From: Citrus sinensis | Taxonomy: Eukaryota > Streptophyta > Magnoliopsida > Sapindales > Rutaceae | Assembly (NCBI RefSeq): GCF_022201045.2 | Contig: NC_068564.1 | Location: 28,549,001 to 28,613,000 of the forward strand | Direction: 5' to 3' | Length of the DNA: 64,000 nucleotides | Part shown: one piece after another, positions 1 through 64,000 of the stretch | How the letters are laid out: every line of letters begins with the position of its first letter | Position numbering within the stretch: the first letter of the stretch is position 1 | The notes under the pieces: model-generated | The model's database searches: none | What the model was told of the DNA's origin: nothing | Seen by the model: the letters and a program-made list of their open reading frames with translations, nothing else | Translations under genes and position numbers: made by a program

Positions 1-544
1 CTGTCACATTTGCCGCCAAAAGAGACAAACCAAACTTGGATCCATGTCAATGTAACCGCGAGGAATTCACATACAGTACAGTTGGCCAGGCTCGAAAAGT
101 CAAAAAGGGTATAAGGGGCTCGCGTGTTACTGAGATGAAAATGACTTAAAATCTATAATTGATGTTAAATAGAATTCCTTATTACTGTGAAAATAGGCGG
201 TTGGTTGAGAAAAAGAGATAGTTAATTAAAAGTACATGTTTATCAAATGCTACTGAGTTTTTCAACAGTTGCTATCAAAGAAGGTAAAGCAAACTACTAT
301 GCATTGTGTTTGCACAGTAAATTGTGACACTAAATTCATTCACAGAAACATGATCCATGATGATCGGCAAAGTTCACTTGGAAAGGAAAATTACAGATTG
401 ATAACAAATAACAAAAGTAGGATTACAATTAATTTACAAGTACTACTTGGACATATATAGTTTCACAAACTAACTGAAGTTTAGATTATATATACACACA
501 TCTATGCATACGAAAAGCTGAAAACAGAGCATGCAAGAACAAGA
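1..544. other. Intergenic, left edge
   Basis: AT-rich sequence with no convincing coding potential. It is probably the 3' flank of the minus-strand proline-rich gene that ends at 545. A 63-codon open stretch on the + strand (269-460) has no recognisable domain. Confidence 0.5.
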
Positions 545-1012
545 CTAGAACAAAAGAGCAAATGAAGCAAGAAACATCATAATGGACACTAAAAAGATTG
601 TGGGAAAAGGGGTAGGTAAAATACTGTCACTTGGAAAGTAGGTGTAAGTATTTGGAGGGGCAGGAGGGATGTAAGTATTTGGAGGGGGATAACGGCAGCA
701 CTGAGGTGGAAGAGGAGGGCAGTTGCCTTGATCTAGAGGGTCAGGCGGCGGAGGAGCTCCGTATGACGGATAAGCGGAGGCTGGCGGCGGCGGAGCTCCA
801 TATAGAGGGTACTCGGAGCCTGAAGAAGGCGGCAGAGGGGGGGACATACCGTGGCAGTTGACACAGTCACCTCGTTGGGGCAACTCATCATGTTTGGAAA
901 TCGCCCTTGAGTTTGCAAAATCAAAATGAACAAACACCAATATTGTCCAAACAAGTGATAGATAAATGATAACAGGATTGTTTGGTCGAACCATGATTTC
1001 CTTACTTTTCAA
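545..1012 (-). CDS. Small secreted proline-rich (extensin-like) protein
   Basis: Single open frame of 155 codons. The N-terminus has a hydrophobic segment (about residues 13-33, IIYLSLVWTILVFVHF) that looks like a signal peptide or anchor. The middle is rich in SPPLPP, YGAPPPP and YPPPN motifs, the hydroxyproline substrate pattern of cell-wall glycoproteins, with two CxxC/CC cysteine pairs (CVNCHG and QCCRYPPP). The C-terminus ends in a hydrophobic tail (about residues 134-155), suggesting a GPI-anchor signal. This fits the short plant proteins annotated as leucine-rich repeat extensin-like or hydroxyproline-rich, although no LRR is present. The role is presumably in the wall or at the plasma membrane surface. 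A second Met at residue 7 could be the true start. No intron is needed. Confidence 0.75.
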   Translation of the reverse strand: MKSKEIMVRPNNPVIIYLSLVWTILVFVHFDFANSRAISKHDELPQRGDCVNCHGMSPPLPPSSGSEYPLYGAPPPPASAYPSYGAPPPPDPLDQGNCPPLPPQCCRYPPPNTYIPPAPPNTYTYFPSDSILPTPFPTIFLVSIMMFLASFALLF

Positions 1013-3752
1013 ATACTGAGAAGCAAGAAAGAAAGAGTTTGTCTGATTGAAGAAATTTTAACAAGAAGAAATACCGACAGTACTCTCTTGAGTTTTCCGC
1101 TTGATAAATGTAATGGGGGGGTTTGATTATGAAGAAGATTCTATACTTTCTTCTGAATTTCGGTTCTGGTGCCGCATGGCAGACCACCTGTCGGGTTTTT
1201 GTAGAGTAGTCCACAAATTGGTTTTGCATGTGGATCCCCCTGGCTACAGATGCAAGAAAAAGATAAAGCTTTGCCTTTATTAATTCATCCTGAGCCACAA
1301 ATAGAAAATAGAAAATAGAAAATGGAAAATGGAATGATCATCATTCGAGTACATACAAAATTTCGTAGAGGAGAAAATTGTTTTTCAAATTGTTGGAAAC
1401 CGACTTGTTTTGAGCTCAGATATTTAGAGACTGCATATGTCTAACTAATACGCTGTTAAGAGTAATTTGCATGTCTTGCTTCGAGGATTCTATTTCACCA
1501 ACAAAATTAGCTTAGGCTCCGTTTAGTTCATGGTACAACTTTCTAGATGAGTTTTTGTCCGTAAAATTTTTCTGAGTAGAGTTTTTTTATAAAAAAATTT
1601 AATTGCTTAGTTGTAAATTAGACATTTTATTAAAAATTATAAAATTATATTAATATGTGAATTTTTTATAGTTATGTTATAAAAATAATGAAATAAAATT
1701 GTTAAATAAATAAAGAATATTTTAGACATTTTACTATTTTAAAAAAAAAAGTTTTTCAATCAGTACTCCAAAAGCTCATTTAAGCTTTTACTAATACTTG
1801 AAAAATAGTTTATTTAGTTTTTAAAAACTCTACTAAACAAACCAAATAACAACAAAAAATTTGATAAGAGTTTATGAGATTAAATAAATATTTGTAATCA
1901 TTAAATAAGTCATACCAAACACCAAACAGACACTTACATTATAAATATATATATAAAAAATCTATCATAATAACATTAGTCAATTGTACTATAATATTTT
2001 TGAAAATTGTAACAATGAGTACAGATTTTTGTACGGATGTTGAATTCACTGAAGTTGAGGCTATGAATTTTTGAATCAAAATGGCAAAAGACTCTGGTTT
2101 TTATGCCACTAATTGTTGAATTAGACTTAAGAACTGTGGTCAGTTTAGTGAAAGACTTAGAAAGATGCATGGAGGAAATATCATGGTTAATTATCGAGAT
2201 TTAAAATTTTATAGTTGTGAAAGATCACTTCAAAATCAACCATGTATTGAGAAGTAGTAATGAAACTACTTCATAGAATAGCTAAATATGTTGTTACCAA
2301 TCCAAGTTGTGTAATTTGGTTAGAGGAAATTCCAACTCATGTAAATAATTTACTTTTGAGTATCTAATTGAAGTTTTCTATTTCTAAAAAAAATAAATTA
2401 AAAAAAAAACAACACTTTCATTCATGATAGCAAGGAAAATTGGTCATGGCTACCCCATATGACATAATAGTAAATATATGATCAATTATTATTAAGAGTA
2501 AATTCATGGACTGCATTCTGTATATTCAGTAGTTCTTAATATCAATTATTGTAATGTAAATAATTATTTACAAAGATAGAAATTTCAAGCAACTTCTGCC
2601 AAGAAAACTCATAAATAATTTCCAAATTTAAGCATAATGTGTCTCCACAAATAGAAGGAGCGTCTCTCGCTATGGCCTTATGGGCTCATGGCAAGAACAA
2701 TTGGCCATGGCTACCCCATCTCTGCTTTTCTCGTTTGGAAGCATTAAATTGTAATAACTAATATGCCATGCACACTTTATTTCAAACCATGGTCAATCAC
2801 AACAATGATGATAAAGCTCCGCAAATTTGAATTTTGTAAACAACCCTATCTCAACTCAAAATTGCCGTGCTTTTAGAAATTATGTTGCCAAATGTCACTT
2901 CTTTCCTTGACAATTTACATCAATCTTGTCACACGTTTTCAAAAAAAAAAAAAAAAAAAGAGTGATAGTGAATAAGATTTAAATTTAAATTGTGAGCGAA
3001 TTTACTAAATAAAAATATTTTAAAAATTATTTAGCCAGTCCATGAAGTAATTTTTTAATCTAAAAAAAAAGGTTATTATTTGGCAATTTAACACCAACAT
3101 CTCTGCTATTAAAAATTATGTTTATCACACATTTTCTTGGCTTCACATTGCATAAAATGTATGAACAATAAATTCACAGAAAATACTAGTTAAGAGATAT
3201 ATATAAATGTACTTAAATCTTTCAATTATATACATCGATGAATTTCCAACCAATTCAATAGATAACACATAAGATGTCATATTATTAAATATCTCAATTG
3301 AGTATCCAAAACGAGTAAGTATAATTTTACTCGACAAAAATTATCTATTTAATTGGATAATTTCCAGCAAACGCCCCAGGGACACTATTGTCATAAACCA
3401 TCACATTGCAATGGTTGCAGAGGAAATGACATTAACGCCACATATTGTTTTAATTCATTATTAGGGTTTAAAAATATAATTAAGAACTATACTAAATCAA
3501 ATTATAATTTAGTAAAATAAGTAATGGACATTAAAGTAATTGCGTCCATGAAAAATTCTTTCCCATATATGCAGTGAAGCTGAATGTCATTTGGCTTTTG
3601 GGGTCTCCTTAAAAGAAGCAAAAGGCTTCTTCTAATAAGTGCTTTTGAGCAAGAAAAAGAAAAGCAGAAGAACAAAGAAAGAAAAGAAACAGGAGCACAG
3701 GGACACGGAAAAAGGGCCCTGAGACAACTTGGTATTAGAGAAACCAACAGCC
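1013..3752. other. Intergenic region between proline-rich gene and SRT1
   Basis: AT-rich, without supported genes. It holds one Tourist-like MITE (1515-1933, listed separately). A phrase of about 25 bp (aattggYcatggctacccc) occurs near 2437 and again near 2699, probably a worn local duplication. There is a poly-A run at 2940-2959. The 5' leader of SRT1 lies at the right end. Confidence 0.5.
1515..1933. mobile_element. Tourist-like (PIF/Harbinger) MITE
   Basis: A 419 bp AT-rich element with no coding capacity. Its ends are imperfect inverted repeats: GGCTCCGTTTAG at the left against the reverse complement of CAAACAGACAC at the right, with about 16 of 25 terminal bases matching. It is flanked by TTA on both sides (1512-1514 and 1934-1936), the 3 bp target site typical of PIF/Harbinger. 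Family assignment rests on the ends and target site only. The TIR divergence suggests an old insertion. Confidence 0.55.
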
Positions 3753-6700
3753 ATGTCTTTAGGCTATGCAGAGAAGCTTTCTTACATTGAAGATGTGGGC
3801 AACGTTGGAATGGCTGAATTTTTCGATTCACCTCAAATTTTGCAAGAAAAAGTGAGGCGTTTTTCTTTCGTTTTAGTCCATTTTGACACTTGGGTTGGTT
3901 TTTCTTTTTTTTTGGTTAGAGTTTTGTTTGTTTTCATGATTTTTTTATTCTTGCAGCTGTACCCATCAATGCTTCTTAGGTTTTTATGTTAAAGTACTGC
4001 CGCAATATGGCATATGTTTGCTATGAGCCTTTGTCTCTGACCTGTATTATGTTGTTTGATGAGATCTGGTATGTGGATAATGGCTTTTGAGCTCATTAGA
4101 AGTGAATTTTGCTAGTTGTAACGGTGCTTGAATTGAAAATTAGTGGTGGGTTGGTACTTCTCTAAGGATTTGGTTATGTTGTTTCTTTGGCAATCATGGT
4201 TTATTTATTGAAGCAATGTTAATCAGTTGCAGGTCAGTTGATGGGAATGTGCAATGTTTTTTATTTACTATATGATTATGCTGGATATGGGTTGAGCAGA
4301 GAGATGAGTTGTATTTGAAGAATGGTAATAGAGTGAATTATGCTTTTTATCGTCGACTGTTGAAGAAAGACATTCGTTGGTTAGCTTGAGATTGAATTTT
4401 ACAACAATGTGGATCATGATTGATCTATGTTCGGCTAAGACTAGGCCCATTGAATGGCTGGGGATTGCTAGTCACCTAGGGTTTTTATATGCGAGTCTGG
4501 TTTTTTATTGGTTTTAGGCTCATATGTCTTGATATTCCGCTGCTGAGTACAGTAGCTGAGCTAGAACTTAAAGATGGGCCAAAAAGGTGGGTTGAGTGAG
4601 TAGACCTAGAGGTTATTATGTATGTTCTATTTAAATGCTTAGCACTCTCCATTTAATTCAGTAGAACTATTATTAATCTGTCATAATCTTTTCTCTAATA
4701 TGGTTCATCTTTTAAGGGCTTTTGGTACTCATTTTTTTTTCCCCTTCAAACAAAATGATATGATTGTCTCATGTTTTATGCTTTTTATGCTAACCTGAAG
4801 TTGTTTTCATGTTTATGAGGGCAGATTGAACAACTTGCCAAATTAATACAGAAGGTTCGAATCTGTAGTAACCTGGACTTCTTGTTTGTGTTGTTTTTGT
4901 TATTTATCTGCATCAGCCTCTTTAAGATGTCTGTTTGTACTTGCAGAGCAAGCATCTAGTGGTGTTTACAGGTGCAGGAATCTCAACTTCTTGTGGTATA
5001 CCTGATTTTCGAGGTCCAAATGGAATTTGGACACTGCAGGTGAATTTGTCAACTTTATTTGATTCCAGGATTGTTATGGATTCCTTGTTCTTTTTTAGGA
5101 TAACATCTGTTCAGTAATGATGCTCCCTCAATATCTTTCAATAAACTTTGAATAGGATAAGCAGTTTATGGGAATTGCTTGATGAGTGATTACCATAGAT
5201 ATACCACAATGCTCTCAGCTGTCCCATCTAGACATATGATGGCTAGTTCCACATGTGTGCACCTCTTCTCATCTAGCCTATAATTTGATTTTGACCATGT
5301 TTTGACTACTTGACCTTGTCTGCACTGGAGCACTCCTCAGAATTTTCAAATTATTTCTATTGATGTACTTTGATATTGGCTTTAAGTAGTAACAGCAACA
5401 TGTGTTGAGGGTAGAGGTATTTTGAGCATGAAGTAGGAGGGATCCTATAAGATATTAAGAAAAATGTGGAAAATGAAAAGTAATACCCAGACTATATTTT
5501 AGGGCTCATGTTAGTAGCAATTAGAATGCTTCTAATTTGATGATATAACTTCTTTCCCAAGTATTTCACTTTGGAAATAGGTAGGTGGAAAACGTTCATG
5601 GAACATGAATGGTGGCATCTTACATAAGCAACCAATAGAAAATAATTGTAGTCTAGACACGGACACAGATATGGGTATTCATAGTTGACTATGATGAAAT
5701 TATAGGTGCCTTTTTTAATTTATTTCTCTGAATGGAATTATTCCATGGAATAAGTGGTCGATATGATGGTATACTGCCATTTCCTTTCGAAGCTGTTTCT
5801 AGAATTCTGTATCATACTGCACGTTACTATGGCTTGCATTAGCAGTAAGCAATATAATCATAACTGTGTAAACTTCTTCCTGATTCACTTTTACTGAATA
5901 TAGCGTGAGGGAAAACCCTTACCTGAAGCTTCCCTACCATTTCATCGCGCTATGCCAGGCATGACTCACATGGCTTTGGTTGAATTAGAGAAGGCTGGCA
6001 TTTTAAAGTTTGTTATTAGTCAGGTAGATCTCTGTCATTCCATTCTTCAGTCATCTCTCTTATATTTTCTACATCTATGAAATACTTCATTTTGATGATG
6101 CTCAAGTAAAGTTTACCTTTTTCATTATTTATTCTACTGAATGCCTGTTTGTCAAATTTGAAGCTGGTGCTGTCGTTACCTGCTGCTAACTCCACTTTTC
6201 ATTCAGTTTATTCACTGAGTTTGGATGAAATCTATTGTTCCTCTTTAGTTTTCTAGAAATGGATCATGAATTCTTTCTAGAATAAGACATGTCAGCTTAG
6301 GTATCTGATTCAGTTTATATTTTTAATCACTTCTAAATGCTAGAATGTTGATGGCCTTCATCTTCGGTCTGGAATTCCAAGGGAGAAGCTTGCAGAATTG
6401 CATGGGAATTCCTTCATGGAGGCTTGCCCTTCATGTGGAAGCGAGTAAGACATGATCTTTATTTTAAGCCTAAGCTTATTCTTTAGATATAATGTGTGCC
6501 CTTTCATTACATAATTCCTTTTTTTGAGGCCTCATTGTTAAAGTGGTTACACAGAGCTTTTCTGTTTAATCAACTGTCAGTTGATTATATACTTAATGTT
6601 TTGTTTGCTATGCTTATATTTCTATTCTCAGAATATAATATTCTTACTAAAAATTTAAAGGTATTTCCGTGACTTTGAGGTGGAAACAATTGGATTAAAA

Positions 6701-9700
6701 GAGACATCACGACGTTGCTCTGATCTAAAATGTGGAGCAAAACTTAGGGATACAGTTCTTGACTGGGAGGTATTATGTTTCATACTCTATGGTTGAATCT
6801 TTACGTTTTTTTTTTTTTTTCCTTGCAACTGAAGAAATATTAGGCTGTTCCTGATACGTTTATAGACAATCTGGCCATTTCTTTTAAGTTGCATCACTGT
6901 GAATTTCTGTTAGTGAAGGATTATGCGTGAATATGTCTTCATAGTTTCCATAGTAAAAGCAAATTTATAGTCAAATCCTGTAGCATTGGTTAATATAAAT
7001 AGACTTGACAGACTTAAGAAGATAGCTTTGAGTATGAACGAAATTCTTAGGAGAGACAGCTGGCTCTATGGTCTTATTTTAGCTCATTCTGAATCCTCTG
7101 GAAAACAAAATAACTTCTGCTGAAAATTTCTCTCTCTGTGCAGGATGCTCTGCCCCCCAAGGAGATGAATCCAGCAGAAAAGCACTGTAAAATTGCTGAT
7201 GTTGTACTTTGCCTCGGTACTAGGTAGTAAAGGTTCTGTGATCAAGATTATTTTGTTTAACAGGCGGTCCTTTTTGGATTTGTTTGCATTACGACAATTA
7301 TGCAAACAATATTAACTGTACGTGTTTTAATCTTGAGGGTATACATCTGAGCTATGTATTGCTTCGATATGCATCAGTCATCTTTGATGATCCTTATGTA
7401 ATTAACATGACAACCTGATCCCTTACTCTATCATACCTTGATCATTACTCGACATGGGTCTTGTCAAAGCAGGTTCCTTACGGTTTTAATCTTCTGCAAA
7501 TAGTGGCCACTCTTTTTAGAAAATAGTTAGGCAGATTGCTTATAGATAAAAATTTACGAAAGGTGAACAAGATGTCGACTAGCCCCAAAAACACCCTTAG
7601 AATTTACAAATAAGAGAGCATCTCATAAATGAAAAAAGTTTATATCTTGAAAGGGCTAAACAGTATCGACATCTGAAGCAAAGGCAAAAACCTTCCCAAA
7701 AGACTTGCACTTTTGTAGCCCAAGGCTTTTACTATTGCACTAAAGAGTTGTCGTTATTTTGTGTCACCTTAACAAATGAATGTGCAGCATGCTAAAGACA
7801 ATTACATATACACCTTCACACATATTCATGATTACATTCTACAGTTTGCAGATAACTCCTGCATGCAATTTGCCTCTTAAATGTCTCCGAGGTGGGGGAA
7901 AGATTGTAATTGTGAATCTTCAGGTACTCCTCTGTGTTTAATTGCATGTACAGCTTACCTTTAAATTTTATATTTACTGCTCCGAACTTTTGTGCCACAA
8001 ATTTGTACTTTGTCTAATGAGAGTGCTGAGCTATACAAACCTTCGCGAAAGAATTATACCACAATCAGAAATTGTCATATTTACACCTCTAAAAATCACA
8101 TAAAATGCTGTAATTTTATGGGGATTATAAGTAATGCAATAACTAATTGTTGTTTCCCTGTTATATATATTTTTTGTAAGGCTATTGACTTTCATATCTT
8201 CTTGTTCAATGCTATTCTAGTTACCTTGTTTGCTGTGTTGTGTTGTGTTTCACAGAAAACTCCGAAGGACAAGAAAGCAAGTTTGGTGATCCATGGGTTT
8301 GTAGATAAGGTAATTGATTTTTCGTGTTGGGGCCGAATGATTTTCATTTGTTTCTTCCTCCTTTTCCTTTGGAGTTCCCCCCTTGGCTCTAAATTGATGA
8401 ATTAGCCTTAAAGTTGCATTTACCTAAAAGTTTTTATCTCCTTCAGTGCAGCTGAAGTTGAAAATCCACTTTAGAATATCAATATATTTTTGGTATTTGT
8501 TTACTGTTCTGCTAATTTTGCAGTGAAAACTGAAAAGTATACTTACCTGGAGCTTTTAGCTTATATATTCGCCTAAAGTATGCATTTCCAATATAATTCT
8601 CCTTGTCCATATATCCTATATTAATTTGAAAAAGAACAGGTTGTTGCAGGAGTGATGGACTTGCTTAATTTGCGGATTCCTCCATATATCAGGATTGACC
8701 TCTTCCAGATCATTGTAACACAATCTTTGAGTTCAGGTATCTTTTTCTGAGTTTGTAATCCATCAATTAATTATTCTGTCCAGGTATACTGAGAAGTACA
8801 TATTCATGCATGTTCTACATGCTTGGCCAATGCATTTTATTCTTCTTTTATGGTTCATCGACAAAATATAGAGAACATAATGTTACTAACCAGTCAATAG
8901 ATCTAATAGTTTTCTTGGGATTATCAATGGGAACTTTTTTGTTTTTATTGGATCTGGTGATAGAGCTTCTTCTTTGGCTGACCAGCTTTCGCGAGTCCTG
9001 TACGATGTCCCTTGTAAAACGAGCTGACCAGCTTTCATGAGTCTTGTACGACGTCCCTTGTAAAACGAGTTGTCTATGGCTTTCATGACTCTCATACCAC
9101 TTGCAAAATGATGTCTATTTGTTTCACTTAAGAATAAAATGCTTCCTGATCTATGTATTATGAGAACATATCAAAACCTTGAACCAAGAACCTTACATGC
9201 ATCTCAAATTAATCAAATTAAGTGAGCCAAGATTGTTGGCAGCGTGAAACATCTACCATTATTTTATTTGCCGTATCCAGCATTTTTGGCTTCAGTTTAT
9301 AGCTTTCTCACATGGTCCATTCATTGATATTACAGATAAAAAATTTGTGAACTGGACTCTTCGGATAACAAGTGTACATGGACAAACTGCTCAATTGCCA
9401 TTCATCAAGTCTGTTGAGGTGAATTTCCTTTGCCATGCCATTGTGCACATTTTCTTTTGGAATCACTCTCTGAAGTCCCTTTGATATCAGTCAAGCACCA
9501 TGTTCTTTGCCATGTTTTGGTTTTCTCTTAATGAAAATCAAGGACCACAGGATTTGATGGGAATGTTTTATTGGATTGCTTTTTTGTGAAGTCATGTGCG
9601 CAGCTTTCTGCTCTCATACATGCAGACTCACTATACATGTTAATTTTACTTCGCACAGCAACTGTTGACACTGTTGATTATATTGCTCATGATGCCTGTT

Positions 9701-10506
9701 TCAAATGGACATTGTTGTAGCTAATTCACGTGTTGTTGTTATCTTACCTACTCTTCAACTTTCTGCTTGATCTGCATCCTAGGTTTCCTTCTCAGACAGG
9801 CAAAAGTACAAAGAAGCTAGTTTGGATAAGCAGCCATTTCAGCTGAAAAGGTAAATCCAATCCAATCCTATCCTTTGTTAGACTCTGTAAAATACAATTG
9901 AAAAATTATATTTGTAGCTTACCTTTTTATTGAGAAAGATGGGTTTGATTTCATGCAAACATTTACATTTTATTCAAACTTGTTCTCCTCTCACATTTTC
10001 ATTTTGTCTATCAGGAGAACTGTTATTAATGAAACATTTGACATCAAGTTGAAACTCAACTTTAGTGATGGTTGTGGATGTCCTTGCACCCAAATTAATA
10101 TCCCTTTTGATTTTAAGGTGAGAGGAGTTAAGGAAGCCCAAATGAATTTTGTCATACTTGTTTGTATATTTCTAGGTGGCATTGTTATGCCAGCCTGACA
10201 ACATAACTCCTTATTGCTGTGCAGGTTCCGCCCAAGTGTTTTGAACTTGACAAGGACGACATATTCCAAAGGCTAAGAGAGACAGCATTTCAAGATTTAG
10301 GCTGTGGCCAGAATGAAGTAATTGAGAGAAAGGTCTTGTCATCCCCCAAAAGTGAGGTCACAGTCTATGCCATTGTAAGCAATGTCAAAACTTTTGAATC
10401 CAATTGTCTGAGTAACGGCGATCTGAAATGGCTAAAAGATGGTGTGAATGGTACTGAAACATCCAAGAAGCGGTCAAATAGTCGTAAGCGTAAATCAAGA
10501 TCGTAA
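3753..10506 (+). CDS. SRT1: SIRT6-type NAD-dependent protein deacetylase SRT1
   Basis: Class IV sirtuin, a nuclear NAD-dependent histone deacylase family. I place 14 coding exons: 3753-3851, 4825-4854, 4947-5039, 5904-6023, 6344-6444, 6661-6769, 7144-7223, 7845-7923, 8256-8309, 8640-8736, 9336-9418, 9783-9850, 10015-10117, 10225-10506. All have GT-AG borders and compatible phases, giving 465 aa (Arabidopsis SRT1 is about 473 aa). The N-terminus [16 protein letters not shown] is nearly that of Arabidopsis. Visible motifs are [15 protein letters not shown] (NAD binding), [12 protein letters not shown], the catalytic His in ELHG, two zinc Cys pairs (CPSCG and CSDLKCG) and CLGTS. The C-terminus is a basic [13 protein letters not shown] tail, likely a nuclear localisation signal. 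Arabidopsis SRT1 is At5g55760 and lies near NMNAT, as here. Exon 2 encodes only 10 residues. Confidence 0.95.
8977..9112 (+). repeat. 46 bp tandem duplication in SRT1 intron 10
   Basis: Two head-to-tail copies of a 46 bp unit starting gctgaccagctttc (8977-9022 and 9023-9068) differ at only a few positions. A third, worn partial copy follows to about 9112. The array is wholly intronic and does not touch the flanking exons. Confidence 0.8.
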
Positions 10507-12199
10507 GGTCTAGGCTTTCAATTTGGTACTTGTACATATGTCATAGTTCATCTGAATGAATGAAACCCGTAAGTTTGAACTGAGTGAATTTTGTTAGATT
10601 TCACACTCAGTCTCCCCCAGCAATGGGTTAGGATAGACGGCAACTTGATTCACCAGATTTTGAATGCTTAGATGACCCATAGCAGGCCTTTCTCAAAGAG
10701 CTGCTAGTGGTATCATTTATTCAATGTATAGTGACAAACACATTCTTAATGCAGTATACTTTCCCAGCTCCTAGGCTTCATGGTGAAATGCTATTAGGAC
10801 GACACATTCAATTGATTAAAGGTATTTTGGTTTCCCAAAAATTAAAAAAAAAAAATCCTTGGTAATTAAAAAGCCCTTACTACAAAGTGTCTTGTAAGCG
10901 TTTGCTTTTTTTCATTTTTCATTTTGTTATTTTTGGAAACAAAAAACAACAATTGGAGCAAAGAATGCTATTGCATTATAAGGTGCAAATAAAGTGAGTA
11001 AGTTTGAACTGACAGATTATGAAACCTATTAGACCAAAAGCACTTTGGAGGGCAACAGAAGTCCGAAGACCACTTAATTGACACTAGCGATTAAAATCTC
11101 CTTGTGCCACAAGATCCTATAATAACAATTCAGAATGCGATAAAAATATTGACAAGGGTCGAAACAAACGAGTTGTTTTGAAACCAAAAAAAAACATGGT
11201 GACGAAGAATTAAAAGATGTTCCGCTGCTCAATGGATATCGCTGGCTTAAAGTTATTATGCACATGTACGTCCGGTACATTAATATTGGGAATTCTTATT
11301 GAGTATGACGGATTAGTTTAACGGCTAGCTTCAACATTCGCCGATGCTTTATTGGCTCGAATTCAATAAATGGGTCATGAACATGATGTTTCAGAATTAA
11401 AACAAAATATGAGATGTCAATTCCACTACTTCATTTAATGAATTAATAATAAATTTATTGCGCACGACAAATTACAACTATTCATATTAAGATAATGATA
11501 ACTAGAATCATATATATATTGAAACATACCAAAATTTATTAATCTTTATTGTAATGTATTTCAATTTACTTACGTTTATCATAAATTCATTTCATACACA
11601 TATTATAAATTTGAAAACATACAAAATCATTTTGAGGAGTGGGTATAAAAGAAATATTTACATTGTGTGTGTGTGTGTTGGGGGGGGGGGGGGGGGGATA
11701 ATTCATCAACTTAAAAAGGAATGACTCAGCGTTGAAAATTGTAAAACAAAAGAATCACACAACCCAAAAAAAAAAAATGTCTTTATTAGGTTTTCTCACT
11801 AGAATTCTGTAAATTATTAAGACAAACCCATATATATTTAACCTCCCACAAAAAAAGAAAAAAGAAAAAAAAAATTCCACCAACTTCAAAAATAAATGCA
11901 TGGCTAAAGAAACACTCTTCAAATATGGCAAATTTCAAATTAACACCGAAAATTACCACACTCTCTCTCAAAGTTTCAAGTCTCCATAGTTAGGTTGTCA
12001 TTAAACAAGGCTCATTACTACCTTTTTGTAAGTATTTGAAAGAAAATCAATCTATTTGGGTTGTAAATTTTCCACCTTTTACTCCCGGTAAAAGCATCAA
12101 GTTCCCCAATCAGAGAGACCGTACTCACCGGCAATACTGGGTTATTTCTTGGTAAAAACGCCGTGTTTTCCCATTTGTGGTTTCCCAACGGAGCCTCTC
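10507..12199. other. Intergenic, SRT1 3' flank to LEC1-type promoter
   Basis: The SRT1 3' UTR probably occupies the first few hundred bases. The rest is AT-rich with several homopolymer runs and no supported gene. The right end is the upstream region of the NF-YB gene. Confidence 0.5.
11664..11697. repeat. (GT)n followed by an 18-base G run
   Basis: A short GT microsatellite runs directly into 18 consecutive G (11680-11697). This is unusual in such AT-rich DNA and could form a quadruplex. It could also be partly an assembly or sequencing artefact. Confidence 0.7.
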
Positions 12200-12206
12200 T
12201 ATAAAT
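12200..12206 (+). promoter_or_regulatory. Putative TATA box of the LEC1-type gene
   Basis: TATAAAT, preceded by CTC, lies 97 bp upstream of the chosen ATG. The spacing suits a leader of about 65 nt. Assigned by sequence only. Confidence 0.5.
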
Positions 12207-12296
12207 TCACTCGGCGGCTTATTGGTATATTGTCTGCCCAAACACAAGCCCTTAGAGAGAAATAAACTATATTATAAAATTATTTTGAGATAAGCT

Positions 12297-14230
12297 ATGG
12301 AACGTGAAGACGGATTCAGAGGCTATCCCAACAAGCTTGCAAGAGCAAGTACCGGTAACAACATTTTTATGTACCCTAGCTTTTTAATTAGTTAGCTTTT
12401 GTTTCTTCTACACTTTTCATTTTACTTTTTATCTAATTTTGTATATTCATATTCTTTATTTCATGCATGCATGGCTTTTTTTTTCCTCAATTGATCGATC
12501 TTCTATTTGAAACTAAATTAATATGCTTTTGATTTTGGGCAGATTTTGATTTACCTGTGTTAATTATTAGATACGCATGCAAACGTTGTTCTTCTTCTTA
12601 ATTTTCGATTTTTTTTTTCTTCCTTTTCGTAATGATTTGACGTGATTTGAACATCATCTTAGGCTGAGTTTTGTTTTGCCCCCAAAAATTAGAAGAAAAA
12701 AAAAAAAATTTAGCCACCTTTTTGCTCTCCATTCTATTTTACGGTAACGGCTGGTCGGTTCTGTTTCTATTTTGCTTAGTGTCTTTTTTTTTTTTTCTCT
12801 TGATAATATATCTTCTATTTTATCTTTACCCTTCATAAATATATTCAGAAAGAAAAAGTATACTCGAAACAATTGTTTGCTCTTTTATACTTTTACTGAC
12901 ATGGCTTGCATGCATGAAGTCTCCTTGACTCTGGACCTCCAATCAGCAAATTAATAGATTTATTTATTTATAACTACGAACCCTAAAAATTAAACTCATT
13001 TTTCTTTTCGTAATTTTTGATTTTCTATGAAAACAAACACATTTTTTTTTACCTTTCAAATCAAGAGTGTGTCCACGGATTTCTTAGGGAACATTCAACC
13101 CACCATGGAGAAGAGGAAAAGGCTTTGTCTTTGACAAAAACAACAAATAAAACAAAGAATCTCAACAGTAGCGAAGTGGTAGGGCCCCTAATCCTCAGAT
13201 TGCCATTTGCGGGACCCCCACACCTTCTTGCGCCTGGCATGCGCTCCTTTCCGCCACGTATGCCGCGCAAATGTATGACCTGGCGTCCGTTTTTCCCACT
13301 ATTTCAGGTTTATCCCGTTTGTATTTTTCTGCTGACGTGGCTGACCAGCCAATTTTTTTTTTTTTTATAAAAAAAACAACACATTTTTTAATTATTTAAT
13401 TTAATTTAATTTAATTAATATCATTTTATTTATCATGCACATTTCATAACATGGTAGTAATTTAGTACAAATACATGCACTAATGGTAATGGTGTCACAT
13501 TTTATCATATTTGGTTTCAGCCTCGACAAGTCATCCAAGGCACGACTCCGCCGCCATCGCCGCCGCGATACACGCCAGCGTCGACAACAACAACAACAAC
13601 AACAGCAGCAGCAGCTATAACAACGTCCCAAATGAGCAACGACAACAGCTTCCATTGCAGTCACTGCTACCGCCTGCCGGAGCACCATGCGTTGTCCGCG
13701 AGCAGGACCAATACATGCCGATAGCCAACGTCATACGCATTATGCGTCGCATCCTCCCGCCTCACGCCAAAATCTCCGACGATGCAAAAGAGACCGTCCA
13801 AGAGTGTGTCTCCGAGTACATCAGCTTTATCACTGGGGAGGCCAACGAACGCTGCCATCGCGAGCAGCGCAAGACCATCACCGCCGAGGATGTCGTCTGG
13901 GCCATGGGCAAATTGGGCTTCGACAACTACGTCGAGCCGCTCTCTCTTTTCCTGAACCGGTTCCGCGACAGTGAGCACGAGCGTACTGCCGCTCAACACA
14001 ATGAGCCCATACCAATGCCGAGGCGCGGCCCTTCTGTGGATTACGGGTTGTTTGGACTGCCCCCCGGCCCTTTTGGGCCCGTCTTCAACATGGGCCCCCA
14101 GCAAGGCGTTTTCGATCCCTCTATCGGCGGGTTCTTGAGGGAAGGGTCCGGCTCTGGCAGTGGATCCTCCTCCCAGGCTACCGGTCATAATCATCTCCCC
14201 GGCTTTGATCCGTTTGCTCAGTTCAAATGA
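12297..14230 (+). CDS. LEC1: LEC1-type NF-YB transcription factor subunit
   Basis: B subunit of the CCAAT-binding NF-Y complex; it pairs with NF-YC through its histone fold. Two coding exons, 12297-12354 and 13521-14230, join in phase (ACC G | CC) to give 255 aa. The start [10 protein letters not shown] resembles LEC1/L1L N-termini. A low-complexity stretch [10 protein letters not shown] is encoded by AAC and AGC repeats. The B domain runs from [13 protein letters not shown] to about LNRFRD (residues roughly 75-170). The LEC1-class aspartate is present (KISDDAK, where other NF-YBs have KISKDAK). The tail GFDPFAQFK matches the LEC1-type ending FDxxxQxK. LEC1-class factors drive embryo identity and seed maturation. 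The second exon is GC-rich compared with its surroundings. LEC1 and L1L are hard to separate by eye; the B-domain flanks and tail favour LEC1. Confidence 0.92.
12462..13479 (+). promoter_or_regulatory. RY-motif cluster in the LEC1-type intron
   Basis: The 1166 bp intron contains CATGCATGCATG (12462-12473), CATGCA (12576-12581), CATGCATG (12909-12916), and CATGCA at 13434-13439 and 13474-13479. CATGCA is the RY core bound by the B3 factors ABI3, FUS3 and LEC2, which share a seed network with LEC1. The motifs are seen directly; function is inferred. Confidence 0.5.
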
Positions 14231-14731
14231 TTTGGGCTAATTAATTGGCTTTTGAACCCCGAGTTCTGATTGTTACAATAATAATTAAGACACAATTGAA
14301 ACTGTTTAAGAATGGAAAGATGACATTGGTTGGATTTTCTAATAATTTATTTTTCCTATCCCTATTTATTTGTATTTTGAAATCATTAAACATTAATACA
14401 AACGTTGGGGAGGAAAAAACAGTGATGGTTGAAATTAATTTTCTTGAATTAAAAATATCTTCTTCTTTTTTTAATTATTTCAGAATTGTGATGCGGTCAG
14501 CTAATTGGACGGCTGTGATCTTTGGGCTTGTATATGTCATGGTGACCTAAGAAGTTGCCTTAATTAAACTAGATCGAAAACTTGGCCACAGCTACGTTTT
14601 AGGAAATATGAGAATTACTTTTCCATATTCCTGACAAATTTTCTATGCACGCACCTCTGTAGTTTTTCTGCACAAAATAACGTCAAATTCTCAATACAGC
14701 AGCCATTCCAAATTTGGGCAAACCTATTTTC

Positions 14732-14868
14732 AGGTGATTCAGTAACATTGTCAGCCCCAGAGAATATTAATTAAGGGTATTTCTAAGTCATATTTATTTT
14801 AACTTATAATTAGATATTTTAGTATAAAAATGAGTAACAAACTAGTGGAGTCAATTGAATTAGTGGGT
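14732..14868 (+). repeat. Direct repeat A, copy 1
   Basis: A 137 bp unit beginning aggtgattcagtaacattg, repeated at 15139-15274 with about 90% or more identity by eye. The two copies are separated by 270 bp of AT-rich DNA. The origin is unknown; it could be the ends of an unclassified element or a segmental duplication. Confidence 0.8.
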
Positions 14869-15138
14869 CCAACTATGTTGCAACAGTTGTAAGGTACCTC
14901 ATTTTTTGTTTTTTGTGATTTAACTGATGTCAAATTTGACAGAACACATTTTACTTCATTTTATTCATAAGATATTAAGAAATATTATAATACTTTATAT
15001 TTACATACATTATTAAAATTTTATTTAGCACCTTACACTCTTTTTATTTATTATTTTTATAAATATTAAAGTACTTATTTGTTTACATTCAATACTAGCA
15101 TCGACGGAAAGACAACAATATTCCTAAATTTATAAATT

Positions 15139-15274
15139 AGGTGATTCAGTAACATTGTTAGCCCCATAACATATTAGTTAAGGGTATTTCTAAGTCATAT
15201 TTATTTTAACTTATAATTAGATATTTTAGTATAAAAATGAGTAACAAAATAGTGGAGTCAAGTGAATTGGTGGG
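15139..15274 (+). repeat. Direct repeat A, copy 2
   Basis: Second copy of the unit at 14732-14868. It stops 11 bp before the target-site duplication of the Mutator-like element at 15296. Confidence 0.8.
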
Positions 15275-15295
15275 TAGTAAGTTACATTTAAGGGA

Positions 15296-16504
15296 GGGTA
15301 ATTTTTAAAAACCTCCCCTGAGGTTTGGACTTGTTGCAAGTAGATGGCGAGAATCCGTTTATTTGTAAAACAACCCATACCGTCAGTTAGTTTTTACATT
15401 GACCATTAGTTGACTGTGCAAAGATAATATTACCCCTAATAACAGTTTGTAGACTATCATAGCTAAAAAATGCTGAGATTGTCGGTACGAAAATCACAAA
15501 TCCTTTTTATTCCCCAAGGATAAACACTCGCATGAAGCTACAACAGTCCCCTGGCACTCGAAAAAAAGAACTTGCACCACCAAGACCATATATTTCATTT
15601 TTGCAAAATAATCATTTTTGGTTGCTTAATTTTGGAAGAATAATAATAATAATAATAATCACAAAAAATTAATTGAAAACTTGACTAATTTTCTTTGGTG
15701 GAGAATTTTAAACCGAAACCGACTCAGGAACCTACAATTAATCAAAAGGAAGCTAGTACTAATAAAAAAGTAACCGATCAAAAATCATCGAGGATAATAA
15801 AAATATTGAATTTAAATAACTAAAAATGCCATCGGAAATTGAAATTAATTATTTAACATATAGCATGAAATAAATCTTCACTATTAGTGCTAGGCAGCTG
15901 TCGTTCAGCTTGGATTTAAGAGTTGGCGGTCGGTCAACTTTGAGACAGCGTGTTCGAAGTCAAATAAGTTGCAGCAGAGGTTGCAGGGGGCAGATTGCAA
16001 CGAGGTTGTGGTGGACCAAAGGTTGTGTTGCGGTGGACCAAAGGTCGTGTCGCGGTGGAGAAGAGGTTGCGTTGCGCTGACTTGGCTTCACGGTGATGGG
16101 ATGGCTGGGCTGGGTAGCCGCTTGGCCAACTATGTGTTCGCTGTATTGGATTGTGTTTTCACTTTTTGATATTTTCTTGTGTGTTAATTTAATTAGATTA
16201 GTGAGTTTGTGTGTGTTGTGTGTTTACAATTGATTTGATTAGATATTTAAGTTAAAACAATTTATTGCAAATTTCTTTTTGTAAGTTTGGCTTTTATTTG
16301 TATAAGAATAAAGTAACTGAAATGACTAGCTACTATTCTCAAGGCAACGAAAGTTGCAAAAAAATTGTTTTATTGCGAAATGTCAACAATGCCCACAACT
16401 ACCCAAACAGAGCAAAAATATAGGGGATTTTTTACAAATAAATAAATTTTCACTATCTACTTGCAACAAGCTCAAACATGAGGGGAAGTTTTTAAAAATT
16501 ACCC
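15296..16504. mobile_element. Non-autonomous Mutator-like element (MULE)
   Basis: A 1209 bp element with long inverted termini that start GGGTAATTTTTAAAAAC at both ends. They stay alignable for roughly 80-90 bp, including CTTGTTGCAAGTAGAT. It is flanked by a perfect 10 bp target duplication ATTTAAGGGA (15286-15295 and 16505-16514), typical for MULEs (8-11 bp). No transposase is visible. The interior 15900-16170 is markedly GC-richer and contains short imperfect iterations of gcggtggaccaaagg. It may be a captured host segment (Pack-MULE style), but I cannot name a source gene. The perfect target duplication suggests a fairly young insertion. Confidence 0.85.
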
Positions 16505-16941
16505 ATTTAAGGGAATCCATTAATTAATTGTTAGCAAAATATCAAATAAAATTAAGGCGGTTCAGAATATTAGTCAACTTTGACAAGATTACGTGATCCG
16601 TGTGTGACGGGACGGGACGGTCAATCCGGCATGCAAACCACGTGTCCCAATCGAGAAGTCCAGGGTCGCGACTGTGTGGGCAGCTGTGGTAGGCGGTCAC
16701 CGTCTCAGGGTTCGTTGTCTGTCGCTTTTCTTGGCAGTATAAGCACTGTGCATGAACAAGCAAAAGCAAAATCTTCTGGTAAACGCAATTAATAATTGAA
16801 GGCGACAATTAATTAATTAAATGAAAGAAGCCAATTGCTTACGAGAAGAGTCTTTGTCTGTGTAGAAACGGTCAAGTAAGTACAGAGCTGCTTACTTATA
16901 GGCCGTATTAATTACAATGCATGCGTTATTGGCTAGCGTCC

Positions 16942-16988
16942 GGTGACGGTGACTGTGACTGTGACCGTGACCGTGACCGTGACGGTGA
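16942..16988 (+). repeat. GTGACN hexanucleotide minisatellite
   Basis: About seven tandem GTGAC(C/G/T) units, read as VTVTVT or DRDRDR in different frames, followed by a 13-base A run. The repeat is directly visible. Confidence 0.85.
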
Positions 16989-17013
16989 GCGATCAAAAAA
17001 AAAAAAAAATCTC

Positions 17014-17188
17014 TATAAAAGGCGCTTTAGCCCGTTCTACATATATATCAAGTATGAGCAAATGCAACGATGGAGTGCTGAGCTTGTACGTTTCTCTCAT
17101 TTTCCCTTTCATTCTTGTTTGTTTGATCTCTTCAGAATATATCATGATCTCGCATGATGAAGCTTGTTTCGTTTTCTTTGTTTGTTAA
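17014..17188 (+). other. TATA box plus 44-codon reading frame (possible small transcript)
   Basis: A good TATA box (TATAAAA, 17014-17020) stands 34 bp before an ATG at 17054 that opens a 44-codon frame (MSKCNDGVLSLYV...). The frame is hydrophobic in its middle and matches nothing I recognise. A GTACGT donor-like site lies inside it, so the frame could be part of a spliced transcript or of no coding significance. Low confidence; the promoter-like spacing is the only support. Confidence 0.2.
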
Positions 17189-18239
17189 TTTGTGCGGCGT
17201 GTACGTATTATATTTACATTGATGGTAACTTGCTTAACTATGAACTTGGTTCGATGACAGAAGAGAGAGAGTACAACCCGCCATTAGCTAAAGAGTCTTT
17301 GCTTTTGTTGGGAGTGTGCTCTCTCTTCTCCTGTCATTGAGTTATTTTTATTTGTCATTTAATTATTTGTTATGCTTTGCAAATCTTTTTATGCGTAATT
17401 TAACTCTTAAAGATTTTGAAATTCATAATTTAATTTATTTATTTTTGGAAATTCATCAAGTCATTATCAAATTATTGTTATTCTTAAACTATATATGTAT
17501 TTTCATTGTTACAATTGTTTATTATTTTACATTTAATTAGATTTTTTTTTTTGCTCTTAATTATTGTAAATTTTAGTAGCTACATATCTTTAGGAAATGA
17601 AATTATCTACATATTCATAGGAAATAAAATTAATGTAGTTAATTCTCTTACATAATACATATACTTACAGAAAAACACATCTTCAAGTTTTTACTTACAG
17701 AATAACACATCTTCAACTTTCAAGATCAGCAAAAAATTGAACAACTAGTTGCTTGTTTTCTTAGTCAATTTTTATTATTCACCTAAGTCGTTTGAACCAC
17801 CATCGAAATCACCCTACTTGTTAAATAGGCTTTTTTTTCGACCAAAAATTTTAGAAGATCATACATTTAATTTCCTTCAATATTTCATTTGTGTATCTAT
17901 ATTTTTAATATTAAATTTATTAGGAGAATATAAAACAATGTTTATCGCATACCAGAGAAAAGAAAAAAGAAAAGAGAAGATTAATAGTGATACGGATTCT
18001 TTTAAAACATATTTATAGAAAAAGAACACATTTTCGTTGTTTCTTTTAAATTTTGTTCATACGTAATATAAGTGTGCCAAACGATATTTACATTAGTTTT
18101 ATTGACAAATGTAGGCGATGGGGGACCCTGATTTGTTTCTCAAAATCCTTCCTTCCTTCCCTACTAACAATACATGTCAAAATAACACAAAACTAAGATA
18201 AATCACATCAAAGTTAGTAATTAAATAATTAGAAGAATC

Positions 18240-19865
18240 AACAAAAATCAAAATATTTACCTCATAAACCCTTTCACCAGGGACCGAATCAAGTTACCGC
18301 CACCGCCAGTACCAACAACGAAAGAGCCAAACTGCCGACAGGAGAACTTTAGTTTGATCACCTTTTGGACTCCGACTGCTTAGTTCTTGCTAAAAATATA
18401 TGTGACATGAAATTGGGTAATTTGTAGACCTGGAGACAGGAACTGGACGAGGGTAAATCTGAATAATGTAAATTTTTCATGATATCATATGTTACAGGAA
18501 TGAATAATTATATGCCCTTGGTGCTTATCATGGTGCCCTCTTTCATATAAATTTTGTTAACTCTGGGGCTGATGCAATAAAACTGCTTGTCACTGATGTT
18601 AAGAAGCTCAGCAGAACAGGCTACTTGGTGGAGTTGGAGGGTGAATTGTTGCTTGTTCTACGATTCCAAGGATACTCTATATTTTTAGGTTTACAGGTAG
18701 GGTTGGCCAAGATTAGAGTGGATTGAGGCGAGAAATATGGGTGATAATGAAATATTGTTCGCTTGCCACTGGTCATTTTAGTAGTGGACCCGACTTTGAA
18801 GCAAATTGCATTTATTTCATTGATGATGAGTTTTAATCCCGCGAGTTCTTTTTGGAAATTGTAAGGGTGCATGTCTTCAACATTAAGACCCTTCGTTGTC
18901 AATCTTTTCACAAGGAGGCTCCCTTGCTTTGGGAAAATCTGCCGCGTCGGCAGAGAGTTGGACAAAAAAAAAAAATGTAAGTCATTTATACGTAACCTAG
19001 CAGTACAGATATACATGTATTTTGTCTATGCGTCTGCTTTATTTCTTTTAATAATTTATTAATTGCTTACAGCTTATATAAGCTGCATATACAGAAGTGA
19101 GATTGCAGAAGGGATAAAGTTGATCGACTCATCTCTGTCTCCTTAACTTTTAAAGATTTTATTATTAATTGTTTTGTCATTTGTGTGTCTCTCAATGGCT
19201 GATAAAAAGAGTCTCTCAAGTTAAGTTAAGATACTGTTTTTACTTTCAATAAGCCACCAATTTGTGCGCATTTATGTATTTGCTGAAGTGAATGCTAAAA
19301 CGAGCATAACATTCAGGTCTCGGAGGGCAGCAACACCTCTCTTACTTGACATTAATTATTAAGCATAAATAATTTATATATGGGTTTGAAATTTCAGTAT
19401 TGTCACGTTCTACCTGTATTGATTAGGTTTTAACAGATTTTGCTAGCAGGGCTTCAAAGAGAGAGGATGGTGATGATGCTCTGTGGACAATGCCTATAGA
19501 CAAGCGTTTCATTAAGATACTCTACAAAGCAACAAGATGGGAAATGCAATTAAACTTCAAATTTGAAGAGCATGGGTCGCATGGTAATTTTCAAATATCC
19601 TTTTTAATTTGTTTCCAAGTGAACAGGAAAATCCTAATGCAGAACAATTTGGCGAAAAGGGGCCTCGTTGTTATCATATGCTTAGTGAAATTTTTAGAAA
19701 CCCTTCTGCAAAACCATCTCACAACAATAATAAACTTTGTGAGAATTCAGTTTACTAATAAAGATACGAGGAAGTTTGTTGCGATGTCTCCTGCAAGGAA
19801 GATAGATATAGTGTGGCTTAATAATCTAAAACGAGTAAGGTATAATTTGAACTTGAATTTTGTTA
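18240..19865 (+). pseudogene. Decayed DUF295 + Myb/SANT-like gene (relic of the fusion family)
   Basis: A broken + strand relative of the minus-strand array at 40-54 kb. The DUF295 part is recognisable in pieces: YLINPFTRDRIKLPP (about 18254), YLVELEGELLLVLRF (about 18621) and FEANCIYFIDDEF (about 18798). Then a cag acceptor at 19449 is followed by GGCTTCAAAG (start of the SANT exon in the array), reading ASKRE...LWTMPIDKRFIKILYK. A further acceptor at 19628 starts ENPNAEQFGEKG..YHMLSEI, matching KNPLAKQFQNKG..YHLLDET of array unit 1. The end FVAMSPARK...WLNNLK matches the array's FVAMSNGRKRKWLHTLK. Several stops and frameshifts separate these blocks, and no F-box was found. Divergence shows it is older than the array. 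Confidence 0.7.
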
Positions 19866-21745
19866 TTTCAATGTTTAAATTTTACTGCGAGGATGTTAAT
19901 TAATTAATGAAACTGGTCATGACTCATGAATATGAAGTTGGTGGTGTTTTTTCTGAGGCTGCCGGCCCGTCCGTTCGTCAACGTCTTATAATTGACGTTT
20001 CAATACTCCATGAACGTACTTGAAACAAAATGAAAACTATGTTCTCGGATGTTGTTTCTCCAAAATCAGGGAGCTATATATTAGGACCCATTAGTGATGA
20101 TATTATTTATAAATTTGAACTTTAAAGAGTAATTTGTAGAGCTGGCAAATTGGGATGGTGATATCTGGATCTGGATCCATATGTAAGTGAATGCAGATTT
20201 AGATTTAAAATCATTATTTTTATTTTTGGAACTATATTTAGATTTGAAAAAAATATATATGTAGATCCAGATGCAGGTAATATGCATACAAATTACGAGC
20301 AAATATTTTGAATATCTAGATCTGTATAAATTAAAAATTTAACAATTTACCTAATAATATCCAATAAAATTCAATTATAATTTGACGATCAACAATTCAA
20401 TATCTAGAATAACATACTATAGCATAAAGTCCCAAATAAAAATACCAAAATATAAATCAAATATCAAGAATAATATAAATTTTAGTCTAGCAATACCACA
20501 AATCCACAAATAAAATTATAAAAATACTACAAATCCACATAAAATAATACAAATCCCAATATATTTCTTAATTTAATTTAACTCCTAATTTTTTAAATTA
20601 CTATTATTATGTGTTTTTCATTTAACTAACACATTTTTTAATTTAATTTTAATTTAATAAATAACCTAATTTAATTAAAAAAAACAATGCAGATCCAAAT
20701 ATCTAGGTTTCTGGATGCATTTGCATCCGTATTTGAATTTGGATAAGCATGGTTTCTAAGTTTTAGGATTCAAATCTGCATTTTTTTATGTGTGGATCCC
20801 GATTTTTCTAGATCTTCAGGATCCAAATCAATGATATGATCATATTTTCTATTTTAAATTATTTTATAGGTTCTTTTCATCAAAACCCAAATATTAGACA
20901 TGATTTTCTTTTTTTTCTTTTTTATTTTATGAAAGAATGAACATGCACATAATTTTTCATTTATAAATTATTATATAGATTTAGATCTTTAATAATGTAA
21001 ATATATAATATTTTGATAGATATGCATATTTTATAACATGCATAAATATTATATATAGTGTAAACCTTTGTGGTACGGGTGTTTAATGGTTCAAATACAA
21101 GTCCAATCTATCATATATTGGATTTGATACTTTGGATCTAATCCAATTCAATCACTTATTGAAATCCAATATATTCCAAATCAATGAAGCATGAAATCCA
21201 ATTTAATCTGATCTAATCAATCTTATAAAAATAAAACTTTACAAGCAAAATAAGTCAATTGCACTCCAAAGTTCTAATCACTAACAATTATATATCAACT
21301 TCTTTAATATTTCATAATTCGTTTTTTTTTTATTATCATATGCTTAAAAAATAATTAAAATTTTAATACCTTGAATATGTAATATATATAATCAGATGTT
21401 CAATATAAGCTTTATTAAATATTTGGATATTAAAAAATTTATTAAGTAACTCATTTATTTTTTATATCGGATTAAAATTTTAATATTTTAATATAATTAT
21501 TAAATTAATCATATTTAAATCGACATAAATTTGACCGACAAATTTTGCTAGCTCTCTACTAATTTGAACACCCCATCAGAATCTTTAGCAAAATCTCAAA
21601 CATGTCGGATCTTGTCAACCAAGTTTTGTTTGTTTTGTCTTTTACACATTAGTCCCTTGACTAAAGTTGACCGTCAAACACAGTAACGATGTAAGGTCAA
21701 TAATTTCATTTCAAATAAAAGACGCTAAAACCAGTACGTAATCGA
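19866..21745. other. Intergenic, repeat-like AT-rich DNA
   Basis: Two stretches look like old non-autonomous elements. One is 20130-20840, where GATCTGGATCC-rich ends read back inverted near the right side. The other is 21078-21577, with GGGTGTTTAATGG at the left and TTTGAACACCCC at the right. I could not fix target-site duplications for either, so they are not called as mobile elements. The right end is the upstream region of NMNAT. Confidence 0.35.
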
Positions 21746-21751
21746 CACGTG
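21746..21751 (+). promoter_or_regulatory. G-box upstream of NMNAT
   Basis: CACGTG within GACACGTGTT, about 0.8 kb before the NMNAT start. Nearby TTGAC-type W-box cores lie at 21666-21676 (gttgaccgtcaa). These are core motifs only, with no functional proof. Confidence 0.35.
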
Positions 21752-22563
21752 TTCCAGAGTCACACTAAGATACTAACACTTGTAAACAATTAAAAAAATA
21801 TCATTAAAATAAAAAATCTAAAGAGCTGCCAAGTGACCGCCGCCGACACGCTTCCGGTCGACGGTCCCCGGCGTTCGACGGCCCTTTCTCTCGAGAAGTT
21901 AGAAGAAGCTTGAGTTGATTTCAGTACCAGTGAGGCTCACGCTAGATCACTTAAATGGTTATGTCTTCTTGTGTTCTTTTGGTTGTAAAGATACAAAGAA
22001 AGTTGATTTTTTTTTTTTTTCACCTTGCTAGTTTTTTAACTAAAGGATGAATAAAGGGTGAATCCCCTTCTATTGTTGCTGATGCTTCAAGATCTTTCGC
22101 TCTGCCGTCGTTTTTGTCTGCTTCATATTTCAAGGGTAAAATTTAATGTTTTCAAATTTCTGTTTCTTTGTTCGTAACGGTCAACTTGACCAATGGACCT
22201 AAAACTTTGAAATTTTGAATCACGTAGGACTTATTTGACACGATTTGCAAACTACAATTTCCTTTTGATTTTGCGGTCAGCCACTCAGACTGCAGTGTCA
22301 TTAACCCCTTGATTTCTGTTCTTTCATTTCTTTTGCTTGTCAGCAGCTGGCTACTTAAGGGAAGCTCCATTGAAAGGTTGTTAAGTTGTGGCTTCTGCTC
22401 CCACCTGTACTGCCCCCCAAAAAAAAAAAAAAAAACGCTTTGAAACGGTGCGTTGATTACAATGTTTGTAGGAATTATAGGACAATACCAGTGTGAACAT
22501 AGATTTTTTTTTTTTTTTTATCCCCTCATTTTCATTATATGAGATTTTTTTTTTTCAGGTGCC

Positions 22564-25500
22564 ATGGATGTTCCATTGCCACTGGAAAAATTATCACTAG
22601 AATCCAAAACCCAGTAAGTTATATATCTCTGCAAAGTATCATGTTAACATGTTCTGCTAAGAATTATTATTTTTATTTTTTTTTATGTTGATCATATTTT
22701 GAAATCATTCTTTTTATGATTAATTATCTGTAACTAGGGGCAAAACTTATGTTGTTTTAGTTGCTACTGGAAGTTTCAATCCGCCTACTTTTATGCACTT
22801 ACGTATGTTTGGTAAGTTTTCCACCTACCCTTGAGACTTTGCTAATATCCCCTCCTTTATTTTGCCTTTGCTCTGCTTGGATCAGATTAGTATGTAGTAT
22901 TTCATTGGGAAATATTGGTCTATGTGTAATTGATCATTCCACTTTTATGCCTAGAGCTGGCGAGAGACGCACTGAATTCAGAGGGCTATTGTGTCATTGG
23001 AGGCTATATGTCGCCTGTTAATGATGCGTACAAGAAAAGGGTTTGTGGCTTTTTGTTATAGCATATTGATAGGGATGTAGTGGTGATGGATGTCATTTTA
23101 ATTTTTATGGAGAAGATTTCATGATTGTAAGCGGCTTTGCACATACCTTCTGTAATTAGAGGTCGTACTTATTTTTAGTATTCAGATATTTTACCGGTCT
23201 TTGCTATAATCAATGTGCTATTCAAGTTACTGGAATGTTGATAATCAATAAATCTGATTTTAACCGTATCTAATGGTTGTCACTTAGCATTGCATAGAGT
23301 TTTTTGGTTGAATTTGTTCCTACTTCTATGGCCATATATGAATTTGGTTTGCTGAAGCATTGACATGATGCAGGGCCTTATATCTGCTGAACATCGTATA
23401 AATTTGTGTAACCTGGCCTGCAAAAGTTCTGACTTCATCATGGTTGATCCATGGGAGGTATTCTCTCTTTTTTGCTCTCACACTTCATTGTGAAAATTCA
23501 TGATGATTTAAATGATTAATGTTTTAGCATTATTTGATATGTCATAATTTATAGTGCTCGTTAATTAGTTATATCGTCTTATCATGGTTCTGTAAGATGA
23601 TATTAGTATCATAATGGTGTTGCAGGCAAACCAGAGTAGCTATCAGCGCACTTTGACTGTTTTGTCAAGAGTCAAGAATTTTTTGATTGAGGCTGGGTTG
23701 ATATCCAGGGGTAAGAAGCAGAATTACATTTTCGCCCTTGCTCTGCATGTGTGGAATTGAGTTGCATGGGTGTGAATCTATGCTTAATTTATTTGATCTT
23801 CCACAAGTATTCATGTATATATGAAACAGATAAACACATTATTTCATACTAGCGCATGCATCAAATTGAATCGTTAATGTTATGGCAAGTTTTGTTGGGA
23901 ATGTATAATCATTTTCATGATGTAATTGAAGATTTAGATAGTGATTCTGATTCACAGAACACTTCCTATGCCTTCTACCCTCATTTGGATGTACGTTGTA
24001 TTTACTTGTGCTAACTTTATGTGTTTGTACAAGGTCTTAAGAATAGAGATAATACACTTCAAGAGAATTTAGGCATGTTGTGGTTCACAATTTGGAGACC
24101 TTCCTTCTTTTTTTCTTATTTTGGTTGTTGTGGTGTAGAAGTCTGGTTCTAGCTTCAAGAGAAGATGTATAGATTTAATAGCGTCACTGACTTTGTCACA
24201 GGAGAATTATTTTGTTTGTACGCATTTTATTTGTTTGTTTAAGGCAACACTGACATCGGCTTTCTGTGCTTCTTGTAGAGTCCCTCAAGGTCATGCTTGT
24301 ATGTGGTTCTGATTTACTCGAGTCTTTTGCCATTCCTGGATTTTGGATTCCTGAGCAGGTATTTACTTGTTCCATATCTTGATTTATATAGATAGGTGCA
24401 TAAGATTATTGGGTCAGCAGGGATACTAATCCATAAGAACGGGAAAGTTGAATGACTTCTTTAGGTGGTAGGAAAACACATTTTTTGGAAGTTTAGCTGC
24501 AAGGTAAAAGAGAGGGATGGTAGTGGGACCTCTAGATGAATAAATGTGCCGTCAGTTAGAAATATGAATATATAATTCTTGGAAATTTTTTACAGCTGAT
24601 TTCAACTATAAGAGTTTTCATTGTTTAGGTAAGGGCCATATGCAGAAATTTTGGTGTGATTTGTATACGCAGAGAAGGACAAGATGTTAAGAAAATCATT
24701 TCTGACAACGAAATATTGAATGAAAATAAGGTGAGTGGGCGTGTTAATAAACTACCTTATTATTTTGGCTGACTTTTTTAATGACTTTACCTACTTTTAT
24801 TTGTTAGTTTAAAGTGGTTTTGATGTCTTAATTTTGGTCACAATTCATGAGTTGATATTGTTGATTCCTGGTCAACCTTGAAAAGATATCTCAAGTCATT
24901 TGGTTATTGGACATTTTGTATGGAAAGTTGTTACTTGTCTACAATTCCAAACGTTAAAAGCTTCAGCAATCACCGTGAAGTTTTCAGAATTCATAATTGT
25001 CTTGACTGGAGTTTCTGAGTGGTTTAGTTCAGGAAAAAGAAAAATGCACATTTAATTGCTTTCACTGTTTATTGCACGCTGCCTTGTTTTACAATTATTA
25101 TTTCATCTTTTCCTATTTAATTGCTTTCACTGTTTATTGCACGCTGCCTTGTTTTACAATTATTATTTCATCTTTTCCTTTTCCCTTTTCAGGGCAATAT
25201 CAATCTTGTAGAAGAGCTTGTACCGAATCAAATTAGTTCAACAAGGATAAGGTGAGTGGCATCCTTTCTTGGCCATCTGTAAGAGTAGTTATTTACTACT
25301 ACAATGACACCAATCCATAAAGACTTCAAGGAATCGTTCAACCATATTAGAAAAAATGTTTAACATGCATCGTTGAAATGTAGCAGGTGCATTACATAAT
25401 TCAAATGGCATCCTCCTATATGCAAAAGTGCCAAAAGGGCAAGTGAAAGTGGTTTTCTCTTGATTTTTTGGTGCTATGAGAATCTGATTATATCCTGAGT

Positions 25501-25632
25501 AGCCATCTATTTTCCCCGTTTTATTGCAGGGATTGCATTTCTAGAGGATTGTCGATAAAGTATCTGACTGAAGATAAGGTGATCGATTATATCAGAGAAA
25601 GACATCTATATCTGAACTCAAATGATTGTTAA
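22564..25632 (+). CDS. NMNAT: Nicotinamide/nicotinate mononucleotide adenylyltransferase
   Basis: Transfers AMP from ATP to NMN or NaMN, the late step of NAD synthesis. Nine coding exons: 22564-22613, 22738-22811, 22955-23040, 23374-23457, 23626-23710, 24279-24358, 24629-24730, 25193-25251, 25530-25632. All are in phase, giving 240 aa (the plant enzyme is about 238). The start MDVPLPLEKLS matches the Arabidopsis enzyme (At5g55810). Visible motifs are the nucleotidyltransferase signature GSFNPPTFMHLRMF near residue 26, YMSPVNDAYKK, and the C-terminal ISSTRIR signature. An acceptor-like tttttttcag directly before the leader suggests an intron in the 5' UTR. Intron 7 carries a fresh 65 bp duplication and intron 8 a small retroelement fragment; neither disturbs coding. 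Confidence 0.95.
25050..25179 (+). repeat. Perfect 65 bp tandem duplication in NMNAT intron 7
   Basis: Two adjacent copies (25050-25114 and 25115-25179), beginning atttaattgctttcactg, appear identical base for base. This implies a very recent duplication or an assembly artefact. Confidence 0.9.
25305..25515 (-). mobile_element. Fossil Ty3/gypsy reverse transcriptase fragment
   Basis: About 210 bp, antisense to NMNAT inside intron 8. The minus-strand reading shows the conserved core of a gypsy-type reverse transcriptase (CPFGTFAYRRMPF and the neighbouring CNAPATFQ). No LTRs, gag, integrase or other parts are visible, so it is a small broken piece of an element. Similarity to the family core is still high, so it is not extremely old. 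Confidence 0.75.
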
Positions 25633-26108
25633 TTATTATTTTCGAGCGATGCATAATAATCACATGACATAATGTGTAAAAGCCAAAGGGCATTAACCTG
25701 TAAAGACCTTTTTTCTGCTGGCAATACAATCAATTTGAAACGAAGGGCTTCTTCGATTGGTTTTGTTTTGTATGTACAGTGGAAGCTAGAATCAATTATT
25801 AAAAGATAGTGCCCAAAAAAACTTGTTACTTGAATTGAACTAGGGCTTAGCCCAAAATATACAAAACTGTTGCAAGAAACCTACTTCTGGGAAAAATGGG
25901 AAAAAGGCAAAAAAAAAGGGGTGGGGTGGGGGGAGTACAGCAGAGACCACAAAGTTCAATAGAATTGTTTTGAACTCAGGCCAGTCGACTCTTACAGTTG
26001 CAAACTGACAACACTACAACAAAGGTGGACGAAAAATGAAAGAATCAAACAATGAATGAATAAACTTTGAGCTACAAAGAATATGAAATGTTAACCAAAC
26101 TTCAGTTC
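25633..26108. other. Convergent 3' ends of NMNAT and LecRK
   Basis: 476 bp shared 3' flank between a + strand and a - strand gene. It contains a short A/G-rich tract (25910-25935) and nothing else I can support. Confidence 0.5.
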
Positions 26109-28085
26109 TCAATCACTCTCTTCATCTTCTGAAACAATGTCCTCTAGAGTTAAAGACACACTAGAGAATGTAAGACATGGCTTCAACTTTGGCACAACTA
26201 ATGGCTCTGCTTCATTGTTTAGGATCTGGAAGACTCTTCTCATTGAAGGTCTCGCTGAGCTATCGGGGTTTGCGCAGCTCAATCCCACAAGCAAAAGCCT
26301 CTTCATTTCATCCTCATTAAACGCCCCATTCAACCTTTTGTCTGCTGCTTCAATGATCCTTCCCTCAGCATATAATCCCCATACCCAGTCAACCAAATTC
26401 ACCATCTTATGACCTTCTGTTTCTCTCTCAATTGGCCTCCTCCCACAAGCAACTTCAAGGACAACAACGCCATAGCTGAAAACATCAGTTTTCTCAGTTG
26501 CTGTCCCATACTGCAGATACTCTGGAGCAAGGTACCCCATAGTTCCTGCTGTAAGCGTGGAAACTGGACTCTTATCATGATCCATGAGCCTTGCCAATCC
26601 AAAATCACCAAGCCTTGCATTGAAATTCGCGTCCAGCATTATGTTGCTAGCCTTGATATCTCTGTGAATCACTTGCTGTTCACATTCTTGATGCAAGTAC
26701 GTAAGAGCAGAAGCCAAACCAACCACAATGTTTAACCTATGATACCAACTCAACAATACACCATTTTCAGAATCTTGGTATAGCATTCTATCAAGGCTCC
26801 CATTGGGCATATACTCATAAACAAGCAACAGTTCACCCTTCTCAGCGCACCAACCAAGGAGCTGAACCAAATTCTTGTGCCTCAAGCAAGCTATAATCGA
26901 CAGTTCAGCTAAAAATTCAGTTTTACCTTCATGGGAATGTTTTGATCTTTTGACAGCAGCCACAGAGCCTGATGACGCAAAATAGGCCTTGTAAACATTC
27001 CCAAATGCTCCACGGCCTAAGACTCTATTTGAGTGAAACCCTCTAGTGGCTGAACGTAGCTCTCTGTAACTAAACTCCCTTGGTCCTGGCACCAGGTCTG
27101 CTCTTAGGCAAATTCCCGTTCTCATATTCTTCCATTTCTTGATAGAAATGTAACCAAAAACTGCAAGAACCACACAAAAGAAGGCCGGGCCAGCAATCCC
27201 AAGACCCAAACCAATCTTATTGTGATGTTTATTTGTAGAATTTGATGTGGGAAAATCAGTTTCTACAACCACTGAACTATCAGACACATTGTGAGGATGC
27301 AATTTCGGCCGCACAGGCCGGAACCCAGAAGTTTGAAAACTCCAACTCTGAATCATATGAAGCTCAGTACTCCCTTCTGTTGAAGCTGAAAACCCCACAT
27401 ACATATTGCCTTTTAGATACCCAGAGAGATCAATATTAACTTTCAACAATGGCGTCACAGGCTTCAAATTTGAATAACTCATAAAAACTTTCAACATCCT
27501 CAAATCATTCTTGTAATCAATCCAAGCTGTGATCACATTCCCACTCTTCAAATCAATCCCTTGCAAGATTGGATCAGCAGTCTTGATTGACTCAAGACTG
27601 TCAATATCCAAACCAATATGATTCTCATCAGGATCATCAAAATGAGGATCAAGCCTCGTATCAAACTCAATAGCTACAAACTTGTTCTTGGTTAACTGTG
27701 AAGAATTAACAAGACCAAGACACCCACCAGCACTCCCAAGAATCTGATTGTCAGGGGATATAAAAAAGGCTAAACCATCGCCGAAAGAGCTTGGATTCAC
27801 ATTGTTGATGGAAAAAGAGAATCTTGAGGTAAAAGAAGCTGTGGTGTTGGTTTCTTGATCGAAAAAGGGAACCGGGTTGTTGTAGATAAGACTGCCTGAG
27901 CTTGAAGCAGGGACACCAAGCTCTCTTGTAAGGCCTATGACACCATTGCGGAGATAAGAGTCGCCTAGGAGAGTGATGTTACGGAGATTGAAAGAAGTGA
28001 AATCGAAGTTCATGTTATTTGATAAAACAAAAGAGAAGTTGAGCAAGAAGATGGAGAAGAAAACAAGTAGCTTTTTTGGAGGCAT
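26109..28085 (-). CDS. LECRKS7: L-type lectin receptor-like kinase, LecRK-S.7 type
   Basis: Intronless single-pass receptor kinase, 658 aa from the Met chosen here. An upstream in-frame Met at 28112 adds nine residues before the signal peptide, so 28085 (MPPKKLLVFFSIFLLN) is preferred. Signal peptide to about residue 22; legume-lectin domain about 24-260 (NFDFTSFNLRN, FVAIEFDTRLD, GLDIDSL, WSFQTSGF); transmembrane about 290-315 (IAGPAFFCVVLAVFGYI); kinase about 350-625. Kinase motifs are complete: LGRGAFGNVYKA, VAAVKRSK, VIHRDIKASNIM (RD type), LGDFGLARL, GYLAPEYL. The acidic tail LEDIVSEDEES and the whole length match Arabidopsis At5g55830. The ligand is unknown. Relatives in rice have been linked to pollen development, which I recall but did not verify here. 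Confidence 0.95.
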   Translation of the reverse strand: MPPKKLLVFFSIFLLNFSFVLSNNMNFDFTSFNLRNITLLGDSYLRNGVIGLTRELGVPASSSGSLIYNNPVPFFDQETNTTASFTSRFSFSINNVNPSSFGDGLAFFISPDNQILGSAGGCLGLVNSSQLTKNKFVAIEFDTRLDPHFDDPDENHIGLDIDSLESIKTADPILQGIDLKSGNVITAWIDYKNDLRMLKVFMSYSNLKPVTPLLKVNIDLSGYLKGNMYVGFSASTEGSTELHMIQSWSFQTSGFRPVRPKLHPHNVSDSSVVVETDFPTSNSTNKHHNKIGLGLGIAGPAFFCVVLAVFGYISIKKWKNMRTGICLRADLVPGPREFSYRELRSATRGFHSNRVLGRGAFGNVYKAYFASSGSVAAVKRSKHSHEGKTEFLAELSIIACLRHKNLVQLLGWCAEKGELLLVYEYMPNGSLDRMLYQDSENGVLLSWYHRLNIVVGLASALTYLHQECEQQVIHRDIKASNIMLDANFNARLGDFGLARLMDHDKSPVSTLTAGTMGYLAPEYLQYGTATEKTDVFSYGVVVLEVACGRRPIERETEGHKMVNLVDWVWGLYAEGRIIEAADKRLNGAFNEDEMKRLLLVGLSCANPDSSARPSMRRVFQILNNEAEPLVVPKLKPCLTFSSVSLTLEDIVSEDEESD

Positions 28086-28184
28086 AGTTTGAAATTGCTC
28101 AAGAAATTTCAAGAATGGAGAGAAATTAGCTAAGGAGTTGTTGAAGAAGACGAAGTGTTTTTAGGTTTCTTGAAGATTGGTTTC

Positions 28185-28186
<2 letters not shown>

Positions 28187-28222
<36 letters not shown>
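28187..28222. repeat. (GA)18 microsatellite in the LecRK 5' region
   Basis: An uninterrupted GA dinucleotide run about 100 bp upstream of the start codon (CT repeat on the sense strand), a common plant core-promoter or leader feature. Confidence 0.9.
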
Positions 28223-28225
<3 letters not shown>

Positions 28226-29717
28226 TGGTGGTGGGAATCTTTGGGTGGGAAAATGGGGTTTAAACAGTTGAGAGAGTTAATGGGTCTGCAACGGTTATCA
28301 AGAAAATTGCAGATTAAACGACAGCGTTTCAGGATGCGAGAAGAGGTGTTTCTTCATGAATTTTGATTGGACCGAGTCAAAGAATTTTGGGTATTTGACA
28401 AAAGCATCAGATGTGGGTCACATTTTAGGCTTTTATATATACAGAGTTCAAAGATGACCGTTCTTAGGGTATTGGTCTCCTTTTGTTCTTTAATTTTGCT
28501 GCTAGTGCCATCAATCAAAAGCCACGTTCACTTTGACCCACCACTACCCAATTAATCTTACAGGCAGACAATGGCTCAGGCTCAGAGTCAATTGAAAATA
28601 ACAATCTGATAAGAAAAAATGAAAACAAAAATGTGGGATCCCAAGTATTTTGCCCACGTGGAAGGAGCTTAGCCTTTAGGGCACAAAATTTTACAATTTG
28701 TACTTTAGTTAGACTTTTTGATAAGGGTACTATCGCAGGACGATGACGATGACGTTTCTTGAGAAAATCAAACAACAGATTTAAAAAGAAAAATGGAATC
28801 TTAAACGGTAACATAGGAATTGGAAAATTATTCAATGAACTGAACTTCGGACGGAGGATCACTGGAATGTCACTATGATTGACAAAGATAAGGAGACCAT
28901 GTGAACGCACGTTGGTCCAAATTCAATTTTTCAAAAAGGGAAATCATAGCGTCACAGGCCATATAGCCGTTACTAAGATTATAAAGTGTATATATTTTAT
29001 ACATTCATTTCTTCGTAGTTGGTAAACTACAGCAGCGTATTAGATTGCTATAAATTAATATAAAGCCTAGAATATTCGATTCGCATTGCTTAATTGCTAA
29101 TCAAGTGTGTAAAATAAGAAGCATAAAGCTTGCTTGATTTTTCTTTTTAAAATTTAAAATCTCGTAACTGAGATTAGTAGAAGCCCATTAACAAAATTCG
29201 TAAGCTGAGGTCGTTCCACTTGCCAACATCACAAGGCTAAAATACATTCTAAATATTAAAAGTTAATGTTGCTTTCGCATTGGCAGTTAATAAGCGACCG
29301 ACAAGCAAAAGGTTCATTAAGGATTAGGAACTACGAGAGGGACTTCGTCAGATAGATTACATCTGCTCTAGTGCTTCATGGACCATTCGTATTTTTACAA
29401 AACATACCAAGAAGCAACTAAATAATTGAGCTTGTTAGTTGTGTTAAGTTCACAAATGTCTGATCTAGAAATGATGGAAGCATGTACATCGCTGCAACTG
29501 TGTAATCTTCAGCTACCAATGAGCTCAACAGGAATTACCTGCCACTTAACTCTTCTTCATGGTGAGTTGCTGCGAAACCTGCCCAATGAACAAGAAGGGA
29601 AAAAAAATGAAATTGATTGCATAGTCACAATCAAGACTCAGTGGTTTTAAGACATTGCAGTTGGAAAACTATACCTCAAGAGAAGAAGAACCTGTCTCAT
29701 TGACATTCTGATTATAT
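28223..29717. other. Intergenic, LecRK promoter to INCENP 3' end
   Basis: Upstream region of the minus-strand LecRK and 3' flank of the minus-strand INCENP gene. I see no supported gene. Open stretches of 62-131 codons here have no domain and no splice or promoter context. Confidence 0.45.
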
Positions 29718-32700
29718 TCATGGCCTCATCTTTTGCTGCTGTCTCCGAGGCAAGAGAACTACAAAAAAGAAGTGAAGTTTTCCTTATTTAGTCCAGCAAT
29801 ATAGCTGATATAGTCTACTGTTTCACATAATGTATGAGCACTACCTTCAGATATGCTGCAAAAACTTCCTGGGGGAAATATCACTTCTGGGCTTACACTT
29901 AGCAGAGATGGAATGATCAGAGCTGAGGCACGTTTACTGCATAACGAAAGTACAAATTATGATGTTTAATTACCCAAGGTACAGCCTCAAAGACACGTAA
30001 GTTTTTGGTTCTCACCAAGACTCATGCTGTAAATATCTTATCAATCAATAGGCCTTACCTACTGGGAGAATATCAAGTGTTCAAACCCTCACAAAAAGCA
30101 ATTATGAGGGTTTAATATCCTTTCTCAACTAGTCTCAGTAATTATCTAATTGTAAATATGTAATCTCATGTAATATGAGTTGTAATATGAGCAATAGTCT
30201 AATATAGACTTGAAAAACAGAAAGGCAGGTTGCGTATGCAATGTTTAACATTTCTTCTTCTGCTTTAAAAGTTTAATACAATATTTAACTACACACAACA
30301 AACAAGTAACATACCTGGCCCATGAAGGAATAAATTTAGTATTCAGTCTGTCATCATCATCTTCTTCCTCTTCATTGTCTGAATCTTTATATGGGGAGAC
30401 ATCATATGATGGTTCTTGATTTTGGTTGGTGTCAAGGTCATTTTCTGTTGCTTTCTCTAAATGGCCTGTTGCCTAGAAAAAAGAAAATGATGTCTTAGCA
30501 TGAGTCTGTAATGCAAGAAATATAAATTTTTATGACTTCAATCTATATAGGTTGCATCTTCAAGTTATTTGTAACTATTACTAATCTTATATAATATGAA
30601 GTAATTCACAATAAAGTTTGATTAAATCAATTCTAACAGATAAATTACCTTTGATTTATCCCCACAATCAGTTGATGGCTCACTAACTTGAAGGACAATG
30701 CTTGTTTCTCTGGCATCACTTGTTGAAACCACAGTTGCCTTAGATTCAGTCTTTTTCATTTTTGCAGGATTTTCTTCTCCTTGTTCTTTTACCCTTTTAT
30801 AATCCCTCCATGTTTCATCCTTGGATACCTTCGTTAAATTTAATTGTTCATCATGTAACAGAAACCAAAAATTATATCTGTTCCTAATACAGCAACGAGA
30901 GAGCAATCAAAGACCTTCGCATCATAAGAGATCTTACCATCAGCAAATCAGCCTCTTTCTTCTTTCTTTCCTCTTCTTTCTTTGCACATAATTTTTCCTC
31001 ATGTTCTTGCTGCTGCCTCCTAGATTCCATAACACGCTTTCTTTTCCGTTCCTTCTCCTTCCTTTCTTCTTCTTCCCTTTGTCTCTTTCTTGCAGCCATA
31101 TCAGCCAATTTCTTCTTTTTTTCCTCTTCTTTCTTTTTCTTCTGCAGCTCCAGTTGCTTCAAATTTTCTTGCTCTAGTTTTGCACGCTCAAGTTTCAAGG
31201 CTTCCTTCTTCATCTTACGTTCATTCTCTTTCTCTACTGCAAGTCGCTTTGCAGCCTCAGCTGCTTCTAGTGCCTTCACTTTAACATCCCTCTTCCCTAA
31301 AGAAAGCACATCTAAAAATCAGGCACCAAGCCAGGAAGGACAAGAAAAATAAAAGGGTACCAGAAAGTGATGCATGCATCTTCAGTCACTCGATCGTTTA
31401 GCCAATAACAAACTCGATGAATAAATCTCATATAATTAGTTGCCCTAGATTGCAAACCATTACAGAACTTGTAGTTTTCAGCTTCAGCAATCAGAAAAAA
31501 ATCCAACAGGAATACCATTGGAAAAATCCAATGATTTATCCCTGAGCTCATAATCCAGTACAATAACTTAAAGCTTCTAGTACTATGCATTTATGTTGCA
31601 AATCAAGATATTGCTGAAATTACCTGTAATAATTGCAGCTGCTTGTTTTTGTTGAACTAGCGGAATAAAGGAAGTGATGTTGGATACAATGTTATTATGC
31701 TTACTTTCTCTATCTGCAAAACTCGGGCCTCCTTTTCTCAAACTGGGTTTTTCAGATAATTTTGGCTTAGTGAACCTGTTATGACTCACCCTATTTATAC
31801 AATTTTCTCCAAATGACGATGGACCATGGCTCATTTTTGCCTGCCTTCTATTTTTCTTATTGCTGATATGCTCTACATGCTTCTGCTTTGCCCTAACAGT
31901 CCTGGAGAAACTGAATTCTGTTTTTACAGATTCTAGACTACTTCTAGCTGCAAATACATCTGTTTTGGGAACAGATCCAGTAAGGTTTGGATTCTTGGTA
32001 ATGTCAGCAAGTGGTTCTCTTTTGACTGAGGAAGGCATCACTTCTAAATTGATGCCTTGATGAACACCAGTCACCATGTCTGTGTTCTCATCTTCTTCAC
32101 TAATAAAGGGAAGCTCTGGATTTAAGCTACCTTGTTTATCTGAACTTGAGGAGTTTGATTTTTTCCAATCCCATAGTTCCCCAACTGGTGATGCAACTTC
32201 CAAACTGATGCCTTCTTGAAATACATTAACCACCTCATCTGTGTTTTCATTTTCTTCACTAATGCAGGGAAGATCTGGATTTGAACCACCTCGCTTCTCT
32301 GAACTTGCAGAGTTTGATGTGATTCTATCCCAGAATTTCCCAATTGGTGATCCAAAAGGTTTCCTGATTTCCGAGGCCGGCTGTGTACTAGAAAACAGTG
32401 AGCAGTCAGAATAGGACCTTCCTTGATAAGCATGGTCGGCTTCCTCATCAAAGCAACTATAACTAGCCTTAAGTTGTTTGACAATATTATCATTTAATGA
32501 GGGATTATTCCTCAGGTCAATGCACTCTAAAAGCCTATTCGGAACTGACTGACATAAATTTGGCGCTTGATGCAATTTATATGTAGTGAAAAAATGGGAT
32601 AATGGTGTATTCATGCAAGCCGATTTGCAAAGCTGCTCCAACACACTAGCACGTTCTATTGTAGTTTTTGGAAGGTCCAGTTTATCGAAGTTAATATCCT

Positions 32701-35700
32701 CTCCAGCCGTGCCTGAATGCCCATTATCTGTTTCCAAAATGAACCCCTCAAATTCAGGCATAATTTGGTCAGAACCAATCAAATCAACCAATTTTCTTTG
32801 AGGAGAGCCAACTGAACATTGTGAAGCTCTGCCGTTTCCTTCCAGATGGCATTTCCCTTCTTGCATGCCTATTTCATCAAAACTTAAGTGTTCTGAATTC
32901 CACTGTTCATTTTTCTCACTAAGATGCAATAGGGCTTCATTCCCACCCATAGCACGCTGCTTATCTGGATCAAGGATAGCCCTAGTTGAATTTGACACAG
33001 CTCCTTCCTCAACTGAACAATATTTAGAATTGGTACCCTGATTGTTGAAACTTGAAACTAATGGCACTTCCAGCTCCTGTACAAAAGAGAAATGGGTACT
33101 GTCCCTCTCCTTGGAGTTAGATTTATCCTGTCAGTAATACAAACAGTCAAAAGAGCTGCAACACAAGCAGGAAACAAACACATGTACTCTGTGAAAACAT
33201 CGTCCAGACCCTCAAGCACTGTTATTATGAAGTGAAGAAAGTATTAAAATAGCATGTAGCCCCCAGATACGTAAACAACCTATTCCTCTTCTGACCCATT
33301 AGATCGGCTAAAAATCACACCAACCAAGCAGTCCAAACCCCATCTATGAATAAAATAATGCCCATTCAATTCTATGAGTTTGGATTGTGATTTAAAAGAT
33401 GACAACTTCATGATGAGATCATGTTATAATGCATCAAAAACTTGCAATTTGAATTAAAAAGTTCAAAAGACGATTCATTGAAAGTGCAAAAATATTCTAT
33501 AATAAGGTTAAAAATTGCTTATATTAATAGAAAAATAGAAGACTAAAGTTTGTCAAATAGTACTCGGGCCACGAATCAATGAAAACATTTTGTATACATA
33601 TTAACTGATCTGCCCAAATATTCTTTGAAATCTCAGGCGATCAAAGGAACATCTCACAAGAGTTCTGGTTAAAGGCGCTTTTTTGGTGCTAAAAGGCTTT
33701 AAATGCAACAGACAGTCAAGTACCTCGTCAACTTGCAGCTTATCTGAAGATTGTGATTCCACTTTCATGTTGTGATGCCCATTCTGATCCATTTCACAAA
33801 CTAGGCTCTTGTTGACACCTGATTGTGCAACAACCTCTTCCTGAGATATAGAAAAGCATTGATATTTCAAACAGCCTTTAGTTTCATCATCTACACAATC
33901 TAATTTTCTACTGTATAAGAAGCCTGTGAAAGACAAAAGCAGCTTTACCCTCATGCTTGCTGAAGCAGAAAGGTAGTCATTGAGGTGACCTTCAACTTTT
34001 CTTCGCTTATGCTGAGGCCATGAATCCTCTGCACCACAGCTAAAATTATTTCCTGGCAGAATAGACTTCTTTCCACTTTTCCGCCTCCATTCAGAAGAAT
34101 CAACATTCTTGTCTTCACCATTAGACCTCTCGGTACAAAATGAGTTAACTTTGTTAAAGGAGTCCGTTGTAGAAAAGTGTTGTTGGTTATAACTTTGAGA
34201 TATTGTAATCCCAGTAGAACCTGCAATGCTACTGTTTTCCTCACTCTGGATATCACCAATGGTTGCTTCTTTCACCACACAGCTTTCACAACATGCATCA
34301 GCAGGCTTGCTATATTCCAACTCATAAGCAGGATCGGGTTGTAAAGAATAAATCCCAACGGGAGATAATTTAGATCCTTCGGTTACGACCTTTTCCAGAT
34401 GATCCATTTTGACAAGTGCACTTCTATCCTCATTTGATTGCACAACATCATCGTCCTGAGATAAGCAAAAGATTGACATATTAGATCAGGCACTAAGTTG
34501 TCTTCATAACTATAATGATTGTAAATATGCAGATATGGCCTTACTCTCAAGCTTGGAGCAGCAGACACAACATTAGTTCTACTTCCAACCTTTCTTTGCT
34601 TTAACTGAGGCAATGAACCCACCATATAAGAGCCTAGACCTCTTTCTAAGGAAGTAGAATTCTCTTCAATCTTTTGTTCACCTGATTCAGGACAATCTAC
34701 ATTTTTGTCAGTCCTACTAGATCTCCCAGAATAAGCAAGGCTACCTGCATATGAGGACTCTCTCATAGAGCTATATTGTGGAACAGAACTTTGAGATCTT
34801 CTAATCCTGCCATAATAAATGCTGCTGCTCTTTTCCTTGCTCAGGAAATCATATAATTTTGCTCCTTCCACCTCACAGCTTTCCTTATCAAAATCAGCAG
34901 CTTTTACCAATTCTGATTCATGAATTTGGACAGGCTGTAGGGAAGAAATCCCAACAGTAGATGATTTGAAACCTTCAGTCATGATCTCTTCCACATGGTC
35001 CAATTTGTCAACAGGACTTCTATCCTCATTTGATTGAAAAACAACATCCTCCTGAGATAAACGAAAGGAATGACATTTTCAATCACACACAAATAAATGA
35101 TTGTAGAACATAAAGATATGGTTTTACCCTCCAGCTTGAACCAGCAGACATGGCATCAGTTAGTCTATCTCCATCCTTTCTTTGCTTGAACTGAGGCGAT
35201 GAACCCACCAAGTCAGAGCCACCCCTTCCAAAGGAAACTGAATTCTTTTCAATCATCTGTTCACTAGAGTTAGGACAACCTACATAGTTGTTATTTCTAC
35301 CAGGTATCCCAGCATAAACAAGGCTACCAGCTTGTGAGAACTTCCTCGTAGAGCTAGGTTGTTGAGCCGAACTTTGAGATTTCGTAATCCTGACAGAATA
35401 AATATTGCTGCTCTTTTCCTTGCCCTGGAAATCATATACTTTTGCTCCTTCCTCCTCGCAGCTTTCACTATCAAAATTAGAAGTTTTTATCAATTCTGGT
35501 TGATGAAATTGGTCAGTCTGTACGGGAGAAATCCCAGCTGGATGTGATTTAGATCCATCAGTCACAAGCTGATCCACATGGTCCATTTTGTCTACTGGAC
35601 TACTATTCTCATTTGATTGTATAAGATCATCCTCCTGAGATAAAAGAAAAGTATGGACATTTAATATCAGGCATTAAGGCTTTGTTGACATTGATGTTTA

Positions 35701-38700
35701 GCAGTTGTGGCTTTTTAAGTGTCAGTGGGTGCCAACTAGTTGAGTCGGTAAAACTATTGTAATGAAAAAACAAAAGGTTTAGGGTTCAAACTCCGCTTTC
35801 ATCGTTAGGAGGGGATTGAGTTGTTAGGCTAAATGTGAATAAAAATTTAAAAAGAAAAATGAAAAGGAAAAATATTGTTTCGCAAACACTTACCACTATG
35901 GTTTGTAAGTTAAGATGATTTTTAACTATAATATTTGATGAAAACCTATATTACCATTTTTTAAAACTATTAACTTTAGAAGTATTCTATCCAACAATTT
36001 CAGCTTTCATTTTACAACAGCCATGGCTTTTAAGCCATAACACCACAATAGCAAAGGGAACCTAAGTTGTCTTCATAAATAAAATGATAGTAAACACACA
36101 GATGTGGCTTTACCCTGAAGCTTGGAGCAGGTGACACAGCATCAAATAGTTTACCTCCAACCTTTGTTTGCTTGAGCTCAGGCAATGAACCCACCGTGCC
36201 AGAGCCAAATCCCCTTCCAAAGGAAGCATAATTCGCTTCAATCTGCTGTTCACTTGATTCAAGACTACCTACATTGTCGCCAGTCTTACTAGATCTCCCA
36301 GCATAAGCAAGGGTACCTGCATGTGAGGACTCCCTCATAGAGCAAGGTTGTCGGACTGAATCTCGTGATCGCGTAATCCTGCCAGAAGAAATATTGCTGC
36401 TCCTTTCCTTGCTATCATAATTATGTGCTTTTGCTCCTTCCACTTCACAGCTTTCATTATCAAAATCAGCAGTTTCTACCAACTTTGATTCATGAATCTG
36501 GTTGGGTTGTAGGTGAAAAATCCCTACTGGAGATGATTTAGATCCTTCAGACACGAGCTGATCCACATGATCCATTTTGTCAACTGGTCTTCTATCCTTA
36601 TTTAATTGCACAACATCATCCTCCTGAGACAATCAAAAGTAGTGACATTCTACATCAGGCACCAAGTTATCTTCATAAGGAAACTGGCTGCAATTATGTG
36701 TGTGTGAGTGTGTGTGTGTGAGTGGCCTTACCCTCAAGGTTGGGGCAGCAGATACAGCATAATTTGGCCTACCACCAACCTTTCTTTGCTTGAGCTGATT
36801 TGATGAATTCACCATGCCAGAGCCAAAGGAATCAGAATCTTCAATCTGCTGTTCATTTAATTCAAGACAACATACATTGTTTTGATCCCTACTAGATTTC
36901 CCAGCAGAAGAAAGGCTATCCGCATGTGAGGACTCTCCCATAGAGCTAGGTAGTTGAACAGATTTTTTAGATCTTGTAATATTTCCACGGTAAATATTGC
37001 TACTCTTTTCCTTGCTCACGAGATCATGTACTTTTCCTCCTTCCACGGCACAGCTTTCATTATCAAAATCAGCAGTTTGAACCAATTCTGACCAACCAAT
37101 TTGATCAAACTCTAGGGAAGTGATCCCAGACCTCGTACATAGGCTAGAATTTACACAAAAATCATTCTCAAGTGATAAATAAATTTTCTCTGCTTTTGCA
37201 CTATTACGAGCCTCTAGAGCCCATTGCCTTGATTTTGATCTTTGAACCCTGGCCAATGATTGAAGTGGCTCAGGGTCAATGTCTGAAATTCTTGAACCTA
37301 TCTGATCTTGGGGAGATGCAGCACCAAAATCCATCTTGAGCACACCATTTGAGTCACACACAGTATCATTGACAGTAAACTGATGCAGATTAGACAGACC
37401 ATCTTCTGCGACTAATCCTTTGTTTGAAGCATGAAGTTCTTTGTTTGAAACATCTACCGGCTCTTCATTTTCATCCGTAACAGCCAGCTTATTGAAGGGA
37501 ACACATTTATAGCTGGAACGAGATGTCACAGGCTGCAGACCTAGGATTAGGGGTGAAATAAGCTCCTCCACACATGACTCTGCAATGATACCGAAGATTG
37601 TTAAGGAAAGCCAGCAAGATAACTCTTACCACTTATATCTATGGCAGCAACATGTAGTGGTATCTCTCATGGTAAGGTTGGGTCCAGTGAATCACCACTC
37701 TTATGGCCATCAAGTTCATATATTTTTTGCAATTTTAATTATCATGACAAATGCTAGAAATTACAATATTTCACAACATACTAAAACACGGTGCAAAAGC
37801 CTTCAAGTTCTCTGTCGTATGTTTTTTTTTTTTTTTGAATGACAAGCAATGATTTCTCAAGCACTATTTTATTTCTCCGTGGTAACATATCTTCTTTCTC
37901 TGATGACTACTTGAGGATTGATCTATTGGTGGATCACTTGATTGATTAACCCTACCCACCTACTTCTACTTGAGAATAAATCAAACATGGAATCACCTAG
38001 GTACTTCTTCATTATCATACTAAAATAATTCCATTGCTTGTTTTTAAGAGCAAAACTATTTTGAAATTGTGCTTTCAAAAGCACCAAAAATACTGTTAAA
38101 AAAAGGATTTAGGATGCAAAACTGACAACATAAAACACTTAAACGAACCATACCATTTTCCTTGCCATGGAATTCACTTAGATTTGCTTCTTCCACCTTA
38201 CAGCTTTCCTTACTAATATGAACAGATTCATCCAGTTCCAATTCTTGTACATGGTCATGCTGTACGGGAGCACTCTCAGAAACTGTAATTCCACCATACA
38301 AAACACCAGCATTATTCTCATCTTGTAAATTACTTTGAAATAATTTTGCACTCCTACGAAGAGCCAAAGCCCTTTGCCTTGACTTGGATCTTTGAAAGTT
38401 TTCCAGCGACTGGGCTGGCTCAGGAGAATCATTAGACAGTTTTTCAAATCCCTGATCCAGCAGTGATATAACATCATCAGAATCCCCCTTCTGAACGCCA
38501 TTTGAGGCACCTTCAACATCATTAACTGGAAGCTGAGGCGAAACAGACAATCGGTCTCCTGCATCAAAACCTTTAGACAAAGTGTGAACTTCTGTGAATG
38601 AATTAGCAGGAAAATCCCCTTTATCAGCTGGAACATCAGGCTTGTTGTAGAGTGAGCAGCAACTGCCAGAATATGGCACTGCCAATGGTGGACGTGGGAG

Positions 38701-39548
38701 TAAGAGCCCCGATATAAGTTCCTCCTTATTCAAATCTGCCATGACGTCAACAAAACAACTATAAATTAACCAATGTTATAAAAAATTCCCAGCAATCAAA
38801 AAATTTCAAGACACAATTGTTTATTATTTACCAAATTCGATACTGATCGGCAAAGAAAAGTAGAAAACATCAAATTTCAAATTTGTTGTAAATTCAACTA
38901 AAGCCTTAATAACAAAGTAAAAGGGTCCAGTGACATCAATTTTATTTACTCTTCAAACTATCAAGCTATGTTCAGTGTAAATACTTTAAATTATATGTGA
39001 CTAATCCTTTTCCTATTAAGTTATCAGTTTAATCGAACAAAAAGTAATGCAAAATTTCACCTCCTAAACACTACCAAAACAATGCCCTAAATATTTCTAC
39101 ATCCGAAACTCGACACTTCAACCATAAATTCTCAGTTTCAAGAGCCCAAAGCTTACTGATTACTCATTTTAAGAGGCAAAAAGAACTTAAATTTTGCTTT
39201 TATTTTCAAATTAACACTCAAATCCGAGCACAAACTACAAAATAATAATAATAAAGTTAAAAAAATGAAGATAAATTGGAGGAAGAAATGAAGAAACCTA
39301 AGCAGAAATTATTTAAAAAATTCCGAAACAATAGCAACAAATTGAATGGATTGAAGAAGAAAGATAACGGAAGAGGTGAAATTACCATTGGGAGGACAGG
39401 AAAAGAGCCAAGGAGGAGGGGCGATTCCGTCAATAAGACATTTGGAGGCGAGTTGATGATCGAAGAGAAGAGTCTGGCGTTTGACCTGGTCTTCGATCCA
39501 CTTCTTCCTCTCGAAGATCTGCACGAACAGCTTCTCTATCGTTCCCAT
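29718..39548 (-). CDS. WYR: Inner centromere protein (INCENP/WYRD), exon-expanded
   Basis: Scaffold of the chromosomal passenger complex; binds Aurora kinase through its IN-box. Fourteen exons, all phase-compatible: 39548-39386, 38735-38154, 37579-36732, 36623-36114, 35634-35128, 35051-34545, 34455-33949, 33840-33724, 33076-31624, 31296-30938, 30828-30649, 30472-30315, 29936-29845, 29758-29718; about 2007 aa (Arabidopsis At5g55820 is about 1800). N-terminus MGTIEKLFVQIFERKKW is the conserved plant INCENP start; an in-frame Met five codons upstream is possible. Residues about 1733-1851 form a highly charged K/E/R coiled coil or single helix (GKRDVKVKALEAAEAAKR). The IN-box is at about 1930-1985 (SYDVSPYKDSDNEEE, FIPSWASK). 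Exons 4-7 are near-identical-length repeats (170, 169, 169, 169 codons), and exon 3 ends in a fifth related unit. The short last exon is the least certain. Confidence 0.9.
33840..37150 (-). repeat. Tandem exon-intron repeats inside INCENP
   Basis: Exons 4, 5, 6 and 7 (510, 507, 507 and 507 nt), the distal part of exon 3 and the stub exon 8 (117 nt) are copies of one unit. The shared pattern includes (E/D)D(D)VVQ, DHV, FDxESC, KEKSSNIY, ITRSxSSV, AYAGRSS and LKQRKVG. Each unit ends in a xR|GTAAGG/GTAAAG donor and starts after tctcag. Intron bodies are also alike (tatgaagacaacttag). Exon starts are spaced 989, 583, 596 and 615 bp; the long first spacing is due to an insertion. Confidence 0.9.
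35690..36030. mobile_element. Compound insertion (MITE-like ends with a tRNA-type SINE inside)
   Basis: The intron between INCENP repeat exons 4 and 5 is about 390 bp longer than its sister introns. Inside, 35721-35862 has a pol III A-box-like TAGTTGAGTCGG (about 35738) and a B-box-like GGTTCAAACTC (35783-35793), then an A-rich tail: the layout of a tRNA-derived SINE on the + strand. The flanks (35690-35720 and about 35990-36030) carry related tggcttttTAAG phrases, perhaps an older host MITE. The boundaries are approximate. Confidence 0.45.
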
Positions 39549-40316
39549 TGTCTCTTCCTTCATTTCACGTTCTTTCTACTCCATTTGATAGATTCGGAAT
39601 CTAGACGATAGAGTTCTTCTTAAGAGAGATAGCAAGAGTGAAGGGGGAAGGACCAGCGAGGGAATTTGGGCGTTCTGTGATCGACGGTGGAGATTGACTT
39701 TGTGACGAGCGCGTTTGGGAATTTGAATTTTGGGATAAAACGGGCTGGGCTGGGCTAGGCCGCCGGTGGAAAATAACCCAATTGACATTTAATTATGCCA
39801 ACCAGATCCCTGGAAATTTGTGCTTTCTCAATTGAGGATATTTTTTTACTGGATCAATGAATTAATATGTGACAATGTTACTAAATAACAAAATTTGAAT
39901 TTTTTTTTTCAGTACTAAGATCCGTGAATCTTAATAAAAATATCAACTCATCTTCAACTCCAAAAAAATTGTACGTGAATGATCATTTTCAACTCCATCC
40001 AACAAGCTGTGAATTGTATGTTTTTCCTCAGTAAATTATCAAAGCCTCAGTGCAGAACAGCAGAACAGAGGCGACGTTCTGTATGTTTTGTTCTGTTCAA
40101 AAATCAAGTAAATTATCACTCAGCCCCAGGTATATTACCATTGACCATATCTCAAAAGCTAACCCCATAAATCGAAGGTTGCTCGACTATTATGCAGACA
40201 ATAATACAGCCATTATTTCTCACAAGCAGTAAAATAGATAACAATAAAATTGAAATTGCATGGTTCTAAAATTTATTATATAAGAATATAGTCCCAAAGA
40301 TCAAAATATAACGTAC
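39549..40316. other. Intergenic, INCENP promoter to fusion unit 1
   Basis: About 770 bp: the INCENP promoter and leader next to 39549, then AT-rich 3' flank of F-box-SANT unit 1. No gene supported. Confidence 0.5.
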
Positions 40317-42330
40317 TCATTTTAGAGTATGGAGCCACTTTCTCTTCCTTCCATTGGACATCGCAACAAACATCCTTCTCCAGTCTATACTAGTAAATTT
40401 CTCACAAGCTTTTACGTAGACATCATCGTCCAAATCGTTCATAGACTCCAATATTTGAATGCATTCTTCGATGGATGCATGTTCAAGAAAAACTGGAGAG
40501 CGTTCGTTTTCATTTCCTGATATTTGAGGTGTCTTTGATTTTTTGCTTGGACAAAGATTGTTTAGGTCGTTGAGAGAGCAGTGTCGCTTGTTTTTCACAA
40601 TGCTTTGTTTACCACCTTCAATGTCAAAGTACATGTTTGCCGCATCCAGAACCCCTCGAATTTTCAACTCTATCTTCGTATTATAGGATTGGGAGGATTG
40701 AATGTACGCAATAGTTTCATCAAGCAGATGATAATACTCGCATCCCTTATTCTGAAATTGTTTTGCTAAAGGGTTTTTCTGCACATTTAAAAGAATGATA
40801 AATTAATTAGATACTATCCAAAAACCATATATCTTAATCATATATAGGATGAGAGTAATTATAACCTTGATATAAGATTCCCAAACATCTTCATGTGCCC
40901 GAACTATGTTGGTCTTTGGATCCCAAGCCATGCCCGTATGTGCCAAAAGTTTTGAAAATTCATGATGTAACCTACACAAGTGATCGTATTTAGACTTCAA
41001 CTTAGAAACAGTATATCTCTTGCCAAATTCTTCAAACATATTATCTTCTATGGAAGTCCATGCCATTTCTTCCCAAGTTAAGGCTAGCAGTCCATTTTTC
41101 GCTACTTTGTGCAGTAGCTTAACGAAATGCTCCTCAATAATTGGCCATGGAGCAACATAATCAATTTGCTCATCCTTCGAACCCATGCTGCACAAAATAC
41201 AGCAAAATGTTACAAAATATATTTGGTCAGATATAAGAAATTAACTATGAATTTGTGACTTACAATTCTGCTGATTCAACTCTAAGCCAATTCGGTGGGA
41301 TTTTGCAAAATAAAGAAGAATGATAAAGAGTCTTATAATTATTGGTTCCCAAGTGATGGACAACCACATCTCGATTATGAGTAACGAAATATATGCAATT
41401 TTCTTCGAAGTCACCTCTAAACTTGCTAACACATAGCGATGTGGAGCTATGTTTTCCCAAGAAGATTGCATTAGGGCCGATATTTCTCACCTCAATCCAC
41501 CGTTTCCTGTGCCAATCCAACCTATAAACATCATATCTTTGACTTACTCGAACAAGTAACAATTCGCCCTTCAACTCGACGAAGTAATTATTTCCGTATG
41601 GTCCAGTAGAAGATACGGGCAATGAAACTGCTTCAACAGAACCAGAGCTAGAAAATTTTAAATGAAATATTTGACCCGCAAGATCGGCGTAAAATTCACC
41701 CTTAAAACAAATAGTATCACCCCAGTTGAAACCACCGTAGTTACATCTATGGATCATCATTACCGGGGTCCAAGTTTTGTCTCCTGGTCTACAGACGTAC
41801 AAATTAGTACCATCAATAGCAAGAACAACACATTTGGGATCCAAAGGGCTAGTTGATGTCACCACTCTCAAATCTTGTGGGTTGCAGAATGTCCCTAAAT
41901 ATGGTATCCTGATTTGATCTCTAGTGAAGGGATTCAGAAGGGATGGATTTTTTTTCCTGTCGAATGGAATTGTTAGCAACCAGCCGTCGGATGAACTCGA
42001 ACACCATCTTTCCTTCAATTGTGGAAGATATATTTGGTGAAGGTTCTTTGTTTGGGTGCTGAAGAGAGTGCAAGAGCAGCACTGTTTTTTATCATTATTC
42101 GATGATGCTGATGCTGATGATGATGATGATGATGAGAGCAATAGAAAAGGAGACTGCAGGGATGTAAGTTGGCGGTATAGAGTTCTGATGAGAGATCTCC
42201 ATGAAAGACAGACGGCTGCACATTGCGAGATATCTTCACAATCTGTGAGTTTTTGGAAGATTTCTGAAAGGAGTTCAATGGGAAGATCCGATGACCATGA
42301 CCTTCGTAATAACGGTTCTGCTGCTGCCAT
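40317..42330 (-). CDS. F-box-DUF295-Myb/SANT-like fusion protein, unit 1
   Basis: Three exons: 42330-41264, 41187-40866 and 40778-40317; introns of 76 and 87 bp. Exon 1 gives an F-box (about residues 13-57, LPIELLSEIFQKLTD, AVCLSWRSL) and a DUF295/KIB-type propeller (about 150-350, FVELKGELLLV, YRLDWHRKRW, ENCIYFV). Read on, exon 1 stops at SAEL-TAA, but that TAA is part of GTAAGT. Splicing GAA TT | C ATG GGT continues in frame into a Myb/SANT-like DNA-binding domain (IDYVAPWPIIEEHFVKLL, about 362-455). Exon 3 supplies the family's C-terminus (ASIEECIQIL, WRRMFVAMSNGRKRKWL). Exon lengths (1067, 322, 462 nt) fit one continuous frame of 616 aa. The F-box side suggests SCF ubiquitin ligase recruitment, the SANT side DNA or L10-type protein binding. 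If unspliced, two separate proteins result. Confidence 0.75.
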
Positions 42331-44035
42331 TGTTAATTATGATTGGATTGAAAACAATAAACCCTAAACCTAATATTTAAGTCAAGGCTTGACACGTGGG
42401 CTTATAAACAGTTGGATTCAATAAGTTTACATATGAGCTTATGAGCACTTGGAACTCTCTCCCCGTGCAGGAGAAAGCCTATGTGGATAGCTTTTACATT
42501 AGTTTTTTAACACCAATTTTCACATTAACTAATGCCATCTTATAATCTTAATTATTCATTCATTTTTTATCAACCATCCCCGATATTATTTTCATTAACT
42601 TGCTTGAATCTTAAAGAATATTTTTTCAGAAATTCAGAATTTGAACTCGACTCATATGAATAAAGAGAGAATTAAATAAGCATAGATAATTTTTCTTTAA
42701 AAAAAAATTAATGATAAAAGGAGAGATAAAACTTAGGATATCTAATGAAAAGAGGATCATATTTCAAAAAACAAACAAAATCAAATAATGAAATAAACAT
42801 GAATATATAATTAGGATATCTAATTCTCATGACCCCGATTTCAAGAGGAGAGCTCACATATTATTCATTATATGATGATCATCATCATCCGAATCGTTGA
42901 TAGCCTCCAATAATGTCTCTTCGATCAATTGATGCAGAAGATCTTGTTCTATTTTCTAATAGTGAACAAGCCAATGCGGTAAAGACTAACCAAACAATTG
43001 AAAACTACTGGCTGCTATATGCCAAGTAGAAAACACTTTTACGTTGATCAAATAGTGAACCCGAGCAATCTTCAACGAAATGAAATATTTGATGATTTTC
43101 TCTGAAAAGTCCGTTAAAAATATCCATTTCCAATCTCAAGAGATGTAGAATTGTGTTTACTTAATAGCAATGCATTATCACGCACCAATAATTTTCAACT
43201 TAATCCAAATTTTCCTTTGCCAATTCACCTTGTGAATCTCAATATGTTCGCCGAATTTCTTAACGAGTGACAACTCGCCCTTTTAACTCGACCAAGCTTG
43301 TCGTACAACCACGAGTCAGTACTTGAGCCTGAGTCCTTCCACATAAGACGGTGCCGGTCGGTGAAAGAGATTTGATCAAGTTGATTGTATTGATGATGAT
43401 ATAGGAGAGTCTTGATAAATATGGCTGTCTATCTCACCAGGATTTGAATCTAAATGACCAATTAAAAAAGAGTAGAGCTTGAGAGAGAGAAGCACGAGAG
43501 AAAGACGAGAGAATTTTGTCTTCTCTCTCTCTACCCACTCATTCTCTCTCTATCTCTTTTTTCATTATTTCTCTGGTCTTTCTCTCGTGTTTTTCTACAC
43601 CAAACATTTTTCATTAAAAAATATTATTTGAAACCATTCAGCTCTGTCATTAGGTATTAGTGTAGTTTTAAGAATACGAAAAAAAAAAGAGAAAAAAAAA
43701 TGGAATTACCATCCGTTAAATTATCATAAGCACGAAGGAGCATCATCATGTGTTTAACTTAAAAACAAGATTTGAATCTAAATTTCCATTAGGTTCATAC
43801 CGTTCATACAACTGAGAAGTACTTCAGTTCTGCACGGACACAGATTTCGGGGGTATGATAGGCAGCTCAAACCCAGCACCAAAACAGAAAGGTTCAAATG
43901 GGTGCAATCCCAATCATAAACAAATATAATTGTTTCCCCTAACAAACAAACAACGAAGTGCACTTGCAGTGCAAAGAACTGAAGAAACACCGCTGAAGCC
44001 AGGGAAGAATTTTTAAAGATGATTTTCTCCGGATA
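42331..44035. other. Intergenic with F-box relic and inverted repeat
   Basis: Promoter side of unit 1, then degraded sequence. 42960-43390 is a relic related to 48880-49210 (see separate entry). A pair of inverted arms (43491-43513 and 43569-43592, cacgagagaaagac) could form a hairpin with a 55 bp loop in a CT/GA-rich tract. Confidence 0.5.
42960..43390 (-). pseudogene. DUF295 F-box remnant in duplicated spacer
   Basis: The minus strand retains decayed DUF295 similarity around 43140-43320, the region corresponding to the LDWHRK and LVELKGEL blocks of the intact units. The surrounding text (accaaacaattgaaaactac; gccaagtagaaaacac) is matched at 48880-49210, downstream of unit 3. Too broken to model. 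Confidence 0.55.
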
Positions 44036-45347
<1,312 letters not shown>

Positions 45348-47565
45348 TCATATTAGACTATAAAGCCACTCTCTCTTGGTTGCATCCGATATCGCAACAA
45401 ACATTCTCCTCCAATCTACACTAATAAGCTTCTGACAACCTTTAATGTAGGCATCTTCATCCAAATCGTCCATAGCCTCCAAAATCTTAATGCACTCTTC
45501 GATGGATGCATCTTCAAAAACAAGAGCATGATGTTCTTGTTTTCTAAATTCTTCATTTGCTTCGGAGGATGTTTTACTAGTTGAATTAATCGAACTTTCG
45601 TAGTCGAACTGTCTTTGCTTTCGTTGTTGGGCAAGGATATCTTTTAGGTTGTTTAGAGAGCAATGTCGCTTGTTGTCGAAAATGCTTTCTACGCCACCTT
45701 TAATATCAAAGCACACCTCTGCAGCATCTGAAACTCCTCGGATTTTCAGATCAATCTTTGTTTCATAGGATTGAGAGGGTTGATGAGTGTGGGCAATAAT
45801 TTCATCAAACGGATGAAAATACTCGAATCCCTTATTCTTAAATCGCTTACCAAAAGGGTCTTTCTGTACATTTGAAAGAAAGAAAGAAATAAATAAAGAT
45901 GAATTAGGGAAAAAAAAAAACCATCACCATGATTGCATTTACATCAACGGTAATTAATATATATATGTATATACATACCTTGATATAAGATTCCCAAACA
46001 TCTTCATCAGCCCGAACTTTGTTGGTCTTTGGATCCCAAACCATACCCGTATGTGCCAAAAGTTTTGAAAATTCATGATGTAACCTACACAAGTGATCGT
46101 ATTTAGACTTCAACTTAGAAACAGTATATCTCTTGCCAAATTCTTCAAACATATTATCTTCTATGGAAGTCCATGCCATTTCTTCCCAAGTTAAGGCTAG
46201 CAGTCCATTCTTTGCTATCTTGTGCAGTACCTTAACGAAGTGCTCCTCAATAATTGGCCATGGAGCAACATAATCAATTTGATCATGCTTTGAAGCCATG
46301 CTGCACAAGGTATAGCAAAACGTTTTAAGGCCAATCCAAAATCGAATTAGTATCTCATTATTAATTAACACTTAATTTAAAAATACGTATTACAAATATA
46401 TTTTGTCATAAATTAAAAAAAGAAAAAGAAAAAGAAGCTGACATAATATGCAATACTGAAATTAAGAAAAGTAAGTTTTGATGACTTACATTTCTGCTGA
46501 CTCAACTCTAAGCCAATTCGGTGGAGTAAATGTCCAAGTCGATGAAAATTGATGAAGAATCTCATGACGACCAGTATCCAAGTCGTAGACAACCATCTCT
46601 TGATGGATGGAAATGAAATAAATGCAATTTGCTTTCAAAAATCCTGTAAAATCCGTAACACAAAGCGACGTGGAACCATGTTTTCCCAATAACAATGCAG
46701 TATTATTAGAGCCAATATTTTTCACCTTAATCCATTGCTTCCGGTGCCAGTCCAACCTGTAAACACGTACGCCAGATAGACTATAGTCTTTTCGAAACCG
46801 ATTTTCAATTTTTATTTGAACAAGTACCAATTCGCCCTTCAACTCCACTAAATAACTATTAAAGTCGTACACAACATAAGGTACGGGCAAATCTACAGCT
46901 TCGACGACGCCCCCAGAACCATTTACTTTTATATGAAATATTCGACACCCATATTCGGCATAAAATTCACCCTTATAGCAAACCGTATCACCCCAGCTGT
47001 GATTACAGACGCCTTTATAATTGGTCACCACCTTGGTCCAAGATTTGTCTCCTGGTCTGCAGCTGTACAACTTTTGTTCGTCAATGGCAAGGACCACACA
47101 TTCGGGATCCAAAGGACTGGTTGATGTGACCACTCTCAAGTCCTTTGCTTTTCCGGGCGATGATTCTACTAAATGTGGCGGTAACTCTACTCGATCTCTC
47201 GTGAAAGGATTTAGAAGGCATAGATTTTTTTCCCTCCTGAAAGGAATTATTAGCAACCAACCGTCGTGTGAACTCGAACACCAGCTTTCTTTTAATTGCG
47301 GAAGAAATATTTGGTGAAGTTTATTTGTTTGGGCGTTGAAGAGAGTGCAAGAAGAGCATTGGGATGATGATGAGAGCAATAGGAAAGGAGATTGAAGACA
47401 TACAAGTTGGCGGTATAGAGTTCTAAGGAGAGATTGCCATGAGAGACAGACGGCTGCACAGTGTGAGATATCAACGCAGTCAGTGAGCTTTTGGAAGATT
47501 TCGGATAGGAGTCGCATGGGAAGATCGGACCATGACCTAACTAGCATTGGTTCTGCTGCTGCCAT
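45348..47565 (-). CDS. F-box-DUF295-Myb/SANT-like fusion protein, unit 2
   Basis: Exons 47565-46490, 46300-45979 and 45863-45348 (1076, 322 and 516 nt); introns 189 and 115 bp; 637 aa. I start at MAAAEPML, which matches unit 1 (MAAAEPLL). An in-frame Met five codons upstream is possible. F-box near residues 12-56 (LPMRLLSEIFQKLTD). DUF295 blocks: LLNPFTRDRVELPP, WGDTVCYKGEFYAEYG, YLVELKGELVLVQ, KANCIYFI. The frame would stop at SAEM-TAA inside GTAAGT. Splicing GAA AT | C ATG GCT enters the SANT exon (ASKHDQIDYVAPWPIIEEHF). That exon is almost identical to unit 1 over its central part, suggesting recent duplication or gene conversion. The last exon carries FEDASIEECIKILEAMDDLDEDAYIK and ends WLYSLI. 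Fully open with no damage seen. Confidence 0.75.
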
Positions 47566-47619
47566 TATGAAGAAGGACACGCAACGTAAACAACAAACCG
47601 AAGATAGGGTTTTTAAGGC

Positions 47620-48117
47620 CCAAATATGCCAAATATTGGATCTTGAGTGGACACAGCTGATCAGTCAAACGTGTTCTCCTAATTCTAATCCTCCATTAAA
47701 CTCTACTGCAAACCCTGTAGCCGTCACTTTTGAACAACCCCAGTTTTTTCCTCCTAACTCTTGCCAAAATATGACAGATATAATCAATGGATCTTGGGGT
47801 TCCATTGCCACTGCTCCGAATAACAATTTTCCATTACACAGCTCTAATTCAAACCCTGCTGCCTCCACTCCAGAACTTCCTTCTTCTAACTCTCACCAAA
47901 ATACACAAAATATGATGGGTGGATCTTCGGGGTGCTCCAGCTGATTCAAATATCGATACTCCGAATTACTGCCCCAGTACACTTGCGGAACTAGCTAGAT
48001 CTGGAAAAATGGGTAAACGACGATACACAGCTGCTACACCAAGATCTCTTTGAAAACCTAGTTAAAATGTGGTTCGAAGCTCGCCCAATACAGCAATCAC
48101 CCAAATTTTGAGGCCTC
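47620..48117 (+). pseudogene. Unassigned Asn/Ser/Pro-rich coding remnant
   Basis: On the + strand, just upstream of unit 2, a frame reads LDLEWTQLISQTC, then Asn/Ser/Pro-rich text with two loosely repeated blocks (SxNSxQNMxxxxxGS) to a stop at 47944. Coherent peptide-like text continues in other frames (STLAELARSGKMGKRR; QLLHQDLFENLVKMWFEAR) to about 48117. It looks like the frameshifted 3' half of a regulatory protein gene, but I do not recognise the family. Confidence 0.35.
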
Positions 48118-49256
48118 CAAATTATAAGGGGACTTGCAAAAGGGGGAGGCGGAGGGTAGTTTGGTTTTTTAACTGAAGAGTCTAGAAGAACCCTGCTCCT
48201 TTTTTAGTATTGTGTTAGGGTTTTCCCTTTCCGATTTGGCTTTGAACTTGCCTGCTTGGTCAAGGCACCTGACTTGGTTGCTTTAGGGGACAAAAAATAA
48301 AAATTATAATCCCTCACTAGATTCAGTTTGTTTTTTATTACCTTCAAAAATGATTTTCGCAATTGTGCCATTGGGGTTTGAATCCGCTGCACCCAACAAA
48401 ATAAATCCACTCACAAGCATGTGTAAAACCCTATCCTCAACTTCATTCAGGAAATGAGTACTGCCCAAACACTCAAGATTTCACTGCATAATTTACAAGT
48501 TACATCCACGATAAAAATTTAAATAATATTATCCTATATCTTATATCATCATTATTGAATCAGAATAAGGATCCAAGCTGCTTGAACTCTGCAGAGAGTA
48601 CTCTTTGGTACCCTGCCCCAATGTTGGTGCTTGACAACACCAAGTTTCAAGAATTAATTAATGATTGCTACTATTATCGTTTCGCTTTCTGCTTGTGAGC
48701 GAGAGCCGCAATCGATGTGTGCCTGTTTTCATTGGTTCTCTCTTTTCCTCAAGAATATATGTTTCTAAATCAATCTCCAGTAAAATGATTATCATTTTAA
48801 TTGGAGTTAGAGGGATCAAAACCATGAAAATAACAATTAAATTTTAACTCAGCCAGTGCGTTGGAGTTTTCGGAATCAGTAAGTAAACTAACCAAACAAG
48901 TGAAAACTATTGGTTGCCAAGTAGAAAACACCTTTACTATTGATCAAGTAGTGAACCGGGGCAATCATGTATCAAGGGACACATAAGTGATAAGTGATTT
49001 GCTCTAAAAAGTCGATAATTAAAATATAGAATTTCCAAGTTAGTCGAATTTTTACTTTGCCAATTCAACTTGTACATCCAGCCACGAGTCAATGACTAAG
49101 CTTTGAGTCCTTCCACATATATAGTGTCGCGGGACCGGCTCAAGTCTATGTTTGAGAGCAATATGAAAGGTGGTAAAATAGATTTGAGTTGATTGCATCG
49201 ATGATGACACCGTGAGATATCAAAGGTTTGTAAAGATATATATGATTGGAAGAAAA
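48118..49256. other. Intergenic, contains duplicated spacer relic
   Basis: AT-rich. 48880-49210 matches the relic at 42960-43390 (shared gccaagtagaaaacacYttta and gagtccttccacat). No open gene. Lies between the unit 2 promoter side and the end of unit 3. Confidence 0.5.
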
Positions 49257-51370
49257 TCAATACCTCCAACGGGGACTTTTACAAGTTAGACTATAAAGCC
49301 AGTTTCTCTTCTTTGCTTCGGACATTGCAACAAACATTCTTCTCCAATCTATACTAATAAATTTTTCGCGAGCTTTAACGTGTACATTATCATCCAAATC
49401 GTCCATAGCCTCCAAAATTTTAATGCACTCTTCGATTGATGGATGATGTTCTTGTCTTCTGAATTCGTCATTTCCTCCCGGCAATGTTGATGTTTTAGCA
49501 CCTTTAATTTCGAAGTACACATTTGCTGCGTCTGAAACCCCTCGAATCTTCAACCCTATCTTCGTATTATAGAATTGAGAGGATTGAGTGTATGCAATAA
49601 TTTCATCAACCAAGTGATAATACTCGAATCCCTTACTCTTAAATCGCTTACCAAAAGGGTGTTTCTGTACATTCGAAAGAAAGCAAGATGAATTAGAAAA
49701 AAACCATCACCATGATTACATCAAGGGTAAATAATATATATATACATACAGACCTTGACGTAAGATTCCCAAACTTCTTCATCTGCCCGAACTATGTTGG
49801 TCTTTGGATCCCAAACCATACCCGAATGTGCCAAAAGTTTTGAAAATTCATGATGTAACCTACGGAAGTGATCATATTTGGACTTCAACTTAGACACGGT
49901 GTATCTCTTACCAAATTCCTCGAATATGTTATCGTCGATGGTAGCCCATGCCCTTTCTTCCGCCCAAGTTAAGGTTAGAAGCCCCTTTTCTGCTACTTTG
50001 TGCAATACCTTAACAAAGTGCTCCTCAATGATTGGCCATGGAGCAACATAATCAATTTGATCATGCTCTGAAGCCATGCTGCACAAGGTATAGCAAAACG
50101 TTTTAAGGCCAATCCAAAATCGAATTAGCATCTCATTATTAATTAATACTCAGTTTAAAAACGCATTATAAATATATTTTGTCGTAAAAAAAAAAACAAG
50201 AAAGAAAGAAAAGTAGAAAATATGCGAAGAAAAGTAATTTGCCACTTACATTTTTGCTGATTCAACTCTAAGCCAATCCGGTAGAGTATTTCCCCAGAAC
50301 GAAGAAAATTGATGAAGAGTCTCGGAGTGATTCGTTTCCAAGTTATAGACAACCACTTCTTGCTTATAACCGTCAACGTAATAAATGCAATTTGGTTTGA
50401 AGTATCCTCCAAAATTTGTAACATCAAGCGTTGTGGAACCATGATTTCTTAATAAGATTGCAGCGGGGCCGATATTTTTCACCTCAATCCATAATTTCCT
50501 GTGCCAGTCCAACCTAAAAACATGCACATCAGATGCGCTTGCACTACTACAGTTTTCAAGGATTCGATGGCCAGTCAGTGTTTGAACAAGTAACAATTCC
50601 CCATTCAACTCCACTAGATAATTATCTGAGGCTGAGCCGTAGGCAATGTAAGGAACGGGCAATTTTATAGCCTCGGCGACCCCAGAACCATTCAATTTTA
50701 TATGATATATTTGACACTCGTATTCAGCATAGAATTCACCCTTAAAGCAAATTGTATCACCACAATGGCGATAATGTTTGTGACTGGTATTGTTGATGAC
50801 CACCTTGGTCCAAGATTTGTCTCCTGGCCTGCAGATGAACAAGTTTCCGTTTTCAAAAAGAAAAAAAACGCACTCGGGATCCAAAAGGCTGGTTGATGCG
50901 AGCAGTCTTATCATATCCGGACCTTCGTCGGAGTCGAATTCTATAAGATGTGGCGGTAACTTGATTCGATCTCTCGTGAAAGGATTCAAAAGGCATAGAT
51001 TCTTTAACATGCTAAAAGGAAGCACTAGCAACCAACCGTCATATGAGCTCCAAGTGGACGTGCTTTCTTTCAGTTGAGGAAGAAATATTTCGTGGCGTTC
51101 GTGTGTTTGCGGGTTGAAGAGAGTGCAAGAGCACCTGCTGCGTGCAAGTTATGATGCTGATGATGATTCGAACAATAGGAAAGGAGACTGAAGAGATTTA
51201 AGTTGACGGTAAAAATTTCTGATGACGGATCGCCATGAAAGACAGACGGCTGCACACTGCGAGATATCATTACAATCTGTGAGTTTTTGGAAGATTCCGA
51301 ATAGGAGTTCCACGGGCAGATCCGATGACCATGATCTTCGTGATAATAATGCTTCATCTGGTGCAGCCAT
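49257..51370 (-). CDS. F-box-DUF295-Myb/SANT-like fusion, unit 3, with one in-frame stop
   Basis: Exons 51370-50250, 50078-49754 and 49664-49257 (1121, 325 and 408 nt); introns 171 and 89 bp, same junction phases as units 1 and 2. Start MAAPDEALLSRRSW. F-box LPVELLFGIFQKLTD; DUF295 blocks LLNPFTRDRIKLPPHL, YLVELNGELLLVQ, VFRLDWHRKLW. The SANT exon has one extra codon (TWAEERAW). The last exon lacks the middle linker of the other units and ends differently (WLYSLTCKSPRWRY). A single TAA at 51151-51149 interrupts the frame in the Ser-rich linker after the F-box; beyond it the same frame runs open (CSCTLFNPQTHERHE...). So it is either a very young pseudogene, a base error, or a gene making a short F-box peptide. 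The SAKM stop again lies in GTAAGT. Confidence 0.6.
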
Positions 51371-51777
51371 TGAATGAAGAAGGATGGCCTGCAACACAAC
51401 TTATAAACCCTAATTAAACATTCCAGATTAGGGTTTTGACTTTTGAATGGTTTCTCATGTGCGCGCGCGTGTGTATATATATGTGTGTGAATTATTATAG
51501 GAATTATTAATTAAATTTTTTTTTTATAACTTTTGAACTTTTTATATAAAAATGATTAATTGATATCGTGATTTTTATAACTTGCTGTGTTAGCTAGCAT
51601 TCTATCACAACCCATCGTCATATACCAAGAACCCAACTCGCAGAAATGCATGCAGGCAATAATAATACGAACATAATTTCTCACAAGTAAAACGCATCTA
51701 GCAAATGAAAATTTAAATTGCATACTTCTGTGACATAATTAAAAAATAAGACAGTCATAATAATCAAAATAAAATTT
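51371..51777. other. Intergenic, unit 3 promoter side
   Basis: Contains the alternating tract at 51459-51489 and AT-rich DNA up to the decayed end of unit 4. Confidence 0.45.
51459..51489. repeat. Alternating GC/GT/AT tract upstream of unit 3
   Basis: An uninterrupted alternating purine-pyrimidine tract (gcgcgcgcgtgtgtatatat and on) about 90 bp upstream of the unit 3 start. A comparable cacacgcgcgtatac tract lies at 54463-54493, upstream of unit 4. Such tracts can adopt Z-DNA; here they are probably inherited promoter sequence. Confidence 0.7.
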
Positions 51778-54308
51778 ACCTATGGACTATTAAGTAATTG
51801 TCCTCCAATCCGTATTTAACAATAAATTCTCGAGTGGGACTATTTGAACCCACTAAATTACTCACTAAACCCATTTGCTAAATAAACCCAACCTTAAATT
51901 TTAAAATTTTTTATTTTACTCAATAAACCTACTTAAATATCCTTACTAAACCCAATTTTTATAATAATATTGATTTTACTCATTAAACCCATATGATAAA
52001 TGTTTCTTTGAAACATTTTTTTTTTTGGTCCTAAGAAAGTTTTTTCAAAAAAAGTTTTTTTTTTTTAAAGAAAGTTATGCAAGGAATATGATTTCATAAT
52101 GCATCATGTTGGTGGTTTTCAACAATATAATTTTCATTTATCGATTCAGAAGTTTTGAAATGATGAAAGCTCAACTAAATGAGTCAAAATGGATGCTTCT
52201 CCATTGTTCATGTTTGTAATCATCAAGTTATGTCAGCAAGCTTGATTTCTTAGTTAAGAATTGCATATTTACAATGATTGTTCATGAATTTTTCATGTGA
52301 TAGAGCAATACCATGAGAAAGAAACATTTAAAGAGTGAATAAACATAAAAATATTTTAAAAATATATGATTTGACAGAAGAATCACACATCTTGATTGAT
52401 TAAGATTTAATGAAAATATGATTAGGGTTTACTAAAATTATGTTGAATATGAAGATGGGTTGAAAGAGTAAAAATTTTATTTTTTTCTTTTTTATTATAT
52501 TTTAATGTCCATAACTATAATTTAATTCAGGGGTGTTTTAATCACAAATTTTTTTTTCAAAAGTGGGTTTAGTGAGTAATTTGGTGGGTTCCAATAGCTC
52601 CACCCTAAATTCTCACAAGCTTTAACGTAGACATCCCAAATCGCCCCTATATAACCTCCAATATTAATTTGTTACCCTCTTCAGTTGACGAAATTGTTCA
52701 TTTCCTCCAAAGGAGGTTTTATGAATCTATCACTGATGTTTGAGGTGTCTTTGATGCTCTGTTATTGGCAATGTTTTCTTCACCATCTTTAATACCAAAG
52801 TACACGTTGATGCTCTTACATGTCTGTAGGTAATACTTTCATTAAGCAGAGATGATAGTATTTGAATCCCTTATTCCGAAATCGCTTTCCAAAAGGATTT
52901 TTCTGCACAATTGAAACAGAGATGATTTAGAAAGTTATCATGATGATGCTCTGTTATTCCTAAACATCTTCATCATCTGCATGCCTAAACTCTGTTGGTC
53001 TTTGGATCCCAAGCAATGCTCGGATGAGCCAAAGTTTTGAAAATTCACGTAGTAACCTACATATAAGTGATCATATAACTTAGACAATGTATATCTCTTA
53101 CCGAATTCTACAAATAATTCATATTTCGCAACTTTGCGCAGTAGCTTAACAAAGTGCTCCTCGATAATTGGCCATGTAGCAACATAATCAATTTGATCAT
53201 CCTTTGAAGCCATGCTGCACCCAAAATATAGCAAAATATTCTAAAACCAATGCCAAGTCGAATTAGTACCATCAGTATATTACTACTGAATAATTTTCAA
53301 ATGCATTACAAATATATGCCAGAGAAAAGCAATAGTTCACTTACATTTCTGCTGATGATTCAAGTATAAGCCACTTCGTTGGAGTACTTGTACAAATCGA
53401 AGAAAGTTGATGAAGAATCACATAATGATTCTTTTTCCAAGCGATAAACAACAGCTTTTTGACAAGGAAGTAATGAAATAAATGCAATTTGCTTTGAAGT
53501 CTCCTCCAAGCGATTTGGAACCATGTTTTTCCCAATAAAATTGCATTATGGGCAATATGTTTCAGCTCAATCCAATCTTTCCCCAGCCAGTCCAACCTGT
53601 AAATGCATACATTAGATATACAATCGTTTGCAGGAATTCGACTTTCAACGCTTACTTGAACAAGCGACAATTCACCCTCCAACTCCACGAAATAATTTTT
53701 CTCACCGCAATTCGCCGGAACTATTAAATTTTAAATGATATATTCCACTCCCACATTCAGCCTAAAATTCACCGTCATAACAAATAGCATCACCCCAACT
53801 GCGACTCCAGTCCGCTATTATTGGTATAATCAGTCGTCTAAGTTTTATATTGTCATTTGTGAATATCAAGAACGACACATTTAGGATCCAAAGGGCTGAT
53901 TGACTTGACCACTCTTAAGCCCTGTGCTGTTCCGAGCTTGATTCGATCTCTCGCGAAAGGATTTGAAAGGTATAGATTCTGTTTCCTGTCGAAGGGCAGT
54001 GTTAGCAACCAGCCGTCGTATGAAGTCGAAGCACACTGGCTTTCTTTTAATTGCGGAAGAAACATTTGGTGATGTTTATGTGTTTGGACGTTGGAAGAGA
54101 GTGCAAGATTCTGATGATGATTATGAGAGCAATGTAAAAAGGAGATTGAAGAGGAGATGAAAGTCGGTGGTAAAAAGTTCTGATGACAGCTTGCCATGAA
54201 AGACATGCATACTGCTGCACGGTGCTAGATATTCTCAGTCTGTGAGTTCTTCGAAGATTTCGGATAGGAGTTCGATCGGAAGATTAGTGTTGGTTCTTCT
54301 GCTGCCAT
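51778..54308 (-). pseudogene. F-box-DUF295-Myb/SANT-like unit 4, decayed
   Basis: Begins MAAEEPTL at 54308. The F-box segment is shifted: LPIELLSEIFEELTD is readable only in another frame and ends at a stop. DUF295 pieces remain (LFLPQLKES..., SNPFARDRIKL at about 53940, MELEGELSLVQV at about 53688) but with deletions and shifts. The SAEM/GTAAGT junction (53345) and the SANT acceptor (53214, C-ATG-GCT) are still intact. The SANT exon has an internal deletion and frameshift. Exon 3 (from about 52905) is degraded and is split by a Mutator-like MITE at 51832-52605; its far end continues at 51778-51831. Non-functional, but the join sites prove common ancestry with units 1-3. Confidence 0.85.
51832..52605. 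mobile_element. Non-autonomous Mutator-like MITE inside unit 4
   Basis: 774 bp. Terminal inverted repeats align over 42 bp with 5 mismatches (GAGTGGGACTATTTGAACCC at the left; the right end is the complement of GGGTGGAGCTATTGGAACCC). Both continue with AAATTACTCACTAAACCCA. The flanking 9 bp target duplication TAAATTCTC is perfect (51823-51831 and 52606-52614). No coding sequence. The target is the C-terminal exon of the fourth F-box-SANT unit. Confidence 0.9.
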
Positions 54309-54900
54309 TGAATGAACAAGGATGCTGCAATGCAAAGACAGCAATAAACTATAAACACATCAGAAATGGGTTTTATGTGTCTCAAACGAGTGAGCTGTCA
54401 CTAAGGATCATAGAAAAAAGAAAACACAGATTTTCATATACCATAAAAGGTTATTCATATAAATATATACACACGGTCACACACGCGCGTATACCCAGGA
54501 CTACTGAAGAATTCTTTTCACAAAAGTATTACTTGTGTGGTTAATTTTTGTTGTTAATAGAGAGCCCGGAGAAATCAGACACTGATAAAAACACACACGA
54601 AAAAAAAAAGAATCATATACTGAAGATGCAATCTGGATGGACAAAATAGCCATCTCGAAAACACATACCAAGGAATTCAAAAAGATAAGAAAACACATAC
54701 CAAATACTAGTTAAATTTTCCAGTGCTTCCTAACGATAATACTGTTACAATCATAACTAGTTTACAATGACAGATTGCTCCCAAATGACAATTTCAAGCA
54801 GAAGAATTGCGCTAAGGATCTGTAGCTTAACTGGAGAAATAGCTCCTAAAAGTAAAATAAAACATAAATTTTTTTAAAGTCCAAGTCAAAAGTTACTGCT
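54309..54900. other. Intergenic between unit 4 and PARN-like gene
   Basis: Upstream remnant of unit 4 (including the alternating tract at 54463-54493) and the 3' flank of the minus-strand PARN-like gene. No gene supported. Confidence 0.5.
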
Positions 54901-57900
54901 TCAAATCTGCTTTGCCTCCCGCGTATAAAAGGAATCAATGATCTCATCAGATGATAATTGGCTGTATGATGAATCATTTGATACATCATCAAAATTCTTA
55001 TTCTTAGTTCTTTCACCACAACTTGGATCAGAATTCACTGCTTTTACTTTACGGAGACTTTCATGTTCTTTGGTCTTATCCGAGGATTCCACCAACTTGG
55101 TCTTCCATTTGATACCAACTGCCTTTGCTTGATCCGCAAATAAGACTTTTGAGACAGTTGAACTACATATTTCTTTGTAAGTTTCATAGCTAGCAGCACA
55201 GGTATTTCCACCTTCGAGCAATTTTGCAAGAGGATGCAAAACCGAGATTGGATCGTTATTTCTATCTAAGCTTTCCTTCAAATCAAGAAATTTGGAAACC
55301 ATTTCTGCCCTGCTGAACTGCACGAAAACTGCGGTTTCATCCACATGATAGACTGAAATCACTGAGGTAGGGCCATAGACTTTGGAGATGCATTCTCTAA
55401 TGTCCCAAGCCTTGAGGTGAGATGGGAATCCCCATACTATAACAATACACTCAAATAAAATCTTTGGGTAGTGGTTTTTGCGCTTATTAGAGGCCAAAGA
55501 CTCAGAAGTCCTATTTCCAGTGCTTAGATTGATAATCTCTCCATTAGTCCAACTGAGATACAGAAGGTTGACGTGTTCCCGGAGCTTTTCATTGTGAGCT
55601 AAATTTTCAGAGGATGACTGTTGTTTAAAATCAATACCAAGGTGACTGCATGCTTGGGCAAAGACGCACCCAGTCATAAAAGCATCATATCCAGCTTCAT
55701 GCTTCACTCCAGAGTTCCAGTTGGATGACCTGCAAATAGATATTAAATTTGAGATTCCATTAGACTTTAATAGAAAAGAGAGAAACAGCAATTATTAATT
55801 CATTTCATCAAGTAAATTATCACACAAAATTATTGTTGCCTGGATCAAACGTCCAATGAACATATGAAATCTGGAAAGACCAGTAACTTTTGATCAACAA
55901 TGCAAGTCTTGAACACTTTAACATCAATTAACAATTATCTTAAAGGACACTCCCGTATTGTTTTATATGGACTAAATAAACAGGAAAGATACTGAAATCA
56001 ATAAATGATTAGCTTCAATATTGAAGAAATTGAGTTCATGGCCTCCCCCAATTGTCACTAAGGTAAATAAGACACATTATTCATCTGATGCAAAATATTT
56101 TATATAGAGCCCAGTAAATACCATTAGAAATACAATCGAGCAGTATCAACTTCATAATTCATAGGGAACAAAGAAAATACAAACCTTATATCATCCACTT
56201 CAACCTCTACTTTCACAGACGGCTGAAGAGACAGATGAGTGCTTTTAGAGCCAAGAGCAATTTGTGGACACAAAACAGAAAATGCCTTGGACAATGAAGT
56301 GCTAGATTTCTTCATCCTTTGTTGAAGAATAGAATTTGAATTCAACAATATTTTGGTATCAATGATGTGCGGAAAGTATTTGTTAACAGAGGAAATGAAT
56401 TCTTCAGCAGTCAAAGGAAGAGGACCAAAGAATTTGCTGTAAATATGTGCAATATCTGTAACACAATGAAAGAAACATTTAAATGAAACAATTGATAAAT
56501 AACAATCTTCATCTATCTCAAGACTGATATTCATACCAAGGAAGCAATTGTGACCAACAATCAACTTCTTCTCTGAGGAAAGCAAGTCAATAACATGGCG
56601 AAATCCAATAGAAGCTTTGATGCTCATCTCTGCATCTATTTTTTGTTCATCCTTCACTTCTTTCTGCAGAAAAAATTTAAGGCAAAGAGACACCAACTCC
56701 TCTATAAGATGCAAGTGATGACATGGATAGTAGGAACATCTGAAACAAAGGCATATATACTTCCTCAAAGTCATTACTTACCATCAGCATCTTTTTGACA
56801 CTTTCTGACTCTATATACACTATAACGTTTTGTGAACAAGAATTTTCCCCACTGACACGAAGATAAGCAAGATCTTTGAAATGCTTTCTTACAACCTGAT
56901 ATTATTATTTTCACTCATTAGTACAGTTAACATATTCAGTGATTAAAAGGTAAATCCATTATGAGAGGAAAAGGGACATAGTATATGTGGGAAAATAAAA
57001 TTCCTTCACAGTGGATGATCATTAATGAGATATTCTACACTTAAACGAATCAAGCAAAAACCCATATAAAACGCAGGTACTACAAACCAAATGGTCATGT
57101 CCACACCATCCCTTTATAATTATGCTTCTACACAACAATCTTGAGACGAGAACTCAAGAGCATATTGGACAGAACTGTAAGATAAAAAGATAGCACGACC
57201 AATTGATTTCAAAGATAAAACAACATTACCAATTGAATCAACCGAAGTTGATGAGAAGTGAAACCATTCAGACTAATAGCAGGACGCATCTTGAAGAAAA
57301 TGGTTTCAAACTGCTGCTTCGAGTCATTAAAACTTGGTTGAACTTCAGAACCTTCATCTCTATTCCGCAACAATCCACCAAGCCATTCACTCAATCTGTC
57401 CTTCATTCTTTCGGCAAAGAGGATATCAGGTATGTTGAACAAATGAGTATCTCTAATTTCCTTTAGACTATGCCATGAATCCAATGACTCATCCTTATAT
57501 GTTGAATTCACATGTTTAAGAGCTTTATCTTCTTGTTCTCTGGATAAATAAGATACACCTGGGATTATTTAAGATTGTAAATTCTCAAACTGAAAGCATT
57601 CTAAGATAAGTTATTCAGTACAACTCAGGCAATCCTTTCAGCACTATTAAAGGCAACTTCAAATTGCCAAAAACACATTTATTTCCATTTGGCAGTTTTT
57701 GACTAAATAAATACATAAATACACTTGCACATTTGGAGATTGAAGAAGCTTATGAAATGATCTTTGAAGACAAACTAGAGATTTGTTTTCTCAACACACT
57801 TTTTAAGTCAGAATATATTAGGAGTGTCTTATGGAGAGGCACTCGACAGGTGATCTTTCAAAAAAGGGATTTGCTGTTCCTTTTGTGGAAAGAGTTCACT

Positions 57901-58810
57901 GAAGAAGAACTTGCTACAAAAGCACCACTAAACAACACCTTTGTTCGTATGTCAACTTAGAGCTTGCAAGCCAAACTTTAACATTTAAAAATGCCCATGA
58001 TACCAATGCAAGCATTCACATCAATTACCAAGTTACAATTACAACTTCGATTACTTAAAGCAGCCTGGGAATATAAAAGAAGATAAAACGAGGTACCTTC
58101 ATGAATGCAGGCATTGAAATCAAACTGGTATTTGGCCAAGAAATCCATTGATGTTGTCTGACAAAGGAATTCATAAGCAGCACCATCAAGTGGAAGTTCT
58201 TGACGTTGAAATATAAAGAAATTGTGTCTGCCAAAAAACGCCATCTTATCAAAATTCAGCAATGGATAGAGCACACATGCATCAGCGTAACAATACTACC
58301 TAGATATTTTTTGTAATCTCAGTGCTCCGAGAAAGCACTTTTGCATATTTCAGCCATACGCAAGTGCTTTCTCACATAAATGCCATTTAACTGGAAGAGG
58401 TTATAACAAAAGCACTAGCAATTGCACCTTAATTTATTATACCGAAAGAGAGAGTGAGAGAGAATTTACGGATGGGTGATGAAGGACTGCTTGAGTGGGT
58501 CCCAGCGAAAGGGGGATACACCGAACTGAATGACGGCGAACTTCTCGGCGGAATCTTTTACCTTGAGGTAGCGAACATCGAATCGGTCAAACTCGAAGGA
58601 GTCGCGCCACGGTGCGCTGGTGATGCCGGTCATTTCGAGGTCGATGGCAACGAAATCAGCGGCCTGGATGTGGTGGCGAAGCGAGCTGAGCGCCGAGTCG
58701 AAGTTTGATTTCTTCACGTGTTTTAGAGGAAACGACGCCGTCGTCGACGTCGTCGAAGAGCTGAAGGCGCGATAGAGTATCGTAATCGGCCATCGTTTCT
58801 TCATTCGCAA
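54901..58810 (-). CDS. PARN-like poly(A)-specific 3' exoribonuclease
   Basis: CAF1/PARN-family DEDD exonuclease closest to Arabidopsis At3g25430. Seven exons: 58810-58470, 58227-58097, 57558-57230, 56895-56782, 56663-56537, 56455-56185, 55729-54901. All are in phase, giving 713 aa. Catalytic residues visible: D and E in VAIDLEMTG (residue about 54), the third D in HNCFLDIAHIYSKF (around exons 5/6), and the final H/D in HEAGYDAFMTG (start of exon 7). Other blocks: YDVxxLKV-like RYLKVKDSAEKFAVIQFG, FQRQELPLDG, FLAKYQFDF, MKKSSTSLSKAF. The C-terminal 200 residues resemble the RNA-recognition-like end of the plant protein and finish in a low-complexity Ser/Asp tail. The N-terminus (MRMKKRWPITILYRAFSSSTTSTT) is basic, Ser/Thr-rich and acid-free, which would suit an organelle transit peptide. 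A second Met two codons in is possible. Confidence 0.93.
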
Positions 58811-59649
58811 GCGTCTGTGGAAAGTGGGGGGATAGCCAGACAGTTGCCTTCGGGGTTTAAGAGAGGGATACGGCGCTGTTTTAAACGCTCTATAAAACGC
58901 AGCGTTTTAATATCATATTGTCATTTTAACTCATTATTCAATCATAATAAATATGAGTTCATTTCGTTTGTAATTAACTAACATGTAAAGTTGACTTATT
59001 TATTTATTTACCGGACTTGATTAAACATTTTTAGAGCACCGATGGAATCATACATTAATCAAATCAAAAGTTTACAAGCAAGGCTATTTGCATTTGAACG
59101 TACGTATGCATACATGCTTTAGCAGCTTTACAGAATAATCAAAGTCACTGCCACAGAGGAAGCAATGCAGCATAAGGACAACAATTTAGGAATGGTTATG
59201 AATAGTAAATATTTGCAGTTCATAGATGGAGAAACTAATGCTACAAAAGCTTGTTCTGCGGCTGTGCTTCCAGGTCCAAATTTATCACGATACACGCTTA
59301 GGAGCTCCTCGAGCAGCTGTTTGACGTAATCACTCAATGTGTGAGTTTATCAGAATCCAGTTAGTGAACCACACTTAAATTTTCATCCCATCATCTTGGT
59401 TTCGTTTCCAGAATGGGTATGCAGGACTATGCAGAGCACACTGCACAAGCATTTTAGCTTTTAGCACAAATCCTGCATTTTGGACATGCACTGTTGTAAA
59501 CCGGTCTCTGTATTTTCATCTTCCAAAATAGTTTCCAAGGATTGCTAATCTGCAATAGAGCACCATAAATCATCGGTGAGTCGCAGGAATGGTTTGTAAT
59601 CATAGAAAAGGTTTTAAATGTAGAAACTCTAGGATTGCCTTACATTTCA
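58811..59649. other. Intergenic between PARN-like and methyltransferase genes
   Basis: PARN-like promoter at the left and 3' flank of the methyltransferase at the right. One 69-codon minus-strand frame (59337-59128) reads SDYVKQLLEELLSVYRDKFG and ends in a hydrophobic tail (LLSLCCIASSVAVTLIIL). It is codon-like but has no recognised family, and may lie in the long 3' UTR. Confidence 0.35.
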
Positions 59650-63896
<4,247 letters not shown>

Positions 63897-64000
63897 CTAT
63901 ATATTTTGATTAAAAGAAGGAAATGAGTTTACATTCATTGTATAATCTGGATTCAGATTAATACAACTTTAATTAGATATTTTTGCCCCTTATGATAGAC

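What the first reader, a model, noticed from the sequence alone, without database searches (positions are those of the whole stretch)
40317..54308. Tandem array of a new-looking F-box-DUF295-Myb/SANT fusion gene
Four adjacent units keep the same order: F-box + DUF295 exon, then a Myb/SANT-like exon, then its C-terminal exon. Exon 1 always ends in phase 2 at a GTAAGT donor, and exon 2 always starts at cag|C-ATG-G with 1 + 3n bases. In the three units where both junctions sit in readable frames (units 1, 2 and 3) the join is exactly in frame. Phase agreement at both junctions in three units is hard to explain by chance. I know of F-box/DUF295 proteins and of LIMYB-type Myb/SANT proteins separately, but not of a family joining them. 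Such a protein could target a ubiquitin ligase to DNA-bound or L10-like partners (inference).
Basis: partly seen in the sequence, partly recalled or inferred. Interest (0 to 1): 0.88.

Follow-up and report, generated by a model that had tools for sequence, protein, structure and literature searches.

The report
Plant F-box/KIB–Myb/SANT fusion genes
A plant genome carries a small, partly decayed family of genes that appear to weld a ubiquitin-ligase adaptor (F-box plus KIB propeller) to a Myb/SANT-like domain, which could let the ligase act on chromatin or on Myb-like proteins, but no transcript has yet shown that the two halves are really made as one protein.

Summary
Four minus-strand units carry F-box + KIB1-4 propeller (PF03478, formerly DUF295), a GTAAGT donor, a cag|C-ATG-G acceptor and a Myb_DNA-bind_3 exon; a last exon follows. 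The join is in frame in 3 of 3 readable units, giving 616 and 637 aa in units 1 and 2. Corrections: unit 3 has an in-frame stop after codon 73, unit 4 is broken in both halves, and the matching phases are inherited once. New evidence for one gene: a gap of only 76 nt in unit 1; similar synonymous divergence of first and last exons (0.55-0.61, 0.49-0.58); purifying selection on both halves; and an old relic on the other strand at 18.2-19.8 kb with the same order. AAATGTAAGT occurs four times in the window, all at this boundary. My paper searches listed no such fusion. Most likely these are SCF receptor genes with an added Myb/SANT arm; whether it binds DNA is open. Without RNA or another plant genome the fusion is inferred.

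The parts
41264..42330 (-). Unit 1 exon 1: F-box + KIB1-4 beta-propeller (355 codons + 2 nt)
   Evidence: PF12937 1.9e-9, PF03478 1.6e-42, scored in the joined 616 aa reading
41188..41263 (-). Unit 1 intron 1, 76 nt, GTAAGT...tgcag, GC 0.26
40866..41187 (-). Unit 1 exon 2: Myb_DNA-bind_3 (SANT-like)
   Evidence: PF12776 2.3e-14
40317..40778 (-). Unit 1 exon 3: C-terminal exon with stop
46490..47565 (-). Unit 2 exon 1: F-box-like + KIB1-4 beta-propeller
   Evidence: PF12937 5.9e-6, PF03478 6.7e-45, in the joined 637 aa reading
46301..46489 (-). Unit 2 intron 1, 189 nt
45979..46300 (-). Unit 2 exon 2: Myb_DNA-bind_3
   Evidence: PF12776 1.2e-14
45348..45863 (-). Unit 2 exon 3: C-terminal exon with stop; no Pfam family at E up to 1
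50250..51370 (-). Unit 3 exon 1: F-box region + KIB1-4 propeller, in-frame stop at codon 74 (51149-51151)
   Evidence: PF03478 9.5e-42 for the part after the stop; the part before it was not scanned
50079..50249 (-). Unit 3 intron 1, 171 nt
49754..50078 (-). Unit 3 exon 2: Myb_DNA-bind_3
   Evidence: PF12776 3.3e-16
49257..49664 (-). Unit 3 exon 3, shortened inside and with an altered C-terminus
53345..54308 (-). Unit 4 exon 1, pseudogene (frameshifts and stops)
   Evidence: PF03478 6.2e-9 in one open piece
52600..53344 (-). Unit 4 intron 1 (53344-53215, donor and acceptor kept) and degraded exons 2 and 3
   Evidence: no Pfam hit in the one exon-2 piece scanned
18237..18982 (+). Older relic on the opposite strand: KIB1-4 propeller remains ending in AAATGTAAGT
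19447..19831 (+). Same relic: SANT exon start (C-AGG-GCTTCAAAG, ATG changed) and last-exon remains from 19627
42880..43296 (-). Fragments of a further degraded copy (propeller piece 43296-43139, last-exon piece near 42925-42880)
48887..49207 (-). Fragment similar to the degraded copy near 43 kb; not matched by the unit queries themselves
   Evidence: 73.6% over 159 columns, E 5e-21; absent

Best explanation
Each unit is one three-exon gene. A complete F-box + KIB1-4 propeller protein is spliced, at what would otherwise be its end, onto a Myb/SANT-like (LIMYB-type) protein whose own start codon sits one base after the acceptor. The product would be an SCF substrate receptor: the F-box binds SKP1/cullin 1 (family knowledge), the propeller and the Myb/SANT plus C-terminal region choose the target or the place, and the target is ubiquitinated. 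If intron 1 is retained, the TAA inside GTAAGT ends the protein and gives a plain F-box/KIB protein, so one gene could make both forms. The fusion arose before the present array: an older diverged copy lies inverted about 21 kb away. Units 1 and 2 look intact, unit 3 has one stop, unit 4, the relic and the 43-kb fragment are dead. Shown: anatomy, frames, domains, selection on both halves, the relic. Inferred: splicing, SCF assembly, role of the Myb/SANT arm.
For: In-frame join in 3 of 3 readable units and GTAAGT / cag|C-ATG-G in 4 of 4. F-box-like (PF12937), KIB1-4 propeller and Myb_DNA-bind_3 pass their Pfam cut-offs in the joined reading of units 1 and 2. The gap between halves is 76, 189, 171 and 130 nt, 42-47% T and 24-31% GC, like intron 2 (46-50% T, 23-29% GC) and unlike the exons (38-42% GC). 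The four donors rank 14-57 of 703 GT sites and the four acceptors 3-16 of 785 AG sites by a recalled Arabidopsis-like weight matrix. Exon 1 and exon 3 have similar dS over the three unit pairs (0.55-0.61 and 0.49-0.58), as expected if the halves duplicated together; omega is 0.40-0.50, 0.17-0.26 and 0.36-0.49 for exons 1, 2 and 3, with synonymous excess at p < 0.015 in 9 of 9 comparisons, which are not independent. The inverted relic keeps propeller, donor, SANT start and last exon in order. AAATGTAAGT occurs at 4 places in the window, both strands (units 2, 3, 4 and the relic), all at the exon 1 end; GGCTTCAAAG at 3 (units 2 and 4 and the relic), all at the exon 2 start. With the array masked, the relic hits remain (best E 3e-10); reversed proteins gave one chance hit elsewhere (E 0.49) and none there.
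Against: No transcript, and no relative outside the window: no genome is held, and bacterial, archaeal and viral contigs gave none. The donor lacks the usual G at -1, and the weight matrix is not selective: its best acceptor lies inside unit 3's exon 1. The propeller is complete before the junction, as a stand-alone F-box/KIB protein would be, and the SANT exon has its own ATG with A at -3 and G at +4. Intron 1 is well conserved between units 2 and 3 (82%, against 58-68% for the other pairs; 98% in the 100-nt window across the acceptor), which gene conversion would explain but so would a promoter. Variant poly(A)-signal-like hexamers occur in intron 1 of 4 of 4 units, although AATAAA itself does not. 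Unit 1 lacks AAATGTAAGT and units 1 and 3 lack GGCTTCAAAG. The relic's SANT exon is weak as protein (E 0.23 and 0.36 in a 4-kb search; no such Pfam hit). Most recognisable copies are damaged.
Confidence: 0.75

Rival explanations
1. Two separate neighbouring genes, an intronless F-box/KIB gene and a LIMYB-type Myb/SANT gene with its own promoter or a 5'UTR intron, duplicated together as a pair.
For: Each half could stand alone; the SANT exon starts with ATG in a good context in 4 of 4 units; the gap is conserved between units 2 and 3 and holds variant poly(A)-like hexamers.
Against: The gap is 76 nt in unit 1, which leaves almost no room for a terminator and a promoter; donor and acceptor are kept in 4 of 4 units, and the donor also in the old relic; the ATG is lost in the relic while flanking bases remain (weak, as the relic is a pseudogene).
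Confidence: 0.15
2. A decaying cluster with no function left: the fusion is real as a gene structure but the genes are on their way out. This can be true together with the fusion model.
For: Unit 3 has a stop and unit 4 is broken; the 18-kb relic and the 43-kb fragment are broken; exon 1 omega is 0.40-0.50; unit 4 carries a transposon-like insert.
Against: Units 1 and 2 keep open frames of 616 and 637 aa, and exon 1 lengths differ by multiples of three (1067, 1076, 1121 nt); synonymous excess in 9 of 9 exon comparisons, although this averages over the whole past of each pair.
Confidence: 0.2
3. The fusion is real, but the Myb/SANT arm is a protein-binding or bait module (for example for other LIMYB-type proteins) rather than a DNA tether. 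A variant of the best explanation, not exclusive of it.
For: The SANT exon has net charge -2 to -4 in units 1-3, and its third-helix position where I recall Trp in the family reads Tyr in 3 of 3 units (placement by eye). In the Harbinger-derived ALP2, which lacks three Trp needed for DNA binding, the authors think DNA binding unlikely and show protein interactions (PMC7282668, passages).
Against: Two Trp positions (W14, W43/44) are kept and the domain passes the Pfam cut-off in units 1-3. Overall charge does not decide DNA binding.
Confidence: 0.45

Closest known systems
F-box / KIB1-4 beta-propeller (DUF295) proteins, e.g. Arabidopsis KIB1
   Same: Same two domains in the same order, matching positions 1-240 and 1-242 of the 242-position PF03478 profile in units 1 and 2; KIB1 is reported to ubiquitinate BIN2 and to act with cullin 1 (PMC12111011, passages).
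   Different: Here a Myb/SANT-like exon and a C-terminal exon follow in frame. F-box surveys of poplar and soybean list DUF295 but no Myb partner in the passages seen; the 2011 survey across plants has no word beginning with Myb or SANT in its main text (its supplementary tables were not seen).
LIMYB-type Myb/SANT-like proteins (Myb_DNA-bind_3, PF12776)
   Same: Same domain, with a following exon that by eye resembles the C-terminal half of such proteins (recalled). LIMYB binds RPL10 and represses ribosomal protein genes (PMC5452134, passages).
   Different: Stand-alone in LIMYB (recalled); here downstream of an F-box/propeller. No test of RPL10 binding.
NLR immune receptors with integrated Myb_DNA-bind_3 domains
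   Same: Shows that this Myb/SANT-like domain gets joined to other plant proteins: listed for Fragaria vesca and Zea mays NLRs (PMC4759884, table passage).
   Different: Partner is an NLR, not an F-box protein.
Domesticated Harbinger Myb proteins (ALP2, HDP2)
   Same: Myb-type domain that serves a chromatin complex (PMC7282668, passages).
   Different: Separate proteins, not fused to a ubiquitin-ligase adaptor; descent of this exon from a transposon was not tested.

Membership tests
F-box/KIB1-4 (DUF295) proteins | N-terminal F-box | tested here: met
   PF12937 above cut-off in units 1 (37.6 vs 24.3 bits) and 2 (26.4 vs 24.3); PF00646 above cut-off in unit 1 only (29.3 vs 20.5; unit 2 16.2)
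F-box/KIB1-4 (DUF295) proteins | KIB1-4 beta-propeller | tested here: met
   146.1, 153.9 and 143.6 bits in units 1-3, cut-off 27.4
F-box/KIB1-4 (DUF295) proteins | Assembles into an SCF ligase | not testable with these tools
   Needs SKP1/cullin pull-down
LIMYB-type Myb/SANT-like proteins | Myb_DNA-bind_3 domain | tested here: met
   54.5, 55.5 and 60.5 bits in units 1-3, cut-off 23.6
LIMYB-type Myb/SANT-like proteins | DNA binding by the domain | not testable with these tools
   Sequence is equivocal: net charge -2 to -4, two Trp positions kept
LIMYB-type Myb/SANT-like proteins | Interaction with RPL10 | not testable with these tools
   No usable structure: models had mean pLDDT 62.2 and 46.2
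F-box-KIB-Myb/SANT fusion gene | In-frame splice between the halves | tested here: inconclusive
   Sites and frame fit in 3 of 3 readable units; no transcript evidence
F-box-KIB-Myb/SANT fusion gene | Same order in a copy outside the array | tested here: met
   Relic 18237-19831, plus strand; its SANT part is weak as protein
F-box-KIB-Myb/SANT fusion gene | Present in other species | not testable with these tools
   No plant genomes held; (bacterial, archaeal and viral contigs) found none

The most novel reading that the evidence does not exclude
A lineage of chimeric ubiquitin-ligase receptors that carry their own Myb/SANT-like arm, so that ubiquitination is steered to chosen chromatin sites or to Myb/SANT (LIMYB-type) regulators, with retention of one intron switching between the chimera and a plain F-box/KIB protein.
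Probability: 0.3. Interest if true: 0.68.

Novelty: new variant of a known kind. Interest (0 to 1): 0.5.

Why it matters
F-box/KIB proteins and Myb/SANT-like proteins are both large plant families whose targets are mostly unknown (recalled). A natural fusion of the two suggests that the partners meet, and gives a direct handle: what the Myb/SANT arm binds is a candidate place or substrate of the ligase. It would also be a clear case of domain capture across a splice site, with the donor overlapping what reads as the stop codon of the first half.

Tried and rejected
Own-genome search for PF12776: no genome held. Relatives in genome contigs (exon 2) and viral contigs (exon 2, exon 1): 41, 6 and 20 stretches matched a pattern, 0 confirmed. 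AlphaFold on exon 2 (3 sequences) and exon 1 (2 sequences) gave mean pLDDT 62.2 and 46.2, too poor to use, so no fold search was run. PDB sequence search of the 637 aa reading: one hit at E 0.89, taken as chance. Identity outside the units falls to about 0.3-0.6 in a whole-unit alignment; inserts disturb that alignment, so I do not use it as evidence that only the gene is conserved. AATAAA was found after the stop of unit 1 but not in the 201 nt after units 2 and 3, so poly(A) signals decide nothing. The matching phases of three units were rejected as independent evidence. A transposon origin of the SANT exon is possible but was not tested. 'Unit 3 is intact' was rejected. One search searched F-box/KIB1/DUF295/tandem without a Myb term and is not counted as a search for the combination.
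Full report
What is there. The window is plant DNA. Above the array lie exons of a CAF1-family gene (PF04857, two pieces; PARN-like by recall), and at lower coordinates an L-type lectin receptor kinase and an NF-YB-type gene. In units 1 and 2 the three exons join in frame into 616 and 637 aa, and the joined readings carry F-box-like, KIB1-4 beta-propeller (PF03478, the former DUF295; the older name is recalled and in the finding) and Myb_DNA-bind_3, each above its Pfam cut-off (the other F-box model, PF00646, only in unit 1). Unit 3 has the same exons and an in-frame join, but a stop after 73 codons of exon 1. Unit 4 is broken, yet keeps donor and acceptor.

Why one gene. First, the space between the halves is 76, 189, 171 and 130 nt and has the composition of an intron (24-31% GC, 42-47% T), like intron 2 and unlike the exons. 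Second, the donors rank 14-57 among 703 GT sites and the acceptors 3-16 among 785 AG sites of the array. The weights are recalled, the -1 base is not the usual G, and the matrix is not selective: the best acceptor of all lies inside unit 3's exon 1. Third, both halves are about equally old: dS over the three unit pairs is 0.55-0.61 for exon 1 and 0.49-0.58 for exon 3. Exon 2 is lower, 0.12 for units 1-2 and 0.38-0.41 for the other two pairs, with windows identical between units 1 and 2 and one 98% alike between units 2 and 3, which looks like gene conversion. Fourth, both halves show an excess of synonymous change (9 of 9 comparisons among units 1-3, p < 0.015; codons with gaps or stops left out; unit 4 not used).

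The old relic. Searching the window with unit 1 and 2 proteins found a diverged copy on the other strand at 18.2-19.8 kb. Its propeller remains (best E 3e-10) are followed by AAATGTAAGTCAT, shared letter for letter with unit 2 at the same boundary, then, about 470 nt on, by the SANT exon start with the ATG changed, and by last-exon remains (protein E 0.006, DNA E 7e-11). On both strands AAATGTAAGT occurs at 4 places (units 2, 3, 4 and the relic; unit 1 differs by a base) and GGCTTCAAAG at 3 (units 2 and 4 and the relic; not units 1 and 3), all at the expected boundaries. With the array masked the relic was still found; the other hits then had E 0.44 or more, and reversed proteins gave one hit elsewhere at E 0.49. 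The SANT part of the relic is weak as protein (E 0.23 and 0.36), and no Myb/SANT domain is reported in its open frame. The linkage of the halves is therefore older than the array, and so are the donor and the exon 2 start.

The three matching phases come from one ancestor. A phase-2 GTAAGT always contains an in-frame TAA, so the ORF end at that place says nothing by itself for or against splicing. As a rough scale, 36 of 7626 stop trinucleotides lie within GTAAGT and 23 of 2572 ATGs have such an acceptor within 5 nt upstream, unit sites included; with one third for the frame this is a small chance for one ancestral event, but the pattern was chosen after seeing it.

How it may work. F-box/KIB proteins are SCF substrate receptors; KIB1 ubiquitinates BIN2 (PMC12111011, passages). 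LIMYB, a Myb protein of the SANT-like type, binds RPL10 and represses ribosomal protein genes (PMC5452134, passages). A chimera could bring the ligase to DNA or to LIMYB-type proteins, or use the arm as bait. The net charge of -2 to -4 and the Tyr in the third helix (position by eye) speak mildly for a protein-binding arm; two kept Trp positions for a DNA-binding fold. Both predicted structures were too poor to help.

Novelty. One search found 0 papers but its phrase probably misses the spelling with a slash; one search found 0; two searches listed 10 of 10 and 7 of 7; two searches listed 30 of 63 and 15 of 68. I opened passages of five papers for this and of three for background. The listing shows two papers with all three terms; in both, DUF295 and Myb/SANT-like appear as separate genes or domains. 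F-box surveys of poplar and soybean show no Myb domain partner in the passages seen, and the 2011 survey across plants has no word beginning with Myb or SANT in its main text; the eggplant and wheat surveys were listed but not opened. Unreviewed gene models in databases may well hold such proteins; none could be searched. The same Myb/SANT-like domain is known as an insert in NLR receptors (PMC4759884), so its capture by another protein has precedent.

Verdict. Observation confirmed with corrections; fusion gene likely (about 0.75), function inferred, a new variant of a known kind of ligase receptor.

Noticed in passing
18237-19831 (+ strand): Old diverged copy of the F-box/KIB-SANT unit in inverse orientation, about 21 kb from the array.
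   Followed up: yes
51823-52614: A 774-bp insert in unit 4's last-exon region, with long inverted ends (83% over 53 nt) and a 9-bp direct repeat TAAATTCTC on both sides (read from the ends printed), like a non-autonomous Mutator-type element (type recalled).
   Followed up: partly
about 43990-44970 (- strand): Apparent pseudogene of a proteasome alpha subunit (PF00227, 5.4e-16 for the open piece 44320-44754; limits by eye) between units 1 and 2.
   Followed up: no
45979-46400 against 40866-41187 and 49754-50180: Patchy near-identity in the SANT exon and adjoining introns between units 1 and 2 and between units 2 and 3, suggesting gene conversion centred on the SANT exon.
   Followed up: partly
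51389 and 54325: Strong acceptor-like sites (rank 2 and 6 of 785) 16-18 nt upstream of the F-box ATG in units 3 and 4, possibly a 5'UTR intron.
   Followed up: no
42880-43296 and 48887-49207 (- strand): Two further fragments related to each other; the first holds a propeller piece and a last-exon piece.
   Followed up: partly
30884-38775 (- strand): Long gene with repeated exons of similar wording, by eye INCENP-like; no Pfam hit in the four pieces tried.
   Followed up: no
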